Of a DNA stretch of 64,000 bases, positions 1 through 64,000 are shown one piece after another. The translations under genes and the position numbers were made by a program. Position 1 is the stretch's first letter. Each line of letters opens with the position of its first letter. The DNA is from Deltaproteobacteria bacterium RBG_13_43_22 (lineage in GTDB: Bacteria; Desulfobacterota; RBG-13-43-22): assembly GCA_001797675.1 (NCBI GenBank), contig MGQB01000036.1:1-64000 (forward strand), read 5' to 3'. The notes below the pieces were generated by a model. It saw nothing but the letters and a program-made list of their open reading frames with translations. It did not search any database and was not told the origin of the DNA.

Positions 1-161
1 CATGCATAACATATTGTATTGGTCTCCTGAAGGATTCCATTCAACCGTTTAAGAAAATTTTCCCTGTCAACATCGCTCCGGAACACCTTGGAGCCTTCAA
101 TGCCCCTGACCATGATATGATGCAACGCTCCGGCTGTGTCTATTCTTGATTGTCTTGGCAT
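1..161 (-). CDS. REP-associated tyrosine transposase (RAYT / Y1_Tnp family), N-terminal fragment cut by the window edge
   Basis: Reverse complement translates as MPRQSRIDTAGALHHIMVRGIEGSKVFRSDVDRENFLKRLNGILQETNTICYA, the conserved N-terminus of Y1/RAYT transposases (MPRxxRxxxxGxxHHIxxRGxxxxxxF). Absent from the ORF track because it runs off the window. Confidence 0.8.
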   Translation of the reverse strand, partial: MPRQSRIDTAGALHHIMVRGIEGSKVFRSDVDRENFLKRLNGILQETNTICYA

Positions 162-679
162 GCTCCAGTATTTATGCTTCTTAACCTTTAATGTAAAGTT
201 AATAAGTTAACAGCGTCCCTATTTATTTCGGCTTTAAGGTAAGCTGCAACCATATAGTGTTCTGTAATTGTTTCAAGTTGTTTCATCTTATTTTCCGGTC
301 ATGGCTAATGCAGCGGCGACCCGTGGCACGATTCTGCATTGTCGGAGACAAATGCAAGGGAGTGACATCGGTGTCCAATGGCCTGGTTGGTGCCGCCAGC
401 GGCGGCAAGAACAAGCTTATTCTAAAGTTTTCCGTATAACCTTACAAATCAAAGGTTTTATTGGTGAAATCAACCCCGGTCATTTGTCTGTTTCAGATGA
501 CATAAGATTTGCCCAAATCCTCAAATTCTTTGTAACCTATTATAAATGATAAGAATTATACTGACAAATGATTTCTCTCGATTAAAATTTACACAAGGCT
601 TATCCCCCAACGCCCCTATCCCCCCACCCCAACCTTCATACCCCTTGGTTTTGCAGGTATTTAGAAATATAAAAAGTTG

Positions 680-707
680 TTGACATTTTTTTCAAACCAA
701 ATAAAAC
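680..707 (+). promoter_or_regulatory. possible sigma70-type promoter of the glycyl-radical gene
   Basis: TTGACA at 680-685, 16-nt spacer, TAAAAC at 702-707; perfect -35 but weak -10, in an AT-rich leader. Confidence 0.25.
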
Positions 708-782
708 ATATTGGATTATAATCATTAACATGTTATCATTTTACGATAAAATAAACCCTTCAAATTCCAAGGGAGGAATGCC

Positions 783-3266
783 ATGAGTTTAGCCAAACGC
801 ACCATCGGGTCTCAGGTTTCTCCGGACCCTTTACGGGTAACCAAGGAGATGAGGAAAAGCATTGTCTACCAAAATAAAAGCAGTCGGGGTTCGGGAAGGA
901 TTGAAGCCGCCAAAGGGAATGTGACCCGCGTCAAGGAAGAGGGCCGCAACCCTTACCGGGATGAGGTCAAACTTTGTATCGAACGGGCCAGGCTGATCAC
1001 CGAAGGATATCAGGCCTCGGAAGGCGAACCGATGGTCCTCCGGCGGGCCAAGGCCATGGCCCATTTCCTGGACAACAGGACCCTGTACATCCTTCCTCAA
1101 GAACGTATCGTGGGAAATGTAGCCAGTGAACCCTGCCAGATGATCACTTTCCCGGAAAAATGGAGCAGTTGGCTGGACAAGGCCATTGATACCGAATACA
1201 GCCAATTACTGGATGACGATAAGCGTTCCGAACTGCATCAGATCCATAAATATTGGAAAGGAAAATCGGTTCACGGCATGGAACGGAATCTCCTGCCCAA
1301 GGATATCCTCTACTACTGGTTTTATCCCAATCAGGGGGTCTTCTTGTGGCGCCACGGCGGCCATGTGGGATCGCCGGATTACCCCAAAATTTTCCGGACC
1401 GGTTTAAAAGGGATCATCGCCGAGGCCAAACAAAAGCTGGAAGAAATCAGATCCGATCCGGAACTCTATCTGCACGCCAAAGACTTTCTCAAGAAAAAGG
1501 CCTTTTACGAAGCGGTGATCGTTTCCTCCGAAGCGGTGATCCGACAGGGTAAAAGGTTCTCCGAGCTTTGCCGGCAAGAGGCGGCCAAGGCTTCTGATCC
1601 CAAGAGAAAGACCGAACTCGAGGAAATGGCCGTGGTTTGCGACTGGGTGCCGGAAAATCCACCCCGTAACCTTCATGAAGCCCTTCAGTTCTACTGGTTC
1701 ATCAATCTGATTGTCCGGGTCCTTGACCTTCAAACCTCCGGTAATGGTGACCGGGTGGACCAGATCTTCTATCCCTTTTATAAAAAAGACAAGGAAGAAG
1801 GCCGCCTGACCTACGAGCAGGCCCAGGAACTGGTGGAACACCTTCTGCTCAAATTTAATGAAGAAGGGGCCTTGATTCCTCCCTCCCACCCTTCGGCCGG
1901 ACCTCTGATCACCCGCGTGGTAACCATAGGCGGGGTGGATACCGAAGGTTTTGACGCCACCAATGAAATGACCTATATCATGATGGACGCCAAGGATGAA
2001 GTGGGTTTCAATCAGCCGGCCCTGGCTGTCCGGCTGCATCCTCAAACACCCCAGAGACTATATCAAAAAATCATCTCCTCATTGCTCAAACAGCCCGGTG
2101 TCTATTCCTTTTTTAACGACAATATGATGATCCCCTTTCTGATGAACCTCGGCCTTCCCCTGGAAGACGCCCGGGATTACGGAACTGACGGCTGTATGCG
2201 CTGGATCGTACCCGGCAAGGCCATGTGTCAAAGGGCTTTGGGGGGCACCTTCGTCCTGCCCAAGTGCCTGGAATATGCCCTCTACCAGGGCCTGGATAAA
2301 TTCAGCAATAAGCAGGTGGGGGCCAAGACCAGCGATCCATTGACCTGGACCTCGGTGGATGATGCCATGCAGGCCTATCTGGAACAGCTCAAATTCTTTT
2401 TACACAAACTGGTTACCATCTATAATATCGTGGATGTCCTGGAGGAAGAGTGGCTTCCCCAGCCCTTTCTCTCTGCTGTGGTGGACGGTTGTCTGGAAGC
2501 CGGAAAAGACTGTCGCGAATTCAAATACTATCACAACACCATCATTCAACCGGTGGGTCAGGTGACCATCATCAACTCCCTGGCGGCCCTCAAAAAATTG
2601 GTTTTTGATACCAAGAAGGTCCCGATGGCCGAGCTCCTCGAGGCCTTGAAAAACAATTGGGAGGGACGGGAGGATTTGCGTCAACAATTTATCAATGACG
2701 CCCCCAAATGGGGCAATGACGACGATTATGTAGACCTCATCGGCCGGGAATTTTACCGGAAGACCAACCAGGCCTTTAAAAGCTTTAAGAATATCTGGGG
2801 CTGGCCCTTCAATGAAGACGGAACCGGGGCCTCTTCCTATTATGATTACAGCGGAATGACCGGGGCCACACCCGACGGCCGGAAGGACCTGGATCTTTTC
2901 AATGACGGGACCGTATCTCCGGTTATCGGCACGGACAAAAAAGGACCTCTGGCCACCATGAAATCCATCAGCAAGTTGGATCACGCCGGAACCTTTACCC
3001 ACCTGTTCAATCAAAAATTCACCCCTCAGGAGTTAAAAAAGAACAACGGGGCCAATTTCATCGCCCTGTTGAAAACCTTTGTCGACCTCGGCATTCACCA
3101 CACCCAATTCAATGTCATCGACCGGGAGACTTTGATCGATGCTCAGATGCATCCGGATCAATATTCCGATCTGGTGGTCCGGACCGCCGGTCTGGCCGCT
3201 TATTTTGTGGACATGACCAAGGGAGTGCAGGACCAGATCATCGAGAGAACCGAACTGAGTCTTTAA
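783..3266 (+). CDS. glycyl-radical enzyme (PFL-like family), substrate unknown
   Basis: 827 aa; thiyl-Cys loop DYGTDGCMRWIVPGK (Cys codon 2193-2195), FVLPKCLEYALYQG, C-terminal glycyl-radical motif VVRTAGLAAYFVD (Gly codon 3189-3191). RBS GGGAGG upstream. Confidence 0.92.
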   Translation: MSLAKRTIGSQVSPDPLRVTKEMRKSIVYQNKSSRGSGRIEAAKGNVTRVKEEGRNPYRDEVKLCIERARLITEGYQASEGEPMVLRRAKAMAHFLDNRTLYILPQERIVGNVASEPCQMITFPEKWSSWLDKAIDTEYSQLLDDDKRSELHQIHKYWKGKSVHGMERNLLPKDILYYWFYPNQGVFLWRHGGHVGSPDYPKIFRTGLKGIIAEAKQKLEEIRSDPELYLHAKDFLKKKAFYEAVIVSSEAVIRQGKRFSELCRQEAAKASDPKRKTELEEMAVVCDWVPENPPRNLHEALQFYWFINLIVRVLDLQTSGNGDRVDQIFYPFYKKDKEEGRLTYEQAQELVEHLLLKFNEEGALIPPSHPSAGPLITRVVTIGGVDTEGFDATNEMTYIMMDAKDEVGFNQPALAVRLHPQTPQRLYQKIISSLLKQPGVYSFFNDNMMIPFLMNLGLPLEDARDYGTDGCMRWIVPGKAMCQRALGGTFVLPKCLEYALYQGLDKFSNKQVGAKTSDPLTWTSVDDAMQAYLEQLKFFLHKLVTIYNIVDVLEEEWLPQPFLSAVVDGCLEAGKDCREFKYYHNTIIQPVGQVTIINSLAALKKLVFDTKKVPMAELLEALKNNWEGREDLRQQFINDAPKWGNDDDYVDLIGREFYRKTNQAFKSFKNIWGWPFNEDGTGASSYYDYSGMTGATPDGRKDLDLFNDGTVSPVIGTDKKGPLATMKSISKLDHAGTFTHLFNQKFTPQELKKNNGANFIALLKTFVDLGIHHTQFNVIDRETLIDAQMHPDQYSDLVVRTAGLAAYFVDMTKGVQDQIIERTELSL

Positions 3267-3372
3267 CGAAAATAGATTTCCAATTTCGGATTCCGGATTG
3301 CGGAATTCAAAAAACTTATTTTCAAGATTTGTAGTGCTCACAGTGGGTTGAGATTTTAGTAAAAAAAAGGAA

Positions 3373-3472
3373 GGGGATTCGAGGATTCAAGTGTTATTAC
3401 TTCCTTGCCTTTCACTTGACTCCTTGAATCCCTGACCCCTTGAACCCTTTTTGTGCTTCATGGTTCCCACCA
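3373..3472 (-). repeat. intergenic repeat family B, copy 1 (diverged)
   Basis: Reverse complement GAACCATGAAGCACAAAAAGGGTTCAAGGGGTCAGGGATTCAAGG...CACTTGAATCCTCGAATCC aligns with the copies at 4441, 14282 and 32611. Confidence 0.75.
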
Positions 3473-3534
3473 CAATCCAGCAAAAGAGTTAAAGATAGCT
3501 TTCTATTCTTCTTATAAAAAACCGAGGAGAGGCG

Positions 3535-4335
3535 ATGGAATTTGACAAAATGTTCTTAAAGGAAGAAGACGGCATTGCCACCTTGACCTTGAATCATCCG
3601 GAGAAGCTGAATGCCATGTCTACTGAGATGTGGAATGATTTTCGGAAAATCATTGATTACCTCCAGGGGAATAACGAAATCAATGTCCTGGTAATTACCG
3701 GTTCCGGGCGGGGTTTTTGTTCGGGATCGGACGTGGGTGCCAGGCTGGCCGCCAATATCGAAGGCCGCGGACCCACCAAGACCCAGGCCGATTTACTGGA
3801 AGGAACGGGGTACGTGGCCGGGTTGATCAGAAACCTGGAAATTCCCATCATAGCCGCCATAAACGGGGTGGCCGCAGGGGCGGGCCTTTCCCTGGCCTTA
3901 CTGAGTGATGTCCGTATCGCTTCGGAAACCGCCCGTTTCGGTGCCATCTGGGTCCGGGTCGGTCTGGTCGGAGACCTGGGAGCCACGCTTTTGCTTCCCC
4001 AGCTTATCGGCCCGGATAAGGCTATTGAAATGCTGACCACCGGGATCATGATTGACGCCCGGGAGGCCGAGCGTATCGGATTGGTTACAAAAGTGGTTTC
4101 TCCCGAGGCCCTGATTCCCACGGTCTATGACCTGGCCACTAAACTGGCCAAGGGGCCGGCCTTACCGATCAAATTGATGAAAAAGGCTGTTTATAAGGGA
4201 CTTCGCCACAACGACCTCCAAACCCAACTGGAATTTGAAAGCTTTGCCCAGGGGGTCTGCCGTCAATCCGAAGATCATCGTGAAGGCGTCCGGGCCTTTA
4301 TGGAAAAAAGAGAAGCCCGGTTCAAAGGGATATGA
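3535..4335 (+). CDS. enoyl-CoA hydratase/isomerase (crotonase) family, PaaG-like catalytic residues
   Basis: 266 aa crotonase fold (GSGRGFCSGSD, AINGVAAGAGLSLALLSDVRIAS, VGLVGDLGATLLLPQLIG). Confidence 0.9.
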   Translation: MEFDKMFLKEEDGIATLTLNHPEKLNAMSTEMWNDFRKIIDYLQGNNEINVLVITGSGRGFCSGSDVGARLAANIEGRGPTKTQADLLEGTGYVAGLIRNLEIPIIAAINGVAAGAGLSLALLSDVRIASETARFGAIWVRVGLVGDLGATLLLPQLIGPDKAIEMLTTGIMIDAREAERIGLVTKVVSPEALIPTVYDLATKLAKGPALPIKLMKKAVYKGLRHNDLQTQLEFESFAQGVCRQSEDHREGVRAFMEKREARFKGI

Positions 4336-4440
4336 TAGGACCTAAAAACCCGCCTAGTAAGCGGGGAAAGGAAATTTTTAACAAAATAAATCGAGGTCTC
4401 AGTGGATTCCCTAAATTGATTGCCGTTTAATTCGAAAACA

Positions 4441-4554
4441 GGGTTCGAGGATTCAAGGATTCGAGGGTTCAAGTAGTTTAACTTCTATGCCTTTCACTCC
4501 GCCCCGCGGTCCTTGACCCCTTGGCCCCTTGAATCCTTTTTCATGCTTCGTGGT
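4441..4554 (-). repeat. intergenic repeat family B, copy 2
   Basis: 114 bp; reverse complement matches 14282-14395 at 109 of 114 positions by hand alignment. Confidence 0.9.
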
Positions 4555-4592
4555 AAACCAATGGGGCATGAGGGTTTAAGATAACAAAGTTG

Positions 4593-5486
4593 TTAAATAA
4601 GACCTGCTTTGGACATGATATCAGGAACCAGCTCTTCCCTACCAATAGCCATGATATGAACCCCATCACACATTTTTTCGTCATGTAAGCGTTTGATCAT
4701 TCGACCGGCAATTTCAATCCCCTTTTCAATGGCCCTTCCTTTTGGGGCGGAGGCCATCTCGTCAATCAGATCCTGAGGAACGTTTACACCGGCCACATTT
4801 TTATTCATAAATCTGGCCATGGGTGCCGAAGTGAGGAGAATAATCCCGGCCAAAATCTTAACCGGAAATTGCCTGGCGTAGTTCATGAATTTTTTAAAAT
4901 TATCCAGGTCATAAACGGCCTGGGTTTGAATGAATTCCGCCCCGGCCTCGATCTTCTTTTCAAATTTTAAAAGTTGGGGTTCAATCGGGTTGGCCTCCGG
5001 AGTTACGATTGCACCGGCACAGAAAGAGACTGTTCCTTCCAGCTTATTGCCCCCGAGATCCAATCCCTTTTCCATTTGTCTGATAGCGGCCAGGAGCTGG
5101 CTTGAATCCAGGTCGAAGACGGCTTTGGCCTCCTTATGATCTCCCAGGATAATGGAATCTCCGGTCAGACATAAGACGTTGTTTATTCCTCTGCTGGCGG
5201 CGAACAATAGATCGGCTTCCAGCGCCATCCGATTCCGGTCACGGCAGGTCATTTGCAAAATAGGCTCCCCCCCAAGTTCTTTGACCATAAGAGCACCTCC
5301 CAGAGACGGGAACCGCATCACCGAACTCTGATGATCCGTAATATTCACGGCATCCACCTTGTCTCTCAATAATTCAATATGATGGATCATTTTTTCAAGA
5401 TCGGTTCCTTTCGGGGGAGCCACTTCTGAGGTAACCACGAACCTGCCTGACTGTAAGGCCTTGCTGAATGAAGAAACCATTGCCAA
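4593..5486 (-). CDS. metF: methylenetetrahydrofolate reductase, MetF-type
   Basis: 297 aa; TSEVAPPKGTDLEKM, NITDHQSSVMRF, VLCLTGDS, FIQTQAVYDLDNFKKF and SAPMARFM motifs; conserved Glu, Asp and folate Gln present. Confidence 0.88.
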   Translation of the reverse strand: MAMVSSFSKALQSGRFVVTSEVAPPKGTDLEKMIHHIELLRDKVDAVNITDHQSSVMRFPSLGGALMVKELGGEPILQMTCRDRNRMALEADLLFAASRGINNVLCLTGDSIILGDHKEAKAVFDLDSSQLLAAIRQMEKGLDLGGNKLEGTVSFCAGAIVTPEANPIEPQLLKFEKKIEAGAEFIQTQAVYDLDNFKKFMNYARQFPVKILAGIILLTSAPMARFMNKNVAGVNVPQDLIDEMASAPKGRAIEKGIEIAGRMIKRLHDEKMCDGVHIMAIGREELVPDIMSKAGLI

Positions 5487-5511
5487 CCTCTATTCTTATC
5501 TTAAAAAGTCT

Positions 5512-6156
5512 TCACAAATTCCATTTTCCCGGAGTGGGCTCAACCTGATAATTCCGGGGCCTTTTCAGAACTCTTATAAAATCCAGGCGATTCAACTTTT
5601 CCAGTCGATTATAGATTAGGGTCCAGGCACAATCCTTGTTCGAATCTATCTCACATTTTCCGTCATTGGTGCCGCCGCAGGGTCCGTTGACCAAACCCTT
5701 ATGGCAAGAAGTCACCGGGCATATCCCCCCGGTTTCGCCGATGATGCAAGATCCACACTGGCTGCAGATTTCGTTAAAAAGCCCTTCCGAGGTCTGCTTC
5801 CCCATAAACAAAGTATCCAGAGCCGGTACTACCATTTTATTCGCATATCCGGCCACGGTTTGAACCCCAAAGGCGCAGGTCATTATTAAAAGTAGATCCG
5901 CCTGATTAATCTGATCTCCGTACTCCTTCAGCGCTTCGCTGGTCAGGTTGTCACAGGCGACCGGTAATACCGCCTGCCCGGTAATGAGTTTCCCTTTATC
6001 CCTTAATCGACGCTGCATAGCAGTCACTTCGGGTTCTCCCCCGGTCCTGGTCATGGTAACGCAGGTTCCGCACCCGATGATGAAAATCCTGCTATAGCCG
6101 TTTAATAAACGGTCTATCTCCTCTTCGGTTTTCTGCCGGGTTATTGATCGAATCAT
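5512..6156 (-). CDS. MetV-like methylene-THF reductase C-terminal domain protein (Cys-rich)
   Basis: 214 aa; CGTCVT, CSQCGSCIIGETGGICPVTSCHKGLVNGPCGGTNDGKCE, characteristic of the MTHFR_C/MetV family; adjacent to metF. Confidence 0.85.
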   Translation of the reverse strand: MIRSITRQKTEEEIDRLLNGYSRIFIIGCGTCVTMTRTGGEPEVTAMQRRLRDKGKLITGQAVLPVACDNLTSEALKEYGDQINQADLLLIMTCAFGVQTVAGYANKMVVPALDTLFMGKQTSEGLFNEICSQCGSCIIGETGGICPVTSCHKGLVNGPCGGTNDGKCEIDSNKDCAWTLIYNRLEKLNRLDFIRVLKRPRNYQVEPTPGKWNL

Positions 6157-6166
6157 GCTTGATCTC

Positions 6167-9100
6167 CTATCTTAAATCCCTCTCTAAATCACACCTCAGA
6201 CATCTCATGGCCTCATATAAGGCCTGGCTTTCTTCCAACCCCTTTTCCACTTCCCTGAAATCCTTCAGCCTCGCTTCCGGTTTCTCCATTTCAAGTCCGG
6301 CCCTTGGTTTTTCATCCGGTGATTGTTCCTCCAAGGCCAGGCCCAGAGGCTCAGGCATGGCGGACTTTTCATCGAATATCTCCAACCGGCCTTTTTTACC
6401 CAACAGATATCGGTCTATGGCTAAAGCCGCCCTTCGGCCCGAGGCGATCGCCCGAATGACGGTACTGGGACCGGTTGTAAAATCTCCACCGGCGAAGATG
6501 CCGGGAATGTTGGTGGAAAGGCTGTTTTCGTCGACAGCCAGACTTCCCCATAAAGCCCTTTCTAGCTGGGTATCTTTGGTTAAAAAAGAGATGTCCGGGG
6601 CCTGCCCAATGGAAATGATAAGGGCATCGGCATTAATCCTCCGGGTGGACTGTTCATCAACGCTCAGATGGGAGCGTCCGTCTTCATCAAAAATGGTTTT
6701 GCTGCGCATAAATTCGATCCCGGACAGCTTTCCCCCATCATGAAGGATTCTTTTGGGAGCCCATAAAGGATTGATGACAACGCCTTCCTCGATCGCCTCT
6801 TCAATGTCTTTTCGCCAGGCCGGCATCTCCTCTTTGGTTCTCCGATAGAAAATCTGAACGTCCTGAGCCCCGATCCGGAGTGCGGTTCTGGCCACATCGA
6901 TAGCCACGTTGCCGCCTCCCAAAACCACTACCTTCCCTTTTAAATTTCTTTTCTTATCGGTTCGGATATCGGTCAGTAATTGAAGGCCGTAGTAAATGCC
7001 TTCGATCCCTTCATCTTCTCCTTGAATGCCTATTCTTCGGATAGACTGGGCCCCGGCCGCGATAAATAAAGCGTCATACCCCTCCTTCATAAGATCATTA
7101 ACCGTGTGCCTGGCGTCAATGGGCGAGCTGTATCGAATCTCCACGCCACAGCTTTCAATGTAATCGATTTCTGCCTGAATCACTTTTCGGGGCAACCGAA
7201 ATTCAGGTACGGCCAGCCCGAGCATGCCGCCTCCTACGGGTTGTTCCTCGAAAACGGTCACTGGATAACCCATCTTGGCCAAAAAATAGGCCCCGGTCAG
7301 TCCGGCCGGCCCGGCGCCCACCACGGCGACTTGTTGTTTTTTCGTTACCGTGAAAGGTTCTTCCGCCAGGCCGATGTTACCTAAATACCAATCCGCGGCA
7401 AAGCGTTTAAGGGATCGAATGGCAACGGGATCATCCAATTCTCCGCGACGGCATTTAAACTCGCAGGGGTGGATACAGATACGGCCGCAGACGGCCGGAA
7501 AAGGATTTCTTTCCCGGATGATTTTTACGGCCTGCTCATATTTCCCGGCCGCGATCGAGGCAATATAATTCGGCACATCAATACCCGCCGGGCAGGCATG
7601 CTGGCAGGCGGATATAACCATCGAATCACAGGTTGCTCCGGCGCAACGGCGGTCCAATATATGCTCTTCATATTCTTTTAAAAAATACTGAAGGGTTGAC
7701 AAAGCAGGCTTCGGAGCGGTTTGTCCGAGACCGCAGAGAGAGGACTTGATAATCGTCTCCCCCAGTTCCTTGATGGTTTTAATATCCTCGAGACGGCCTT
7801 TCCCCTGGGTAATACGGGTCAGGATCTCCAATATCTGGGTGGTCCCAAGCCGGCAGGGCGTGCATTTGCCGCAGGACTCGGACTGGGTAAAACTTAGAAA
7901 GAAACGGGCGATCTCCACCATGCAGTTGTTTTCATCCATAACCACCATGCCGCCGGAACCCATAATGGCGCCGACCCGCTGCAAGGTATCGTAATCGATG
8001 GGAAGATTCAGGTACTGGGATGAAACGCAACCACCCGATGGACCTCCCATCTGCACCGCCTTGAATTCCCTCCCCTTGGGAATGCCTCCGCCGATATCAA
8101 AAACAACCTCCTTTATGGCAGCGCCGATCGGCACCTCAACGAGCCCCGTATGGTTCACTTTTCCGGCCAGTGAAAAGATCTTCGTTCCCTTGCTTTTCTC
8201 CGTGCCTAACTGGGAGTACCATTCAACCCCTTTCTGAATGATCAGGGGGACGTTGGCCCAGGTCTCGACATTATTGATATTGGTCGGTTGCCCCCCAATG
8301 CCCGATTGGGCCGGAAAGGGGGGGCGTGGTTTCGGCATTCCCCTTTTCCCTTGAATGGAGGCCATAAGGGCGGTCTCTTCCCCGCAGACAAAGGCGCCTG
8401 CCCCCATTTTTAAGGAGAGATCAAAATGAAAACCCGTGCCCAGGATATTATTACCCAATAGGCCCATCTCTCTCATCTGGTTCAAGGCGATTTGAAGGTG
8501 TTCAACCGCGATGGGGTATTCCTCTCTGACATAGATGTAGCCATACTCTGCTCCGATAGCGTAGGCACCGATAAGCATTCCTTCCAGAACTAAATGGGGG
8601 ACCCCCTCCAAAACAGCCCGATCCATAAACGCCCCCGGATCCCCCTCGTCGGCGTTGCAAACGATATATTTGGGAAAACTCTTTACCCTTTGAGCCAGTT
8701 CCCATTTAACCCCGGTATAAAACCCGGCTCCTCCCCGTCCTCTGAGTTTTGCCGCTTTTATCTCCTCTATGACCTGGGTCGGTTTCATTCCGGACAAGAC
8801 TTTAATAAGAGATTGATACCCTCCGGCGGCGATATAATGCTCAATCTTTTGAGGATCGATTCGGCCGCAATCCGCCAGAACCCTTTTCACCTGTTTCTTA
8901 TAAAAGGGAATCTGATGGTAATGATAGATGGGTTCCCCTGTCGGGAGCGCTTTGTAGGCCAGTCTGTCGATCAATTTATGATTTTTCAATGTTAAAGAAA
9001 CAATATCAAAGGCGTCATCCGGGCTCACTTCCCCGTATTGAATGCCTTTTGGTTCGATAGTCAAAACCGGTGCTCTGGCACAAAAACCATGGCAACCCGT

Positions 9101-9292
9101 AGAACGCAGTTCCACTTTACCTGAAAGACCTTGTTGGTCGATTTCCTTTTCGAGGGCGGCTCTGACTTCTTCAGCGCCATAAGCACGGCAACCCGTCATA
9201 CAGATACATACCAATTCCTTCGCTTTGGTCTCCCGGGCAAGGATCTTATTGCGATACCATTCAAATTCACCGATGGATGGAATTTTTTCCAT
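6167..9292 (-). CDS. NuoF-like flavoprotein fused to GltD-like NAD(P)H:FAD oxidoreductase (2Fe-2S / NuoF / GltD)
   Basis: 1041 aa; N-terminal thioredoxin-like 2Fe-2S (CMTGCRAYG...STGCHGFC), NuoF (RGRGGAGFYTGVKW, CNADEGDPGAFMDR, ESCGKCTPCRLG), then a GltD/NfnB-like half (VVGAGPAGLTGAYFLAKMG, VVLGGGNVAIDVARTALRIGA). Confidence 0.93.
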   Translation of the reverse strand: MEKIPSIGEFEWYRNKILARETKAKELVCICMTGCRAYGAEEVRAALEKEIDQQGLSGKVELRSTGCHGFCARAPVLTIEPKGIQYGEVSPDDAFDIVSLTLKNHKLIDRLAYKALPTGEPIYHYHQIPFYKKQVKRVLADCGRIDPQKIEHYIAAGGYQSLIKVLSGMKPTQVIEEIKAAKLRGRGGAGFYTGVKWELAQRVKSFPKYIVCNADEGDPGAFMDRAVLEGVPHLVLEGMLIGAYAIGAEYGYIYVREEYPIAVEHLQIALNQMREMGLLGNNILGTGFHFDLSLKMGAGAFVCGEETALMASIQGKRGMPKPRPPFPAQSGIGGQPTNINNVETWANVPLIIQKGVEWYSQLGTEKSKGTKIFSLAGKVNHTGLVEVPIGAAIKEVVFDIGGGIPKGREFKAVQMGGPSGGCVSSQYLNLPIDYDTLQRVGAIMGSGGMVVMDENNCMVEIARFFLSFTQSESCGKCTPCRLGTTQILEILTRITQGKGRLEDIKTIKELGETIIKSSLCGLGQTAPKPALSTLQYFLKEYEEHILDRRCAGATCDSMVISACQHACPAGIDVPNYIASIAAGKYEQAVKIIRERNPFPAVCGRICIHPCEFKCRRGELDDPVAIRSLKRFAADWYLGNIGLAEEPFTVTKKQQVAVVGAGPAGLTGAYFLAKMGYPVTVFEEQPVGGGMLGLAVPEFRLPRKVIQAEIDYIESCGVEIRYSSPIDARHTVNDLMKEGYDALFIAAGAQSIRRIGIQGEDEGIEGIYYGLQLLTDIRTDKKRNLKGKVVVLGGGNVAIDVARTALRIGAQDVQIFYRRTKEEMPAWRKDIEEAIEEGVVINPLWAPKRILHDGGKLSGIEFMRSKTIFDEDGRSHLSVDEQSTRRINADALIISIGQAPDISFLTKDTQLERALWGSLAVDENSLSTNIPGIFAGGDFTTGPSTVIRAIASGRRAALAIDRYLLGKKGRLEIFDEKSAMPEPLGLALEEQSPDEKPRAGLEMEKPEARLKDFREVEKGLEESQALYEAMRCLRCDLERDLR

Positions 9293-9789
9293 TATTTTAT
9301 TTCACTCTCTCCTGTTTTTGGCCGGCTGTATTGCGCGAGGATACTTTTTACTTTTGGTGGTGAAAGTTTGCCAAAGTAAGTCCTGTTGACCATCATAGCC
9401 GGAGCCAGAAAACAGGCTCCGAGACAGGCTACGGTCTCGAGGGTGAACTGATAATCGGGACTGGTTTCTCCTTCTTCCAGATTCAATTCCTTTTTAATAA
9501 ACCGGAGAATGCTTCGGCTTCCTTTGACATGACAGGCCGTACCCCGACAGCTTTTGATGACATTTCTCCCTTTGGGCTCCAGAGAGAAACCGGCATAGAA
9601 GGTAATGACCCCCTGAACCTCACTGGGGAACAGTTTCAAGGCCTCAGCCACGGGCTCAATGAATTCCGGAGGCAGGTAACCGAACTCCTCCTGGATATCC
9701 TGAAGCAGCGGGATAAGGGCCCAGTTCTCATCCCGATGACGTTTTATTATCTCATCGAGGCGGCCCCAATCGATCTCTTTTTGGGTCAT
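9292..9789 (-). CDS. NuoE-like 2Fe-2S thioredoxin-fold subunit
   Basis: 165 aa; EFGYLPPEFIEPVAEAL, CRGTACHVKGS, CLGACFLAPAMMVN; start overlaps the downstream gene at 9292. Confidence 0.93.
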   Translation of the reverse strand: MTQKEIDWGRLDEIIKRHRDENWALIPLLQDIQEEFGYLPPEFIEPVAEALKLFPSEVQGVITFYAGFSLEPKGRNVIKSCRGTACHVKGSRSILRFIKKELNLEEGETSPDYQFTLETVACLGACFLAPAMMVNRTYFGKLSPPKVKSILAQYSRPKTGESEIK

Positions 9790-9871
9790 ACAAATATCCT
9801 CGGGAATCTCAGTAAGGTAAAAGTTATATTCCTCAACCCCGTTTTTTTAAGTGGCGAAAACAGAAACCTAA

Positions 9872-12565
9872 TCAAGTCTTTTCGATCTTTACATTGATCT
9901 CCTTGAATCCCGGAGAATTCGGAGCCTCCAAAGTCGTTAAGGGGAGTAAATTCCTGGCATCATTTTCATAAAACGCCCGGGGAACAAATATCAATCCGGG
10001 TTTTTGATTTCGCACAACTTTAACTTTTCTCTCTATGCTTCCGTAAGACGAAGATAGGCGGATTTTATCTCCGTCCAGGAGATGAAGTCGTTCCCCATCT
10101 TTTATGGAGACTTCGATCTCGCCGGATAACGGCATCTGGTTTATCCGGTTGGAAGAGCCGGTTCTCGTTCCACTGCCAAGATGGTATCTCCAGGAACCCA
10201 GGATGGCCTTAAATGGGAAATCTTCATCGCGGATATTTTCCTTTAAAGGCACCAGAGGCGAAAACAGGGCTGATTCCCCTGATTCATCCGGATGAAAAAG
10301 GGCCAGATCGCTTTTTTCCTTAATCCAGGAGCTATTCCCGTTTTTCCCCCATTGCGAGTACAGGGGGGCCAGTTCCCGGATTTCATCCCTTATTTTTTCT
10401 ATGGTCCTGTATTGGGCAGGCAAACCCATTTGATTTCCCAAAAAACTCAAGATTTCCCAGTCGGGTTTTGCCTGGCCGGGAGGCGATACTACCGGATCGA
10501 AGGATTGTATTCTTCCTTCCAGGTTGGTGAAGCTGCCCGCTTTTTCACTAAAGGCGGCCCCCGGCAGGACGACATCGGCCATTCTCACGGTTTCACTATC
10601 CAGTATGTCTTGAACAACAAGGAACTCCAGATTATCAAAGGCTTTACGGATCTGCCCGGGTTGGGGAAGACTTCGCAGGGGATTTTCCCCCATGATATAC
10701 ATCGCTTTTAGATTTCCTTCTTCCGCCGCTTCGATCATTTTGATTATATTCAGCCCCGGATCAGGGGATATTTTTATTTTCCAGGCACGGTCCCAATATT
10801 TTCTGATTTCATTATCAACCAAAGATTGACGCCCTGGAAGGAAATCCGGAACAGCTCCCATATCCCAGGCACCCAGAGCATTATTTTCCATGGTTAGAAA
10901 GTAAAATCCTGTACCCCTCTGCCCCAAACTCCCGGTCATTAGGGCGAGGTTGAGTAAAGCGTCAATGACCTCAAGCCCGTTTCTTTGTTGCAGAATCCCA
11001 TGTCCGACTACAAAAACTATTTTCTTTCCGGCCAATAGATCCGCGGCCTTTTCCAATCCTTCCGGTTCAATTTCGGTGACTCGGGATATTTGATCGAGAT
11101 TCATTGCCGATAGTTCTTTAAAATATTCGTCGGAGCCCTGAGTAAAACGTTTGACGAATTGGGCATCGTAGGCCTTCCGATGATAAAGAAGAGCCGCCAG
11201 GCCGTTTATCAGATAATAATCGGTTTGCGTTGCCAGGGGCATCCAAAGTGAAGCAAAAGGGATCAAATCCGTTCTTCTTGGATCCGCCACAATAATCGGA
11301 ACCCCTTTTATTTTTGAGACCCTTTTCAGATGGTAACCCAGCACCGGTAAAGAATGAGTTGGATCGGCTCCCAGGACAAGGACCACTTCGGCCTTTTCAA
11401 GGTCCTTTAAGGGCCCTATCGACATTCCACCCAACCTGCTCTGGAATCGGTTCAATACGGACCTCCCGGTCAGGAATCCGCCATTATCAATATGATTGGT
11501 TTGTAAAATAACCCGGGCTATTTTCTGAAATAAGTAGTTCTCTTCAAGACTGCATTTGGATGAGCCGAAAAAGGCAATGCTTTGGGGACCGTTTTTCTTT
11601 TTGATCGAAAAAAGTTTATCGGTAACCACTGCAAACGCTTCCTCCCAGGTTGCCGGAGAAAGCTCACCATTTTTGCGCAGTAATGGAGTGGTCAGCCTTT
11701 GGGAAGAACTCAAAAAATCATGGGCAAAATGCCCCCGAACGCAAAGGGTGGACTGGTTAATCGAATTTTCGACAGGAGAAGGGTTTACGTCAACGATTCG
11801 GTTATCTTGGATCCCCATAACCAGTGAACACCCCACCCCACAAAAACCGCAGATAGAAGCCATCTCTTTCTGTGGGGAACCTGCGAAAGAAACATTTTTT
11901 ACCGCAAGCGCCCCGGTGGGGCAAATGGATATGCAGGAGCCGCAAAAAGTACAGGAGGATTGTTCCAAAGGTCTGTCATGGACCGTGGCGGGCCGAGACC
12001 TGAATCCTCTCTGGTTGTAATCAATCGCCCCTACCCCAACCAGTTCATGATCGGCCCTTATACATTTACCGCACAGAATACATTTGCTGAGATCCCTGAT
12101 AATGAAAGGATTGGCCTCTTCAAAACCGGTATAATGAGGCATTGGATAAAGATCGTACGTCCCGACTCCCAACTGAGAAGCGATTTTTCTCAACTCGCAA
12201 CGGTTCCCTTTATTGCAGACAATGCAGGATTCCGGATGATTGGCCATGAGGAGGCGGATGATGTTTTTACGGTGTGCTCTGACATTCGGGGAGTCGGTCT
12301 GAACGGATAGATTCTCTGAGACGGGGGTGACACAGGATGCCAGGATGCGCCCGTTTTCATCTTCGACAAGGCAGAGACGGCAAGCACCTATGGGTTCCAG
12401 GTGGGGATGATGGCAAAGGCTGGGGATCCTGATATCGTTTTCTTTGGCGGCATTGAAAACGGTCGTCCCGGCACGACAAACGATCTTCTTTCCATTTATG
12501 GTCAGGTTTATTTCATCCATTGTTCCAACTTTTATTATTGAACAGATGAAATGCTCATGCCCCAA
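9872..12565 (-). CDS. formate dehydrogenase alpha-like / NuoG-like iron-sulfur molybdopterin-fold protein lacking the catalytic Sec/Cys-His
   Basis: 897 aa ORF (likely start 12520, MDEINLTINGKK); N-terminal 2Fe-2S and 4Fe-4S clusters, CGFCGVGCSL cluster, molybdopterin oxidoreductase body; active-site segment reads NHIDNGGFLTGRSVLNRF. Confidence 0.9.
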   Translation of the reverse strand: MGHEHFICSIIKVGTMDEINLTINGKKIVCRAGTTVFNAAKENDIRIPSLCHHPHLEPIGACRLCLVEDENGRILASCVTPVSENLSVQTDSPNVRAHRKNIIRLLMANHPESCIVCNKGNRCELRKIASQLGVGTYDLYPMPHYTGFEEANPFIIRDLSKCILCGKCIRADHELVGVGAIDYNQRGFRSRPATVHDRPLEQSSCTFCGSCISICPTGALAVKNVSFAGSPQKEMASICGFCGVGCSLVMGIQDNRIVDVNPSPVENSINQSTLCVRGHFAHDFLSSSQRLTTPLLRKNGELSPATWEEAFAVVTDKLFSIKKKNGPQSIAFFGSSKCSLEENYLFQKIARVILQTNHIDNGGFLTGRSVLNRFQSRLGGMSIGPLKDLEKAEVVLVLGADPTHSLPVLGYHLKRVSKIKGVPIIVADPRRTDLIPFASLWMPLATQTDYYLINGLAALLYHRKAYDAQFVKRFTQGSDEYFKELSAMNLDQISRVTEIEPEGLEKAADLLAGKKIVFVVGHGILQQRNGLEVIDALLNLALMTGSLGQRGTGFYFLTMENNALGAWDMGAVPDFLPGRQSLVDNEIRKYWDRAWKIKISPDPGLNIIKMIEAAEEGNLKAMYIMGENPLRSLPQPGQIRKAFDNLEFLVVQDILDSETVRMADVVLPGAAFSEKAGSFTNLEGRIQSFDPVVSPPGQAKPDWEILSFLGNQMGLPAQYRTIEKIRDEIRELAPLYSQWGKNGNSSWIKEKSDLALFHPDESGESALFSPLVPLKENIRDEDFPFKAILGSWRYHLGSGTRTGSSNRINQMPLSGEIEVSIKDGERLHLLDGDKIRLSSSYGSIERKVKVVRNQKPGLIFVPRAFYENDARNLLPLTTLEAPNSPGFKEINVKIEKT

Positions 12566-12643
12566 AACAGTACTGGGTTATCTCCAGGAAAAGACCGGGG
12601 TGGATTGAAATCCTAAAAAACCTCACTATTCTGATGGTTAAAA

Positions 12644-13519
12644 CTACTTGAGTTCAGCGGCATCCAGAAATAATCTTAGTTTATCCTCGGCTCCCAAAGT
12701 AATGATATGAATTCCTTGGCAGAGATCCTTCAGTCCGGTCACAATCTCGGTAAATATCTCGATGCTGGCCTTCTGCCTGTCGGTCGCTTTGGCTAATTTC
12801 TTGATGATCCAATCAGGAACCAATCCTGATTGTAAATGTCGATTCAGAAACTGGGCCATTCCGGCAGTTCTTAATATAATGACCTCGGCAATAACCGGTA
12901 CGCCAAAAGATCGGACCGGTTTCATAAATTTTTCAAAGGTGACCAGGTCAAAGACAGGAGTAGTCAGAAAATATCCTGTTCCCATCTTGGTTATCTCCTC
13001 CATCTCCCTCATTTCCAAATCCGGAATATTTTTCCCCCACTTGGATTCTATACCGGAACCTACAGTAAACTCGGCTTTCAGGGATAGTTCTTTACCGTCA
13101 ATGGTGGATCCCTCTTTCAGGTGGTCTAATACGGAGCTCAATTTTCCTACATCCACATGAAAGAACATCATTTCCTGAAGACTGTCTCCTGTAATCCGAT
13201 AATCTTCCGTAAACACTAAAAGATTTTCTATTCCCGCCTGATGTGCACTGATAAGATCTTTTTGTAACTGAGGGCGATTTTTGTCTCTCGTAGTGGTCTG
13301 GTATATGGATTCAAACCGGTTCTGTTTCAGAAGTTCGCATATCTTGATGCTGTCACCGACAATGCCTTCTACCTCCAGTTCCGGTACGGCAATACCGTCA
13401 ACGCGTCCGCGCACCAATTGAAGACGTTTGATAAGTTCTTGCGGTTCTTCATCAAGAGGTGCCTGAACTTCTGAAGTGACCACGAATTTCTCTTTTGTTA
13501 GAGCCTCTTTAAGCCTCAT
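12644..13519 (-). CDS. divergent MetF-like protein (second paralog)
   Basis: 291 aa; TSEVQAPLDEEP, LLVFTEDYRITGDS, FLTTPVFDLVTFEKF, AGMAQFL; collinear with the MetF at 4593-5486. Confidence 0.8.
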   Translation of the reverse strand: MRLKEALTKEKFVVTSEVQAPLDEEPQELIKRLQLVRGRVDGIAVPELEVEGIVGDSIKICELLKQNRFESIYQTTTRDKNRPQLQKDLISAHQAGIENLLVFTEDYRITGDSLQEMMFFHVDVGKLSSVLDHLKEGSTIDGKELSLKAEFTVGSGIESKWGKNIPDLEMREMEEITKMGTGYFLTTPVFDLVTFEKFMKPVRSFGVPVIAEVIILRTAGMAQFLNRHLQSGLVPDWIIKKLAKATDRQKASIEIFTEIVTGLKDLCQGIHIITLGAEDKLRLFLDAAELK

Positions 13520-13553
13520 GTTCCTCTCCTGTATATAATGCCTTGGGTCCGGA

Positions 13554-14135
13554 CTATTCCTCTCCGATTAGACCTAATAATTTGGCAACCTCCTTTTTTA
13601 ACTGGGGCAGGGGCAGGGGCTTGGAAAAGCAAAGGTCGGCGCCATAATCCTTCATCTTTTTAAATTTTTCTTCATCCAGATAAGCCGACAAGACAATAAT
13701 TTTGGTATTTTTTGTGTCTTCGTTGGATTTTACTTTTTTACAAACTTCATATCCCTTAATATCCGGCATCATAATGTCAAGGATTAAAAGGTGGGGGTTA
13801 AAATGATTGACCTGAAGGCCGGCTTCAAATCCGTCCGAGGCCGAAATAATCTCATAATCGTATTCCTCTTCTTCCAGGGCCTGGACTATCGTTTCCACTA
13901 TTATGGCGTCATCATCAACAATAAGAATGCGTTTTTTCTCACCAATAGCCTCTGTTTCAGGTATGGGTATACCCTGCTTTCTCATAAAATCTTCAAGTTT
14001 TGACCTTTTTATGCGCCTGTGGCCACCTACGGTTTTGTAAGCCTCGATATGACCGGCTTCAATCCAATTAATAATGGTCTTTGGAGAGACACTGCAATAG
14101 TTGCTGGCTTGAAAAACGGTCAGAATATCATCCAT
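13554..14135 (-). CDS. response regulator with N-terminal excisionase/MerR-type HTH and C-terminal receiver
   Basis: 193 aa; VFQASNYCSVSPKTIINWIEAGHIEAYKTVGGHRRIKRSKLEDFM (HTH) then ILIVDDDAIIVETIV...LLILDIMMPDIKGYEV...KPLPL (REC). Confidence 0.9.
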   Translation of the reverse strand: MDDILTVFQASNYCSVSPKTIINWIEAGHIEAYKTVGGHRRIKRSKLEDFMRKQGIPIPETEAIGEKKRILIVDDDAIIVETIVQALEEEEYDYEIISASDGFEAGLQVNHFNPHLLILDIMMPDIKGYEVCKKVKSNEDTKNTKIIVLSAYLDEEKFKKMKDYGADLCFSKPLPLPQLKKEVAKLLGLIGEE

Positions 14136-14281
14136 ATAGAAACCCTTCCTTATTGCAGTTATTTTTATATTTACTATTATTATAATTATTTTAATTTGTC
14201 AAGAAAATTTTTATTCCTTATAATAACTATAATAACTATAATTCCTATAATACATATGGTGCCCTCAGGACCTTTTGGGTC

Positions 14282-14395
14282 ACCACGAAGCATGAAAAAG
14301 GATTCAAGGGGCCAAGGGGTCAAGGACCGCGGGGCGGAGTGAAAGGCATGGAAGTTAAACCACTTGAACCCTAGAATCTTTGAATCCTCGAACCT
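14282..14395 (+). repeat. intergenic repeat family B, copy 3 (inverted relative to 4441-4554)
   Basis: ACCACGAAGCATGAAAAAGGATTCAAGGGGCCAAGGGGTCAAGGACCGCGGGGCGGAGTGAAAGGC...; see copy 2. Confidence 0.9.
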
Positions 14396-14577
14396 TATTT
14401 TCGAATTAATAGGTAGAGATGGAATAACCGATAAAAGCAGTAAGGCTGTTGAGGATTATTGAGGAAAACCAGAGGAGTTAGCTTAATAATCTAATTTTAT
14501 TGGTAAGATATAAAGAAATTGGATAGCGTATTTCAGTGAGGTTCAGGACTCCGGCTTTCTGCATCACCGGTATCAGG

Positions 14578-16749
14578 TTATTCTTCAAAATTTTCCTTAT
14601 AACTGGGAAGAGTGATGGTAAAGGTCGTTCCTTCGCCTATCCTGCTGGAAACCTGAATATGTCCGCCATGTTCTTTAATAAACCCATAACATACAGACAA
14701 TCCAAGACCTACACCTTTGATGCTGTCCTTTGTAGTGAAAAAAGAATCGAATATTTTCTCAATGATCTCCTGGTCGATACCGATCCCGGTATCAGTGAAT
14801 TCAATATGAATATTATCTTTATTGGGACTTGTTTTGACGGTTAGGGTCCCTCCCTCAGGCATGGCATCTCTGGCATTGGATATCAGGTTGAGAAAAACCT
14901 GGCGCAGTTGATTTTTAGAGGCAAAGACCTGGTCTAAATCGGGAGAAAAAGAGGAGGCAATAGTAACCCCGTTTTCCTGCAGCTGTTTTTTTACCAGTAC
15001 CAGTATCTCATCGATAATAGTATTAATATCGACCGTTTGTTTTTCTTCTTCATCTGGCCTGGAAAAGCTGAGCATTTTTCGCAGCAGTTCTGTCAGGCGT
15101 ACGGTTTCTGAAAGAGCCATTTCAAGAATTTTTCGCCTTTTGCTCTGAGGAGAAACCTCTGTTTTCAGAAGCTCGAGGGTGTTCATAATACCATACAGAG
15201 GATTATTTAATTCATGGGCGATCTGGGAGGTCAATCGACCCATGGCCGCCAACTTTTCTGATTGAAGGAGTTGTTCTTGTGTAATCCTGAGTTTGCGTTC
15301 CATATCCAATCTCTCTTTTAAATCTACAAACACCCCTACCGAAGCAATCTCTTTACCCTGGCCGTCATAAACAATTGCTGCCGAGAGGTTTCCTTCAATG
15401 ATTTGCCCATCCCGCCGCTTATAAACCATTGGATAGGATCGCAATTTCCCAATCCCGCCATAGTCAGGGCTTCGAAGCATTTTCATGACCTGTTGGGCAA
15501 CTCCCTCGGGATAGATTTTACGGATATTCATTTTGCCGATGACCTCATAGGCTTTATACTCCAAAATCTCTTCTGCAGCCTTGTTCCATATAAAAATATC
15601 CCCTTTCATATCCGAGGCCATGATGGCATTGGGGGAGCTCTTAATGAAATTATTCAAGAAATCGTTGGTTTCCCTGAGTTCTTTCTCCATCTGTTTTCTC
15701 TGAGAAAGATCAATATTGATTCCTTCATAGCCGATTAATTTTCCCTGTTGATCATAACGAACATGACCGGTAAGAAGGACCGGAATTATAGTGCCGTCCT
15801 TTCGCTTAAATTCTACTTCGTAGCCGATCACATGGCCTTGTTTTTCAATCATATCCATGAATTTATTTCGATCCTCGGCCCTGGCATATAGATCCTTGGT
15901 GATATCGATGTTCAGAAAATCCTCTTTACTTTTATAACCCAACATGTCGAGTAAGGCCTGATTGGCGTTTATAAATTTTCCCTCTCGAGTGCTGATAAAT
16001 ACGCCGCAGCCAACGTTTTCAAACAATCTTTTATATTCTTCCTCCATCTGTTTTCTTTGAGATTGATCAACCATAATGCCTTCATATCCCAAGATCTTAT
16101 TTTCATTATCATAACGAACATGACTGGTCATCAAAACCGGAAGAAGGCTGCCATCTTTTCGTTTGAAGTTTACTTCATAGTCAATGACATATCCATTTTG
16201 TTCTATGTTATCCATGAATTTGTCTCGATCTTCGGGTCTGACATATAGATCTTTGGTGATTTCGATGTTTAGAAACTCTTCTTTACTCTCATAGCCCAAC
16301 ATATCCAACAGGTAACGATTGGCATTTAAAAATTTGCCTTCTTTACTACTCACATACAAACCGCTGCGAACATGCTCAAATAATCTTTTATAATCTTCTT
16401 CCGAAGATCTTGCTTTTTCTTCACTTATTTTCCTCTTGGTAATGTCCTTAAAAATACTCACCTTCGATTTAGAGACATTTTTGTTTTTCAAGGACATTTC
16501 AATGAGGGTATAATATTTCCCCTTGGCTGGGAGGTGTAATTCGCTATTAAGGGTGGCGCCCTCGAAAACTTCTTCTGCCCGGCACCAAGGACACCTTTCG
16601 TCACTTCCATTGATTACTCTATAGCACTTCTTTCCAACGCCTTCTCCAAAGTCCCGAATCATTGACTTATTCATGAATTCTATAGTGAAATCCTCTTTGA
16701 TGACGCAAATGCCTTCTTCAATCAAGTTAAGAATTGAAATTGCTTTCAT
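14578..16749 (-). CDS. multi-PAS sensor histidine kinase
   Basis: 723 aa; several PAS/PAC repeats, QIAHELNNPLYGIMNTLELLK H-box, VFLNLISNARDAMPEGG, GVGLGLSVCYGFIKEHGG. Confidence 0.92.
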   Translation of the reverse strand: MKAISILNLIEEGICVIKEDFTIEFMNKSMIRDFGEGVGKKCYRVINGSDERCPWCRAEEVFEGATLNSELHLPAKGKYYTLIEMSLKNKNVSKSKVSIFKDITKRKISEEKARSSEEDYKRLFEHVRSGLYVSSKEGKFLNANRYLLDMLGYESKEEFLNIEITKDLYVRPEDRDKFMDNIEQNGYVIDYEVNFKRKDGSLLPVLMTSHVRYDNENKILGYEGIMVDQSQRKQMEEEYKRLFENVGCGVFISTREGKFINANQALLDMLGYKSKEDFLNIDITKDLYARAEDRNKFMDMIEKQGHVIGYEVEFKRKDGTIIPVLLTGHVRYDQQGKLIGYEGINIDLSQRKQMEKELRETNDFLNNFIKSSPNAIMASDMKGDIFIWNKAAEEILEYKAYEVIGKMNIRKIYPEGVAQQVMKMLRSPDYGGIGKLRSYPMVYKRRDGQIIEGNLSAAIVYDGQGKEIASVGVFVDLKERLDMERKLRITQEQLLQSEKLAAMGRLTSQIAHELNNPLYGIMNTLELLKTEVSPQSKRRKILEMALSETVRLTELLRKMLSFSRPDEEEKQTVDINTIIDEILVLVKKQLQENGVTIASSFSPDLDQVFASKNQLRQVFLNLISNARDAMPEGGTLTVKTSPNKDNIHIEFTDTGIGIDQEIIEKIFDSFFTTKDSIKGVGLGLSVCYGFIKEHGGHIQVSSRIGEGTTFTITLPSYKENFEE

Positions 16750-16782
16750 ATTTTCCCCCTTGATTTTGTTTTTTTCTTTCCC

Positions 16783-16858
16783 TATACTCTTCTCATCAAA
16801 GAAAAACCTTTATCATAATTATAATATACTCTTCCCATCAAAACGCAAGTTCTCTATC
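16783..16858 (-). repeat. repeat family D, two tandem copies (period 42 bp)
   Basis: + strand TATACTCTTCTCATCAAAGAAAAACCTTTATC (16783) and TATACTCTTCCCATCAAAACGCAAGTTCTCTATC (16825); related copies at 59919, 59964, 61355. Confidence 0.65.
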
Positions 16859-16899
16859 TGATAAACATGATAACTGCTTGGAAAAGATTTGAATAGTCT

Positions 16900-17829
16900 A
16901 TGATAAAACATGAACCGGAGGCCCGACCAGACCAGGGATCCATTTTTCTTATCCAAAGTTACAGCACCAATGACGGTCCTGGGATAAGAACCACGGTCTT
17001 TATCAAAGGTTGTCCCCTTAAGTGTCTGTGGTGCCACAACCCGGAATCCGCCAACAGTTTTCCGGAACTCATGATTCATGATGATCGGTGTATCGGCTGC
17101 CGTAAATGTCTGGAGATTTGTCCGGTAAAGGCCATCTCCTTTCATCCGGAAAAAGGCAGACGGATCAACCGCAAACGGTGCAATCGTTGTCTTGAATGCG
17201 TTGCGGTTTGCCCGGCCAAATCCTTGACCGCGGTGGGTGAAATCATGACCGTTGAGCAGGTGATGGCCGAGATCCTTAAAGACGAGTTGTTTTTTAACCG
17301 CTCCGGCGGAGGGGTAACCGTTTCCGGCGGGGAACCGCTTTCCCAAGGCCCCTTTGTCCTCAAGCTGTTAATGGCCTGTAAAGAACGGGGGTTGCACACA
17401 GCGTTGGATACCAGCGGGTATGGCTCCTGGTCTGTTTTGGAAAAGCTTCTCGATTATCTGGACCTGATTATGTTTGACGTCAAACATATGGACCCCAAAG
17501 CCCATAGCCGGGGCACCGGGAAAAGTAATGTGTTACCCATTTCCAACTTACGACAGATCCCTCGGGACATCAAGGTCTGGATAAGGCTGCCGCTCATCCC
17601 CGGTTACAATGATTCCACAGAAAATTTGAATAAAGTGATTGCCTTAACCCGGGAAACAGGGGCGGAAAAAATTTCTCTTTTGCCCTTTAATCGTTACGGG
17701 GACGGAAAATATCTGAACTTGGGCCGGAAAATACCCTTCCCGGGGATCAACCCGTTCAGCCGGAAAAAGATAGAAGAATTCAGGGCCCACCTGGAAAGGT
17801 CCGGACTTCCGGTGACTGTAGGAGAATAG
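16900..17829 (+). CDS. glycyl-radical enzyme activating enzyme (radical SAM with two ferredoxin-type clusters)
   Basis: 309 aa; STNDGPGIRTTVFIKGCPLKCLWCHNPES, CIGCRKCLEICP, CNRCLECVAVCP, GGGVTVSGGEPL. Confidence 0.95.
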   Translation: MIKHEPEARPDQGSIFLIQSYSTNDGPGIRTTVFIKGCPLKCLWCHNPESANSFPELMIHDDRCIGCRKCLEICPVKAISFHPEKGRRINRKRCNRCLECVAVCPAKSLTAVGEIMTVEQVMAEILKDELFFNRSGGGVTVSGGEPLSQGPFVLKLLMACKERGLHTALDTSGYGSWSVLEKLLDYLDLIMFDVKHMDPKAHSRGTGKSNVLPISNLRQIPRDIKVWIRLPLIPGYNDSTENLNKVIALTRETGAEKISLLPFNRYGDGKYLNLGRKIPFPGINPFSRKKIEEFRAHLERSGLPVTVGE

Positions 17830-17836
17830 AAAAAAC

Positions 17837-17908
17837 AGGCTGAAGACTGAAGGCTGAAGGCCGAAGGAGGAAATCGGTTTTCTTCCTTCAGTCTTTAGCT
17901 TTCAGCCT
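17837..17908. repeat. palindromic intergenic element built of 7-bp periodic units (GCTGAAG)n
   Basis: Left arm GCTGAAG-ACTGAAG-GCTGAAG-GCCGAAG; right arm reverse complement GCTGAAA-GCTAAAG-ACTGAAG. Confidence 0.7.
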
Positions 17909-17916
17909 AAACACCA

Positions 17917-18732
17917 ATGAAATGGAGGCAGAAAATAATGACTACTGAAAAAACCGTTCTCATGGAAACCAAAAACAGGATTTGTGTTGTGACCTTTAAT
18001 CAACCGGACAAACTGAATGCTATGAATGACGCCATGGCCGAAGAATTCAGGGCAGCCATCCATAAAATTAAAATGGACCCGGATCCTAAAGTCCTTGTCC
18101 TTACCGGTGCAGGCCGTGCCTTTAGCGCCGGCGGTAACCTGGAAAAGATGAGAGGCAGTGTTGGATCGAACCCGGCCAAGCGGAAAAGGGAGTCCTTTGC
18201 CTTTTATAATTCTTTCCTCCGTATCATGGACTTGGAAATTCCGACCATCGCCGCCATCAACGGCCATGCCATCGGCGCCGGGGCCTGTGTCAGCCTGGCC
18301 TGTGACATGCGGATTGCAGCCGAGAACAGCAAGATCGGTTTCACCTTTACCAAGATCGGACTTCATCCGGGGATGGGTGCGGAACACTTTCTTACCCGAA
18401 TGATAGGCCGGGCCCGTACCTTTGAATTGCTGATGACCGGAGACATCCTCTCGGCCGAAGAGGCCTTTCGTATCGGGCTGGTCAACCATCTGGCACCCCC
18501 GGAAAAATTAATGGAAAAGGCTCTGGAATTGGCCGGAAAAATTGCCGCTATGCCGGTTTTACCCATCCGGATGCTTAAGGAATCCATTGATGCCTCCACG
18601 AGAAATACCCTGGCCGAGACCCTCCACCGCGAATCGGCTTATCAGGCCCTATGCTACATGACCACTGATATCGCCGAAGGGATCGATTCGGCCAGAGAAA
18701 AAAGGGCTCCGAATTTTAAGGATGAATACTGA
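17917..18732 (+). CDS. enoyl-CoA hydratase/isomerase (crotonase) family protein
   Basis: 271 aa, probable start 17938 (MTTEKTVLMETKNRI); GAGRAFSAGGNLEKM, AINGHAIGAGACVSLACDMRIAAE, IGLHPGMGAEHFLTR. Confidence 0.9.
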   Translation: MKWRQKIMTTEKTVLMETKNRICVVTFNQPDKLNAMNDAMAEEFRAAIHKIKMDPDPKVLVLTGAGRAFSAGGNLEKMRGSVGSNPAKRKRESFAFYNSFLRIMDLEIPTIAAINGHAIGAGACVSLACDMRIAAENSKIGFTFTKIGLHPGMGAEHFLTRMIGRARTFELLMTGDILSAEEAFRIGLVNHLAPPEKLMEKALELAGKIAAMPVLPIRMLKESIDASTRNTLAETLHRESAYQALCYMTTDIAEGIDSAREKRAPNFKDEY

Positions 18733-18921
18733 CCAGAAAGGATTAATTTATTGGAATCCAGAATCCAGGATAGAAATAAGCTCACCTATTAACATCAGAG
18801 GATAACGAGAAATTTTTTTAATCCGGTGTTAAATTCCCTTCGGTGTTGGTAGGGTCAGGATTGAAAATCGATCCCACAGACACATCTTCCGAAGTAAAAT
18901 CTTACCTTCGCCCCACCTTTT

Positions 18922-19839
18922 TCACTGAATTTTACACCGGTTTTTTAATGTCGCTACATCATCCGAAGCCAGTTCCAGAGTATTGGACTTTATCAACCGG
19001 TACATAACGGCATCCTCGTTCTGACTGTGGTCCAGGCCCAGGGCATGGCCGAATTCATGGGCCAGCACACGCACCAGCCGGTAGTCGTTGTCAAATTGAA
19101 AAATGGTAATGGACTGCCGGCCTTTTTTGTTTTCATAATTGCCTTCACAGAACTCGCGGCCTATGGCCTGGCCTATGTTTTGGTGGTCGACTAAATCCAG
19201 ATTGTAATTAGAGGCAACTTCATTGATGACCACAACCAGGCTGTTGATGGTTTCCATCAGTCTCTTCATTTCTTCCTGCCGCCCGTGCAGATGATCGCGC
19301 AAATTATTCAGTTCGCTTTTTTCTTTCATCAACCGCGAGTGGACGTTTTCAGAAACTCCGCCGCTGCGGTTCCAGGATTCGGCTTCCTTATTAAAAGCGT
19401 TCGTCCGTGAATGGTAGACCGTAAGATCACCGCCGAGGGCTGCATTTTTTTGTTCGTATTCCATTTTTAAACTATCCAGGCGCGCTTTTAATTCTTCGCA
19501 GGAGTTTTTGGAGCGGTCTATCTTAATATTGAGGCTTTTCAACCGGTCCGTTGCCTCCTGCCGATAGTCATAAACCAGATTAACCTCAATGTTTCCCTGG
19601 GGATCCTCCCGAAAAAGATCGCGGGAAACAGGTTTCCCCCACATCGCGGCGGCCATATTCACGGCCGTCCCAAATTCCTCACGGGTCAGGTCGAATCTTT
19701 CATCTACCTTGCCGAGGCGATAGGTTATCGGTTCCTGACAGGGCCGTGGTGTGCGAAGATAAAGGACGGTCGGAATAATTAAGACGGCCAGCAACAGAAG
19801 TATAAGCATCCAGCTGGTTGTTTTTGGTGAATGAGCCAT
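18922..19839 (-). CDS. membrane-anchored matrixin-like zinc metallopeptidase
   Basis: 305 aa; N-terminal TM segment, central coiled coil, HEFGHALGLDHSQNEDAVMY (HExxHxxGxxH plus Met-turn). Confidence 0.85.
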   Translation of the reverse strand: MAHSPKTTSWMLILLLLAVLIIPTVLYLRTPRPCQEPITYRLGKVDERFDLTREEFGTAVNMAAAMWGKPVSRDLFREDPQGNIEVNLVYDYRQEATDRLKSLNIKIDRSKNSCEELKARLDSLKMEYEQKNAALGGDLTVYHSRTNAFNKEAESWNRSGGVSENVHSRLMKEKSELNNLRDHLHGRQEEMKRLMETINSLVVVINEVASNYNLDLVDHQNIGQAIGREFCEGNYENKKGRQSITIFQFDNDYRLVRVLAHEFGHALGLDHSQNEDAVMYRLIKSNTLELASDDVATLKNRCKIQ

Positions 19840-20130
19840 GTTGGAAAATGAAAAAAATTAAAGTATGACGGCTTCCTAATAATTCGTCAACTACCCATTT
19901 CTTTTAAAATTGCTTTTGATTTAGACGAGTATAAAATATCGAAGAAATGAGAGTCAAGGAGAATAATAGAATGTTCTGATTGGCTTGAATTTTAAACTTT
20001 TTTGGGTTATAAAATTGATGGACCAACGGCAGAAACCTATGAGTCAAGGAGCAGGTGCCTGTACGCCGTTGACAGAACGGGGAGATACGCTGGCCACCGT
20101 ATTCAACCCTTGTATTCATAGGAGGAAATA

Positions 20131-20451
20131 ATGTCTTCTCGCCGACTCACTTATGATGAATTCGGAGAGATACGGGTGATCCGTTTTAATAGACCGGAGG
20201 TCATGAACTGCATCGGACCGGTCACCCATGCCGAATTGGTAGAGGCCTGGAACCGATTCCGGCCGGATGAAGCAGCCATTCGAGGTTTTGGTCTTCCCCT
20301 GGATGAAGGGCTTCGCATAGAGGTTCAATGCTTCAATCGCTCCATAAAACAACCTGAGACCGCAGAAGGCCTGCGGCGTTTTGTAGAACGGGACCACCCC
20401 GATCGCCTCAAAGGACGACCAAGCCAAACACCGGGTCTGGTAAGAGACTAA
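20131..20451 (+). pseudogene. internally deleted enoyl-CoA hydratase remnant (N- and C-terminal ends joined in frame)
   Basis: 106 aa; crotonase N-terminus (GEIRVIRFNRPEVMNCIGPVTHAELVEAWNRFRPDEAAIR) joined directly to the C-terminus (GLPLDEGLRIEVQCFNRSIKQPETAEGLRRFVER); the whole CoA-binding core is missing. Confidence 0.75.
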
Positions 20452-20474
20452 TCAAGGAATAAGGAGGGGATAAC

Positions 20475-21281
20475 ATGGAGGATTTAATTCAAAAAGCAGC
20501 TGAACAATTAGTGAAAAGCAAACATGCCATAACCCTGACCGGTGCGGGAATTTCCACCGAATCGGGAATTCCTGATTTTCGCGGACCAAACGGGATCTGG
20601 ACCAAAAACCCGGAGGCCGAAAGAAAGGCCTACCAGAGCTATGCCAAGTTCCAGCAAAATCCCAAGGAATATTGGAAAGATCGAATGGCCGGCGCTTCGC
20701 TTCTGGGGGATCTGACCAATGCCGCACCCAATCCGGGTCATTATGCCTTGGCCGAATTGGAGAAAATAGGGATCTTGAAATGTGTGGTCACCCAGAATAT
20801 CGACAATCTCCACCAGAAGGCAGGCAGTCAAAGGGTCCTGGATTATCATGGAAACATTTCCTTATTGAGATGCGTTTCCTGTGACGCCCGCTTTGACCCC
20901 GGGGAATTCCACCTGGATCGATTATTGGCTGAGGATCGACTGCCGCCCCTATGCCGGAAATGCAATGGGGTCCTGAAGTCGGACGTGGTCCACTTTCATG
21001 AGGCCATTCCCATGGATGTGGCCCAGGAAAGTCAGGAACAAGCCGAAAAATGCGACCTCATGTTGATTTGCGGCACCTCGGCCGTGATTTATCCCTTTGC
21101 TTATCTGCCCAGGATAGCCAGACAACGGGGGACTGGGAAAAAAACCATCATCATCGAAATCAATGCCGATCCCACCCCTTTGACCGAAGAGGGCATTTCC
21201 GATTACCTGATCCAGGGCAAGACCGGCACGATCCTGCCGAAGATCCTGGAAGAGGTTAAGAAAAGAAGGGAGGGGAAGTAA
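20475..21281 (+). CDS. Sir2-family NAD-dependent protein deacylase
   Basis: 268 aa; LTGAGISTESGIPDFRGPNGIW, TQNIDNLHQKAGS, YHGNISLLRCVSC...CRKC, ICGTSAVIYPFA. Confidence 0.94.
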   Translation: MEDLIQKAAEQLVKSKHAITLTGAGISTESGIPDFRGPNGIWTKNPEAERKAYQSYAKFQQNPKEYWKDRMAGASLLGDLTNAAPNPGHYALAELEKIGILKCVVTQNIDNLHQKAGSQRVLDYHGNISLLRCVSCDARFDPGEFHLDRLLAEDRLPPLCRKCNGVLKSDVVHFHEAIPMDVAQESQEQAEKCDLMLICGTSAVIYPFAYLPRIARQRGTGKKTIIIEINADPTPLTEEGISDYLIQGKTGTILPKILEEVKKRREGK

Positions 21282-21434
21282 AAAGGGCACCCTCCACCCC
21301 AGCGGGCGAGTATTAGGGGGAGGGGGATGAAAATTTATTTTGACGTTTACTATTGTATTAAGGGGAATCTATCAACAGGATGAAAGGAATACCGTCCCGA
21401 TTCGGTCGACGTTAAGTGGCAGGAGGAGACCAGG

Positions 21435-22289
21435 ATGAACTTAAAAGGAAGCAAAACCGAAAAAAATCTTGAAATGGCTTTTGCTGCAGAATCAAAGGCC
21501 CGAAATGCCTATACCCTCTACGCTGATGCGGCTCGGAAAGCGGGGCATCCCCTTGTGGCCGATGTATTTTTGGAGATTGCTCAAAATGAAGAAGAACATG
21601 CCGGGGGTCATTTGAGATTTCTCGAAAAAATCCGGGATACCCAAACCAATTTGGAAGCGGCTGTCCACGGCGAACATTACGAAGCCACCACGATCTATCC
21701 TGGGTTTGCCAGGATCGCCCGAGAAGAAGGGTTTGAAGAAATTGCTGATTATTTTGAACGAATGACTCATATAGAGGCCAGACATGAAAAAATGATCGGG
21801 AATCTTCTTGCCCAGTTAAAAAAGGGGTCCACCCCCGAAGAAAGGACGACCGGACATTCCTCGATAACCCTGGTAGAAGTCATGTTGCCGCATCAGGGTA
21901 ACCCGGCGGGCAACGTACATGGGGGGGAGATTATGAAGATGATGGATACCGCCGCCGGGGTGGTTGCCGCGCGTCATGCCCATTCCAATGTGGTGACGGC
22001 CAAAGTGGAAGAACTGAATTTTTTAAGGCCGGTCCATATAGGAGAACTGGTTTTCGCTCATGCCAGACTCACCTTTGTCAGCCGGACCTCCATGGAGGTT
22101 TTGGTGGAGGTCGAAACCGAGAATCTGGCTACGGAAGAACATCACAAAGCCCTGACGGCCTCGTTCATTTATGTATCCCTGGATCGAACCGGGAAACCCA
22201 TAGAGGTTCCCCCTCTTCTCATTACCACTGAAGAAGGCGAACGGCTCTTCGAGGAAGGACGGAAACGATACGACACCCGTAAAAAATAA
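21435..22289 (+). CDS. rubrerythrin-like diiron domain fused to a hotdog acyl-CoA thioesterase
   Basis: 284 aa; ferritin-like half (AFAAESKARNAYTLYAD, EIAQNEEEHAGGH, MTHIEARHEKM) plus YciA/BACH-like half (VMLPHQGNPAGNVHGGEIMKMMDTAAGVVAARHA). Confidence 0.88.
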   Translation: MNLKGSKTEKNLEMAFAAESKARNAYTLYADAARKAGHPLVADVFLEIAQNEEEHAGGHLRFLEKIRDTQTNLEAAVHGEHYEATTIYPGFARIAREEGFEEIADYFERMTHIEARHEKMIGNLLAQLKKGSTPEERTTGHSSITLVEVMLPHQGNPAGNVHGGEIMKMMDTAAGVVAARHAHSNVVTAKVEELNFLRPVHIGELVFAHARLTFVSRTSMEVLVEVETENLATEEHHKALTASFIYVSLDRTGKPIEVPPLLITTEEGERLFEEGRKRYDTRKK

Positions 22290-22344
22290 TTAGCCCCTTA
22301 TTCTTTAATCGATTGAAATTAACTCCCAACCAAGGAGCACTTTA

Positions 22345-22677
22345 ATGGCCAAACAAAAAGTTCCCGTCAAACATTACCAGCGGTTGTCTAAACTCTTTCC
22401 TGAAGCCCTCTCTGCACTTGAGAATTTAGGCTCGGCCGTTCGCAATTCCGGCCCCATCAAAGGAAAGACCGCAGAACTCATCCAACTGGCAGGAGCGGCA
22501 GCCGTACAATCCGAAGGTTCGGTCCACTCCCATACACGCCGGGCTGTTCAGGAAGGCGCCTCAAAAGAGGAGATCCGGCATACGATGTTGCTGCTGATTT
22601 CGACTATCGGGTTTCCTCGCGCTTCGGCAGCCTTGAGATGGGCCGAGGATATCTTAAGTAAGACAAAAAAGAAATAA
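22345..22677 (+). CDS. carboxymuconolactone decarboxylase/AhpD-like protein without CxxC
   Basis: 110 aa; ELIQLAGAAAVQSEGSVHSHTRRAVQEGASKEEIRHTMLLLISTIGFPRASAAL. Confidence 0.8.
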   Translation: MAKQKVPVKHYQRLSKLFPEALSALENLGSAVRNSGPIKGKTAELIQLAGAAAVQSEGSVHSHTRRAVQEGASKEEIRHTMLLLISTIGFPRASAALRWAEDILSKTKKK

Positions 22678-22695
22678 GTCAACGCATTTTCTCCT

Positions 22696-22743
22696 AAACC
22701 CCCGCAGCAAGCTGTGGGAATGCGCTCGCTATCATGTTCAATC
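22696..22743 (+). repeat. partial copy of REP-like repeat family A
   Basis: AACCCCCGCAGCAAGCTGTGGGAATGCGCTCGCTATCATGTTCA matches the 3' half of the copies at 28384 and 46283. Confidence 0.7.
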
Positions 22744-22758
22744 GGTTGGCAGGTGATC

Positions 22759-23574
22759 ATGCCCTTTGTTGCCGTTCGAGACCTCAATATTTATTATGAA
22801 ATCCGCGGGACCGGCCCACGGTTGTTGATAATCAGCTGGACCGGAGGAGACTTGCGCCGCTCCCCGAGTTTCTTTGACATGCCGATTGCCCGGCACTTTG
22901 AGATGTTGGCTTTTGATCAACGCGGTTTGGGACAAACCTCCAAACCGGACATCCCTTACACGATGGCCGATTATGCCGCCGACGCCGATGCCTTGCTCGA
23001 TGCGGTGGGGTGGAATCGCTGCCTGGTCATGGGGATCTCCTTCGGGGGCATGGTGGCCCAGGAATTTGCTTTGCGCTATCCCCAGCGAGTCGAACGGCTG
23101 GTCCTGGCCTGCACCAGCAGCGGCGGTGCCGGTGGGGCCTCTTATCCGTTACACGAACTGGCCGAACTCCCCATTGAAAATTATGTTCGCCGAACTCTGG
23201 AATTGAGCGACACACGCCGGGACGAGGTCTGGCAGACCGCCAACCCCGAACGGTTTCAATCGCTGATCGAAATGACTTTATCCGGAATGCAAATTGGGGC
23301 TGATGAACCCGGGCGGCAAAGCGGGGCTCGCCGACAGCTCGAAGCCCGCATCGGTCATGATACCTTTGATCGGCTCCCTACCCTATCCATACCGGTTTTT
23401 ATCTGCGGCGGCTGGTATGATGGAATCGCCACCCCTGACAATCTTAAAGCCCTCCAGGCACAGATCCCAAAAGCCCGAATGGAACTGTTCAAGGGAGGGC
23501 ATTTATTTTTTCTGCAAGATCCAAAGGCCTTTGAACGCATTTCGGTTTTTTTATTGGGGGAGTCGGACCGTTAG
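22759..23574 (+). CDS. alpha/beta hydrolase
   Basis: MPFVAVRDLNIYYEIRG start; GISFGGMVAQEFALRYP nucleophile elbow, GGHLFFLQDP His region. Confidence 0.9.
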   Translation: MPFVAVRDLNIYYEIRGTGPRLLIISWTGGDLRRSPSFFDMPIARHFEMLAFDQRGLGQTSKPDIPYTMADYAADADALLDAVGWNRCLVMGISFGGMVAQEFALRYPQRVERLVLACTSSGGAGGASYPLHELAELPIENYVRRTLELSDTRRDEVWQTANPERFQSLIEMTLSGMQIGADEPGRQSGARRQLEARIGHDTFDRLPTLSIPVFICGGWYDGIATPDNLKALQAQIPKARMELFKGGHLFFLQDPKAFERISVFLLGESDR

Positions 23575-23631
23575 GCAAAGCGCTGATGTTGTCCATCCAT
23601 CGACCTTATCTGACTTTTCCAAGGGGGGAAA

Positions 23632-24123
23632 ATGCCGGTGAATTTGGAACCCATGACTGCCGTTGACCGCAACCCGGTTATTGATATTTTTAATTATTAT
23701 ATCGAAAACAGCTTTGCCGCCTATCCTGACCATAAGGTATCTTACGATTTTTTTGACCATCTGTTAAAGGCGGGCGAAAGCTACCCGGCCATCGTCGTCA
23801 AAGATGGAAAGGGGACGGTGGTAGGTTTTGGAATGCTGCGCGCCTTTCACCCCTTTCCAGTTTTTTCAAAAACAGCCGAAATCTCTTATTTTATAAAGCC
23901 GGCTTGGGTCGGTAAGGGTCTCGGCAAGAAGATGCTTGAACACCTCATCCATAAAGCCGAAGAAAAAGGCATCACCTCCATCCTGGCCAGTATCTCGTCA
24001 CTAAATATTCAGAGCATCGGTTTTCATAAAAATAACGGATTTAGGGAATGCGGACGTTTTAAGAAGATCGGCAGGAAAAAAGGGCAAGCGTTTGATGTGG
24101 TCTATATGCAAAAAATACTCTGA
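23632..24123 (+). CDS. GNAT-family N-acetyltransferase
   Basis: 163 aa; PAWVGKGLGKKMLEHLIHKAEEKGITSILASISSLNIQSIGFHKNNGF. Confidence 0.88.
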   Translation: MPVNLEPMTAVDRNPVIDIFNYYIENSFAAYPDHKVSYDFFDHLLKAGESYPAIVVKDGKGTVVGFGMLRAFHPFPVFSKTAEISYFIKPAWVGKGLGKKMLEHLIHKAEEKGITSILASISSLNIQSIGFHKNNGFRECGRFKKIGRKKGQAFDVVYMQKIL

Positions 24124-24210
24124 TCAATCGGGATCTTTGAAACACGTCCCCTTTGGCCTGATCTCAGTGTCAGCCTCAAAATTTAATACTCGAAACGGGG
24201 TAAACAACCT

Positions 24211-26850
24211 TTATCGGTCGAGCTCCTCTCTGACGGCTACGGCTATCGCCTCCAGGGTATAGGGTTTTTTAAGGTACCGCCCGGCCCCCAGTCTTTGGGC
24301 CTCTTTGACGCGGTCCGTTTCGGAGAATCCGCTGGTAATGACCGCCCTTTGACCGGGCCGCATCTGAATGACCCTCCGGTAGGTTTCCAGGCCGTCCATA
24401 TTCGGTTCCATAATCATATCCAGGATCAGGAGATCCACCGGATTGCCGGTTACGTATTCAACCGCCTCTTTCCCGTTAGAAACCGAAGCCGTCCTATATC
24501 CGATTTTTCTCAACATCTCTTCAGCGATCTTCCTCTGGTCCTCTACGTCATCAACCACCAGCACCATTTCTCCCCTGCCTGCCGAAAGCCCGGCCGTTAT
24601 GGGTTGGGTGTTCCCATCGGCATCTTTTCTGGTAGCCGGGAAGTAGAGGGTAAAGGTTGTTCCTTTCCCAATCTCACTTTTAATGTCTATAAAACCGTTG
24701 TGATCCTCTACCGTCCCCCAAACCACCGACATGCCCAGGCCGGTTCCACTCCTTCCCATGACCTTGGTCGTGTAGAAAGGCTCGAAGATTCTTTCCACTT
24801 CCTTTTCCGTCATGCCTATCCCCTGGTCTATCACCCTGACCGCTACATATTCGCCTTCCCCCAGATGATCATTTTCCGTTCTTATTCTGTCGACGTAGAG
24901 GTTCTGGGTGGAGATAAGAACCTCTCCTCCGGCAGCCATCGCCTCCGCGGCGTTGGAAACAAGATTCATAATGACTTTGGAAAGGTGAACAGGTGATCCC
25001 AGGATATTGAGCAAATGCTCATCAGGCCGGGTCAGAAATCTCAAGTTTCGGTGATATTGGGAAAGACTTTCATGCTCCGGACTCTTGAGGTATTCGGAGA
25101 TGATTTCGTTGAAATTAGTCACCTCTTTAGCCATAACCCCTCTTCGGGCCAAGGTCAGCAAATCCTGAACAATCGTGGCCGCCTTTTCTCCGGATTTCTT
25201 GATGGTCAGGAGGGGATCACGCAAGGGACTGTCTTGGGGGAGGTCCATCAGTAACAGATCGGGATAGCTCAAAATACCGGACAGAATATTGTTCAGGTCA
25301 TGAGCAACCCCACCGGCCAGCGTTCCAATGGCTTCCATTTTCTGAGCGTGACGCAATCGCATTTCCAGACTTTTTTTTTCGCTGATGTCTTCGTAAAAAA
25401 TTATTTTTTCGCCGCTCTCTAATCGGACCGGACGGGAATCCACCAACTTTTCGCTGCCGTCCTTACAGACGACGGGAATGGTCATAACAGGAGTCCCTTC
25501 GGAGATCAAACCCTTGAGGTCTTTCACATCAATAGAAACCCCATCATGATTGGGATTTCTTTGGAGATCTTCCAATCCATACCCGAACATGGAGGAAAAT
25601 TCGGGATTGACATATTTAAAGTTACCGTCTTCTCCGATAAGGCTTACTCCGAAAGGGGATTCTTCAACCAGTTTTCGGAAGTTTTCCTTCTCCCGGTACA
25701 GAGCCTCTTCAACTTTCTTCCGGGAAGTGATGTCTCTGGCAATCCCCTGAACGGCGTAAGGTTCCCCGTGACGATAAATCGTGGAAGCGATGGTTTCCAG
25801 ATAAAGCATTTCATCCTTTTGATTGGTGATTTTAAATTCGGTCATTTTTTTCTGAAAGCCATTTTCGATCAGTTCCTGGAGGGTCTGAAAGGCAAGGAGC
25901 AACTGGCCCTCGTCCAGGATGGATTGGAAATTAAACGATCGAACCTCCTCCTTTCGAATCCCGAATAAATTCAGAGAAGCCGGATTGGCATCAATAAAAT
26001 TTCCTTGAAAATCATGGACGTAAACACAATCCAGGGAACGTTCAAAAAGGGCCTTGTAGCGTTCCTCACTTTCCAGCAGTGCGGCTTCGGCCTGTTTACG
26101 TTCCCCAATTTCCCTGGTCAATTCTGAGGTACGGGCCTTAACCCGCAGTTCAAGTTCATTGCGCATTTTATTCAGAGCCTCTTCGGCCGCCTTCCTTTCC
26201 GAGATCTCCTGCGTGAGCTGCCCATTCGATTCTTTGAGCCGTTTTTCCGATTCCAAAAGGGCCTGGTGTTTTTGAATTAATCCTTCCTGGGTAAGATGGC
26301 GTACATTTTCATAAATATAGGCGATTAAACCAATCCCGGATAAGGCCACCAGGGTCTGAATCTTCAGGTTCAAGAGCAGGGTTGGGGTGAGCGATAAGGG
26401 TTCCTGGATGAGGAAACTGATCAATACCGACAGGAGACTGATTAAACCCCAGATTATCCCGCCCCTGTTCCCCAAGGAAAAAAAGGCCAGCAGCGGATAA
26501 ATGAATAACCAACCCACGTAATCGATGCGATGGTTCATTCCGATCAAGTTAGTATGATGAAGGACCATAAAGAAAAAAAACAGGGCCACCATAACCCGGT
26601 AAACCAAAAGGGACTTTTCCTGGGTGTTGGATCGGAAGATCCAAAGCGAACCGATAGTGATCGTCAAACCGGCGGCCAGGATCATGGCCGCCGCAAAGTA
26701 GAATCCTTTGACAAAGAAATAGGCCGAATAGGCATAAAGGAAAGGTCCACCCACCCATTGCAGGATTTTTGCGAAACGAAACCGATAGGTCATATCGGTC
26801 GAAATATTCTCGGCAGGATCGAAATACATTCCGAAGAGCCACATTTTCAT
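24211..26850 (-). CDS. membrane PAS hybrid sensor histidine kinase with C-terminal receiver
   Basis: 879 aa; multi-TM N-terminus, PAS domains, GGVAHDLNNILSGILSYPDLL, HATPase (GTGLGMSVVWGTVEDHNG), REC (VLVVDDVEDQRKIAEEML). Confidence 0.92.
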   Translation of the reverse strand: MKMWLFGMYFDPAENISTDMTYRFRFAKILQWVGGPFLYAYSAYFFVKGFYFAAAMILAAGLTITIGSLWIFRSNTQEKSLLVYRVMVALFFFFMVLHHTNLIGMNHRIDYVGWLFIYPLLAFFSLGNRGGIIWGLISLLSVLISFLIQEPLSLTPTLLLNLKIQTLVALSGIGLIAYIYENVRHLTQEGLIQKHQALLESEKRLKESNGQLTQEISERKAAEEALNKMRNELELRVKARTSELTREIGERKQAEAALLESEERYKALFERSLDCVYVHDFQGNFIDANPASLNLFGIRKEEVRSFNFQSILDEGQLLLAFQTLQELIENGFQKKMTEFKITNQKDEMLYLETIASTIYRHGEPYAVQGIARDITSRKKVEEALYREKENFRKLVEESPFGVSLIGEDGNFKYVNPEFSSMFGYGLEDLQRNPNHDGVSIDVKDLKGLISEGTPVMTIPVVCKDGSEKLVDSRPVRLESGEKIIFYEDISEKKSLEMRLRHAQKMEAIGTLAGGVAHDLNNILSGILSYPDLLLMDLPQDSPLRDPLLTIKKSGEKAATIVQDLLTLARRGVMAKEVTNFNEIISEYLKSPEHESLSQYHRNLRFLTRPDEHLLNILGSPVHLSKVIMNLVSNAAEAMAAGGEVLISTQNLYVDRIRTENDHLGEGEYVAVRVIDQGIGMTEKEVERIFEPFYTTKVMGRSGTGLGMSVVWGTVEDHNGFIDIKSEIGKGTTFTLYFPATRKDADGNTQPITAGLSAGRGEMVLVVDDVEDQRKIAEEMLRKIGYRTASVSNGKEAVEYVTGNPVDLLILDMIMEPNMDGLETYRRVIQMRPGQRAVITSGFSETDRVKEAQRLGAGRYLKKPYTLEAIAVAVREELDR

Positions 26851-27079
26851 GGGCCGTCTCCTTTCTTCTCGGATACCGCTCTGTTACTGAGGAACAATTT
26901 CCACTGGGTCTTATTCCGGGGCTCAACAAAACAACCGGATATTTCCCGGCCAAACAACGCTCCAGTTTATATTATCGTATCAACTTTAGTAGAAATTAAC
27001 AATTTCTGGACAAAAAGGAAGAATTTTTGTATAAATAATAGCTTATTAAATTGATTGATTTGGTAAGTCAAAGGATTTT

Positions 27080-28336
27080 ATGGCCATTCAAGCTCTAAAG
27101 GGATTTAAAGATATTCTGCCCGGCGAATCGGAGAAGTGGGTCTTTATGGAAGAAACGGCCCGGCGAATCTTCCGGACCTTCGGTTTTTCAGAAATCAGGA
27201 CCCCGGTCCTGGAAAAAACCGACCTTTTTGTCCGTTCCATCGGTACCAGTACCGACATCGTCGAAAAGGAAATGTACACCCTCATTGACCGAAGCGGAGA
27301 TTCGATCACCTTGCGCCCCGAGGCCACGGCTTCGGTCATGCGGGCCTTTATCGAACATAATCTCCAGGGACAGCAGCCGATTCATAAACTTTTCTCTATC
27401 GGTCCCATGTTCCGCCATGAACGGCCCCAAAAAGGAAGACTGCGGCAGTTTCATCAAATCAATGCCGAATACATAGGAACCAACAGCCCTTTTGCCGATG
27501 CGGAGCTCATTTATCTCCTGATGCAAATTCTGGATCACCTGGGGCTTCTGGAAATCCGTCTTCGATTAAATTCCCTGGGCTGTCCGCTTTGCCGCCCTTC
27601 GTTTAATTCGGCACTTCAGGGGTTTTTAGGAGAACGGCAAAGTGAGTTATGCCCTGATTGCCAGCGCCGGATGAGTACCAACCCCTTGAGAGTTTTTGAC
27701 TGTAAGGTGGAACGCTGCCAGGAGTTGTTGACTGCCGCTCCGACCATAACCGATTTTGTTTGTCGGGCCTGTCAAGAACATTTTGAACAGGTACAGAAAC
27801 TTATCTCCGGACTTTCAATTCCTATCCATAGGGATCCACGGTTGGTTCGGGGGCTGGACTACTACACCCGGACCACTTTTGAAATCAGTGCCAGTCACTT
27901 GGGGTCCCAAGATGCCGTAGCCGGGGGCGGACGTTATGATGGTCTGATCCGACAACTGGGAGGAGCCGATATGCCGGCCATTGGTTTTGCCATTGGTCTG
28001 GAACGGATGGCCCTATTATTGTCATCCCAGGAGGAATGGATAAACCGGCCCTTTGTGTTTCTAATCCCCTTGGGTGCGGCGGCTCGGGAAAAGGCTTTTA
28101 GTCTTTTAACTATCCTTTATAAAAAAGAAATCCCGGCCATGATGGACTATGAGGACAAAAGTCTGAAAAGCCAGCTCAAGCGGGCTGATAAGGTCAAAAG
28201 CCGTTTTGCGGCCATTCTGGGGACCGAAGAACTGAATAAGGATCGGATCCTGATACGCAACCTGGACACCCAGAGCCAGGAAGCAATCCCCATCCCCCAA
28301 TTTTTGGATTATTTTTTGGAAAGATATCTCAAATAA
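27080..28336 (+). CDS. hisS: histidyl-tRNA synthetase
   Basis: 418 aa; GFKDILPGE, RPEATASVMRA, MFRHERPQKGRLRQFHQINAE, LVRGLDYYTRTTFE. Confidence 0.96.
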   Translation: MAIQALKGFKDILPGESEKWVFMEETARRIFRTFGFSEIRTPVLEKTDLFVRSIGTSTDIVEKEMYTLIDRSGDSITLRPEATASVMRAFIEHNLQGQQPIHKLFSIGPMFRHERPQKGRLRQFHQINAEYIGTNSPFADAELIYLLMQILDHLGLLEIRLRLNSLGCPLCRPSFNSALQGFLGERQSELCPDCQRRMSTNPLRVFDCKVERCQELLTAAPTITDFVCRACQEHFEQVQKLISGLSIPIHRDPRLVRGLDYYTRTTFEISASHLGSQDAVAGGGRYDGLIRQLGGADMPAIGFAIGLERMALLLSSQEEWINRPFVFLIPLGAAAREKAFSLLTILYKKEIPAMMDYEDKSLKSQLKRADKVKSRFAAILGTEELNKDRILIRNLDTQSQEAIPIPQFLDYFLERYLK

Positions 28337-28383
28337 AAGGACTCAAGGGGTCCAGGGACCAAAGATTCGAGCGAAAAACTTTA

Positions 28384-28508
28384 AAATTGAAGCTCCCTGC
28401 ACCAAGGTGCAGGGAATCTTCCAGGCAAGGAAAGGGTTTATTTGTTGTAGTTCGCTCGCTAACCCACGCAGCAAGCTGCGGGGAATGCGCTCGCTATTCC
28501 TGTTCAAA
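28384..28508 (+). repeat. REP-like repeat family A, copy 1 (125 bp, identical to 46283-46407)
   Basis: AAATTGAAGCTCCCTGCACCAAGGTGCAGGGAATCTTC...AACCCACGCAGCAAGCTGCGGGGAATGCGCTCGCTATTCCTGTTCAAA; two strong hairpins. Confidence 0.95.
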
Positions 28509-28559
28509 AAACAGAACCCTTGAATCCTGGAATCCTATTTTTTTTTAAAGGAGAACACG

Positions 28560-30341
28560 TTGACTGAAACCAAACCTATCGGGCAGCGTACCCATGACTG
28601 CGGGACTCTGACTGCCCAGGATATCGGCCGCTCAGTGAACTTGGCCGGATGGGTGGATACCCGCCGGGACCATGGAGGGCTTATCTTTATCGACCTCCGG
28701 GACCGGGCCGGTATCACCCAGGTTGTCTTCAACCCGGAGATCAACCCGTCCATCCATCAGCAGGCGCATCAACTGCGCAATGAATATTGCATCGCTATCC
28801 ATGGAAAAGTCCGATCCCGGCCTGAAGGTATGGCCAATCCCAATCTTAAAACCGGGGAAATCGAGGTCCTGGTGGATGAGTATCAATTACTGAATACCTC
28901 CAAGACCCCGCCCTTTACCCTGGAGGACACAGCCGAAGTATCCGAGGCCATACGCCTGCGTTACCGCTATCTCGATCTTCGCCGACCGGGCCTGCAGAAA
29001 AATTTCTTTATCCGTCACCAAGCCATCCGGTTTATCCGAAATTTCTTGGACCAAAAAGGGTTCTGCGATGTGGAGACCCCATTTCTGACCAAAAGCACCC
29101 CGGAAGGAGCCCGGGATTATCTGGTCCCCAGTCGAGTTCAGCAGGGGAAGTTCTTCGCCCTGCCCCAGTCCCCTCAGCTTTTTAAACAGCTCCTCATGGT
29201 AGCTGGTTTTGACCGCTATTACCAGGTGGTCCGCTGTTTTCGGGATGAAGACCTCCGTGCCGACCGGCAGCCGGAATTCACCCAATTGGACATGGAAATG
29301 TCCTTTATAACAGAAGAAGATATTTGCAATTTAATTGAAGAACTTATCTGTCAATTATTCAAGCAGATTCTTGAGATGGAAATCCCTAAGCCCTTTCGTC
29401 GTTTGACCTATGAAGAGGCCATGAACCGATATGGAACTGACCGTCCGGACCTTAGATTTGGGCTGGAAATCGTGGATCTGACCGCCCTGGTAAAGGAATC
29501 GGAGGTCAAGGTCTTTTCTGAGGCAGCCCAAAAGGGAGGATGCATTAAGGCCATCCGGGTCCCAAAAGGAGCCGCCTTTTCCAGAAAAGAATTAGATGAT
29601 CTGGTCGGCCTGGCTCAAGAATGGGGGGCCAAAGGCCTGGCCTGGGCCAAAATCAACCCTGAGGGATGGCAATCCCCTCTGGCCAAATTCTTTAAAGAAG
29701 ACGAGCGGAAAGTGATTGACCGGACTCTCGAGGCCCTGCCTGGAGATCTGATCCTTTTTCAGGCCGATGTCCCTTCCGTGGTCCATGAAGTCCTGGGCAA
29801 GGTCCGCCTTCATCTTGGAATGCAGATTCCCCTTCCCAAAGACCGATTCGAATTCACCTGGGTTCTTCAATTCCCCCTTCTAGAATACCGGGTGGAAGAA
29901 GGCCGCTATGGGGCGGTGCATCATCCTTTCACCTCTCCCCTGGAGGAGGATCTTTCGCTCCTGGAATCCCAGCCGGAAAAGGTCCGTTCCCGGGCTTATG
30001 ACTTGGTCTTGAATGGAAATGAAATCGGCGGCGGCAGTATCCGTATTCACCAGAGGACGTTGCAGGAGAGGATATTCAACGTTTTAAAAATCTCCACGGA
30101 AGAGGCCGAGGAAAAATTCGGTTTTCTTTTAGAGGCCCTGGAAATGGGTGCCCCGCCCCATGGCGGAATCGCCTTCGGACTGGACCGGTTGGTCATGCTC
30201 ATGACCGGCGCCCAATCCCTGCGGGAAGTCATCGCTTTTCCCAAAACCCAAAAGGCGGTTTGCCCTTTGACCAACGCCCCCACCAATGTCGGCAGGATTC
30301 AATTGAATGAATTGGGGTTGAGGTTGGACATTAGGAAATAA
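28560..30341 (+). CDS. aspS: aspartyl-tRNA(Asp/Asn) synthetase
   Basis: 593 aa, TTG start; GWVDTRRDHGGLIFIDLRDR, FCDVETPFLTKSTPEGARDYLVPSR, FRDEDLRADRQPEFTQLDMEMSF, GIAFGLDRLVMLM. Confidence 0.96.
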   Translation: MTETKPIGQRTHDCGTLTAQDIGRSVNLAGWVDTRRDHGGLIFIDLRDRAGITQVVFNPEINPSIHQQAHQLRNEYCIAIHGKVRSRPEGMANPNLKTGEIEVLVDEYQLLNTSKTPPFTLEDTAEVSEAIRLRYRYLDLRRPGLQKNFFIRHQAIRFIRNFLDQKGFCDVETPFLTKSTPEGARDYLVPSRVQQGKFFALPQSPQLFKQLLMVAGFDRYYQVVRCFRDEDLRADRQPEFTQLDMEMSFITEEDICNLIEELICQLFKQILEMEIPKPFRRLTYEEAMNRYGTDRPDLRFGLEIVDLTALVKESEVKVFSEAAQKGGCIKAIRVPKGAAFSRKELDDLVGLAQEWGAKGLAWAKINPEGWQSPLAKFFKEDERKVIDRTLEALPGDLILFQADVPSVVHEVLGKVRLHLGMQIPLPKDRFEFTWVLQFPLLEYRVEEGRYGAVHHPFTSPLEEDLSLLESQPEKVRSRAYDLVLNGNEIGGGSIRIHQRTLQERIFNVLKISTEEAEEKFGFLLEALEMGAPPHGGIAFGLDRLVMLMTGAQSLREVIAFPKTQKAVCPLTNAPTNVGRIQLNELGLRLDIRK

Positions 30342-30349
30342 TTAAAGGA

Positions 30350-30431
30350 CGTTCGTCGTTCATCGTTCGTCGATTTAATCCTTAAACCCTTTTTTTTTCA
30401 CCGAACGCCGAACGCTCAACGATGAACGATA
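30350..30431. repeat. palindromic intergenic element of 7-bp periodic units (GTTCGTC)n
   Basis: GTTCGTC-GTTCATC-GTTCGTC ... reverse complement of right arm CGTTCAT-CGTTGAG-CGTTCGG-CGTTCGG. Confidence 0.75.
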
Positions 30432-30450
30432 TAACGGTACGGAGGTAGTT

Positions 30451-32280
30451 ATGGCCCGCTGGAACCCTAATAAAAAAGTTCTGGATCATGAGCATAGCCG
30501 TTTTTGGGGCTATGAATTAAGGGACATTCCCGAACCCAATCTGCAACGGGATATTTTCCCCTATGATGAAATCTCCCGCATCGATTTTGACCACAAGATC
30601 ATCCCTATCGATCCCTGTGAAGAATTTTGGATTACCGATACCACTTTTCGAGACGGTCAACAGGCCCGTCCCCCCTATACGCTGGAACAAATCCTGAATA
30701 TCTTCGATTTCCTCCACCGCATGGGCGGCCCTTATGGGGTTATCCGCCAAACCGAATTCTTTCTCTACGGGGAAAGGGACAAAGAAGCCGTTCGTAAATG
30801 CCGGGAAAAGGGTTATCCTTATCCGGAAATCACCGGTTGGATCCGTGCCCATCCGGATGACCTGAAACTGGTTAAAGAGATGGGACTTTCGGAAACCGGG
30901 ATACTCACCTCGGTCTCCGATTACCATATCTTTTATAAGCTGAATTTAACAAGGTCTCAGGCCTTTAACCAATACCTTTCCATCGTGAAAAAGGCTCTGG
31001 ATCTTGGTATAGTCCCCCGCTGTCACTTTGAAGATATCACCAAAGCCGACATCTATGGATTTTGCGTGCCGTTGGCCATGGAATTGATGAAACTCCGGGA
31101 GTCCTCAGGAATCGACATCAAAATTCGCCTCTGCGATACCCTGGGTTATGGGGTTACCTATCCCGGGGCAGCCCTACCCCGCAGCGTGCCCAAATTGGTC
31201 CGGGCCATGATCGAAGATGCCGGAGTTCCGGGCCGGCTTCTGGAATGGCATGGCCACAACGATTTTCACAAAGGATTTATCAACGCCACAACTTCCTGGC
31301 TCTATGGCTGTGCAGCGGTCAATGGCGCCCTTTTGGGTTTTGGTGAAAGGACCGGAAATACGCCGGTTGAGGGTCTGCTGATCGAATATATCAGTCTCTT
31401 GGGACAGGATAACGGGATCGACACCCAGGCCATCACCGAGATGGCCGAATATATTGAGAAGGAGCTCCATTACGCCATCCCGGCCAATTTTCCTTTTGTC
31501 GGTGCGGACTTCAATGCCACCAGCGCCGGAATTCATGTCGACGGCCTGATCAAGAATGAAGAAATCTATAACATTTTTGATACTCATAAAATCCTAAGCC
31601 GTCCTATCAGCATCATCATCACCGACAAATCCGGCCTGGCCGGGGTCGTTCACTGGCTGAATAAGCGGCTCGATCTTACGGGCGCCAACGCCGTCGACAA
31701 ACAGCACCCGGGCGTGATCAAAATTTACAAATGGGTCATGAAACAATATGAGGAAGGCCGGACCACCTCCATCTCCGCCCAGGAAATGGAACGGATTAGC
31801 CGAAAACACCTTCCTGAATACTTTGTCTCTGAGTTCGATGAACTGAAACAAAAGGCCTATCATCTGGCTTTTCATATTGTTGAAGAAATTCTGCAACGGG
31901 AAGAAATCCGGAGCATGGACCCGGTCCTTCAGGAACCGGTCATGGAAAACTTTATCGAGCTCAATCCCTTTATCCAGTTTATTTACATCACCAACATGGA
32001 AGGGAAGAAGATCACCAAAAACATCACCCGGGTCATCGACCGGGCCAAATATCAGGTCTTTAAATTGGACGAGGACTTTTCCGACCGCTCCTGGTTCGCC
32101 CAGCCCATTAAAGACGGCAAGATTCATGTGACCGACTTTTACACGTCAAAAATCACCGCTGCCCTGTGCATCACCGTTTCCGGACCGATTAGAAACCAGG
32201 AAAACGAAATTCAGGGAATCCTGGGGATAGACATCAAATTCGAGGACCTGGCCAAGATGGATCAGGATGGAGAGTTATAG
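30451..32280 (+). CDS. HMGL-like (2-isopropylmalate/Re-citrate synthase-type TIM barrel) enzyme with C-terminal Cache-like sensor domain
   Basis: 609 aa; WITDTTFRDGQQARP, EWHGHNDFHKGFINATTSWLYGCAAVNGALLGFGERTGNTPVEGLLIEY; C-terminus FIYITNMEGKKITKNI...DFSDRSWFAQPIKDGKIHVTDFYTSKITAALCITVSGPIRNQENEIQGILGIDIKFEDL. Confidence 0.85.
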   Translation: MARWNPNKKVLDHEHSRFWGYELRDIPEPNLQRDIFPYDEISRIDFDHKIIPIDPCEEFWITDTTFRDGQQARPPYTLEQILNIFDFLHRMGGPYGVIRQTEFFLYGERDKEAVRKCREKGYPYPEITGWIRAHPDDLKLVKEMGLSETGILTSVSDYHIFYKLNLTRSQAFNQYLSIVKKALDLGIVPRCHFEDITKADIYGFCVPLAMELMKLRESSGIDIKIRLCDTLGYGVTYPGAALPRSVPKLVRAMIEDAGVPGRLLEWHGHNDFHKGFINATTSWLYGCAAVNGALLGFGERTGNTPVEGLLIEYISLLGQDNGIDTQAITEMAEYIEKELHYAIPANFPFVGADFNATSAGIHVDGLIKNEEIYNIFDTHKILSRPISIIITDKSGLAGVVHWLNKRLDLTGANAVDKQHPGVIKIYKWVMKQYEEGRTTSISAQEMERISRKHLPEYFVSEFDELKQKAYHLAFHIVEEILQREEIRSMDPVLQEPVMENFIELNPFIQFIYITNMEGKKITKNITRVIDRAKYQVFKLDEDFSDRSWFAQPIKDGKIHVTDFYTSKITAALCITVSGPIRNQENEIQGILGIDIKFEDLAKMDQDGEL

Positions 32281-32386
32281 ATTTTCCGCCTATTATGAGC
32301 TTTGGGCTTGACAAAATTTTTTATACTTATTAAATAGTTCGTAACCCTTTTACCCTATAAATTTAAAAAAATAAGGAGGAGATATC

Positions 32387-32599
32387 GTGGCAGAGATTTT
32401 AGCACCTATGGCCGGCAAGGTTATTGAGGTTAAAGTGAAGGTGGGCGATTCGGTTCACGAAGACGATGAAGTGGCTGTTATTGAGGCCATGAAAATGGAA
32501 ATGCCGATCCTGACTTACTCGGATGGAACGGTTAAAGAGATCAAAGTGGCCAAAGGGGATTCCGTTGAGGCCGATCAGGTCTTGATGATTATTGAGTAA
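32387..32599 (+). CDS. minimal biotin carboxyl carrier protein
   Basis: 70 aa, GTG start; APMAGKVIEV...VAVIEAMKMEMPI (biotinyl-Lys motif AMKM). Confidence 0.92.
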   Translation: MAEILAPMAGKVIEVKVKVGDSVHEDDEVAVIEAMKMEMPILTYSDGTVKEIKVAKGDSVEADQVLMIIE

Positions 32600-32610
32600 A
32601 AATCTATAGA

Positions 32611-32706
32611 GGATTCAAGGGGTCCAGGAGTCAAGGACCGCGGGGCGGAGTGAAGGGCATGGAAGGTAAAACCCTTGGACCCTCGAATCCTGGAATCCTT
32701 GACCCC
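32611..32706 (+). repeat. intergenic repeat family B, copy 4
   Basis: GGATTCAAGGGGTCCAGGAGTCAAGGACCGCGGGGCGGAGTGAAGGGCATGGAAGG... matches copies 2 and 3. Confidence 0.85.
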
Positions 32707-32731
32707 TATTTTCTTTTTTAAAGGGAACCCA

Positions 32732-34285
32732 ATGACCAATGAAGAACGAATTAAGGAATTGATCGAGCGGGACGCTCAGGCCGAAATGGGCGGAGGCCGG
32801 GATAAAATCGACAGCCAGCATAAAAAGGGTAAACTCACGGCCAGGGAACGGATCGATTATCTATTGGATAGAGATACCTTCGAGGAATTGGATAAATTTG
32901 TAGTCCATCGCTGTTATGATTTCGGCATGGAAAAACAAAAAATTTTCGGAGACGGGGTGGTGACCGGATACGGCCGGATCAACGGCCGACTGGTTTACCT
33001 CTTTTCCCAGGACTTTACCGTATTCGGCGGTAGCCTCAGCGGTCCTTTCGGAGAAAAGATATGCAAAATTATGGACCTGGCCTTACGAAGCGGGGCACCG
33101 GTCATCGGGTTGAATGATTCGGGTGGAGCACGTATCCAGGAAGGGGTCAACAGCCTGGGGGCTTACGGTGAAATTTTCAAAAGGAACGTCAGATCCTCCG
33201 GAATTATCCCTCAAATTTCAGCCATTATGGGGCCCTGTGCCGGAGGCGCCGTCTATTCCCCGGCTATCACCGATTTTATCATCATGGTCGAAAAGACCAG
33301 CCACATGTTTATCACCGGTCCTCAGGTCATTAAGGCCACTACCCATGAAGAGGTTGAACCTGAAGCCCTTGGCGGAGCGGTCAGACACAATACCACCAGC
33401 GGTGTAGCCCATTTCTCGGCCAAAGACGACCAGAAAGCCTTGGATCTGATCAAGGAACTTTTATCTTTCCTTCCGCAAAACTGCAATGAGCCTCCCCCTC
33501 AGATCGAATCCAAAGACGATCCCAATAGGACGGATATGAATCTAAGGGCCATCATTCCCGATAATCCGCGCCTTCCTTATGATATGAAAAGAATCATCCT
33601 CTCCGTTGTGGATGATCACCACTTTTTTGAGGTCCAGAAATTATACGCCCCCAATATGATTATCGGTTTGGCCCGGATGAACGGGATGCCGGTCGGCATC
33701 GTAGCCAACCAGCCAAGATTCCTGGCCGGATGCCTGGACATCAATGCCTCGGACAAATGCGCCCGTTTTGTGCGATTTTGCGACTGCTTCAATCTCCCGG
33801 TCCTCACGTTTGTGGATGTTCCCGGTTTCCTGCCCGGCGTGGCTCAAGAGTACGGGGGGATTATCCGCCATGGGGCCAAGATCATTTATGCCTATTGCGA
33901 TGCCTCGGTGCCCAAGGTGACGGTGATCACCCGAAAGGCTTATGGAGGGGCCTATGATGTCATGGGCAGCAAACATCACGGGGGGGACATCAATTTTGCC
34001 TATCCCATGGCCGAGATCGCCGTCATGGGCCCGGATGGGGCGGTTCCCATTGTCTTTCGCAATCAACTAAACCAGGCGGCCGATCCGGAAAAAACCCGGC
34101 AGGAATTGATTGATGATTATCGTCAGACTTTTGCCAGTCCTTATAAAGCTGCCGAGTTAGGATATATTGATGAAATCATCCTTCCTGAATACACCCGCCC
34201 CAAATTGATCCGCGCCCTGGAATCCCTGAAAACCAAAGTGGATGTGCATCGGCTCCCTCGCCGGCATGGAAATATACCCTTGTGA
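32732..34285 (+). CDS. acyl-CoA carboxylase/decarboxylase carboxyltransferase (propionyl-/methylmalonyl-CoA type beta subunit)
   Basis: Start ATGACCAATGAA at 32732; [49 protein letters not shown]. Confidence 0.92.
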
Positions 34286-34286
34286 T

Positions 34287-34379
34287 GCGTTACGAGTTGC
34301 CAGTTTCGGATTTCGGGTTAAAAAACTTAACCTCAAGCACTCAGCAGGCAACCCCTAACTCGCAACCCGCAACCCGTAC
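34287..34379. repeat. palindromic intergenic element of 7-bp periodic units (GCAACCC)n
   Basis: Right arm GCAACCC-GCAACCC-GTACC; reverse complement of left arm AACCCGA-AATCCGA-AACTGGC-AACTCGT-AACGC. Confidence 0.65.
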
Positions 34380-34394
34380 CATTGGAGTTTATCC

Positions 34395-36071
34395 ATGTTT
34401 GATCCGGAAAAAATAAAAGATCTGAAAAAACAACAATCAGCCTGGGAGGAGAAAATCGAATCAAAACTTTCCAAGGCACCGGAAAGGCAAAAGATCTTTA
34501 AGACTATTTCGGAAATTCCGATACAACGGGTCTATTCCCCCGGCGACATCCCGAATCTGGACTATGATAGGGATCTGGCCTTTCCGGGAGAATTTCCTTT
34601 TACCCGGGGGGTCCAGCCCACCATGTACCGGGGTCGATTCTGGACCATGCGCCAATACGCCGGTTTTGCCGATGCCGAAGAATCCAACCGCCGCTATAAA
34701 TACCTATTGGACCAGGGCCAGACAGGGCTTTCTGTGGCCTTTGATCTGCCCACCCAGATCGGATACGACTCCGATCACCCGTTGGCCCAGGGGGAGGTGG
34801 GAAAAGTCGGGGTGGCCATCGACTCCCTTTTGGATATGGAAACCTTGTTTGACGGCATCCCTCTGGACAAAGTCAGCACCTCCATGACCATCAATGCCCC
34901 GGCAGCCGTCCTCTTGGCCATGTACATCGGCGTGGCGGAGAAACAAGGAGTTTCTTCCAAGGACCTCAATGGGACTATTCAAAATGATATTTTGAAAGAA
35001 TATTCTTCCCGGGGGACCTATATTTTTCCGCCCCAGCCTTCCTTGCGCATCATTACCAATATTTTTGGATATTGTTCCAAAGAAGTCCCTAAATGGAACA
35101 CCATCAGCATCAGCGGATATCATATCCGGGAGGCCGGTTCCACGGCCGTTCAGGAAGTGGCCTTTACCCTGGCAAACGGTTTGGCTTATGTGGAGGCCGC
35201 CCAAAAAGCCGGTTTGGATGTAGATGTGATCGGCCCCCGATTGTCCTTTTTCTTCAATGCCCATCTTGATTTTTTTGAAGAGATCGCCAAATATCGGGCC
35301 GCCCGCCGTCTCTGGGCCCGCCTGATGAAAGAACGGTTCGGCTCCAAAGATCCCCGGACCATGACCTTGCGTTTTCACACCCAAACCGCCGGCTGTTCCT
35401 TGACCGCCCAGCAGCCCAAAAACAATATTGTCCGGGTCGCCTTTCAGGCCTTGTCCGCAGTCCTGGGGGGGACCCAGTCTCTGCATACCAATTCCATGGA
35501 TGAGGCCCTGGCCCTGCCTACCGAGGAAGCGGTCCAGGTCGCCTTGCGCACCCAGCAATTGATCGCTTATGAGACCGGCGTCACCGATACCGTCGATCCC
35601 CTGGCCGGGTCTTTTTATATCGAACATCTGACCACCACTATTGAAGAAAAGGCCATGGATTATCTCCGGAAGATCGATGAACTGGGGGGGGCGGCGGCCG
35701 CTATAGAAAAAGGATTTATCCAAAGAGAAATCCAGGAAAGTGCCTTTCGTTACCAGAAGGCCATTGAAGCCGGCGATCGTGTGGTGGTCGGGATCAATAA
35801 GTTCCAGATCAAAGAACCGCCGCCTTCAGGATTGCTCAAAGTCGATCCGGCCATCAGGGAACAGCAGATCCAAAAAATTAGAAAAATAAAACAAACGCGG
35901 GACAATACGAGGGTGCTTTCCTGTTTGGACAGCCTTAAAAAAACCGCCGAAGGGTCGGATAACCTGATGCCCCCCATCCTCGAGGCGGTTCGGGCTTATG
36001 CGACCTTAGGGGAAATCTGCGATACCCTGCGGTCGGTTTTCGGGGAATACACAGCGGTTTCAACTTTATAA
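34395..36071 (+). CDS. methylmalonyl-CoA mutase, large (catalytic) subunit of split type
   Basis: 558 aa; [17 protein letters not shown] (Tyr retained), [45 protein letters not shown] (Arg retained), [15 protein letters not shown]. Confidence 0.94.
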
Positions 36072-36177
36072 TTAGTTAGATGTCATTTTTTTGTAAATTA
36101 TTTTCCCCGCAAAGACGCAAAGAACAAGGTTTTTCAAGTTTTCAGTTCCAATTTTTCAGGTTAGGAGGTTTGGTTCC

Positions 36178-36582
36178 ATGAGCAATGAAAGGAAAATACG
36201 CGTCCTGGCCGCCAAACCGGGACTGGACGGACATGATCGAGGGATCAAAGTCATCTGTCATGCCTTGCGGGATGCCGGCATGGAGGTGATCTATACCGGC
36301 CTCCGACAAACCCCGGAACAGATCGCGGCCACGGCCGTTCAGGAGGATGTGGATGTTATTGCCTTGAGTGTCCTCTCCGGGGCTCATGATTATCTCTTTC
36401 CCCGGATCATGGAACTGGTCAAGGGAAAAGGGTTGAAGGATGTCCTGGTTATCGGCGGAGGGGTCATTCCGGAAGAAGACATCCCGGCCCTGAAGGCGGC
36501 CGGAATCAGTGAAATATTCGGTCCGGGAACCTATACCTCGGATATCGTCCAATACATCCAGGAAAACGTCAGAAAAACCTGA
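36178..36582 (+). CDS. methylmalonyl-CoA mutase, B12-binding small subunit
   Basis: 134 aa; [42 protein letters not shown] (DxHxxG). Confidence 0.95.
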
Positions 36583-36696
36583 AAAATAAAAAACCTTTTC
36601 CCAAAAATCCACTACTTTATCAGCGAAATAGAATTTCTCTATTAATCGACTTGATTCATTACTGAACTCTCTCTCCTTCTCAAAATGTCGAAAAAT

Positions 36697-36723
36697 TCAA
36701 GTTTTTTCTTTTTAAACCGACAA
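36697..36723 (+). promoter_or_regulatory. sigma28 (FliA)-like promoter upstream of flagellin
   Basis: TCAAGTTT-N11-ACCGACAA compared with consensus TAAAGTTT-N11-GCCGATAA. Confidence 0.5.
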
Positions 36724-36852
36724 AATAGTCAGGAATAAAAAACAGGAGGGAGGACTATAGGCTTTTTATGCGGTATGGTATTTCAGGACAACCAAACTGC
36801 AGTCAGCTTGGCAAGAAGGGCAAAAGGAACAACATAGAAAAGGGAAAAAAAA

Positions 36853-37674
36853 TTGGCCAATGAAATTTCCTTAACCTCGGGAATGCGGAGTAATTTAATC
36901 AGTCTGCAGTTGACCACTAAACTTTTAAGTGAAACCCAGACCCGTTTGTCCACCGGTAAAAGGGTGAATACTGTCCTGGATGATCCGGTCAACTACTTTG
37001 CCGCACAGAGCCACACGACCCGGGCGGCCGACCTGGCTTCCCGTAAGGACGGCATGGGGGAAGCCATCAATATCGTAGCCTCGGCCGACAAAGGGTTAAC
37101 CGCCATCACTAACCTATATGAACAGGCCAAAGGTATTGCCACTTCGGCCCTAGCCACCACGGATACCGCTTCCCGGATCTCCTATCAGAACCAATACAAC
37201 ATAGTGATGAGTCAGATCGTCACCATGGCCAAAGATTCCGGGTATAAGGGGACGAATCTTTTAGATAATGGTTCAGTGGATGTCAAATTTAATGAGGACG
37301 GCTCTTCAAAACTAACGGTAAACGGCTTTAATGCGACAAATTTACCGGAAATTGGTTTAGGTTTTCCCTATTTTTGGGGTATCAACGGCGATACCTTTAT
37401 TAACGAGTCCTTGTCGGAGATTAATACGGCCTGTGAGATTATAAGAACCAAGGCAAAGACCCTGGCGGCCAATATGAATGTCATCACCACCCGTCAGGAT
37501 TTTACCACTAATATGATCAATACCCTGAAATCAGGAGCCGATAATTTGACTTTGGCTGACATGAATGAAGAATCGGCTAATATGCTGATGCTTCAAACCA
37601 GGCAGTCTCTGGGTACGACTTCACTTTCTATTGCATCTCAGGCGGCCCAAGCCGTTTTGAAGTTGTTCGGTTAA
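36853..37674 (+). CDS. flagellin (short, orphan)
   Basis: 273 aa, TTG start; ETQTRLSTGKRVNTVLDDPVNYFAAQSH N-terminal and MNEESANMLMLQTRQSLGTTSLSIASQAAQAVLKLFG C-terminal flagellin domains. Confidence 0.88.
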   Translation: MANEISLTSGMRSNLISLQLTTKLLSETQTRLSTGKRVNTVLDDPVNYFAAQSHTTRAADLASRKDGMGEAINIVASADKGLTAITNLYEQAKGIATSALATTDTASRISYQNQYNIVMSQIVTMAKDSGYKGTNLLDNGSVDVKFNEDGSSKLTVNGFNATNLPEIGLGFPYFWGINGDTFINESLSEINTACEIIRTKAKTLAANMNVITTRQDFTTNMINTLKSGADNLTLADMNEESANMLMLQTRQSLGTTSLSIASQAAQAVLKLFG

Positions 37675-38598
37675 CGACTTGACTGAATAAGACGCCAGTA
37701 ACTAATTAAATAATTTATGGAATCAACTTTCACCGCCTCCACTGATTCTCTTGGATGATGTTCTCGCCTCTTTCAATCGCGAACCCAACCCCGGAGGACT
37801 TATCCCCAATCTCTTGACTAATGTTCTGAACGATATCCCAGCACCCCTGATGGCGTTAAAATCCTCGTAATCTTACCACGTCAGGAATATCTAACGACAA
37901 TCTATGCCCCCGATCATGATGTGGAGCTAAACACCGGGAGCGGCAAGACAAGCTGGTGTATATATTCACTCCCAAATACCACGACTTATCGTGTCAACTT
38001 AAGTGCTTATTAGTGTGCCCGAAAACGACGAAACTGGTTTTGCAACTTTTTCCCGGCGGGATGATAAATTTTCTTAGCCGGGGGTAGTATTTTTTCTAAT
38101 TTAGGTTGTTGAACAGAATTTTTATTGCCATTGAAGATACCGGGAGCAAGCCCCCGGCAATGCGTAACCACAAACAAATTCTATCTTTTTTCTTATCCTT
38201 CACTAGCTTGACGTCCAATTTGAAGAAATGGGCTGGCAAATGGTTATGCTGGCATATTTCTTGATTAAAGATGTCCGAAAGGCAGATTTGAAAGCCTATC
38301 TGTTTTTGTAAGGTCATAAGGTCTTAGCTAAAAATTTAGAATAATAGGCCTAACCCCGCCAGGCTCTAAAGTTTTTCTAAAAAATTCCGATCAATAAGTA
38401 GGTATCGTGAATCCGGCAAACCTTTTAGGAAAACTATTGGAGTCTGTAATTCTTCTTTTATTATAAGAATAGAAGGAAAAACAAGGAGCGGGTGATTGAT
38501 CCTTACATTTAACTTAGGCAACTTGTTTGGTATTTGCAGTTAATCATGTATAGGCTTGGGACCTGTAATAAACCAATTAAACCCAAAAAATATCCAGA

Positions 38599-39087
38599 AT
38601 GATATTTACCATTAATAAAAGAATAATCATTTTAGTGGCGTTAACAGCCATCGGCATTCTGGACATGAGCAGTATCTCCATGGCTGCAACCAAAACCAAC
38701 AACCTTAATGTAACGGCATCTGTGGCTACAAACTGTAATATCATCAGCGTGACCGATGTCGCCTTCGGTGCGTATGATCCAACGAATGCGACCGATCTCG
38801 ATGTTAACGGGGATTTGACCTTTCGATGCACAAAAAACACCGCCTTTAAGACGTATATCGTCGGTACTAGGGCGATGGTCGGAGCCGTTAATCTTGATAA
38901 CCTTAACTTCGAGCTTTATACCGATGCAGGACGCACAACGGTCTACCCCAGCACCAACGCGGGCGGCAGTACCGTTACCCCGAATAACAGTCCAATAATC
39001 TCAACGATCTATGGCCGGATCCCAGCTCTTCAGGATGCGAGTATCGATACCTACTCGAAAGTTTTGACGGCCGCAGTAGAATATTAG
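38599..39087 (+). CDS. SCPU-domain (spore coat protein U-like) archaic fimbrial subunit, copy 1 (possibly decaying)
   Basis: 162 aa; NCNIISVTDVAFGAYDPTNATDLDVNGDLTFRCTKNTAFKTYIVGTRAMVG; paralog of 39835-40311. Confidence 0.82.
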   Translation: MIFTINKRIIILVALTAIGILDMSSISMAATKTNNLNVTASVATNCNIISVTDVAFGAYDPTNATDLDVNGDLTFRCTKNTAFKTYIVGTRAMVGAVNLDNLNFELYTDAGRTTVYPSTNAGGSTVTPNNSPIISTIYGRIPALQDASIDTYSKVLTAAVEY

Positions 39088-39630
39088 AATAGCAATCATG
39101 TTTAGGGATATTCCATAATGTCCCCGAATATTTTTCACTAACCCACTCAACAAGCAATGGGGAATGCACTCGTTGTCCATGTCAACTATTTCAACAATGA
39201 TTTTTTCTCATGACTTGGCTTGTAATTCAACAGCGTTCCCAATTATTTTGCAATTTTTTCCCGTTAGGGTGAAAATTTTTCCTTTTCGCGGTGTCGGTTT
39301 TTGGCCAAAACTGATTCTTAAGGGTTTTTTTGAAAAAAATATTGCGGTTGAAAATCCCCGATCCATAAATCAACAAAATTTCAACTGGAAGGATTTCCAT
39401 CTTTTTTCTGATCGCTCATCCGCTTGAAGGCGAATTTTAAAAAAAGGGCCTACTTAAAATTTTTTATTGGCATATTTCTTGATAATAAATCGTCCGATAG
39501 ACAGATTTAAAAACCCTTTCTATCTTTAAGGGTTTCGAGTTTTTATTTTTAAATGTCAAGAAAATAGACCGGACCCCGCCTCCTCTAAAGTTTTTTTCAT
39601 TTGTGCCGATAAATAAGTAACCATAATGAG

Positions 39631-39649
39631 CCCAAGAACCCTTCTTGGG
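39631..39649. other. perfect RNA hairpin in the pilin leader
   Basis: CCCAAGAA-CCC-TTCTTGGG, 8-bp perfect stem. Confidence 0.6.
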
Positions 39650-39834
39650 TAAGTTATGATTATGAAATCCTTCTTTCTTAAAAAAATCGGACACAGAAGG
39701 AAAAAACAAGGAGGGGGTGATACGAAAGATTAAGTCCTTAAAATTATTGTAGTATCGTTGTAAAATTTATTAAAACTTGGGACCTGTATTAAACCATTTA
39801 AACATTAAAATCTATTTTTAGGAGGATATCTATC

Positions 39835-40311
39835 ATGAAAAAAAGATTGATCATTTTAGCGGTTTTAGCCGCCATCGGCATTCTGGCCATGAGCAGTGTC
39901 TCCATGGCCGCCACCAAGACCAACAACCTTCAAGTAACGGCAGCCGTTCAGGCCAACTGTAATTTCATCAGTGTGACCGACGTTGCCTTCGGCGATTACG
40001 ATCCAACCTCCGCTACCGATCTGGATGTAAACGGAGATATGACCTTCCGCTGTACCAAAAATACAGCCTATAAAACTTATCTCGTTGGTACCCGTCAAAT
40101 GGTTGGGGCCGTGAACGCCGACAACCTGGATTTCGAACTCTACTCCGATGCCGGCCGTACCACGGTTTACCCCATCGACAACTCCGGCGGCAGCAGCAAT
40201 GCACCGGATAACAGCCCTATCACCTTAACCATCTATGGCCGGGTCACGGCCCTTCAGGATGTGAGTGTGGATACCTACTCGAGAACGTTGACGGCCACAG
40301 TCGAATATTAG
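39835..40311 (+). CDS. SCPU-domain archaic fimbrial subunit, copy 2 (probable major pilin)
   Basis: 158 aa; RBS AGGAGG, signal peptide MKKRLIILAVLAAIGILAMSSVSMA, SCPU domain. Confidence 0.9.
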   Translation: MKKRLIILAVLAAIGILAMSSVSMAATKTNNLQVTAAVQANCNFISVTDVAFGDYDPTSATDLDVNGDMTFRCTKNTAYKTYLVGTRQMVGAVNADNLDFELYSDAGRTTVYPIDNSGGSSNAPDNSPITLTIYGRVTALQDVSVDTYSRTLTATVEY

Positions 40312-40345
40312 GGATAAAACAGGATGGCCATTCGCTATCACAACC

Positions 40346-40375
40346 AAAAGGGTGAGGGTAAAAACTCACCCTTTT
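40346..40375 (+). terminator. Rho-independent terminator/attenuator between pilin and chaperone
   Basis: AAAAGGGTGAG-GGTAAAAA-CTCACCCTTTTT. Confidence 0.8.
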
Positions 40376-40408
40376 TGTTTTAACCGCTCAACAAAAAAGG
40401 AAACAACC

Positions 40409-41206
40409 ATGAAGCACAGAAAACCGAGAAAAATTGGGTTTCATTTGAGGGTTTGGGAAATGACGGCTATCGGGCTTTTCCTGGCCTTGTTCCTGGCCAA
40501 TCATTCAGCAGCCGCCAACTTCGACCTCAAACCTATAAAAATATTTTTGGATCCCCAGACCAGAATAGAAAAACTTATCTTGAGGAATGTCAGCGAGGAG
40601 GATTTAACGGTACAGATCAAGGGTTATCAATGGAACCAAAATGAAAAAGGACAGGATATCTATCAGGAAACCAAGGATATTATCATTTTCCCCAGGATTG
40701 CCACCCTTAAAAAAGAGGAAGAAAAAATTGTCCGGATCGGCACCAATCTGAATTCCGGTTCCATGGAAAAGACCTATCGGATATTTGTGGAAGAAATACC
40801 GACCAGCGAAAAGAAAGACACCAGCGGCTCCACGGTTCATATGTATATGAAAATCGGGGTCCCTGTATTCATTAGCCCGGTGAAAAAGGAAGAAAAAGGG
40901 ACGATCGAGGCCGTTCACCTTCAGAAAGGGAAGGCGGAGATTAAAGTGCAGAATAAAGGAAATCTTCATTTCCTGGTAACCGCTGTCCAGATCAAGGGGG
41001 AAAATACCCAGGGAAAAGAAGTCTTTTCCACCGTCATCGGCGGATGGTACATTTTAAGCGGTCTGTCCAAGGCCTATGAGGTTTCCATCCCCCAGGATGT
41101 ATGCAGCAAAATGGACAAACTGACTATTGAAGTCAAGACCAACAATAACGTCATTTTCAAAGAACAGCTTCAGGTGGAAAAACCGATGTGCGGACAATCC
41201 ATATAG
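40409..41206 (+). CDS. periplasmic fimbrial chaperone (PapD-like)
   Basis: Start ATGAAGCACAGAAAACC; signal peptide, LDPQTRIEKLILRNVSEEDLTVQIKG, KKEEEKIVRIG, KTYRIFVEEIP. Confidence 0.88.
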   Translation: MKHRKPRKIGFHLRVWEMTAIGLFLALFLANHSAAANFDLKPIKIFLDPQTRIEKLILRNVSEEDLTVQIKGYQWNQNEKGQDIYQETKDIIIFPRIATLKKEEEKIVRIGTNLNSGSMEKTYRIFVEEIPTSEKKDTSGSTVHMYMKIGVPVFISPVKKEEKGTIEAVHLQKGKAEIKVQNKGNLHFLVTAVQIKGENTQGKEVFSTVIGGWYILSGLSKAYEVSIPQDVCSKMDKLTIEVKTNNNVIFKEQLQVEKPMCGQSI

Positions 41207-41219
41207 TGACAATGGCCTT

Positions 41220-43769
41220 ATGCCAAAAGGAAAACGAACAGAAAGCACCAAGCTCATTACAACAGGCCGGGCATGTGATTGTTACCCAATGCTGCTTAAA
41301 GACCAAATATACAGGTTTGTCCTGTCCAAAGTTGCACAGGTAGAGACCTATGCCGGACGGCTCTCCTCCCAACTTAACCGGCTGGTCCCGCTAAAAAAAA
41401 TAATAACCCCCCTCTCTTTAATTTTTTTTTCCACCCTTTCGGTAAGCCTTTTCCCCTTGCCGCCGGCCCAGGCCATGGAAACCATTATTCCCGTCATCTA
41501 TCTTAATGAAGAACAAAAGGGCGAATATTTTGTAAAAATGACGGAGGATCATGATTTTTTGATCAAGGCTGAAGACCTTAAAGCAATCGGTTTGCTGGAC
41601 CCCAAGGGGAAGTCCCAGGACGTTGAAGGGATATCCTATCTTTCTCTGAAGTCTTTGGCCAAGGTTACTTTTTTCTTTGATGAAAAAAAACTGGCCCTCA
41701 AGATACAGGCCTCCCCGGAACAGTTGGCCAGAACCGTCCTGGATTTTTCAAATAAACGACAGAAAGCTATCTATTATTCCAAGGAAAACAGCGTATTTTA
41801 CAATTATGGCCTCACCCTCAATGCGGGGAAAGGGTTCAAATATGAATCCTTCAGCACTACCGGTCAATTAGGGATCAGGGTGGGCAATTTCTTATTATTA
41901 TCGGATTCCATTGTTTCCACTACCGGTTCGGAAACAAAATTCAACCGCCTCATGTCCAGTATTACCTATGACCGGCGTGACCGGATGGATGCCTTTGTCT
42001 TTGGGGATTTTTATACTACCTCCGGCAATCTGGGGTCTTGCCAGGTCCTTGGGGGCCTGAGTTATTCCAAAAATTATTCGGCCGACCCCAATGTGATCAA
42101 AAGACCGGTTCAGGGATATCAGGGTTTTGTCACCCTGCCCTCGGAAGTCAGTGTTTATCTGAACGGGGTCCGCATCAAAAGTGAAAAAGTACCGGCCGGG
42201 GGATTTGACCTAAAAAATATCCTGGCCTACGGCGGACGGCAGGATATGGAAATCGTCATCAAAGATGCCTTTGGAAGGGAACAGCACATTGCCAATCCTT
42301 TTTATGTCTCCGATACCCTTCTGTCCAAAGGGTTTCATGATTATAGTTACAACATAGGCTTCCAGAGAAATAATATCGGTGCCAGTGAAGACCAATACGG
42401 TGATCCGGCCTTCCTGGGTTTCCATCGTTATGGTCTGACCAATAACCTGACCGTCGGTTTAAGGGGGGAAGCGGCCGGCGGCCTTTATAACATGGGGCCC
42501 AATTTTTCTTATGGGACTAATTTCGGGGTTTTTGATCTGGCCCTGGCCGGCAGTCGGGACAAAGGAGACAAGTCGGGTTGGGCCGGTTCGGTCAATTACA
42601 CCTTTCAGGGTAAAAGATTTAATACCCGATTAGGTTTTTCTAATTATGCAGAGGATTATGCCACCATTTCCACTTCCGAGAATACCGGTCTATCCCTATC
42701 CGGAAAAACCAAGTATGAAGCCTATGCCGGTGTCGGGTTCGGCACCAAAAGCTTCGGTTCCGTGGGACTCAATTATTCCAAAGCGGTAAAATATGATAAT
42801 GGAGAGAGACAGATTGCAGGTATACTCTATTCGAAAGGCATCGGGAGGAATTTTTCCCTTTCCCTTTCCCTGACCCACACCAATGAAAACGGTCCCGATA
42901 CCAACACCAGGGAAATAGATTTTTTTGTCAGCCTCACCTATTACCCCTGGAAAGAAACAATCATGACCAATACGGGTATGACCGGAGACCAGTTCAGGGG
43001 GAACATACAAGTTCAAAAGAATGCCCCCATAGGGGAAGGCTATGGGTATCGAGCTGCCCTGGACGTTTCGGAAGAGCAGGATAAACTCGTCACCCGCTTC
43101 AGACCCTATTTTCAGTATAAAGGCCCCTATGGGATTTATTCCACCGATATCACCACTTCATTCGGGGGGACCAACAATTATCAAAGCTATCAATTCAACG
43201 CCTCGGGGGCTATTGTTTATGTGGGAAAATCTTTCGGGTTCAGCCGGCCGGTGGACGACAGTTTTGCCATCGTTAAGGTGGGCAAGGTTCCCGGGGTTCG
43301 GGTCTTTCACAATAACCAGCTGATCGGAAGAACAGACCGGTCCGGCACCGCCGTGCTGCCCACTTTCCATTCCTACGATGAAAACCAGATCCGGATCAAC
43401 GACAAAGACATACCCCTGGAGTATGCCCTAAAAAAGGTCTCCAGGATTGTTTCCCCGCCCTTACGCAGCGGCACCCTGATCAAATTTGAGGCCAAAAAGG
43501 TCCAGGCCTTCACCGGAATGCTGACAATAGAAAAAGACGGCCAACGACTGCCGGTGGAATTTCAATTGATCAACCTGAAGAAAAACGAAAAAATCATTTC
43601 CTTCCAGACCGGAAGGGGTGGGGAATTTTTTATTGAGGAGGCCGAGGCCGGCACCTTTCAGGGCTCATTTAAATACGGCGAAAAGAAAGTCACTTTTACC
43701 ATCACCATACCCAAAAGCAATGAGACCATCATCGACGGGGGGGAAATCCATGTCCAGATTCAGCCTTAA
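41220..43769 (+). CDS. outer-membrane usher (FimD/PapC family)
   Basis: Probable start 41220; VYLNGVRIKSEKVPAGGFDLKNILAYGGRQDMEIVIKDAFGREQHIANPFYVSD, beta-barrel, C-terminal FEAKKVQAFTGML. Confidence 0.92.
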   Translation: MPKGKRTESTKLITTGRACDCYPMLLKDQIYRFVLSKVAQVETYAGRLSSQLNRLVPLKKIITPLSLIFFSTLSVSLFPLPPAQAMETIIPVIYLNEEQKGEYFVKMTEDHDFLIKAEDLKAIGLLDPKGKSQDVEGISYLSLKSLAKVTFFFDEKKLALKIQASPEQLARTVLDFSNKRQKAIYYSKENSVFYNYGLTLNAGKGFKYESFSTTGQLGIRVGNFLLLSDSIVSTTGSETKFNRLMSSITYDRRDRMDAFVFGDFYTTSGNLGSCQVLGGLSYSKNYSADPNVIKRPVQGYQGFVTLPSEVSVYLNGVRIKSEKVPAGGFDLKNILAYGGRQDMEIVIKDAFGREQHIANPFYVSDTLLSKGFHDYSYNIGFQRNNIGASEDQYGDPAFLGFHRYGLTNNLTVGLRGEAAGGLYNMGPNFSYGTNFGVFDLALAGSRDKGDKSGWAGSVNYTFQGKRFNTRLGFSNYAEDYATISTSENTGLSLSGKTKYEAYAGVGFGTKSFGSVGLNYSKAVKYDNGERQIAGILYSKGIGRNFSLSLSLTHTNENGPDTNTREIDFFVSLTYYPWKETIMTNTGMTGDQFRGNIQVQKNAPIGEGYGYRAALDVSEEQDKLVTRFRPYFQYKGPYGIYSTDITTSFGGTNNYQSYQFNASGAIVYVGKSFGFSRPVDDSFAIVKVGKVPGVRVFHNNQLIGRTDRSGTAVLPTFHSYDENQIRINDKDIPLEYALKKVSRIVSPPLRSGTLIKFEAKKVQAFTGMLTIEKDGQRLPVEFQLINLKKNEKIISFQTGRGGEFFIEEAEAGTFQGSFKYGEKKVTFTITIPKSNETIIDGGEIHVQIQP

Positions 43770-44223
43770 TCTTTTAGGGGTCTTTTTATTTTGCCTCTTT
43801 TTCACAGTTGAGGCCTATGCCGCCGCTGACTGTAATTTTCAAACCGTAACCGACGTCAACTTCGGCAGTTACGATGTCTTGTCCGGTCTTAATAATGATT
43901 CAACGGGCAGTTTAACCGTATCGTGCTCCGGCCAAACCTGGACTACGGTTACTACCTCCATCGGCGCCAGTCCCAATTCCGGAGGTTTCAATCCAAGGCA
44001 GATGCTCCAAGCCAGTGGAACAGACCTGCTGAATTATAATCTTTATACCAATTCCACCAGGACCACCATCTGGGGAGACGGCACCCAGGGCACCTCAACC
44101 GTTACTACCAGTATCCATAAGAATCACCCTTGGAACGGAACGATCTACGGACGCATCCCGCCGGGTCTGAATGTGGGGATAGGGACTTATAGTGAAGCGC
44201 TGGTGGTCACAATAAATTTTTAG
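43750..44223 (+). CDS. SCPU-domain fimbrial subunit/tip adhesin
   Basis: 157 aa from MSRFSLNLLGVFLF; ADCNFQTVTDVNFGSYDVLSG...TIYGRIPPGLNVGIGTYSEALVVTINF; overlaps the usher stop. Confidence 0.88.
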   Translation: MSRFSLNLLGVFLFCLFFTVEAYAAADCNFQTVTDVNFGSYDVLSGLNNDSTGSLTVSCSGQTWTTVTTSIGASPNSGGFNPRQMLQASGTDLLNYNLYTNSTRTTIWGDGTQGTSTVTTSIHKNHPWNGTIYGRIPPGLNVGIGTYSEALVVTINF

Positions 44224-44315
44224 GGGATATAATCCGGGGTAGAAAGACGAAAGCCTTAATTTGAAGTCAGAAATTCGCGATAATATCTCAACACTTTGAG
44301 CTCCGAAACAGCCAC

Positions 44316-44837
44316 TTACCTTTTCTTCCGTTTATTATCCAGATATTCCACCGGCTGGACCGAGATGGTAAAAGGCCAGGGATATAAGCCGGGGGTTGTA
44401 TTTTTGGAAAGAATACCTCGATAACTTAATTCAATGGTCTCCTTTTTCAGCCGGGTATAGGGTTGAAGGATAAAGGCGTTTCCGTTTTCCAATTGGGCCG
44501 GATTGTTCAGCCCTTGAATATGAACCTCCTTGAAAGGCCCCAGGGACCCCTCAAAGGCCAAAAGGTATCCATTCGGATTGTTGCTTTCCACCTCAAAAAG
44601 GGAGACCGAGGGAAGTTCCAGATAGCCTCTTTGAACATCCGGTTGGGAAATCGTAATCTCCGGCAGCTGGAAAAGGATATTCAAATGCAGGCGCGGAGGG
44701 ACCGTAGCCCTGACATTTAATTCTGCTGCCCAAAGGACGGGGACGGTTTCGTTGGAAGGCAGGAAAGTAATGAGAAATACTATAGGGATGAGGACAGTCA
44801 AGTAGAGGGTAAAGTATTTCAGTTTAGAAATAACCAT
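44316..44837 (-). CDS. secreted protein of unknown family, paralog of 44974-45462
   Basis: 173 aa, signal peptide; shared core Q..E..I...DVQRGYL.(L/V)PS.S..EV..N.P.GY.LAFEGSL.PFKEV.IQGL..P.QL..G.A...QP. Confidence 0.75.
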   Translation of the reverse strand: MVISKLKYFTLYLTVLIPIVFLITFLPSNETVPVLWAAELNVRATVPPRLHLNILFQLPEITISQPDVQRGYLELPSVSLFEVESNNPNGYLLAFEGSLGPFKEVHIQGLNNPAQLENGNAFILQPYTRLKKETIELSYRGILSKNTTPGLYPWPFTISVQPVEYLDNKRKKR

Positions 44838-44973
44838 CGTCCTGGAATCGGCTTATTCATTCTCTTCTTGGTTAATCTTTTTAACTCATCCTCTCAAAAA
44901 AAACAAGAAAAAGATAGGTCAAAATCAATCGGCTGGAATTTTTTAGAAGGTTCCTGTGGATGATCCGGAAGAT

Positions 44974-45462
44974 CTATCCCGGATGGACGGAGATGGAAAG
45001 AGGCCAGGCATAGGAGCCGGGTTGGGTATTTTCGGAGAGAATAAAGCGGTAACTCAGATTCATGGACACCTTGCCCTTTACAGAAGGCTGGAAAACGACG
45101 GCCTGGCCGGAATTAAGCTGAAGGGGACTGGCCAGCCCTTGGATCCGGACCTCTTTAAAGGGCCATAAGGATCCTTCAAAAGCCAACATGTAACCGGAGG
45201 GGGAGTTGGTTTTCACCTCCAGGCGGGAGGCCGAAGGCACATCAAGATAACCCCGCTGGATATCCGCTTCGGTGATCTGGATTTCCGATACTTGAGAGAT
45301 AAGATTAACCTGAATGTAAGGCAGGACCCGGGAAGATACGGTCAGTCTGGCTGTCTTTATCACAGCGAAGGTTTCTTGTGCGCTCAGGAATAAATGAAAA
45401 ACCAGCGCCGCTGCAAAGGCAGCCACACCGACACCACACCATTTCAGTTTAGGAGGACACAT
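44974..45462 (-). CDS. secreted protein of unknown family, paralog of 44316-44837
   Basis: 162 aa, signal peptide; same conserved core and WP(F/L)(T/S)ISV(Q/H)P C-terminus. Confidence 0.75.
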   Translation of the reverse strand: MCPPKLKWCGVGVAAFAAALVFHLFLSAQETFAVIKTARLTVSSRVLPYIQVNLISQVSEIQITEADIQRGYLDVPSASRLEVKTNSPSGYMLAFEGSLWPFKEVRIQGLASPLQLNSGQAVVFQPSVKGKVSMNLSYRFILSENTQPGSYAWPLSISVHPG

Positions 45463-45997
45463 AGGCTTGGGACCTTTATTGTAATCTGCTCCTTTTCCGT
45501 GGGTACTAAGCTAACATACACACCGTCAAAAATCAAGCAAAAAACTTCTTTTTTTAAATTTTTTCAACCCTAACGCCAAATACTTGTCACATTAAAACCT
45601 ACCGTTCCGGTCCCTTCATGATCTGCAACTTTCCCTATAATCCCTTTAATCTTTTTTATCCTTTTTATCCCTTTAATCGCTTTAATCCTATTTCCTTGAA
45701 CCTTTTTTACCGTCTTTTACAGAAATGACATATCAGAACTTTAGTACCCCTGTTATTGAAATACCACACAGTTGCCAGTTCCATGATTCTTTGAATCCCT
45801 GTTCTCAGCTATTCAAGTTAAACGGAAAAAAAACCGATAAAATCCTATCCAAAGATATTTGAAATTTTTCTGTGGCGAGGTGCGAGTTTCGGGTAGCGAA
45901 GTTAGAGAAAAATTCTCAGATTACAGAAGTAACCATCTATAAAGGAATGGGGAAAAATAATCAGAACGGCTGGTAAGAGTCGGCAAGGCCAATAATC

Positions 45998-46213
45998 ATG
46001 GAACTGCAAACCATGAATATGAACGTGGAAGAAGTATCAAACTGGCTGCATATTCCGCCATCGACCATTTATAGTCTATGTCGCCTTGGTGAGATCCCCT
46101 GCAATAAAATCGGCAAGCAATGGCGGTTTGAACGGAGGCACCTTGAGACCTGGTTGATTCAAAAAACCCTTGAGATCTGCGTTCCCTTGAAGGTAAACGA
46201 TCCATCCTTATAG
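45998..46213 (+). CDS. small excisionase/HTH_17 DNA-binding protein
   Basis: 71 aa; NVEEVSNWLHIPPSTIYSLCRLGEIPCNKIGKQWRFERRHLETWL. Confidence 0.82.
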   Translation: MELQTMNMNVEEVSNWLHIPPSTIYSLCRLGEIPCNKIGKQWRFERRHLETWLIQKTLEICVPLKVNDPSL

Positions 46214-46282
46214 GATAAGGCTTTAAATCCCTCCAAAAATATTTGCATTTTTGGTTTAAATCCGAACTTCGAAATCCGAAAC

Positions 46283-46407
46283 AAATTGAAGCTCCCTGCA
46301 CCAAGGTGCAGGGAATCTTCCAGGCAAGGAAAGGGTTTATTTGTTGTAGTTCGCTCGCTAACCCACGCAGCAAGCTGCGGGGAATGCGCTCGCTATTCCT
46401 GTTCAAA
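46283..46407 (+). repeat. REP-like repeat family A, copy 2 (125/125 identical to 28384-28508)
   Basis: Direct sequence comparison. Confidence 0.95.
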
Positions 46408-46629
46408 TGATCAAATTTAAAAATCAAAAACATTTTTGTTTTGATCATTTATATTTTGGCCCTTCGTGCTTGTTTCGGATTTGTTCCCTAGGGTCACTCC
46501 CCTCCCGATTGCATCGGGACGGGTTCCCGGTTTCGTAATTCGAATTTCGGATTTAAAGATTACGCCGGTTCAACGGTTATAAATAAATTCTAAGATCGGG
46601 TAAAGAAAGAATCTATCAAAACCGACTTT

Positions 46630-49008
46630 TCAGGTTGCCAAAACATCCTTTATTTTTTTTGAAAGATCATCGAGCCGGAAGGGTTTCTGCAGAAATACCT
46701 GCGCCCCTCCCCGATCCATGATCTCCTTCGCCTCACCTTCCAAACTGTAACCGCTGGCCAGGATCACCTGGACCCGGGGATTGATGGATTTTATGATATC
46801 GATCGCTTGGCCCCCCCCGATCCCCGGCATTACCATATCCATGATCACCAGGTCAAAGAGATTGGGATCGCTCTGAAAGCGCTCCACGGCCTCTTCCCCG
46901 CTGCGGGCGATCACGACCTGATATCCCAGCCCGGTTATCATCGATCCAACCACTTCGGTTATGACCTTCTCATCATCAACCAGGAGAATGATTTTGGGAC
47001 CCGTTTCGGTCTCCTGAAAGGATTGATCTTTGACGACCGGTTCGTTGGGCGATGCCGGAAGGTAAATATTGAACGTCGATCCTTGCCCTTTTTCGCTGAA
47101 GACTTCAATCATACCGCCATGTCCCTTGATAATGCCATAGGCGGAGGCCAAACCGAGTCCAATCCCTCTGCCCATCTCTTTGGTGGTAAAAAAAGGATCG
47201 AAAATACGTTCCCTGGTCTTTTCATCCATCCCCACCCCCGTATCCGTGACGGATACCTTCACATAGGGACCGGGCGTTATTTCATAGGGTTGGACAACGG
47301 ATTCATCCAACAGGACATTTTCCGTCTCCAGATAAAGGGTGCCCCCGCCGGGCATGGCATCCGCGGCATTGATGAAAAGGCTCAGAAGGACCTGTTCTAT
47401 TTGCCCTCGATCTGCCTCCACAAGCCAGGGGGGCTTTGCAAACTGACGACGGACTCGAATGGCCTTTTTCATTCTTTCGAACATGGAGGAGGCCTTGTCG
47501 ACCAATTCACTTAGGTTGGTGGGCAAGATTTCATAGCGTCCGCCGCGGGCATATCCTAACAACTGCCGGGTCAATTCGGCCCCGGTCTTAACCTGAGCCC
47601 CTATAGCCTTGAGTCTTTCGTAAAACGGATGTCCGGGATCAATATCCAACAACATTAAGGAGGCGTACCCCTGGATCCCCATGAGCAGATTGTTAAAATC
47701 ATGGGCAATGCCTCCAGCCAAAGTCCCGATGGCCTCCAGTTTCCTGGCCTGGTTAAGCTGCTGGTTCAGTCGTTCCCGGTCTGCCTCGACCTTCTTTCTG
47801 TCGGTAAAGTCCTGAACGATTCCCCGGAAGCCGATGGGATTTCCTTTGGCATCACGGATCAGCGAGACTGACATATTCAAATAGGCAACCTGGCCGTCCT
47901 TACGGATAATTTCATAATCAAAAATCTTGGAAGGGATTCCCGTTCGGTATATTTCGTTAAATATTTTATAAATTCTTTTGGCTGTTTCCGGTGTAGCGTA
48001 TCGGCGGTTGTTCATACCCATGAGCTCTTCCCGGGGATATCCGAATATCCGGCAGGCGGCATCATTAAAAAAAGTCATATTGCCGGCCAGATCCACTTCA
48101 TAACAACCGGACTCTACGTTTTCCACAAAATCCCGGAATTTCTCCTGCTCCGCTTCCATTCTTTTTAGTTCGGTGACATCCCAGGTAATACCGCGGAAAC
48201 CAATAATATGCCCGGCGGCATCACGGTTTAATGAAGCCGACAATTGCATTCGCCTGGCAGTTCCATCCTTGCGAATAATTTCATAATCCAAATCAAACCT
48301 CTTGGCAGAGGCCCCAAATCGGTATTTTTCATTGAATCCGGTAAAGACTTTTTTTGCTGTTTCCGGTGACATATATTCCCGGTTATTCATACCTATCAAT
48401 TCTTCACGGGTGCGCCCATGATACCGACATACGGCTTCGTTGACAAAAGTATAATTCCCGGCCAAGTCAACTTCGAAATATCCTTCTTCCATATTTTCAA
48501 TGATACTGCGATACTTCTCTTCACTTTCCCTTAGGGACTCCTCGACCTCCTTGAGCCGAGTGATTTCAGTGGTCATGGTCAATAGACAGTCTTCGCCTCT
48601 AAACCGGTAAGGACGGGCCGATACCAGGTCGTAAATAATAGACCCGTTTTTGCGCCGAAATTTGACCTCCATCCCTTCCACGAAACCGTCCTGACGTAAG
48701 CCATTAATCAGCCTTTGCCGGCCATCGGAATCAGCATACAGATTTAAGTCAAAGGGGGTTCGGCCGATGACTTCTTCAGGACTATATCCAGTCAATCGGC
48801 AGAAGGCTTTATTGACCTGAAGGTAACGCCCGTCACTGATCCGGGTGATGGCAGCCAATTGCGGGGCCATTTCGAACATGTTTTGATAGAGTTCCGCAAA
48901 TTCCCGCAGATCGCCCCCCAAGGTCTCCAACTCTTGAACACGGCTCCGTAGGACCTTCAGCTCTTCCAGAAGCTGAGCCTTGGTTTTTCCCCGATCGTCC
49001 CTGATCAC
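46630..49008 (-). CDS. multi-PAS hybrid sensor histidine kinase
   Basis: 792 aa; [63 protein letters not shown]. Confidence 0.92.
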
Positions 49009-51749
49009 CCTTTCAATCCTTCCTCATCCAGAACCTGCCGCACCTTTTTTGAAAGATCCGTCAGGCTGAAGGGTTTCTGCAGAAAACCTTTACAGCCGCG
49101 ATCCATTATGGTCTTGGCCTGCCCATTAATACTGTATCCGCTGGAAAGAATCACTTTTATCTGATGATCGATTTCTTTCAGCCGGTCAAAGGTTTCCCCG
49201 CCCCCCATTTCCGGCATGATCATGTCCAAAATGACTAAATCAATCAGACGGCCTTCCCGGCGGTAGATCTCTACCGCTTCCGATCCGTTCCGGGCACTGA
49301 TAACCCGGTACCCCAATCTTTCCAGAAGCCTCCGCCCAATTTGAACTATGTCCTCTTCATCGTCCACAAAGAGAATGGTCCCGGTCCCGGTTAAAATTTC
49401 TTCGGGGAAATTGGTCTCCTCTTTTATTTTTTTCTCGGTCACCGGGAGGTAGATATTAAAGGTGGTTCCATGACCTTTTTCACTGTATATATTAATAATG
49501 CCGCTGTGATTTTTTACAATTCCGTAGGCCGAAGCTAAACCCAACCCCGTTCCTCTGCCCATTTCCTTGGTGGTGAAAAAGGGATCGAAGACCCTCTTTT
49601 GGGTAGCCTCATCCATCCCGATCCCGGTGTCTGTAACGGAGATCCTGACAAATTTCCCGGGTCCAAGGCCATAAGGACCGGTATAGGATTTATCCAGGAA
49701 GATATTTTTGGTCTCCACGTACAAATCACCGCCTGCCGGCATGGCATGTCCGGCATTGACATAGAGATTCAGAAGGACTTGTTCGATTTGATTCCTATCC
49801 ACCTCGACCGTCCAGATCCTCTCCTGTAAAAACTTATGAATATGAACCTCTTTTCTCGTCCGGCCGAACAAATCCAATCCCCGGCTGATAAGCGTATTGA
49901 TGTCCGTCGGCTTGACTTCATACTTCCCCCCGCGGGCGCTTCCAAGAAGCTGTTTGGTCAGCTCTGCACCGGCCCGGACCTGCTGCTCGATGCTTTTAAG
50001 TTTGTTGTAATGGGGATCATGGGTGTCCATATCCAAGAGTACCAGAGAGGCGTTTCCTTGAATGCTCATAAGCAGATTATTAAAATCATGGGCGATACCA
50101 CCGGCCAGGGTTCCTACCGCCTCCATCTTCTGCGCTTGCAGGAGTTGGATCTCCATTTTCTTTTGCGGGGTTATGTCTCTGAGAAAATTAAGGGTTGCCG
50201 GGCGCCCTTCCCAGACAATCTTAACCGTGTTTAATTCCACCCATAGGGCCTCATCCCCCTTGATGATCAATCTGAAAGAATAAAGACTGGGTCTTTGACC
50301 GTTCTCAGGCTCCCCCTGCAGACGTTCGACCACGACCTTCCGGTCTATGGGATGGACCAGGTTAATAAACGGTATTTGGGCCAATTCCTCCGACGAATAT
50401 CCGGTCAGTTCTTCGGTTCTGGGGTTTGAAAATCTTATGACCCCGTCTTGAAGGATATAGATGCCGTCATGGGCATTCTCCACCAGGAGGCGGTATTTTT
50501 CTTCGCTCTGCTGAAGGGCCGTTTCAGCTTTATGTTGTTCCGTTCTATCCCGTATCATGCCGCGGAAGCCGATCGGTTCCCCGGAGACATTTCGCAAAAG
50601 AGAAACGGACCCTTCCAGTATCCTGACAACCCCGTCGATTCTTATGATCGGAAAGTCAAACAATTGGTTGGGGATTCCCGTCCTGAAAACCTCATTGAAC
50701 ACGGAAAAAAGTAACGAGGTCCCCTCCGGGGAGGTATATTCCCGATAATTCATACCCATCATATCATCATGGGTACGCCCAAAACTCTTGCACATGGCCG
50801 GATTGAAAAAGGTCAGGTTTCCAGCCAGGTCCACTTCATAATAGACTTCTTCCATGTTATCCAGGATATTACGATATTTTTCTTCACGTTCCTGAAGGGT
50901 CTGTTCGGCCTTTTTTCTTTCGGTCACATCCCGCGAAATCCCGTAAAAGCCGATCGGTTCTCCGGCTTGGTTCCGCAACAAAGAGGCGGAGGTCTCCAGG
51001 GTTTTTATAGAGCCGTCTTTGGCAATCACTTCGTAGTTGATGATTTTGGCGGGAATTCCTGTTTTGTAGACTTCATTGTAAAGAGTATAGACCCTTTTTG
51101 AGGTTTGTGGAGATGAAAAAGCCTTATTATTCAGACCCTTCATCTCTTCGGCTGAGAATCCATGAATCCGGCATTCGGCTTCGTTGAAAAAAAGAAATTT
51201 TCCGGACAGGTCGCATTCGTAATACCCCTCTTCCATGTTCTCCAGAATATGGCGGTACTTCTCTTCACGTTCCCGTAGGATCTTTTCGCTTTTCTTTCTT
51301 TCCGTGATATTGCGGGCAATCCCGGAAAAACCGACCGGTTCTCCGGCGACGTTCCTTAAAAGGGAAACGGAATCCTCAAAATACACTAAGGTGCCGTCTT
51401 TTCTGGTTACTTCATATTCAAATTGCCCGGAGGGAATACCGGTCCGATAGACTTCCCGAAGGATCCGGTATAATCTTTTCCCCTCTTCTGGAGTCAAATG
51501 CCCCTGAGCATTCATACCTATCAATTCTTCCCGCGGGAGGCCCTGGTTGTTGCAAACGGCTTGGTTGAGAAAGGTATATTTCCCCTCCAGGTCGATTTCG
51601 TAATATTCATCTTCAATGTTCTCCAGGATGGACCGATACTTCTCCTCGCTCCGTTTAAGGATCGCCTCGCTGGTTTTAAGTTCGGCAATCTCCAATGTTA
51701 AATCCTTGATCCTTCTCTCCAGATCCTTATAGGTCGGTTGGTCGCCCAT
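49005..51749 (-). CDS. multi-PAS hybrid sensor histidine kinase (tandem paralog)
   Basis: 914 aa; repeated PAS units, [49 protein letters not shown] overlap with 46630-49008. Confidence 0.92.
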   Translation of the reverse strand: MGDQPTYKDLERRIKDLTLEIAELKTSEAILKRSEEKYRSILENIEDEYYEIDLEGKYTFLNQAVCNNQGLPREELIGMNAQGHLTPEEGKRLYRILREVYRTGIPSGQFEYEVTRKDGTLVYFEDSVSLLRNVAGEPVGFSGIARNITERKKSEKILREREEKYRHILENMEEGYYECDLSGKFLFFNEAECRIHGFSAEEMKGLNNKAFSSPQTSKRVYTLYNEVYKTGIPAKIINYEVIAKDGSIKTLETSASLLRNQAGEPIGFYGISRDVTERKKAEQTLQEREEKYRNILDNMEEVYYEVDLAGNLTFFNPAMCKSFGRTHDDMMGMNYREYTSPEGTSLLFSVFNEVFRTGIPNQLFDFPIIRIDGVVRILEGSVSLLRNVSGEPIGFRGMIRDRTEQHKAETALQQSEEKYRLLVENAHDGIYILQDGVIRFSNPRTEELTGYSSEELAQIPFINLVHPIDRKVVVERLQGEPENGQRPSLYSFRLIIKGDEALWVELNTVKIVWEGRPATLNFLRDITPQKKMEIQLLQAQKMEAVGTLAGGIAHDFNNLLMSIQGNASLVLLDMDTHDPHYNKLKSIEQQVRAGAELTKQLLGSARGGKYEVKPTDINTLISRGLDLFGRTRKEVHIHKFLQERIWTVEVDRNQIEQVLLNLYVNAGHAMPAGGDLYVETKNIFLDKSYTGPYGLGPGKFVRISVTDTGIGMDEATQKRVFDPFFTTKEMGRGTGLGLASAYGIVKNHSGIINIYSEKGHGTTFNIYLPVTEKKIKEETNFPEEILTGTGTILFVDDEEDIVQIGRRLLERLGYRVISARNGSEAVEIYRREGRLIDLVILDMIMPEMGGGETFDRLKEIDHQIKVILSSGYSINGQAKTIMDRGCKGFLQKPFSLTDLSKKVRQVLDEEGLKG

Positions 51750-52027
51750 GTATTTCTCCGATCCTCCTCTTAACCTCTAAAATCTTCGGGATTTAACAAC
51801 CAAAACCCCTGCGGTTCATTTCATGGTTTGCAAAAATTCTTTTTCGCCATTCCGCTGAAAGCCTCAATGACACACGAAAAAACACCCAACTTAATGTTAG
51901 TGCTTATGTTCTTGGCGGGAGAGGTCCATACCAATCCTTTTTTAAATTATATATGATATAGGGGGTATGTCAAGAAATAGGACCATTCGAGTGAAGCGGA
52001 AGACACGAGACAAAAGAGGATAATGGA

Positions 52028-52855
52028 TTAGTCAGCAAAAAAACTTTCCGCCTCAATTCTTGAGCCGTAAAGTTTTTCACCGATAACGGCTACTCCCTTA
52101 CTGTCTATCCCAAGTTCAAGGAGGATGACATGGTGTTCCTCGGTCCACAAACCGTCATCTTCAGTTCGTGGGCCGTACATCCGGGACATGGCCTCGGCCA
52201 GAGAAACAATGGAAACCGAATCTTTGAATTCCTTTGCCTCGGAAGGAAGGTGATGATGCCGGATGGCCGAGATGATCTCTGAGGGCATGCCGGAAGTTTC
52301 GGCAAACCAGGCTCCGGCCTCGGCATGCGTACAGCCGAAAATCCCCCTCTCCTTTTCGAGCATGTCATCGGCAGTTAAAATTTTATGAAATTGCTGGTGA
52401 TCCATTTGATAAAAAATAATCCTTCCAATATCATGAAGCAAGCCTGACAGAAAACACTCCCTTGGGGAGGTTATGGTCACAAAATCTGAAACCACCGAAG
52501 CGATTAAGGCCACCTCATAACCATGAATCCATAGGTTTTTAATATTGAAGGAGTTTTGATGGGGAAATATTTTCAGAACATTCATGCCGATGGCTATCGA
52601 TTTTATCCTTTCGAAACCCAAAAACATAATAGCCTGTCTGATGTCCCGAATCTGACCCGAGTGGCCGAAAAAGGGGGAATTGGCGGACCGTATGACCTGT
52701 TCAGCCATGGCCTGGTCATGGGCAACCAAATTGTCAAGGTCTGAAATGGAGCAGTCCTCTCTTTGGGTAATAGAGAGTATCTTCCCGAGCAATGCGGGAA
52801 TGGTGGAAAGATTATCAATACCCCGAATAAAATATTTTACCTCATTAGCATCCAT
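52028..52855 (-). CDS. HDOD-domain signalling protein
   Basis: 275 aa; STIPALLGKILSI, DLDNLVAHDQAMAEQVIRSANSPFFG, GLLHDIGRIIFYQ. Confidence 0.88.
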   Translation of the reverse strand: MDANEVKYFIRGIDNLSTIPALLGKILSITQREDCSISDLDNLVAHDQAMAEQVIRSANSPFFGHSGQIRDIRQAIMFLGFERIKSIAIGMNVLKIFPHQNSFNIKNLWIHGYEVALIASVVSDFVTITSPRECFLSGLLHDIGRIIFYQMDHQQFHKILTADDMLEKERGIFGCTHAEAGAWFAETSGMPSEIISAIRHHHLPSEAKEFKDSVSIVSLAEAMSRMYGPRTEDDGLWTEEHHVILLELGIDSKGVAVIGEKLYGSRIEAESFFAD

Positions 52856-53006
52856 TTAATTCATCCCAACCAAGTAATGATCAAAATATCTCCGAAGACC
52901 ACCAGTGCAGACCATCAATAATATATCGGCAGGTAAATCAAAAAACTTTAGTCCCCTGACCCCCGGCAAGGCCGGGGGTTACCCTAAAAGGAATTTAAAT
53001 CCCCCG

Positions 53007-54692
53007 TTATTCCCGGGTTAAATGTCGGTATCGGATACGGTGGGGTTGATCGGCAGCGGCGCCCAGGCGGGATTTCCGGTCGGCTTCATACTCCGAGTAG
53101 TTGCCGTCGAAAAACAGGACCCTGCTTTCCCCTTCAAAGGCCAGGATGTGGGTGATGATTCTATCCAGAAACCAGCGGTCATGGCTGATGATCAGGGCAC
53201 ATCCGCCGAAATTCTCCAGGGCTTCCTCCAGAGCTCTCATGGTATTGACATCCAGGTCGTTGGTCGGTTCATCCAGAAGAAGCACATTGGCCCCTTCTTT
53301 CAGCATGCGCGCCAAATGGACCCGGTTTCGTTCCCCTCCGGAAAGGAGGCCCACTTTCTTTTGTTGATCACTGCCGCTGAAGTTAAACCTGGCCACATAA
53401 GCCCTGGAATTCACTTCCCTCGCTCCCAGGGTGATGGTCTCCCGGCCGTCTGAAATCATTTCCCAGATGGTTTTTTCCGGATCGAGCACATCACGGCTTT
53501 GATCTACATAAGCCAATTTGACCGTTTCCCCCACTTTGAGTGTGCCGGAGTCCTGTTTTTCCTGGCCGGTTATCAAACGGAAGAGGGTGGTCTTGCCAGC
53601 CCCGTTTGGCCCGATAACCCCTACAATCCCGCCCGGTGGTATCATAAAAGAAACCTTTTCCATGAGTAGGTTGTCGTCATAGGCCTTGCCCACCTCCTCG
53701 GCCTCTATGACCAGATTCCCCAATCGGGGACCGGGAGGGATATAGATTTCCAACTCTTGATCTCTTTTTTCAATTTCCTGGTTGACCAAGTTCTCGTAGG
53801 AGTGAATCCGGGCTTTGGCCTTGGTATGCCGCCCTTTAGGCGACATTCGGATCCATTCCAGCTCACGCTGCAAAGTCCTTTGGCGCTTGCTCTCGCTTTT
53901 TTCCTTGAGACGCAGCCGGTTCTGTTTCTGCTCCAGCCAGGAAGAGTAGTTGCCCTTCCAGGGAATTCCCTCTCCCCCATCCAACTCCAGAATCCATCCG
54001 GCCACGTTGTCCAGAAAATAGCGATCATGGGTTACGGCAATGACGGTTCCGGCATAGCGCTGAAGGTGGCTTTCCAACCAGGCAACGGATTCTGCGTCGA
54101 GATGGTTGGTGGGCTCATCCAGAAGAAGGATATCAGGCTTCTGAAGCAAAAGCCGACAAAGGGCCACCCGTCGTCTTTCCCCACCGGACAAGACCTTGAC
54201 CAAGGTATCACCCGGAGGACAACGCAGGGCCTCCATGGCCATTTCCAGCCGGGAATCCAGCTCCCAGGCATCCAGGGCCTCCAGTTTTTCCTGCACTTGG
54301 GCCTGACGCTCAATAAGCTTATCCATGGCCTCATCCGACATGGATTCGGCAAATTGTTCATTAATCCGGTTGAATGTATTTAACAGGTCAACGGTTTCCT
54401 GGACCCCTTGTTCCGCCATTTCTCTTACCGTTTTGGTATCATCCAGAACCGGTTCCTGTTCCAGCAGACCCACGGAATACCCGGGTGAAAGTATGGTTTG
54501 ACCGTTGAAGTCCGGGTCGACTCCGGCCAGGATCCGAAGCAGAGAGCTTTTGCCCGATCCATTAAGTCCCAGGACCCCGATTTTGGCCCCGTAAAAATAA
54601 GACAAGGATATGTCTTTCAATACCGGTTTTTTATCATAATATTTACTCACCTTAATCATCGAATAGATGACTTTATTCGGTTCGGTACTCAT
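53007..54692 (-). CDS. ettA: ABC-F ATPase, EttA-like energy-dependent translational throttle
   Basis: 561 aa; two ABC cassettes with GLNGSGKSSLLRIL, LSGGERRRVALCRLLLQKPDILLLDEPTNHLDAESV, GPNGAGKTTLFRLI, LSGGERNRVHLARML. Confidence 0.92.
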   Translation of the reverse strand: MSTEPNKVIYSMIKVSKYYDKKPVLKDISLSYFYGAKIGVLGLNGSGKSSLLRILAGVDPDFNGQTILSPGYSVGLLEQEPVLDDTKTVREMAEQGVQETVDLLNTFNRINEQFAESMSDEAMDKLIERQAQVQEKLEALDAWELDSRLEMAMEALRCPPGDTLVKVLSGGERRRVALCRLLLQKPDILLLDEPTNHLDAESVAWLESHLQRYAGTVIAVTHDRYFLDNVAGWILELDGGEGIPWKGNYSSWLEQKQNRLRLKEKSESKRQRTLQRELEWIRMSPKGRHTKAKARIHSYENLVNQEIEKRDQELEIYIPPGPRLGNLVIEAEEVGKAYDDNLLMEKVSFMIPPGGIVGVIGPNGAGKTTLFRLITGQEKQDSGTLKVGETVKLAYVDQSRDVLDPEKTIWEMISDGRETITLGAREVNSRAYVARFNFSGSDQQKKVGLLSGGERNRVHLARMLKEGANVLLLDEPTNDLDVNTMRALEEALENFGGCALIISHDRWFLDRIITHILAFEGESRVLFFDGNYSEYEADRKSRLGAAADQPHRIRYRHLTRE

Positions 54693-54783
54693 AGAGCTTT
54701 GAAATCCTCCTCTTCCGGCATGAGATTTTAGATTCCTACACCTTTAAATCTGATATTTTATCCCTAACTTTCAACTCTCAGGT

Positions 54784-54989
54784 TTTAGGGGGTCTTGTTT
54801 TGGGAGTGGTCCATCCATAGGCCAGGTACTTCTTTGCCGGACCAAAATGGAAACCTGCTTCAAGAGCAGGCCTACACCCAAACAGGAAATTAGCTCAGGG
54901 GAATGCCCTATTCCTAATCCAACTCAGCTGTCCGGGCCGGATTATGGCGGTTGGTTACCCTTTCCACTCCCACAACAAGACCCCCTAAA
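54784..54989 (+). mobile_element. MITE-like element, family C copy 1 (206 bp, 26-bp terminal inverted repeats)
   Basis: Left end TTTAGGGGGTCTTGTTTTGGGAGTGG (54784-54809); right end CCACTCCCACAACAAGACCCCCTAAA (54964-54989); 25/26 complementary. Confidence 0.8.
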
Positions 54990-55092
54990 CCTACTATTCC
55001 AAAATCAAGAGAGAAATTTCAAAAAACTTCGGATAGGTTTCAGAATTCCGTAATCCTCAATCTAAAATCCGAAATTTAGTGCCGTAAATCAG

Positions 55093-55734
55093 TTAATCCT
55101 GCTCTTTCATATACTGGGGGGCTTTTTCATGTTTCTGAAGCCCGCCATAGGAACGGTGTGATGGGTAATACTCCGTCCCGAACTGAATCCGGCCGGCCGT
55201 TTCTTCGCCGGCCACATCGGCCACAAAGGCCAAAGCCAGGTCAATCCCTGCAGAAACACCAGCGGATGTCCAAATGCGGCCGTCTCGGACAATTCGCTCC
55301 TCGACCACGGTTACGTCACCCAGATCACGCAACCGATCCAGAGAGGCCCAATGCGTTGTAGCCCGCAAGCCGGACAACAGACCGGCACGGTGCAGAATGA
55401 AGGCCCCTGTGCAAACGGAAAGGAGCGCCCGGCAGTATTGAGCCTGTCCGGCAACAAATCGGATTAAAACCTCGTTATCCACTTCTTGGCGCGTACCCTG
55501 GCCTCCCGGTACAAGCAGATAATCCAGGGGAGGACACTCCGAAAAAATGACCTGGGGATTAATAGACATCCCCTTGTTGCAAACAACCGGCTCTGATTTC
55601 TCGGAGATCATAAGACAATTCTCCGGTCCTTGGGCAAACCGGCTCCAGTATCTTATTATTTCCCAAGGGCCGACCAGGTCAAGTTCTTCAAGATCGGGAA
55701 ATATCAAAAACCCAAAATTCATAACATCCCCCAT
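55093..55734 (-). CDS. DJ-1/PfpI (ThiJ) family, isonitrile hydratase-like
   Basis: 213 aa; FLIFPDLEELDLVGPWEI, YLLVPGGQGTRQEVDNE, LSVCTGAFILHRAGLLSGLRATTHW. Confidence 0.88.
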   Translation of the reverse strand: MGDVMNFGFLIFPDLEELDLVGPWEIIRYWSRFAQGPENCLMISEKSEPVVCNKGMSINPQVIFSECPPLDYLLVPGGQGTRQEVDNEVLIRFVAGQAQYCRALLSVCTGAFILHRAGLLSGLRATTHWASLDRLRDLGDVTVVEERIVRDGRIWTSAGVSAGIDLALAFVADVAGEETAGRIQFGTEYYPSHRSYGGLQKHEKAPQYMKEQD

Positions 55735-55837
55735 GATAAAAGTTGAAAGTATTATTTTAATACAAAAGTAAGCAAAACCCTATAATTTTTTTCTGAAAAA
55801 CCTAACCAAAGATATTTGGAATTTTGGTGTTTATGAA

Positions 55838-56038
55838 TCTTGTTTTTTGAAGTAGTCCAAAAGGTAACCCTCGCCCAAACTGGGACCCGCTCCGAAGGAG
55901 TGGGACTGAGCATGGCCTAAAAAGCGAAGAATCCCGGCCCAATCCCTCCTTTGGCGGGATCGAACCCAAGTTAAAATATTTGGCCCGGCAAAGAAGCTTA
56001 TGGCCCCAGGGTGGACAACCCCAAAAACAAGACCCCCT
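55838..56038 (-). mobile_element. MITE-like element, family C copy 2 (inverted, diverged)
   Basis: Reverse complement GGGGGTCTTGTTTTTGGGGTTGTCCACCCTGGGGCCATAAGCTTCTTTGCCGGGCCAAA aligns with 54788 onward (GGGGGTCTTGTTTTGGGAGTGGTCCATCCATAGGCCAGGTACTTCTTTGCCGGACCAAA). Confidence 0.7.
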
Positions 56039-56194
56039 TGCACCTTAGTATCGAAAGTAAGAGATAAATTCTCAGACTTATGGTGTAAGTATCTAAAATA
56101 GGGCTTTATCAGAATAAAATATTGTTTTCAAATTGATTCTCATTTAGAAATTGTGATATAAAATACAATAAAAACATACACTGGGGAAAAAGAA

Positions 56195-56980
56195 ATGAAG
56201 CCTAAACGTTTTGTGGACTTAAGTATAGCCCTCGAGTCGGATCTGCCGAGTGATCCGCCGGGCATGATCCCCAAGGTGGATTATTCCGATCATGCCTTGG
56301 GAAGTGAGGGAATGAAGAATTACTTTCCGGGGATCACCCAAGAGGATCTTCCGGCCGGTCTGGGCTGGGCCGTGGAGTCGGTAAGTCTGACCACCCACTC
56401 AGGAACCCATCTCGACGCCCCCTATCATTACCACCCTACCATGGACCGGGGCAAACCTTCTTTAACGATTGATGAAATCCCTCTTGAATGGTGCTTTCAC
56501 GATGGAGTGCTCCTGGATTTCCGTCATAAGGCCGACGGGGAGCGGATAACGGCCTTAGATGTGGAAAAGGAATTGAAACGGATAGCCTATGAGATTAAGC
56601 CGTTCGATATCGTTCTCGTTCAAACAGGAGCTGATGCGGCCTGGGGCACACCTCAGTACCTGCTGAAAGGTTGCGGCATGACCAGGGAGAGCACTCTGTA
56701 TCTTACGGAAAAAGGAGTCAAAGTGGTCGGTATCGATGCCTGGAGTTGGGACAGGCCTTTGCCTTTTTTGGCCCAGGAATTTAAGGAGCGGGGAGACTCC
56801 AAAGTAATCTGGGAGGCCCATTTTGCCGGGATTGAAATCGGTTACTGCCACATGGAGAAGATGGCTAATCTATCGGCCATCGGGCAGCCTCATGGATTTA
56901 CAGTCTGCTGTTTCCCGGTTAAGATCAAACGGGCCAGTGCCGGATGGGTTAGGCCGGTGGCCATTGTCTATGAGGATTGA
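56195..56980 (+). CDS. cyclase family protein (kynurenine formamidase-like metal hydrolase)
   Basis: 261 aa; SLTTHSGTHLDAPYHYHP, DIVLVQTGADAAW. Confidence 0.9.
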   Translation: MKPKRFVDLSIALESDLPSDPPGMIPKVDYSDHALGSEGMKNYFPGITQEDLPAGLGWAVESVSLTTHSGTHLDAPYHYHPTMDRGKPSLTIDEIPLEWCFHDGVLLDFRHKADGERITALDVEKELKRIAYEIKPFDIVLVQTGADAAWGTPQYLLKGCGMTRESTLYLTEKGVKVVGIDAWSWDRPLPFLAQEFKERGDSKVIWEAHFAGIEIGYCHMEKMANLSAIGQPHGFTVCCFPVKIKRASAGWVRPVAIVYED

Positions 56981-56987
56981 TTGATCG

Positions 56988-58604
56988 TTATTTTTCCGAA
57001 GGGCGCTGCCGAAGTTCCTGGCGCAGGACTTTGCCGATGGGACTTCTGGGTATCTCGTTAATGAACTCAATGTATTTTGGGCACTTATATCTTCCCAGGC
57101 TTTCCCGGCAATAGGCAACCAACTCCTGACCGGTAACGGATTGACCGGCCTTCAGGACCACAAACGCTTTGACTTCTTCTCCCATGATCGGATCCGGCAC
57201 CCCGACAACCGCCACATCCTGCACCGCCGGATGCTCATAAAATACCTCTTCAACATCCCAAGGGTAGATATTGAGTCCGCCCCGTATAATGAGGTCCTTT
57301 TTGCGATCGACAATGAATAAATAACCATCATCATCCATCCTGGCCATGTCCCCGGTGTACAGCCAGCCGTTTCGGAAGGCCTGCCCTGTTTCTTCAGGCA
57401 TTTTATAGTATCCCGGAGATACATTCGGTCCTCTGACAATCAGTTCTCCGACCCCCCCGATGGGCAGATCATTATCCTCTTCATCCACAATCCGGACTTC
57501 CACGCCTGGTATGGGTATTCCGATGGAGCCGGGTTTCTGGGGCATGTCCGGCCGGTGTCTGGTTACGATGGGGGCCGCCTCGGACAACCCATAGCCCTCC
57601 CAAACAGGGCAACCGAATTTTTTCTGAAAACCTTGCAGAATGTCAAGTGGAAGAGGCGCTGATCCGCAACCGCAACGTCTGAGGGACGACAGGTCATAGT
57701 TATCCGCCACAGGGCTGTTAAGCATCATAGCAAACATGGCCGGAGACCCTGAAAAACCCGTTACCTTATATTTTTCGATGAGACGAAAGGCCTCCTCTAC
57801 ATCAAACCAGCGCATGAGCACGCTTTTTTGGTTGAACAGATAACCGGCATTCATAACCGTCAGTCCGTAGGAATGCGACAGGGGCAGTACATGCAACATG
57901 ACATCATTGGGTTTGACATCGGAGAAGGTTGAAGAATTGACGGCATTGGAGTAAAGGTTCCTATGGGTCAGCATCACCCCTTTCGGTTCGCCGGTGGTTC
58001 CGGCGGTGTAAAGGATCACGGCCAAGTCGTATTCATCAATTTCAAAGTCGACCGGCTGGTCAACCGGTTTATGGACCAGATCCCAGAAATGGATCGTTTC
58101 AGAAATTTCCTCATCTTCAACCACAATAATATGTTTCAGGGTTTCGAGGCCGGGTCTGAACTTTTCGATTCTGTTCAACCAATTCTTATTGGTGATTAGG
58201 ACCTTGGATTCGGAATTTCTCAAGATATGAATCATCTCCCTTTCACCCAAAAAAGATATGACCGGAACGATGATCCCTCCGGCCCTGAGTATGGCCTGAT
58301 AGCTGATTAGGACCTCAGGACAGTTGATAAGCATCACCATCACCCTATCCCCCATCCCCACTTCCAATCCCTTAAGTCCATTAGCCAACTGGTCCGCATA
58401 CCGAAGCAGTTGAAGATTCGTGAACTCCTTGCCTTCAAAAATCAAGGATACCTGTTCGCCGAATTTCCTATAATGTTGATCCGCCAGTTCAACCAGATTC
58501 ATTCCTATTCCTCCGTCCGGCCGTCGATAAGCGTTTTCCTCTTTTTCAACGGTCGAAACAGCCATTGCAGGAGATTTATTGAAAGATCTTTGATCCCCTG
58601 CCAT
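56988..58604 (-). CDS. AMP-dependent acyl-CoA synthetase/ligase
   Basis: 538 aa (probable start 58502, MNLVELADQHY); AVILYTAGTTGEPKGVMLTHRNL, VWEGYGLSEAAPIVT, GWLYTGDMARMDDDGYLFIVDRKKDLIIRGG, PIGKVLRQELR. Confidence 0.93.
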   Translation of the reverse strand: MAGDQRSFNKSPAMAVSTVEKEENAYRRPDGGIGMNLVELADQHYRKFGEQVSLIFEGKEFTNLQLLRYADQLANGLKGLEVGMGDRVMVMLINCPEVLISYQAILRAGGIIVPVISFLGEREMIHILRNSESKVLITNKNWLNRIEKFRPGLETLKHIIVVEDEEISETIHFWDLVHKPVDQPVDFEIDEYDLAVILYTAGTTGEPKGVMLTHRNLYSNAVNSSTFSDVKPNDVMLHVLPLSHSYGLTVMNAGYLFNQKSVLMRWFDVEEAFRLIEKYKVTGFSGSPAMFAMMLNSPVADNYDLSSLRRCGCGSAPLPLDILQGFQKKFGCPVWEGYGLSEAAPIVTRHRPDMPQKPGSIGIPIPGVEVRIVDEEDNDLPIGGVGELIVRGPNVSPGYYKMPEETGQAFRNGWLYTGDMARMDDDGYLFIVDRKKDLIIRGGLNIYPWDVEEVFYEHPAVQDVAVVGVPDPIMGEEVKAFVVLKAGQSVTGQELVAYCRESLGRYKCPKYIEFINEIPRSPIGKVLRQELRQRPSEK

Positions 58605-58913
58605 CCTTGACTTGATAAGGTTGGGGTTTCGTATAAAAGAACCGGCTTACGGATAGTGAGATCTGCCGTTTTCGTTGTCTTCGTTGAATGGGTAGAATCT
58701 TCTTTTAAATCAATAAAATTTAAATGGAAGAAACGATGAAAGTCAAGCGAAAAAGCGAAAAAAGGCTTTGCCCATATTCATTTTACAGATAATAATCACC
58801 CCGCCAGGGTCCACTCGGGCCTTTTCTCCTGGATTATCCAAAAGGTACCCGGTCGCCTTTTTCCGGTTCACGGTATCAAAATGAAGGATGGTAACCAAAA
58901 AATCCTCACGCCT

Positions 58914-59062
58914 AAATTGAAGCTCACTGCACCAAGATACAGTCCCACCTCCCGGATCCCATGCAACTTAAATGACTATCATGGCCGTTCGCTCGCTAAT
59001 CCCGCTGAAGACGGGATCACTCCGACGGTATGACCGGGGAATGCCCCACGGCTCCTGTTCAA
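58914..59062 (+). repeat. REP-like repeat family A, copy 3 (variant with extra hairpins)
   Basis: AAATTGAAGCTCACTGCACCAAG...CCGTTCGCTCGCTAATCCCGCTGAAGACGGGAT...GGGGAATGCCCC...CCTGTTCAA. Confidence 0.75.
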
Positions 59063-59175
59063 CCCCTGTCATTAAATTGATTGCATCTTATCCCTCCATT
59101 GTGATAACTTTTTATCTTTGAAAAACCGCAGACAGCGATTAAATTTTATCGATAATTATCAGAAAGGAGCAAATT

Positions 59176-59634
59176 ATGGCAACAGAAATGACCATACAGG
59201 AAGTTAAGGAACTATTAGGAAAAGAAGTCTCATTAGGAAACTGGTTTGAAGTGACCCAGGATCGGATCAATCAGTTTGCGGATTGCACCGGTGATCATCA
59301 GTGGATACACGTGGATCTGGAAAAGGCGGCCAAGGGACCTTTTGGAAAGCCGATTGCCCACGGGTTTTTGACATTGTCTCTCCTCCCGTCCCTGCAGTCG
59401 GGTACCCGTTTCTCGGTGAAAGGCGCGAGAATGGGAATCAATTACGGACTCAACAAAGTAAGGTTTTTAAGCCCTGTCCCCGTAGGATCACGGATCAGAG
59501 TCCGAGGGATCCTGTCCGGTGTTGAGGAAAAAGAGGGGGGAAGAATTTTGCTGACCACCACCCAAACCATTGAAATAGAAGGAAGTGAAAAACCGGCCTG
59601 TGTCGCCGAAACCCTCAGTCTTATTTATGTCTGA
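59176..59634 (+). CDS. MaoC-like (R)-specific enoyl-CoA hydratase
   Basis: 152 aa; DRINQFADCTGDHQWIHVDLEKAAKGPFGKPIAHGFLTLSLLPSL. Confidence 0.92.
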   Translation: MATEMTIQEVKELLGKEVSLGNWFEVTQDRINQFADCTGDHQWIHVDLEKAAKGPFGKPIAHGFLTLSLLPSLQSGTRFSVKGARMGINYGLNKVRFLSPVPVGSRIRVRGILSGVEEKEGGRILLTTTQTIEIEGSEKPACVAETLSLIYV

Positions 59635-59918
59635 TTGTTTAACAGGGTAAATGTTCAGCGTTAAATCCTTCAAGACGGAATCCTGCCAAACTATTTTCGG
59701 CCTAATTTAGATTTTGAAATTATCCGGGGGGAAAAATTACCAGAGGGACTTGGAGGACTCGGAGAAATGCTATTTTTTGGTAGTCGCCCCCTTCCTTTCC
59801 CCTTATTGCTTTCTATTTTTATACCCAGCCTGCCAAAGTCCCTTTTTCACCAGAAGACCCCCTCTGTCCCATTGCCTTTGGCCCTATTTTTCTCCTTGAT
59901 TCTGTCTTTTCCTTTTTT

Positions 59919-59996
59919 TATACTCTTCCCATCAGAAAGCAAATTCTTATCAAATTCTTTTTTTATACTCTTTTCATCAAAAAGGAAGTCCTTTTC
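59919..59996 (-). repeat. repeat family D, two tandem copies (period 45 bp)
   Basis: TATACTCTTCCCATCAGAAAGCAAATTCTTATC (59919) and TATACTCTTTTCATCAAAAAGGAAGTCCTTTTC (59964). Confidence 0.65.
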
Positions 59997-60005
59997 AAAA
60001 AGCCT

Positions 60006-61154
60006 CTAAATTCGGGGCTGAATGTGTTGGAAATAGATCCGTCTCAAGGAGGTCCATATCCCGGGATTTCTTTGTACTCCGAGAATGCAATGGGGACACA
60101 TGGCAAGCTTTCCGCCATTTTGTTGTTCTCTGAAGGTTTGGTGCTTGCCCTTGTTCCAAATCTCTCCCAGGGTGTTGCTCACGAGGTTGCCCATCATATA
60201 ATTATTGATAAACGGACAGGCCACGATATTGCCATAGGGATCGATGGTAACTTCATTTCTCTCAACGTAACACTTGCCATGGGGGATCGTGCCTTCATAG
60301 AGATGCCGTTCGGACAAAATATCTATATTCACAGTACCAATTTTGATCGGTTCTTTCTGATACCTTTCTTTTATTTTCCTCAAATTTTCTTTTAAGAGAT
60401 GGGCGCCCTGTCGATCGACTAGGACTGTTTCCTCCTGTTTGACAATATAGGGAGAAGGCCTTATTCCGTTAATCATGGAACAATCGATAGTTGCCGGCGA
60501 AAATTCTCCGGCGTACTCAAAATATATTTCGTCAAATCCATTTGAACAGGCATACGCAACGATTTTATCGAGGATGTTGACATTAAATTTTGAGACCGTT
60601 GTATTGCAGATCAACCGGGGAATCTTTGCATTGTTCCGAAGTCTGATCAACATGGATATCGAATCCTCAACCCTTTGTGATGCCCCTATTTGTCCGCGGA
60701 TCAGGTCTTGATATTCTCCCACGCCATCAGTGGAAATATACAAATAATCGACAGTGGAGACAATGGCCTGGGCGATTTCTTCATCAAGGCCGATTTGGTT
60801 CGTGGGTAGATGAATAATGAAATTTTTTGCATGTAGATACTGTAATACGGAGATGAGCAGGTCTTTCCGAAGCAAAACATTCCCACCGAATATCTCTGCT
60901 ATTCTAACTTCCTCAGCCTCTAGCTTGTCGATAATGAGTTTCCATTCATGGATACCAATTTCTTTCCTTATTTCTTCCGCCGCAGGTCGTTTCCATGCTG
61001 TACACGTTTTGCAATGAGAATTGCAGCGGTAGGTGAGAAAGAGCGTGGCGATATAAGGTTTTCCCTGATAAAAGCGGATTTCGCGCTGTGCAAGGTCTCT
61101 TACCTCATAAAAGATCGTTTGCAATCCTTTGATCATTTTATCGAATAAAGCCAT
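60006..61154 (-). CDS. radical SAM/SPASM-domain protein
   Basis: Likely start 61154 (MALFDKMIKGLQ; ORF open to 61319); LTYRCNSHCKTCTAWKRP (CxxxCxxC), CYVERNEVTIDPYGNIVACPFINNYMMGNL...CPHC. Confidence 0.88.
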   Translation of the reverse strand: MALFDKMIKGLQTIFYEVRDLAQREIRFYQGKPYIATLFLTYRCNSHCKTCTAWKRPAAEEIRKEIGIHEWKLIIDKLEAEEVRIAEIFGGNVLLRKDLLISVLQYLHAKNFIIHLPTNQIGLDEEIAQAIVSTVDYLYISTDGVGEYQDLIRGQIGASQRVEDSISMLIRLRNNAKIPRLICNTTVSKFNVNILDKIVAYACSNGFDEIYFEYAGEFSPATIDCSMINGIRPSPYIVKQEETVLVDRQGAHLLKENLRKIKERYQKEPIKIGTVNIDILSERHLYEGTIPHGKCYVERNEVTIDPYGNIVACPFINNYMMGNLVSNTLGEIWNKGKHQTFREQQNGGKLAMCPHCILGVQRNPGIWTSLRRIYFQHIQPRI

Positions 61155-61354
61155 ATGTAGTCTTGTTTCCTTTATGCCATTACGAATGCCTTGCCACTTC
61201 AGTCGGATATTGTAATAGCCGAGATGCCGTAGATCCGAGGCCGCAAAGGTGAAGTCCCGCCGTCGGCGGGATTTCGTTATTGCGGCGTCTATAGTAACGC
61301 CTCCCGCAGACTTCGTCAAAAAGAAAATGTGGATGGCTTCATTCCCTATGGCCT

Positions 61355-61387
61355 TATACTCTTTCCATCAAAAACAAATTCTCTATC
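61355..61387 (-). repeat. repeat family D, single copy
   Basis: TATACTCTTTCCATCAAAAACAAATTCTCTATC. Confidence 0.6.
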
Positions 61388-61412
61388 AATCTATCCATAC
61401 CATTCAATTCGA

Positions 61413-63707
61413 TCAATTACCGTCTGATCTCTTTACCCCTCTTCCTGACTTTTCTATCAATTCACGATAGCGATCAATGAATTTTCGGGCTTCCGGATGA
61501 TTCCATAATTCCTCTACCGAATATTGCATTTTTCGGGACCAGTTAGGGTAGGCGGTAACGGTTCCCGGAAGATTGAGCTGCTCTTTTCCCAGGAAAAGAT
61601 CTTCCTGACTTAAAGCCACCAATTTGGCCTTGGTGGAAACCAAAAAAGATAACACGGCCCGGTGAAGTTCTTCTGTCAAGACCGGTTCTCCCTGGGCCTG
61701 AAGGGAGCAGGCCTCTTCCTCGGAAAGAAATCCTAATTGGTGAAGGCGGTCTATCATCCGGCGTTTGTCTTTTATCCGATCGGCCAGGGCTTGATGAAAT
61801 GGTTCCTCTTCAGGAAAGAGCCCCAGTTCTTTTCGGAGAATAAGATCGTCCATCCCCCAGAAGCCGGCCAGCGTGGGCAAATCATGGGTACTCACCGAGG
61901 CTAAAGCCCAGTCCGGATAGATTTCAGGGGACTTTAAAATTCCCGATTCATCTTTTTCAAAATAAAACAAGCGGTAAGAAAAGATACCATATCGATGCAG
62001 AATCTCACTCAATTGGTTCGGCAGGGTTCCAAGGTCTTCGCCGATAATCAATGTTTTGTTTCGAACACTTTCCAAGGCCAGAATTTTAAGATAATCCTCA
62101 AGACAATATCTAACATAGGCCCCCTCTTGGGGATCCCGGCCTTCCAATATCCAAAACAGTCTGAAAAATTTCATAATATGATCGATCCGCAGCGCCCCTC
62201 CCGGGCGGCTGTTTTTCCTGATCTCCAAAGCAAAGAGCTCATAGCCGTCCTGACGATATTTTTCTTCGTTTGGAGGGAAGAAGCCCCAATCTTGCCCCTT
62301 GGGTGAAAAATCATCCGGCGGAGCCCCAACTCTGACGCCGGGAATGGTGAAACCCCGGTAGGCCCAGGAATCCGCTCCCCAGGGATCAATACCGAGGGCC
62401 AAGTCATGATAGAGACCGATCCCTGAACCTGATTGGAGGGCCATTTCCTGCACCTCTGAAAGCTGTGCTTCCACCTGCCATTGAAGATATTTATGAAACA
62501 AGACCTCCTGCCAATGGTTTTCTTGAAAAATCTTCACTTCCCGTGAATAAGGGTCTTGAAAACGGTGCGGCCACTGCTCCCAAGTTTGAAATTCCGGGTT
62601 TGTTCTCTCAAAATGAGCCGTCAGGGCGCAATAGACCGCATAGTGATCCAATAACTTGCCTTCATTATTAATATAAGCTTGAAAATTTTTCTGACGTTCG
62701 CTCTTTTGCCCGGCCGCCTTCCAATGGCGCACTAAAAAGGTTTCAAAAATATTTTCCAATACCTTTCTCTTCAGGGTATCCACTTTTTCAAACTGAACTT
62801 TTTCGCAATCCCTCAGTTCGGCCAGTAACTCTTGAGTCGCCGGGGCCATCATAATTTTCCACGCTTTTGGGGAATAGTTGTATTCTTCTATTTCGGGAAT
62901 ATTCAGATAGATGGGATTCCGATACAAACGGCTTGAGGGATAATACGGGCTGATATTATAGGGTTCGTGGTTAGAAAGGGCATGTAAGGGAAGGAGACCG
63001 ATAACCTCGACTTGTAGAACATCGATGGCCCAGCGCACCAATTCCCTCAGGTCTCCGAAATCCCCTACTCCCCAATTATTCTTGGAACGAAGACCGGCCA
63101 GGGAAATCATCAGCCCGGCCCTTTTGCCAATGCCTCGGAGGACCAGGGGAAGATAAGTCTGCCCGGGACAGACGATCACTTTAACCGTCTGAACAAAGCG
63201 GTAATTGGTTTGCTTTAAAGTTAAAAAAATTTGATGATAGCCTAAAGGTAATCCTTCGGGAAAAGGCAGACTGCCTCTAAGATAGACGCGCCCATTGATC
63301 GTTTTGGCTCCTTTAAACAGGAGCTGTTTTTGAGAAAAAAAGTGATTGGACCCATTTCCGGATTCTTCTTTGATGTTGATTCGGACCTGGATATCCGGAG
63401 GCAGACGGTCAGTTTCCTTATCATGATTGGCCGGGATTTGAAAGGTCAGTTCTTTCGGCAAGGCATCCCCGGAGACGATCAGGATGGGCTCGGTAACCGG
63501 TCTCCAGTCTCGGTTTTCCTCTGCTTGGACCTCTTTTTTCAGTTCCCCCAAACTTCCCAAACGACATCCCATAGCTGAAAGGATTTTAATCTGGGTCTCT
63601 TGAAAATTGGAATGCAGATGCCCCCAGACATCCCAATATTCCGGCTCAATCCCTTTCAGGGCAGCCAGTCGGCTAAGCCATTTTTGATATTCTTCACGAT
63701 CACTCAT
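61413..63707 (-). CDS. malQ: 4-alpha-glucanotransferase (GH77 amylomaltase)
   Basis: 764 aa; GLRSKNNWGVGDFGDLRELV, NISPYYPSSRLYRNPIYLNI, ALRIDHIMKFFRLFWI, IIGEDLGTLP, STHDLPTLAGFW. Confidence 0.93.
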   Translation of the reverse strand: MSDREEYQKWLSRLAALKGIEPEYWDVWGHLHSNFQETQIKILSAMGCRLGSLGELKKEVQAEENRDWRPVTEPILIVSGDALPKELTFQIPANHDKETDRLPPDIQVRINIKEESGNGSNHFFSQKQLLFKGAKTINGRVYLRGSLPFPEGLPLGYHQIFLTLKQTNYRFVQTVKVIVCPGQTYLPLVLRGIGKRAGLMISLAGLRSKNNWGVGDFGDLRELVRWAIDVLQVEVIGLLPLHALSNHEPYNISPYYPSSRLYRNPIYLNIPEIEEYNYSPKAWKIMMAPATQELLAELRDCEKVQFEKVDTLKRKVLENIFETFLVRHWKAAGQKSERQKNFQAYINNEGKLLDHYAVYCALTAHFERTNPEFQTWEQWPHRFQDPYSREVKIFQENHWQEVLFHKYLQWQVEAQLSEVQEMALQSGSGIGLYHDLALGIDPWGADSWAYRGFTIPGVRVGAPPDDFSPKGQDWGFFPPNEEKYRQDGYELFALEIRKNSRPGGALRIDHIMKFFRLFWILEGRDPQEGAYVRYCLEDYLKILALESVRNKTLIIGEDLGTLPNQLSEILHRYGIFSYRLFYFEKDESGILKSPEIYPDWALASVSTHDLPTLAGFWGMDDLILRKELGLFPEEEPFHQALADRIKDKRRMIDRLHQLGFLSEEEACSLQAQGEPVLTEELHRAVLSFLVSTKAKLVALSQEDLFLGKEQLNLPGTVTAYPNWSRKMQYSVEELWNHPEARKFIDRYRELIEKSGRGVKRSDGN

Positions 63708-63713
63708 TGAAAA

Positions 63714-63870
63714 TGAACAGCGAACGTATTCCCCGTCACGTCCATGGCGTGACTGCGTAAGCAGTAGGTCCCGTATTCATCGGGATTGGCGAGCGAACTT
63801 CAAAAATACCCATTTACCTTGCCTAGGATCCCGCCCTGCAGGACTGCACCTTGTTGCAGGGAGTTTCAGT
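63714..63870 (-). repeat. REP-like repeat family A, copy 4 (variant, inverted)
   Basis: Reverse complement CTGAAACTCCCTGCAACAAGGTGCAG...GAAGTTCGCTCGCCAATCCCGATGAATACGGGA...GGGGAATACGTTCGCTGTTCA. Confidence 0.7.
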
Positions 63871-64000
63871 TCGGATTATTTTCCCGTCATCACTTATTCG
63901 GACATTGAATGGATGACCGTTTTTTTGGGTAAGGCTTTTGAGCAACAGGATCCCTTCTTTATAACTATCCGGTTCAGGGATTCCCCCGTTGATTAACTTG

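Follow-up and report, generated by a model that had tools for sequence, protein, structure and literature searches.

A formate dehydrogenase-like protein without catalytic residues, probably retained as the iron-sulfur wire and scaffold of a MetVF methylene-THF reductase complex

NuoEFG homologues encoded together with MetFV have been described as an unstudied 'X type' of MTHFR that is possibly bifurcating. It has been reported in Dethiosulfatarculus sandiegensis and described as widespread among Desulfobacterales as well as Chloroflexi (PMC8515935, 2021), and the NuoEFG-MetFV arrangement is already known, as a prediction, from that work. In StnABC of Sporomusa ovata, the StnAB module bifurcates, and an FdhF-like domain is inactive yet needed for assembly (PMC10482914). 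GltD-like and NuoG/FdhA-like modules are shared by Stn and SfrAB (PMC7483475). For reverse Wood-Ljungdahl organisms, confurcation has been proposed for the electrons from methyl-THF (PMC6295475). The operon analysed here matches the X type in gene arrangement, with nuoEFG homologues upstream of metV and metF, the comparison being one of description (the text of the paper names a NuoEFG homologue without analysis). From its sequence, we consider it quite likely that the G subunit, FdhA', derives from an FDH alpha subunit and now serves a MetVF methylene-THF reductase complex as its Fe-S wire and scaffold.

The operon lies on the minus strand of the window, the whole stretch of 64,000 nucleotides that was analysed, in the order regulator, MetF2, FdhA', NuoE, NuoF::GltD, MetV and MetF1, preceded by a histidine kinase gene; the intergenic gaps from the regulator to MetF1 are at most 124 bases. 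The PAS histidine kinase (14578 to 16749), usually found upstream of the operon, is followed by a response regulator with an excisionase-type HTH that is conserved upstream (13554 to 14135), and by MetF2 (12644 to 13519), a diverged MTHFR-like protein with Thr at the Gln183 equivalent, which immediately precedes the FdhA' gene in 26 of 39 loci. Downstream of FdhA' are a NuoE-like [2Fe-2S] subunit (9292 to 9789), the NuoF::GltD fusion (6167 to 9292), MetV (DUF5981; 5512 to 6156) and MetF1 (4593 to 5486). Conservation stops at the operon edges, and the outer flanks are not conserved. On the opposite strand, the operon is flanked by genes for a glycyl radical enzyme (PFL2-3 family; 783-3266) and a glycyl-radical activating enzyme (16900-17829), and two plus-strand ORFs (3535-4335 and 17917-18732), judged by eye, are enoyl-CoA-hydratase-like. 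Farther along, the window encodes an outer membrane usher protein (PF00577; 41127-43769) and two adjoining long PAS histidine kinase/response regulator hybrids (46630-51749).

The minus-strand open reading frame at 9872-12565 is real and runs without interruption. The ATG at 12520 is the likelier start, because the orthologues share MxxIxLTINGK at their beginning, and the predicted product of 882 aa (9872 to 12520) is an FDH-alpha/NuoG-like, catalytically degenerate protein. The protein aligns to E. coli FdhF without gaps, and Thr351 (codon ACC, 11468 to 11470) falls on Sec140 and Gly352 (codon GGG, 11465 to 11467) on His141, so that the Sec/Cys ligand and adjacent His of an FdhF-type alpha subunit are both missing. 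The equivalents of Arg333 and Gln335 are missing as well: the substrate Arg333 is replaced by Thr543 (10892 to 10894) and Gln335 by Glu545. Furthermore, Arg581 is changed to Ser776, and Lys44, between the proximal cluster and the pterin, to Arg262 (11735 to 11737); E. coli NuoG also has Arg at this position. Residues near the metal were lost and some residues on the nucleotide side were retained. A phmmer alignment with YjgC has a one-column gap near the active site, and under either alignment no Cys or His appears. Accordingly, the first-pass annotation, which had read the Sec/Cys as Thr and the His as Gly, was confirmed, and neither Cys/Sec nor His stands at the metal ligand position in the FdhF and YjgC alignments. 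The ACC codon and the gap-free alignment rule out that misalignment or Sec readthrough masks a Cys or Sec.

On the other side of the protein, the iron-sulfur wiring is nearly complete. The [2Fe-2S] ligands Cys36/47/50/63 (12332 to 12415) and the His-ligated [4Fe-4S] motif His95/Cys99/102/108 (12197 to 12238) are followed by a dicluster ferredoxin-like motif (11921 to 12082), with Cys147/150/153/200 and Cys190/193/196, in which Asp157 (12050 to 12052) replaces the eighth Cys. This ligand position is Cys in 57 of 58 live FDHs and Asp in 52 of the 55 clade members scored; the clade members L071, L072 and L074 have Cys there. The proximal [4Fe-4S] motif, Cys224/227/231/260 (11741 to 11851), is invariant and was rightly called intact at first reading; the accompanying claim of intact N-terminal clusters held for nearly all ligands, and failed at position 157. 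As in an FdhF-type alpha subunit, this motif is combined with the FDH fold, which is retained in an AlphaFold model (mean pLDDT 84, weak at about 96-215) with a TM of 0.93 to MeFDH1.

FdhA' belongs to a group of 57 proteins (48 core and 9 outer members, the window protein included), none of which has the Sec/Cys-His pair; the core members are 44-63% identical to the window protein. A branch with SH-aLRT 99 separates the 57 from the remaining sequences in a quick tree built from 117 sequences, and a careful tree, which has 47 sequences and is rooted with FdhF, groups its 25 sampled members in one clade (support 99/96), which makes several independent losses inside the clade needless. Gly352 is conserved (46/48 core members). 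Position 351 is not: it is Ser in 24/48 and elsewhere Asn, Phe, Ala, Gly, Thr, Leu, Tyr or another residue, and this variability rules out Thr as a conserved substitute ligand. L071 is the only member with Cys at 351, and it has Gly at 352 and lacks Arg333. It belongs to Desulfoluna butyratoxydans MSL71, a cultured carrier of the operon in which no MetF2 adjoins FdhA'. In the quick tree, two more FdhA-like proteins without Sec/Cys, L092 and L034, are placed outside the clade; they have Glu and Ile at the Sec position, are encoded among complex I genes, and are FDH-like NuoGs with a separate loss.

The distribution of conservation between the two parts of the protein is reversed in this clade. 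Over 325 clade pairs, mean identity is 70% in the Fe-S region (1-210) and 49% in the former Mo/pterin domain (residues 223-882; 9875 to 11854), and in no pair is the Mo domain the more conserved; over 1378 pairs of live FDHs, the corresponding values are 46% and 59%, with the Mo domain more conserved in 97% of pairs. In the 325 clade pairs, identity is 70% for NuoE, 73% for NuoF-GltD, 74% for MetV and 83% for MetF1, so that no other part of the operon is as little conserved as the Mo domain. About 96 of the 204 positions that are invariant in live FDHs are changed in the clade, grouped around the active site, and the clade has also gained new invariant positions. For the Mo domain, close pairs give an omega of 0.14-0.32, against 0.06-0.18 for the Fe-S domain, showing that selection on the Mo domain is relaxed, yet purifying.

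Genomic context, missed at first reading, ties these proteins to MetVF. Among loci whose sequence extends 6 kb or more downstream, MetV, MetF1, NuoE and NuoF are all present in 31/31 dead loci, whereas all four are found together in 0/19 live FDH loci. MetF1 has intact active-site residues, equivalent to Glu28, Asp120, Gln183 and His273 of E. coli MetF; for MetV, a solved relative was sought by sequence and none was detectable. The NuoF half of the fusion (7616-9292), an FMN/NAD(H) module, has its closest relatives among the HydB-type subunits found in bifurcating enzymes. This match runs to about residue 559, where the GltD half (6170-7615) begins, and the C-terminal ferredoxin-type dicluster domain of HydB is absent from NuoF::GltD. 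The GltD half, a GltD/StnC-type FAD/NADP(H) module, is closest to Stn/Nfn-type NADPH modules, and the equivalents of StnC Lys170 and Arg239, Lys629 and Arg699, are invariant in 39 sequences. The basal L074 has neither the ferredoxin-type domain nor GltD, yet it retains FdhA'-NuoE-NuoF-MetV-MetF. L081, a Cys-FDH beside MetV-MetF, together with L084 and L077, suggests an origin for the FDH-MetVF pairing.

The rest of the genome provides a background for this operon. A separate Sec-FDH with an in-frame TGA is encoded on C28. L131 (G000:C28:6651-10772) encodes a StnC-like chain made up of [2Fe-2S], GltD insert, Fe-S and FdhA parts, and an in-frame TGA stands where Sec is expected; it is apparently a live FDH of Stn architecture. 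The genome has five MetV genes; therefore, with four besides its own copy, the FdhA' operon is not necessarily the main Wood-Ljungdahl MTHFR, and the organism seems, from its gene content, to run several MTHFR-type complexes. One other MetV set adjoins Fhs and includes an HdrA/GltD fusion as well as an MvhD-like ORF (these last two named from sequence features). The four further MetV-MetF sets, on G000 C1, C2, C4 and C19, have differing neighbours, with HdrA-type fusions on C2, C4 and apparently C19. L133 (G000:C1:66000-84000) has NiFe-hydrogenase-like genes, judged by eye, together with NuoE, a NuoF::GltD (49% to that of the window), a NuoG-like protein and a MetF of classical type; the comparison covered the Nuo and MetF parts. 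CdhC was found in the genome; it is present in 14/16 core-clade genomes and in 185/297 genomes of the sample, an association with acetyl-CoA synthase that is only suggestive.

The probable role of FdhA' is to carry electrons in the MetVF complex, not to act on formate, because it is always encoded beside MetVF, its catalytic residues are lost and its Fe-S wiring is nearly all kept. This reading is favoured since the linkage separates dead from live loci completely, since a single clade has lost the catalytic residues together and reversed its domain conservation, and since MetF1 has an intact active site and the flavin modules are of HydB and StnC type; the separate Sec-FDH and the earlier notice of the operon type as X type point the same way. 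The ancestor would have been an active formate dehydrogenase alpha subunit whose formate chemistry was lost, most simply once, the protein being kept as wire and scaffold. Electrons would enter or leave at the FMN (NAD(H), NuoF half) and the FAD (NADP(H), GltD half), cross NuoF/NuoE and then the FdhA' clusters, and arrive at MetV and then the MetF1 flavin, where methylene-THF and methyl-THF would be interconverted. We infer the single physical complex, the electron path, the MetVF docking site and any bifurcation or confurcation from sequence. The first-pass annotation had proposed an electron-wiring scaffold like NuoG that is not decayed and probably does not oxidise formate, and all three parts gained support from the single clade, the purifying selection, the reversed conservation and the loss of all substrate residues. 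The equivalent proximal clusters of StnC lie off the electron path, which counts against a wire, and the missing HydB ferredoxin-type domain, which also counts against our explanation, makes classical ferredoxin coupling uncertain. More tentatively, the operon may encode a three-way flavin machine, in which GltD takes the place of the HydB ferredoxin-type domain and methyl-THF oxidation to NADH is driven by NADPH, not ferredoxin (or the opposite process, in the reductive direction); the dead FDH domain might then dock MetVF, electrons might leave by the former Mo-side [4Fe-4S] cluster, and the cluster ligated by Asp157 might tune the branch.

Other readings were weighed against the same evidence. 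The operon could encode a Stn-like transhydrogenase that works independently next to MetVF, in parallel to Sporomusa ovata, whose stn adjoins metVF; FdhA' would then be its scaffold. The GltD half with its Lys170/Arg239 equivalents and the HydB-type NuoF would suit this, and Stn, encoded downstream of metVF, has an inactive FdhF domain; however, we find this improbable considering the missing HydB ferredoxin-type domain, the invariant MetVF linkage, and the basal L074, in which FdhA', NuoE, NuoF, MetV and MetF are kept without GltD. That FdhA' still binds a Mo/W pterin and catalyses a different reaction, the metal being held by Ser/Thr or by no protein ligand as in DMSO reductase or arsenite oxidase relatives, is unlikely. 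The retained fold, the nucleotide-side Asp478, Lys679 and mostly Arg204 equivalents, the frequent Ser at the ligand position and the Cys of L071 speak for it, but the same position also holds residues such as Phe, Ala and Leu, Arg333, Gln335, Arg581 and further near-metal residues are lost, and the Mo domain is the part of the operon that is conserved least.

It is very unlikely that FdhA', NuoE and NuoF provide NADH input, as a spare NuoEFG, to a membrane complex I that lacks such a module, with MetVF a mere neighbour. The NuoEFG homology, the complex-I-type NuoH genes elsewhere in the genome and the FdhA-like NuoGs that L092 and L034 have in complex I operons are in keeping with it; against it are the NuoF half, which is HydB-type and fused to GltD, and the gene context, namely the unbroken MetVF linkage and the clade loci, in whose operons complex I genes were looked for and none found, which disfavours FdhA' as a complex I NuoG. 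The chance that the gene is a pseudogene or a sequencing artefact is practically negligible: the catalytic residues are indeed absent, but all 57 members have an open frame with conserved cluster ligands, and the purifying selection in the Mo domain rules out a pseudogene.

In the open-access literature searched, we found no earlier description of the degenerate-FDH identity of the G subunit, the conservation reversal, the Asp ligand or the NuoF-GltD fusion. FdhA' would be a further molybdo-enzyme converted to wiring, and genes of this type can be misannotated as formate dehydrogenases, which is a warning. The potentials of methyl-THF (about -200 mV) and NAD(H) (-320 mV) differ, and NADH formation from methyl-THF is endergonic. 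A conserved MetVF operon with a probable FDH-derived wire and HydB/GltD flavins, carried by sulfate-reducer-type bacteria, makes it testable how electrons pass from methyl-THF to NAD(H) in bacteria with a reversed Wood-Ljungdahl pathway.

Compared with known systems, FdhA' shares full-length domain order and fold with the alpha subunits of NAD-dependent FDHs (6TG9, 7VW6, 9WXB; TM 0.90-0.93 for 6TG9 and 7VW6 against the model), but these have the active-site Sec/Cys, His and Arg, and FdhA' is without all three. NuoG of complex I is likewise an Fe-S wire on a dead molybdopterin-type domain with Arg at the Lys44 position, whereas FdhA' is outside any complex I operon and its sequence resembles live FDHs more than NuoG. 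The HdrABC-MvhD-MetVF MTHFR of Moorella thermoacetica also pairs MetVF with a putative electron-bifurcating module; it uses an Hdr module, and the window operon NuoEF/FdhA' instead. StnABC of Sporomusa ovata (8OH5; PMC10482914) resembles the operon in its NuoE- and HydB-type subunits, its NADPH/FAD GltD module, its inactive FdhF-like domain and its position adjoining metVF. However, in StnC, GltD is inserted in the NuoG chain, while in the window no single chain joins GltD and NuoG parts: GltD is fused to NuoF, replacing the ferredoxin-type domain, and FdhA' scores about 450 bits against FDHs and 225 bits against StnC. To the X-type MTHFR, the window operon adds an FDH-derived, degenerate G subunit, the NuoF::GltD fusion, the Asp ligand and, in many cases, another MetF-like gene.
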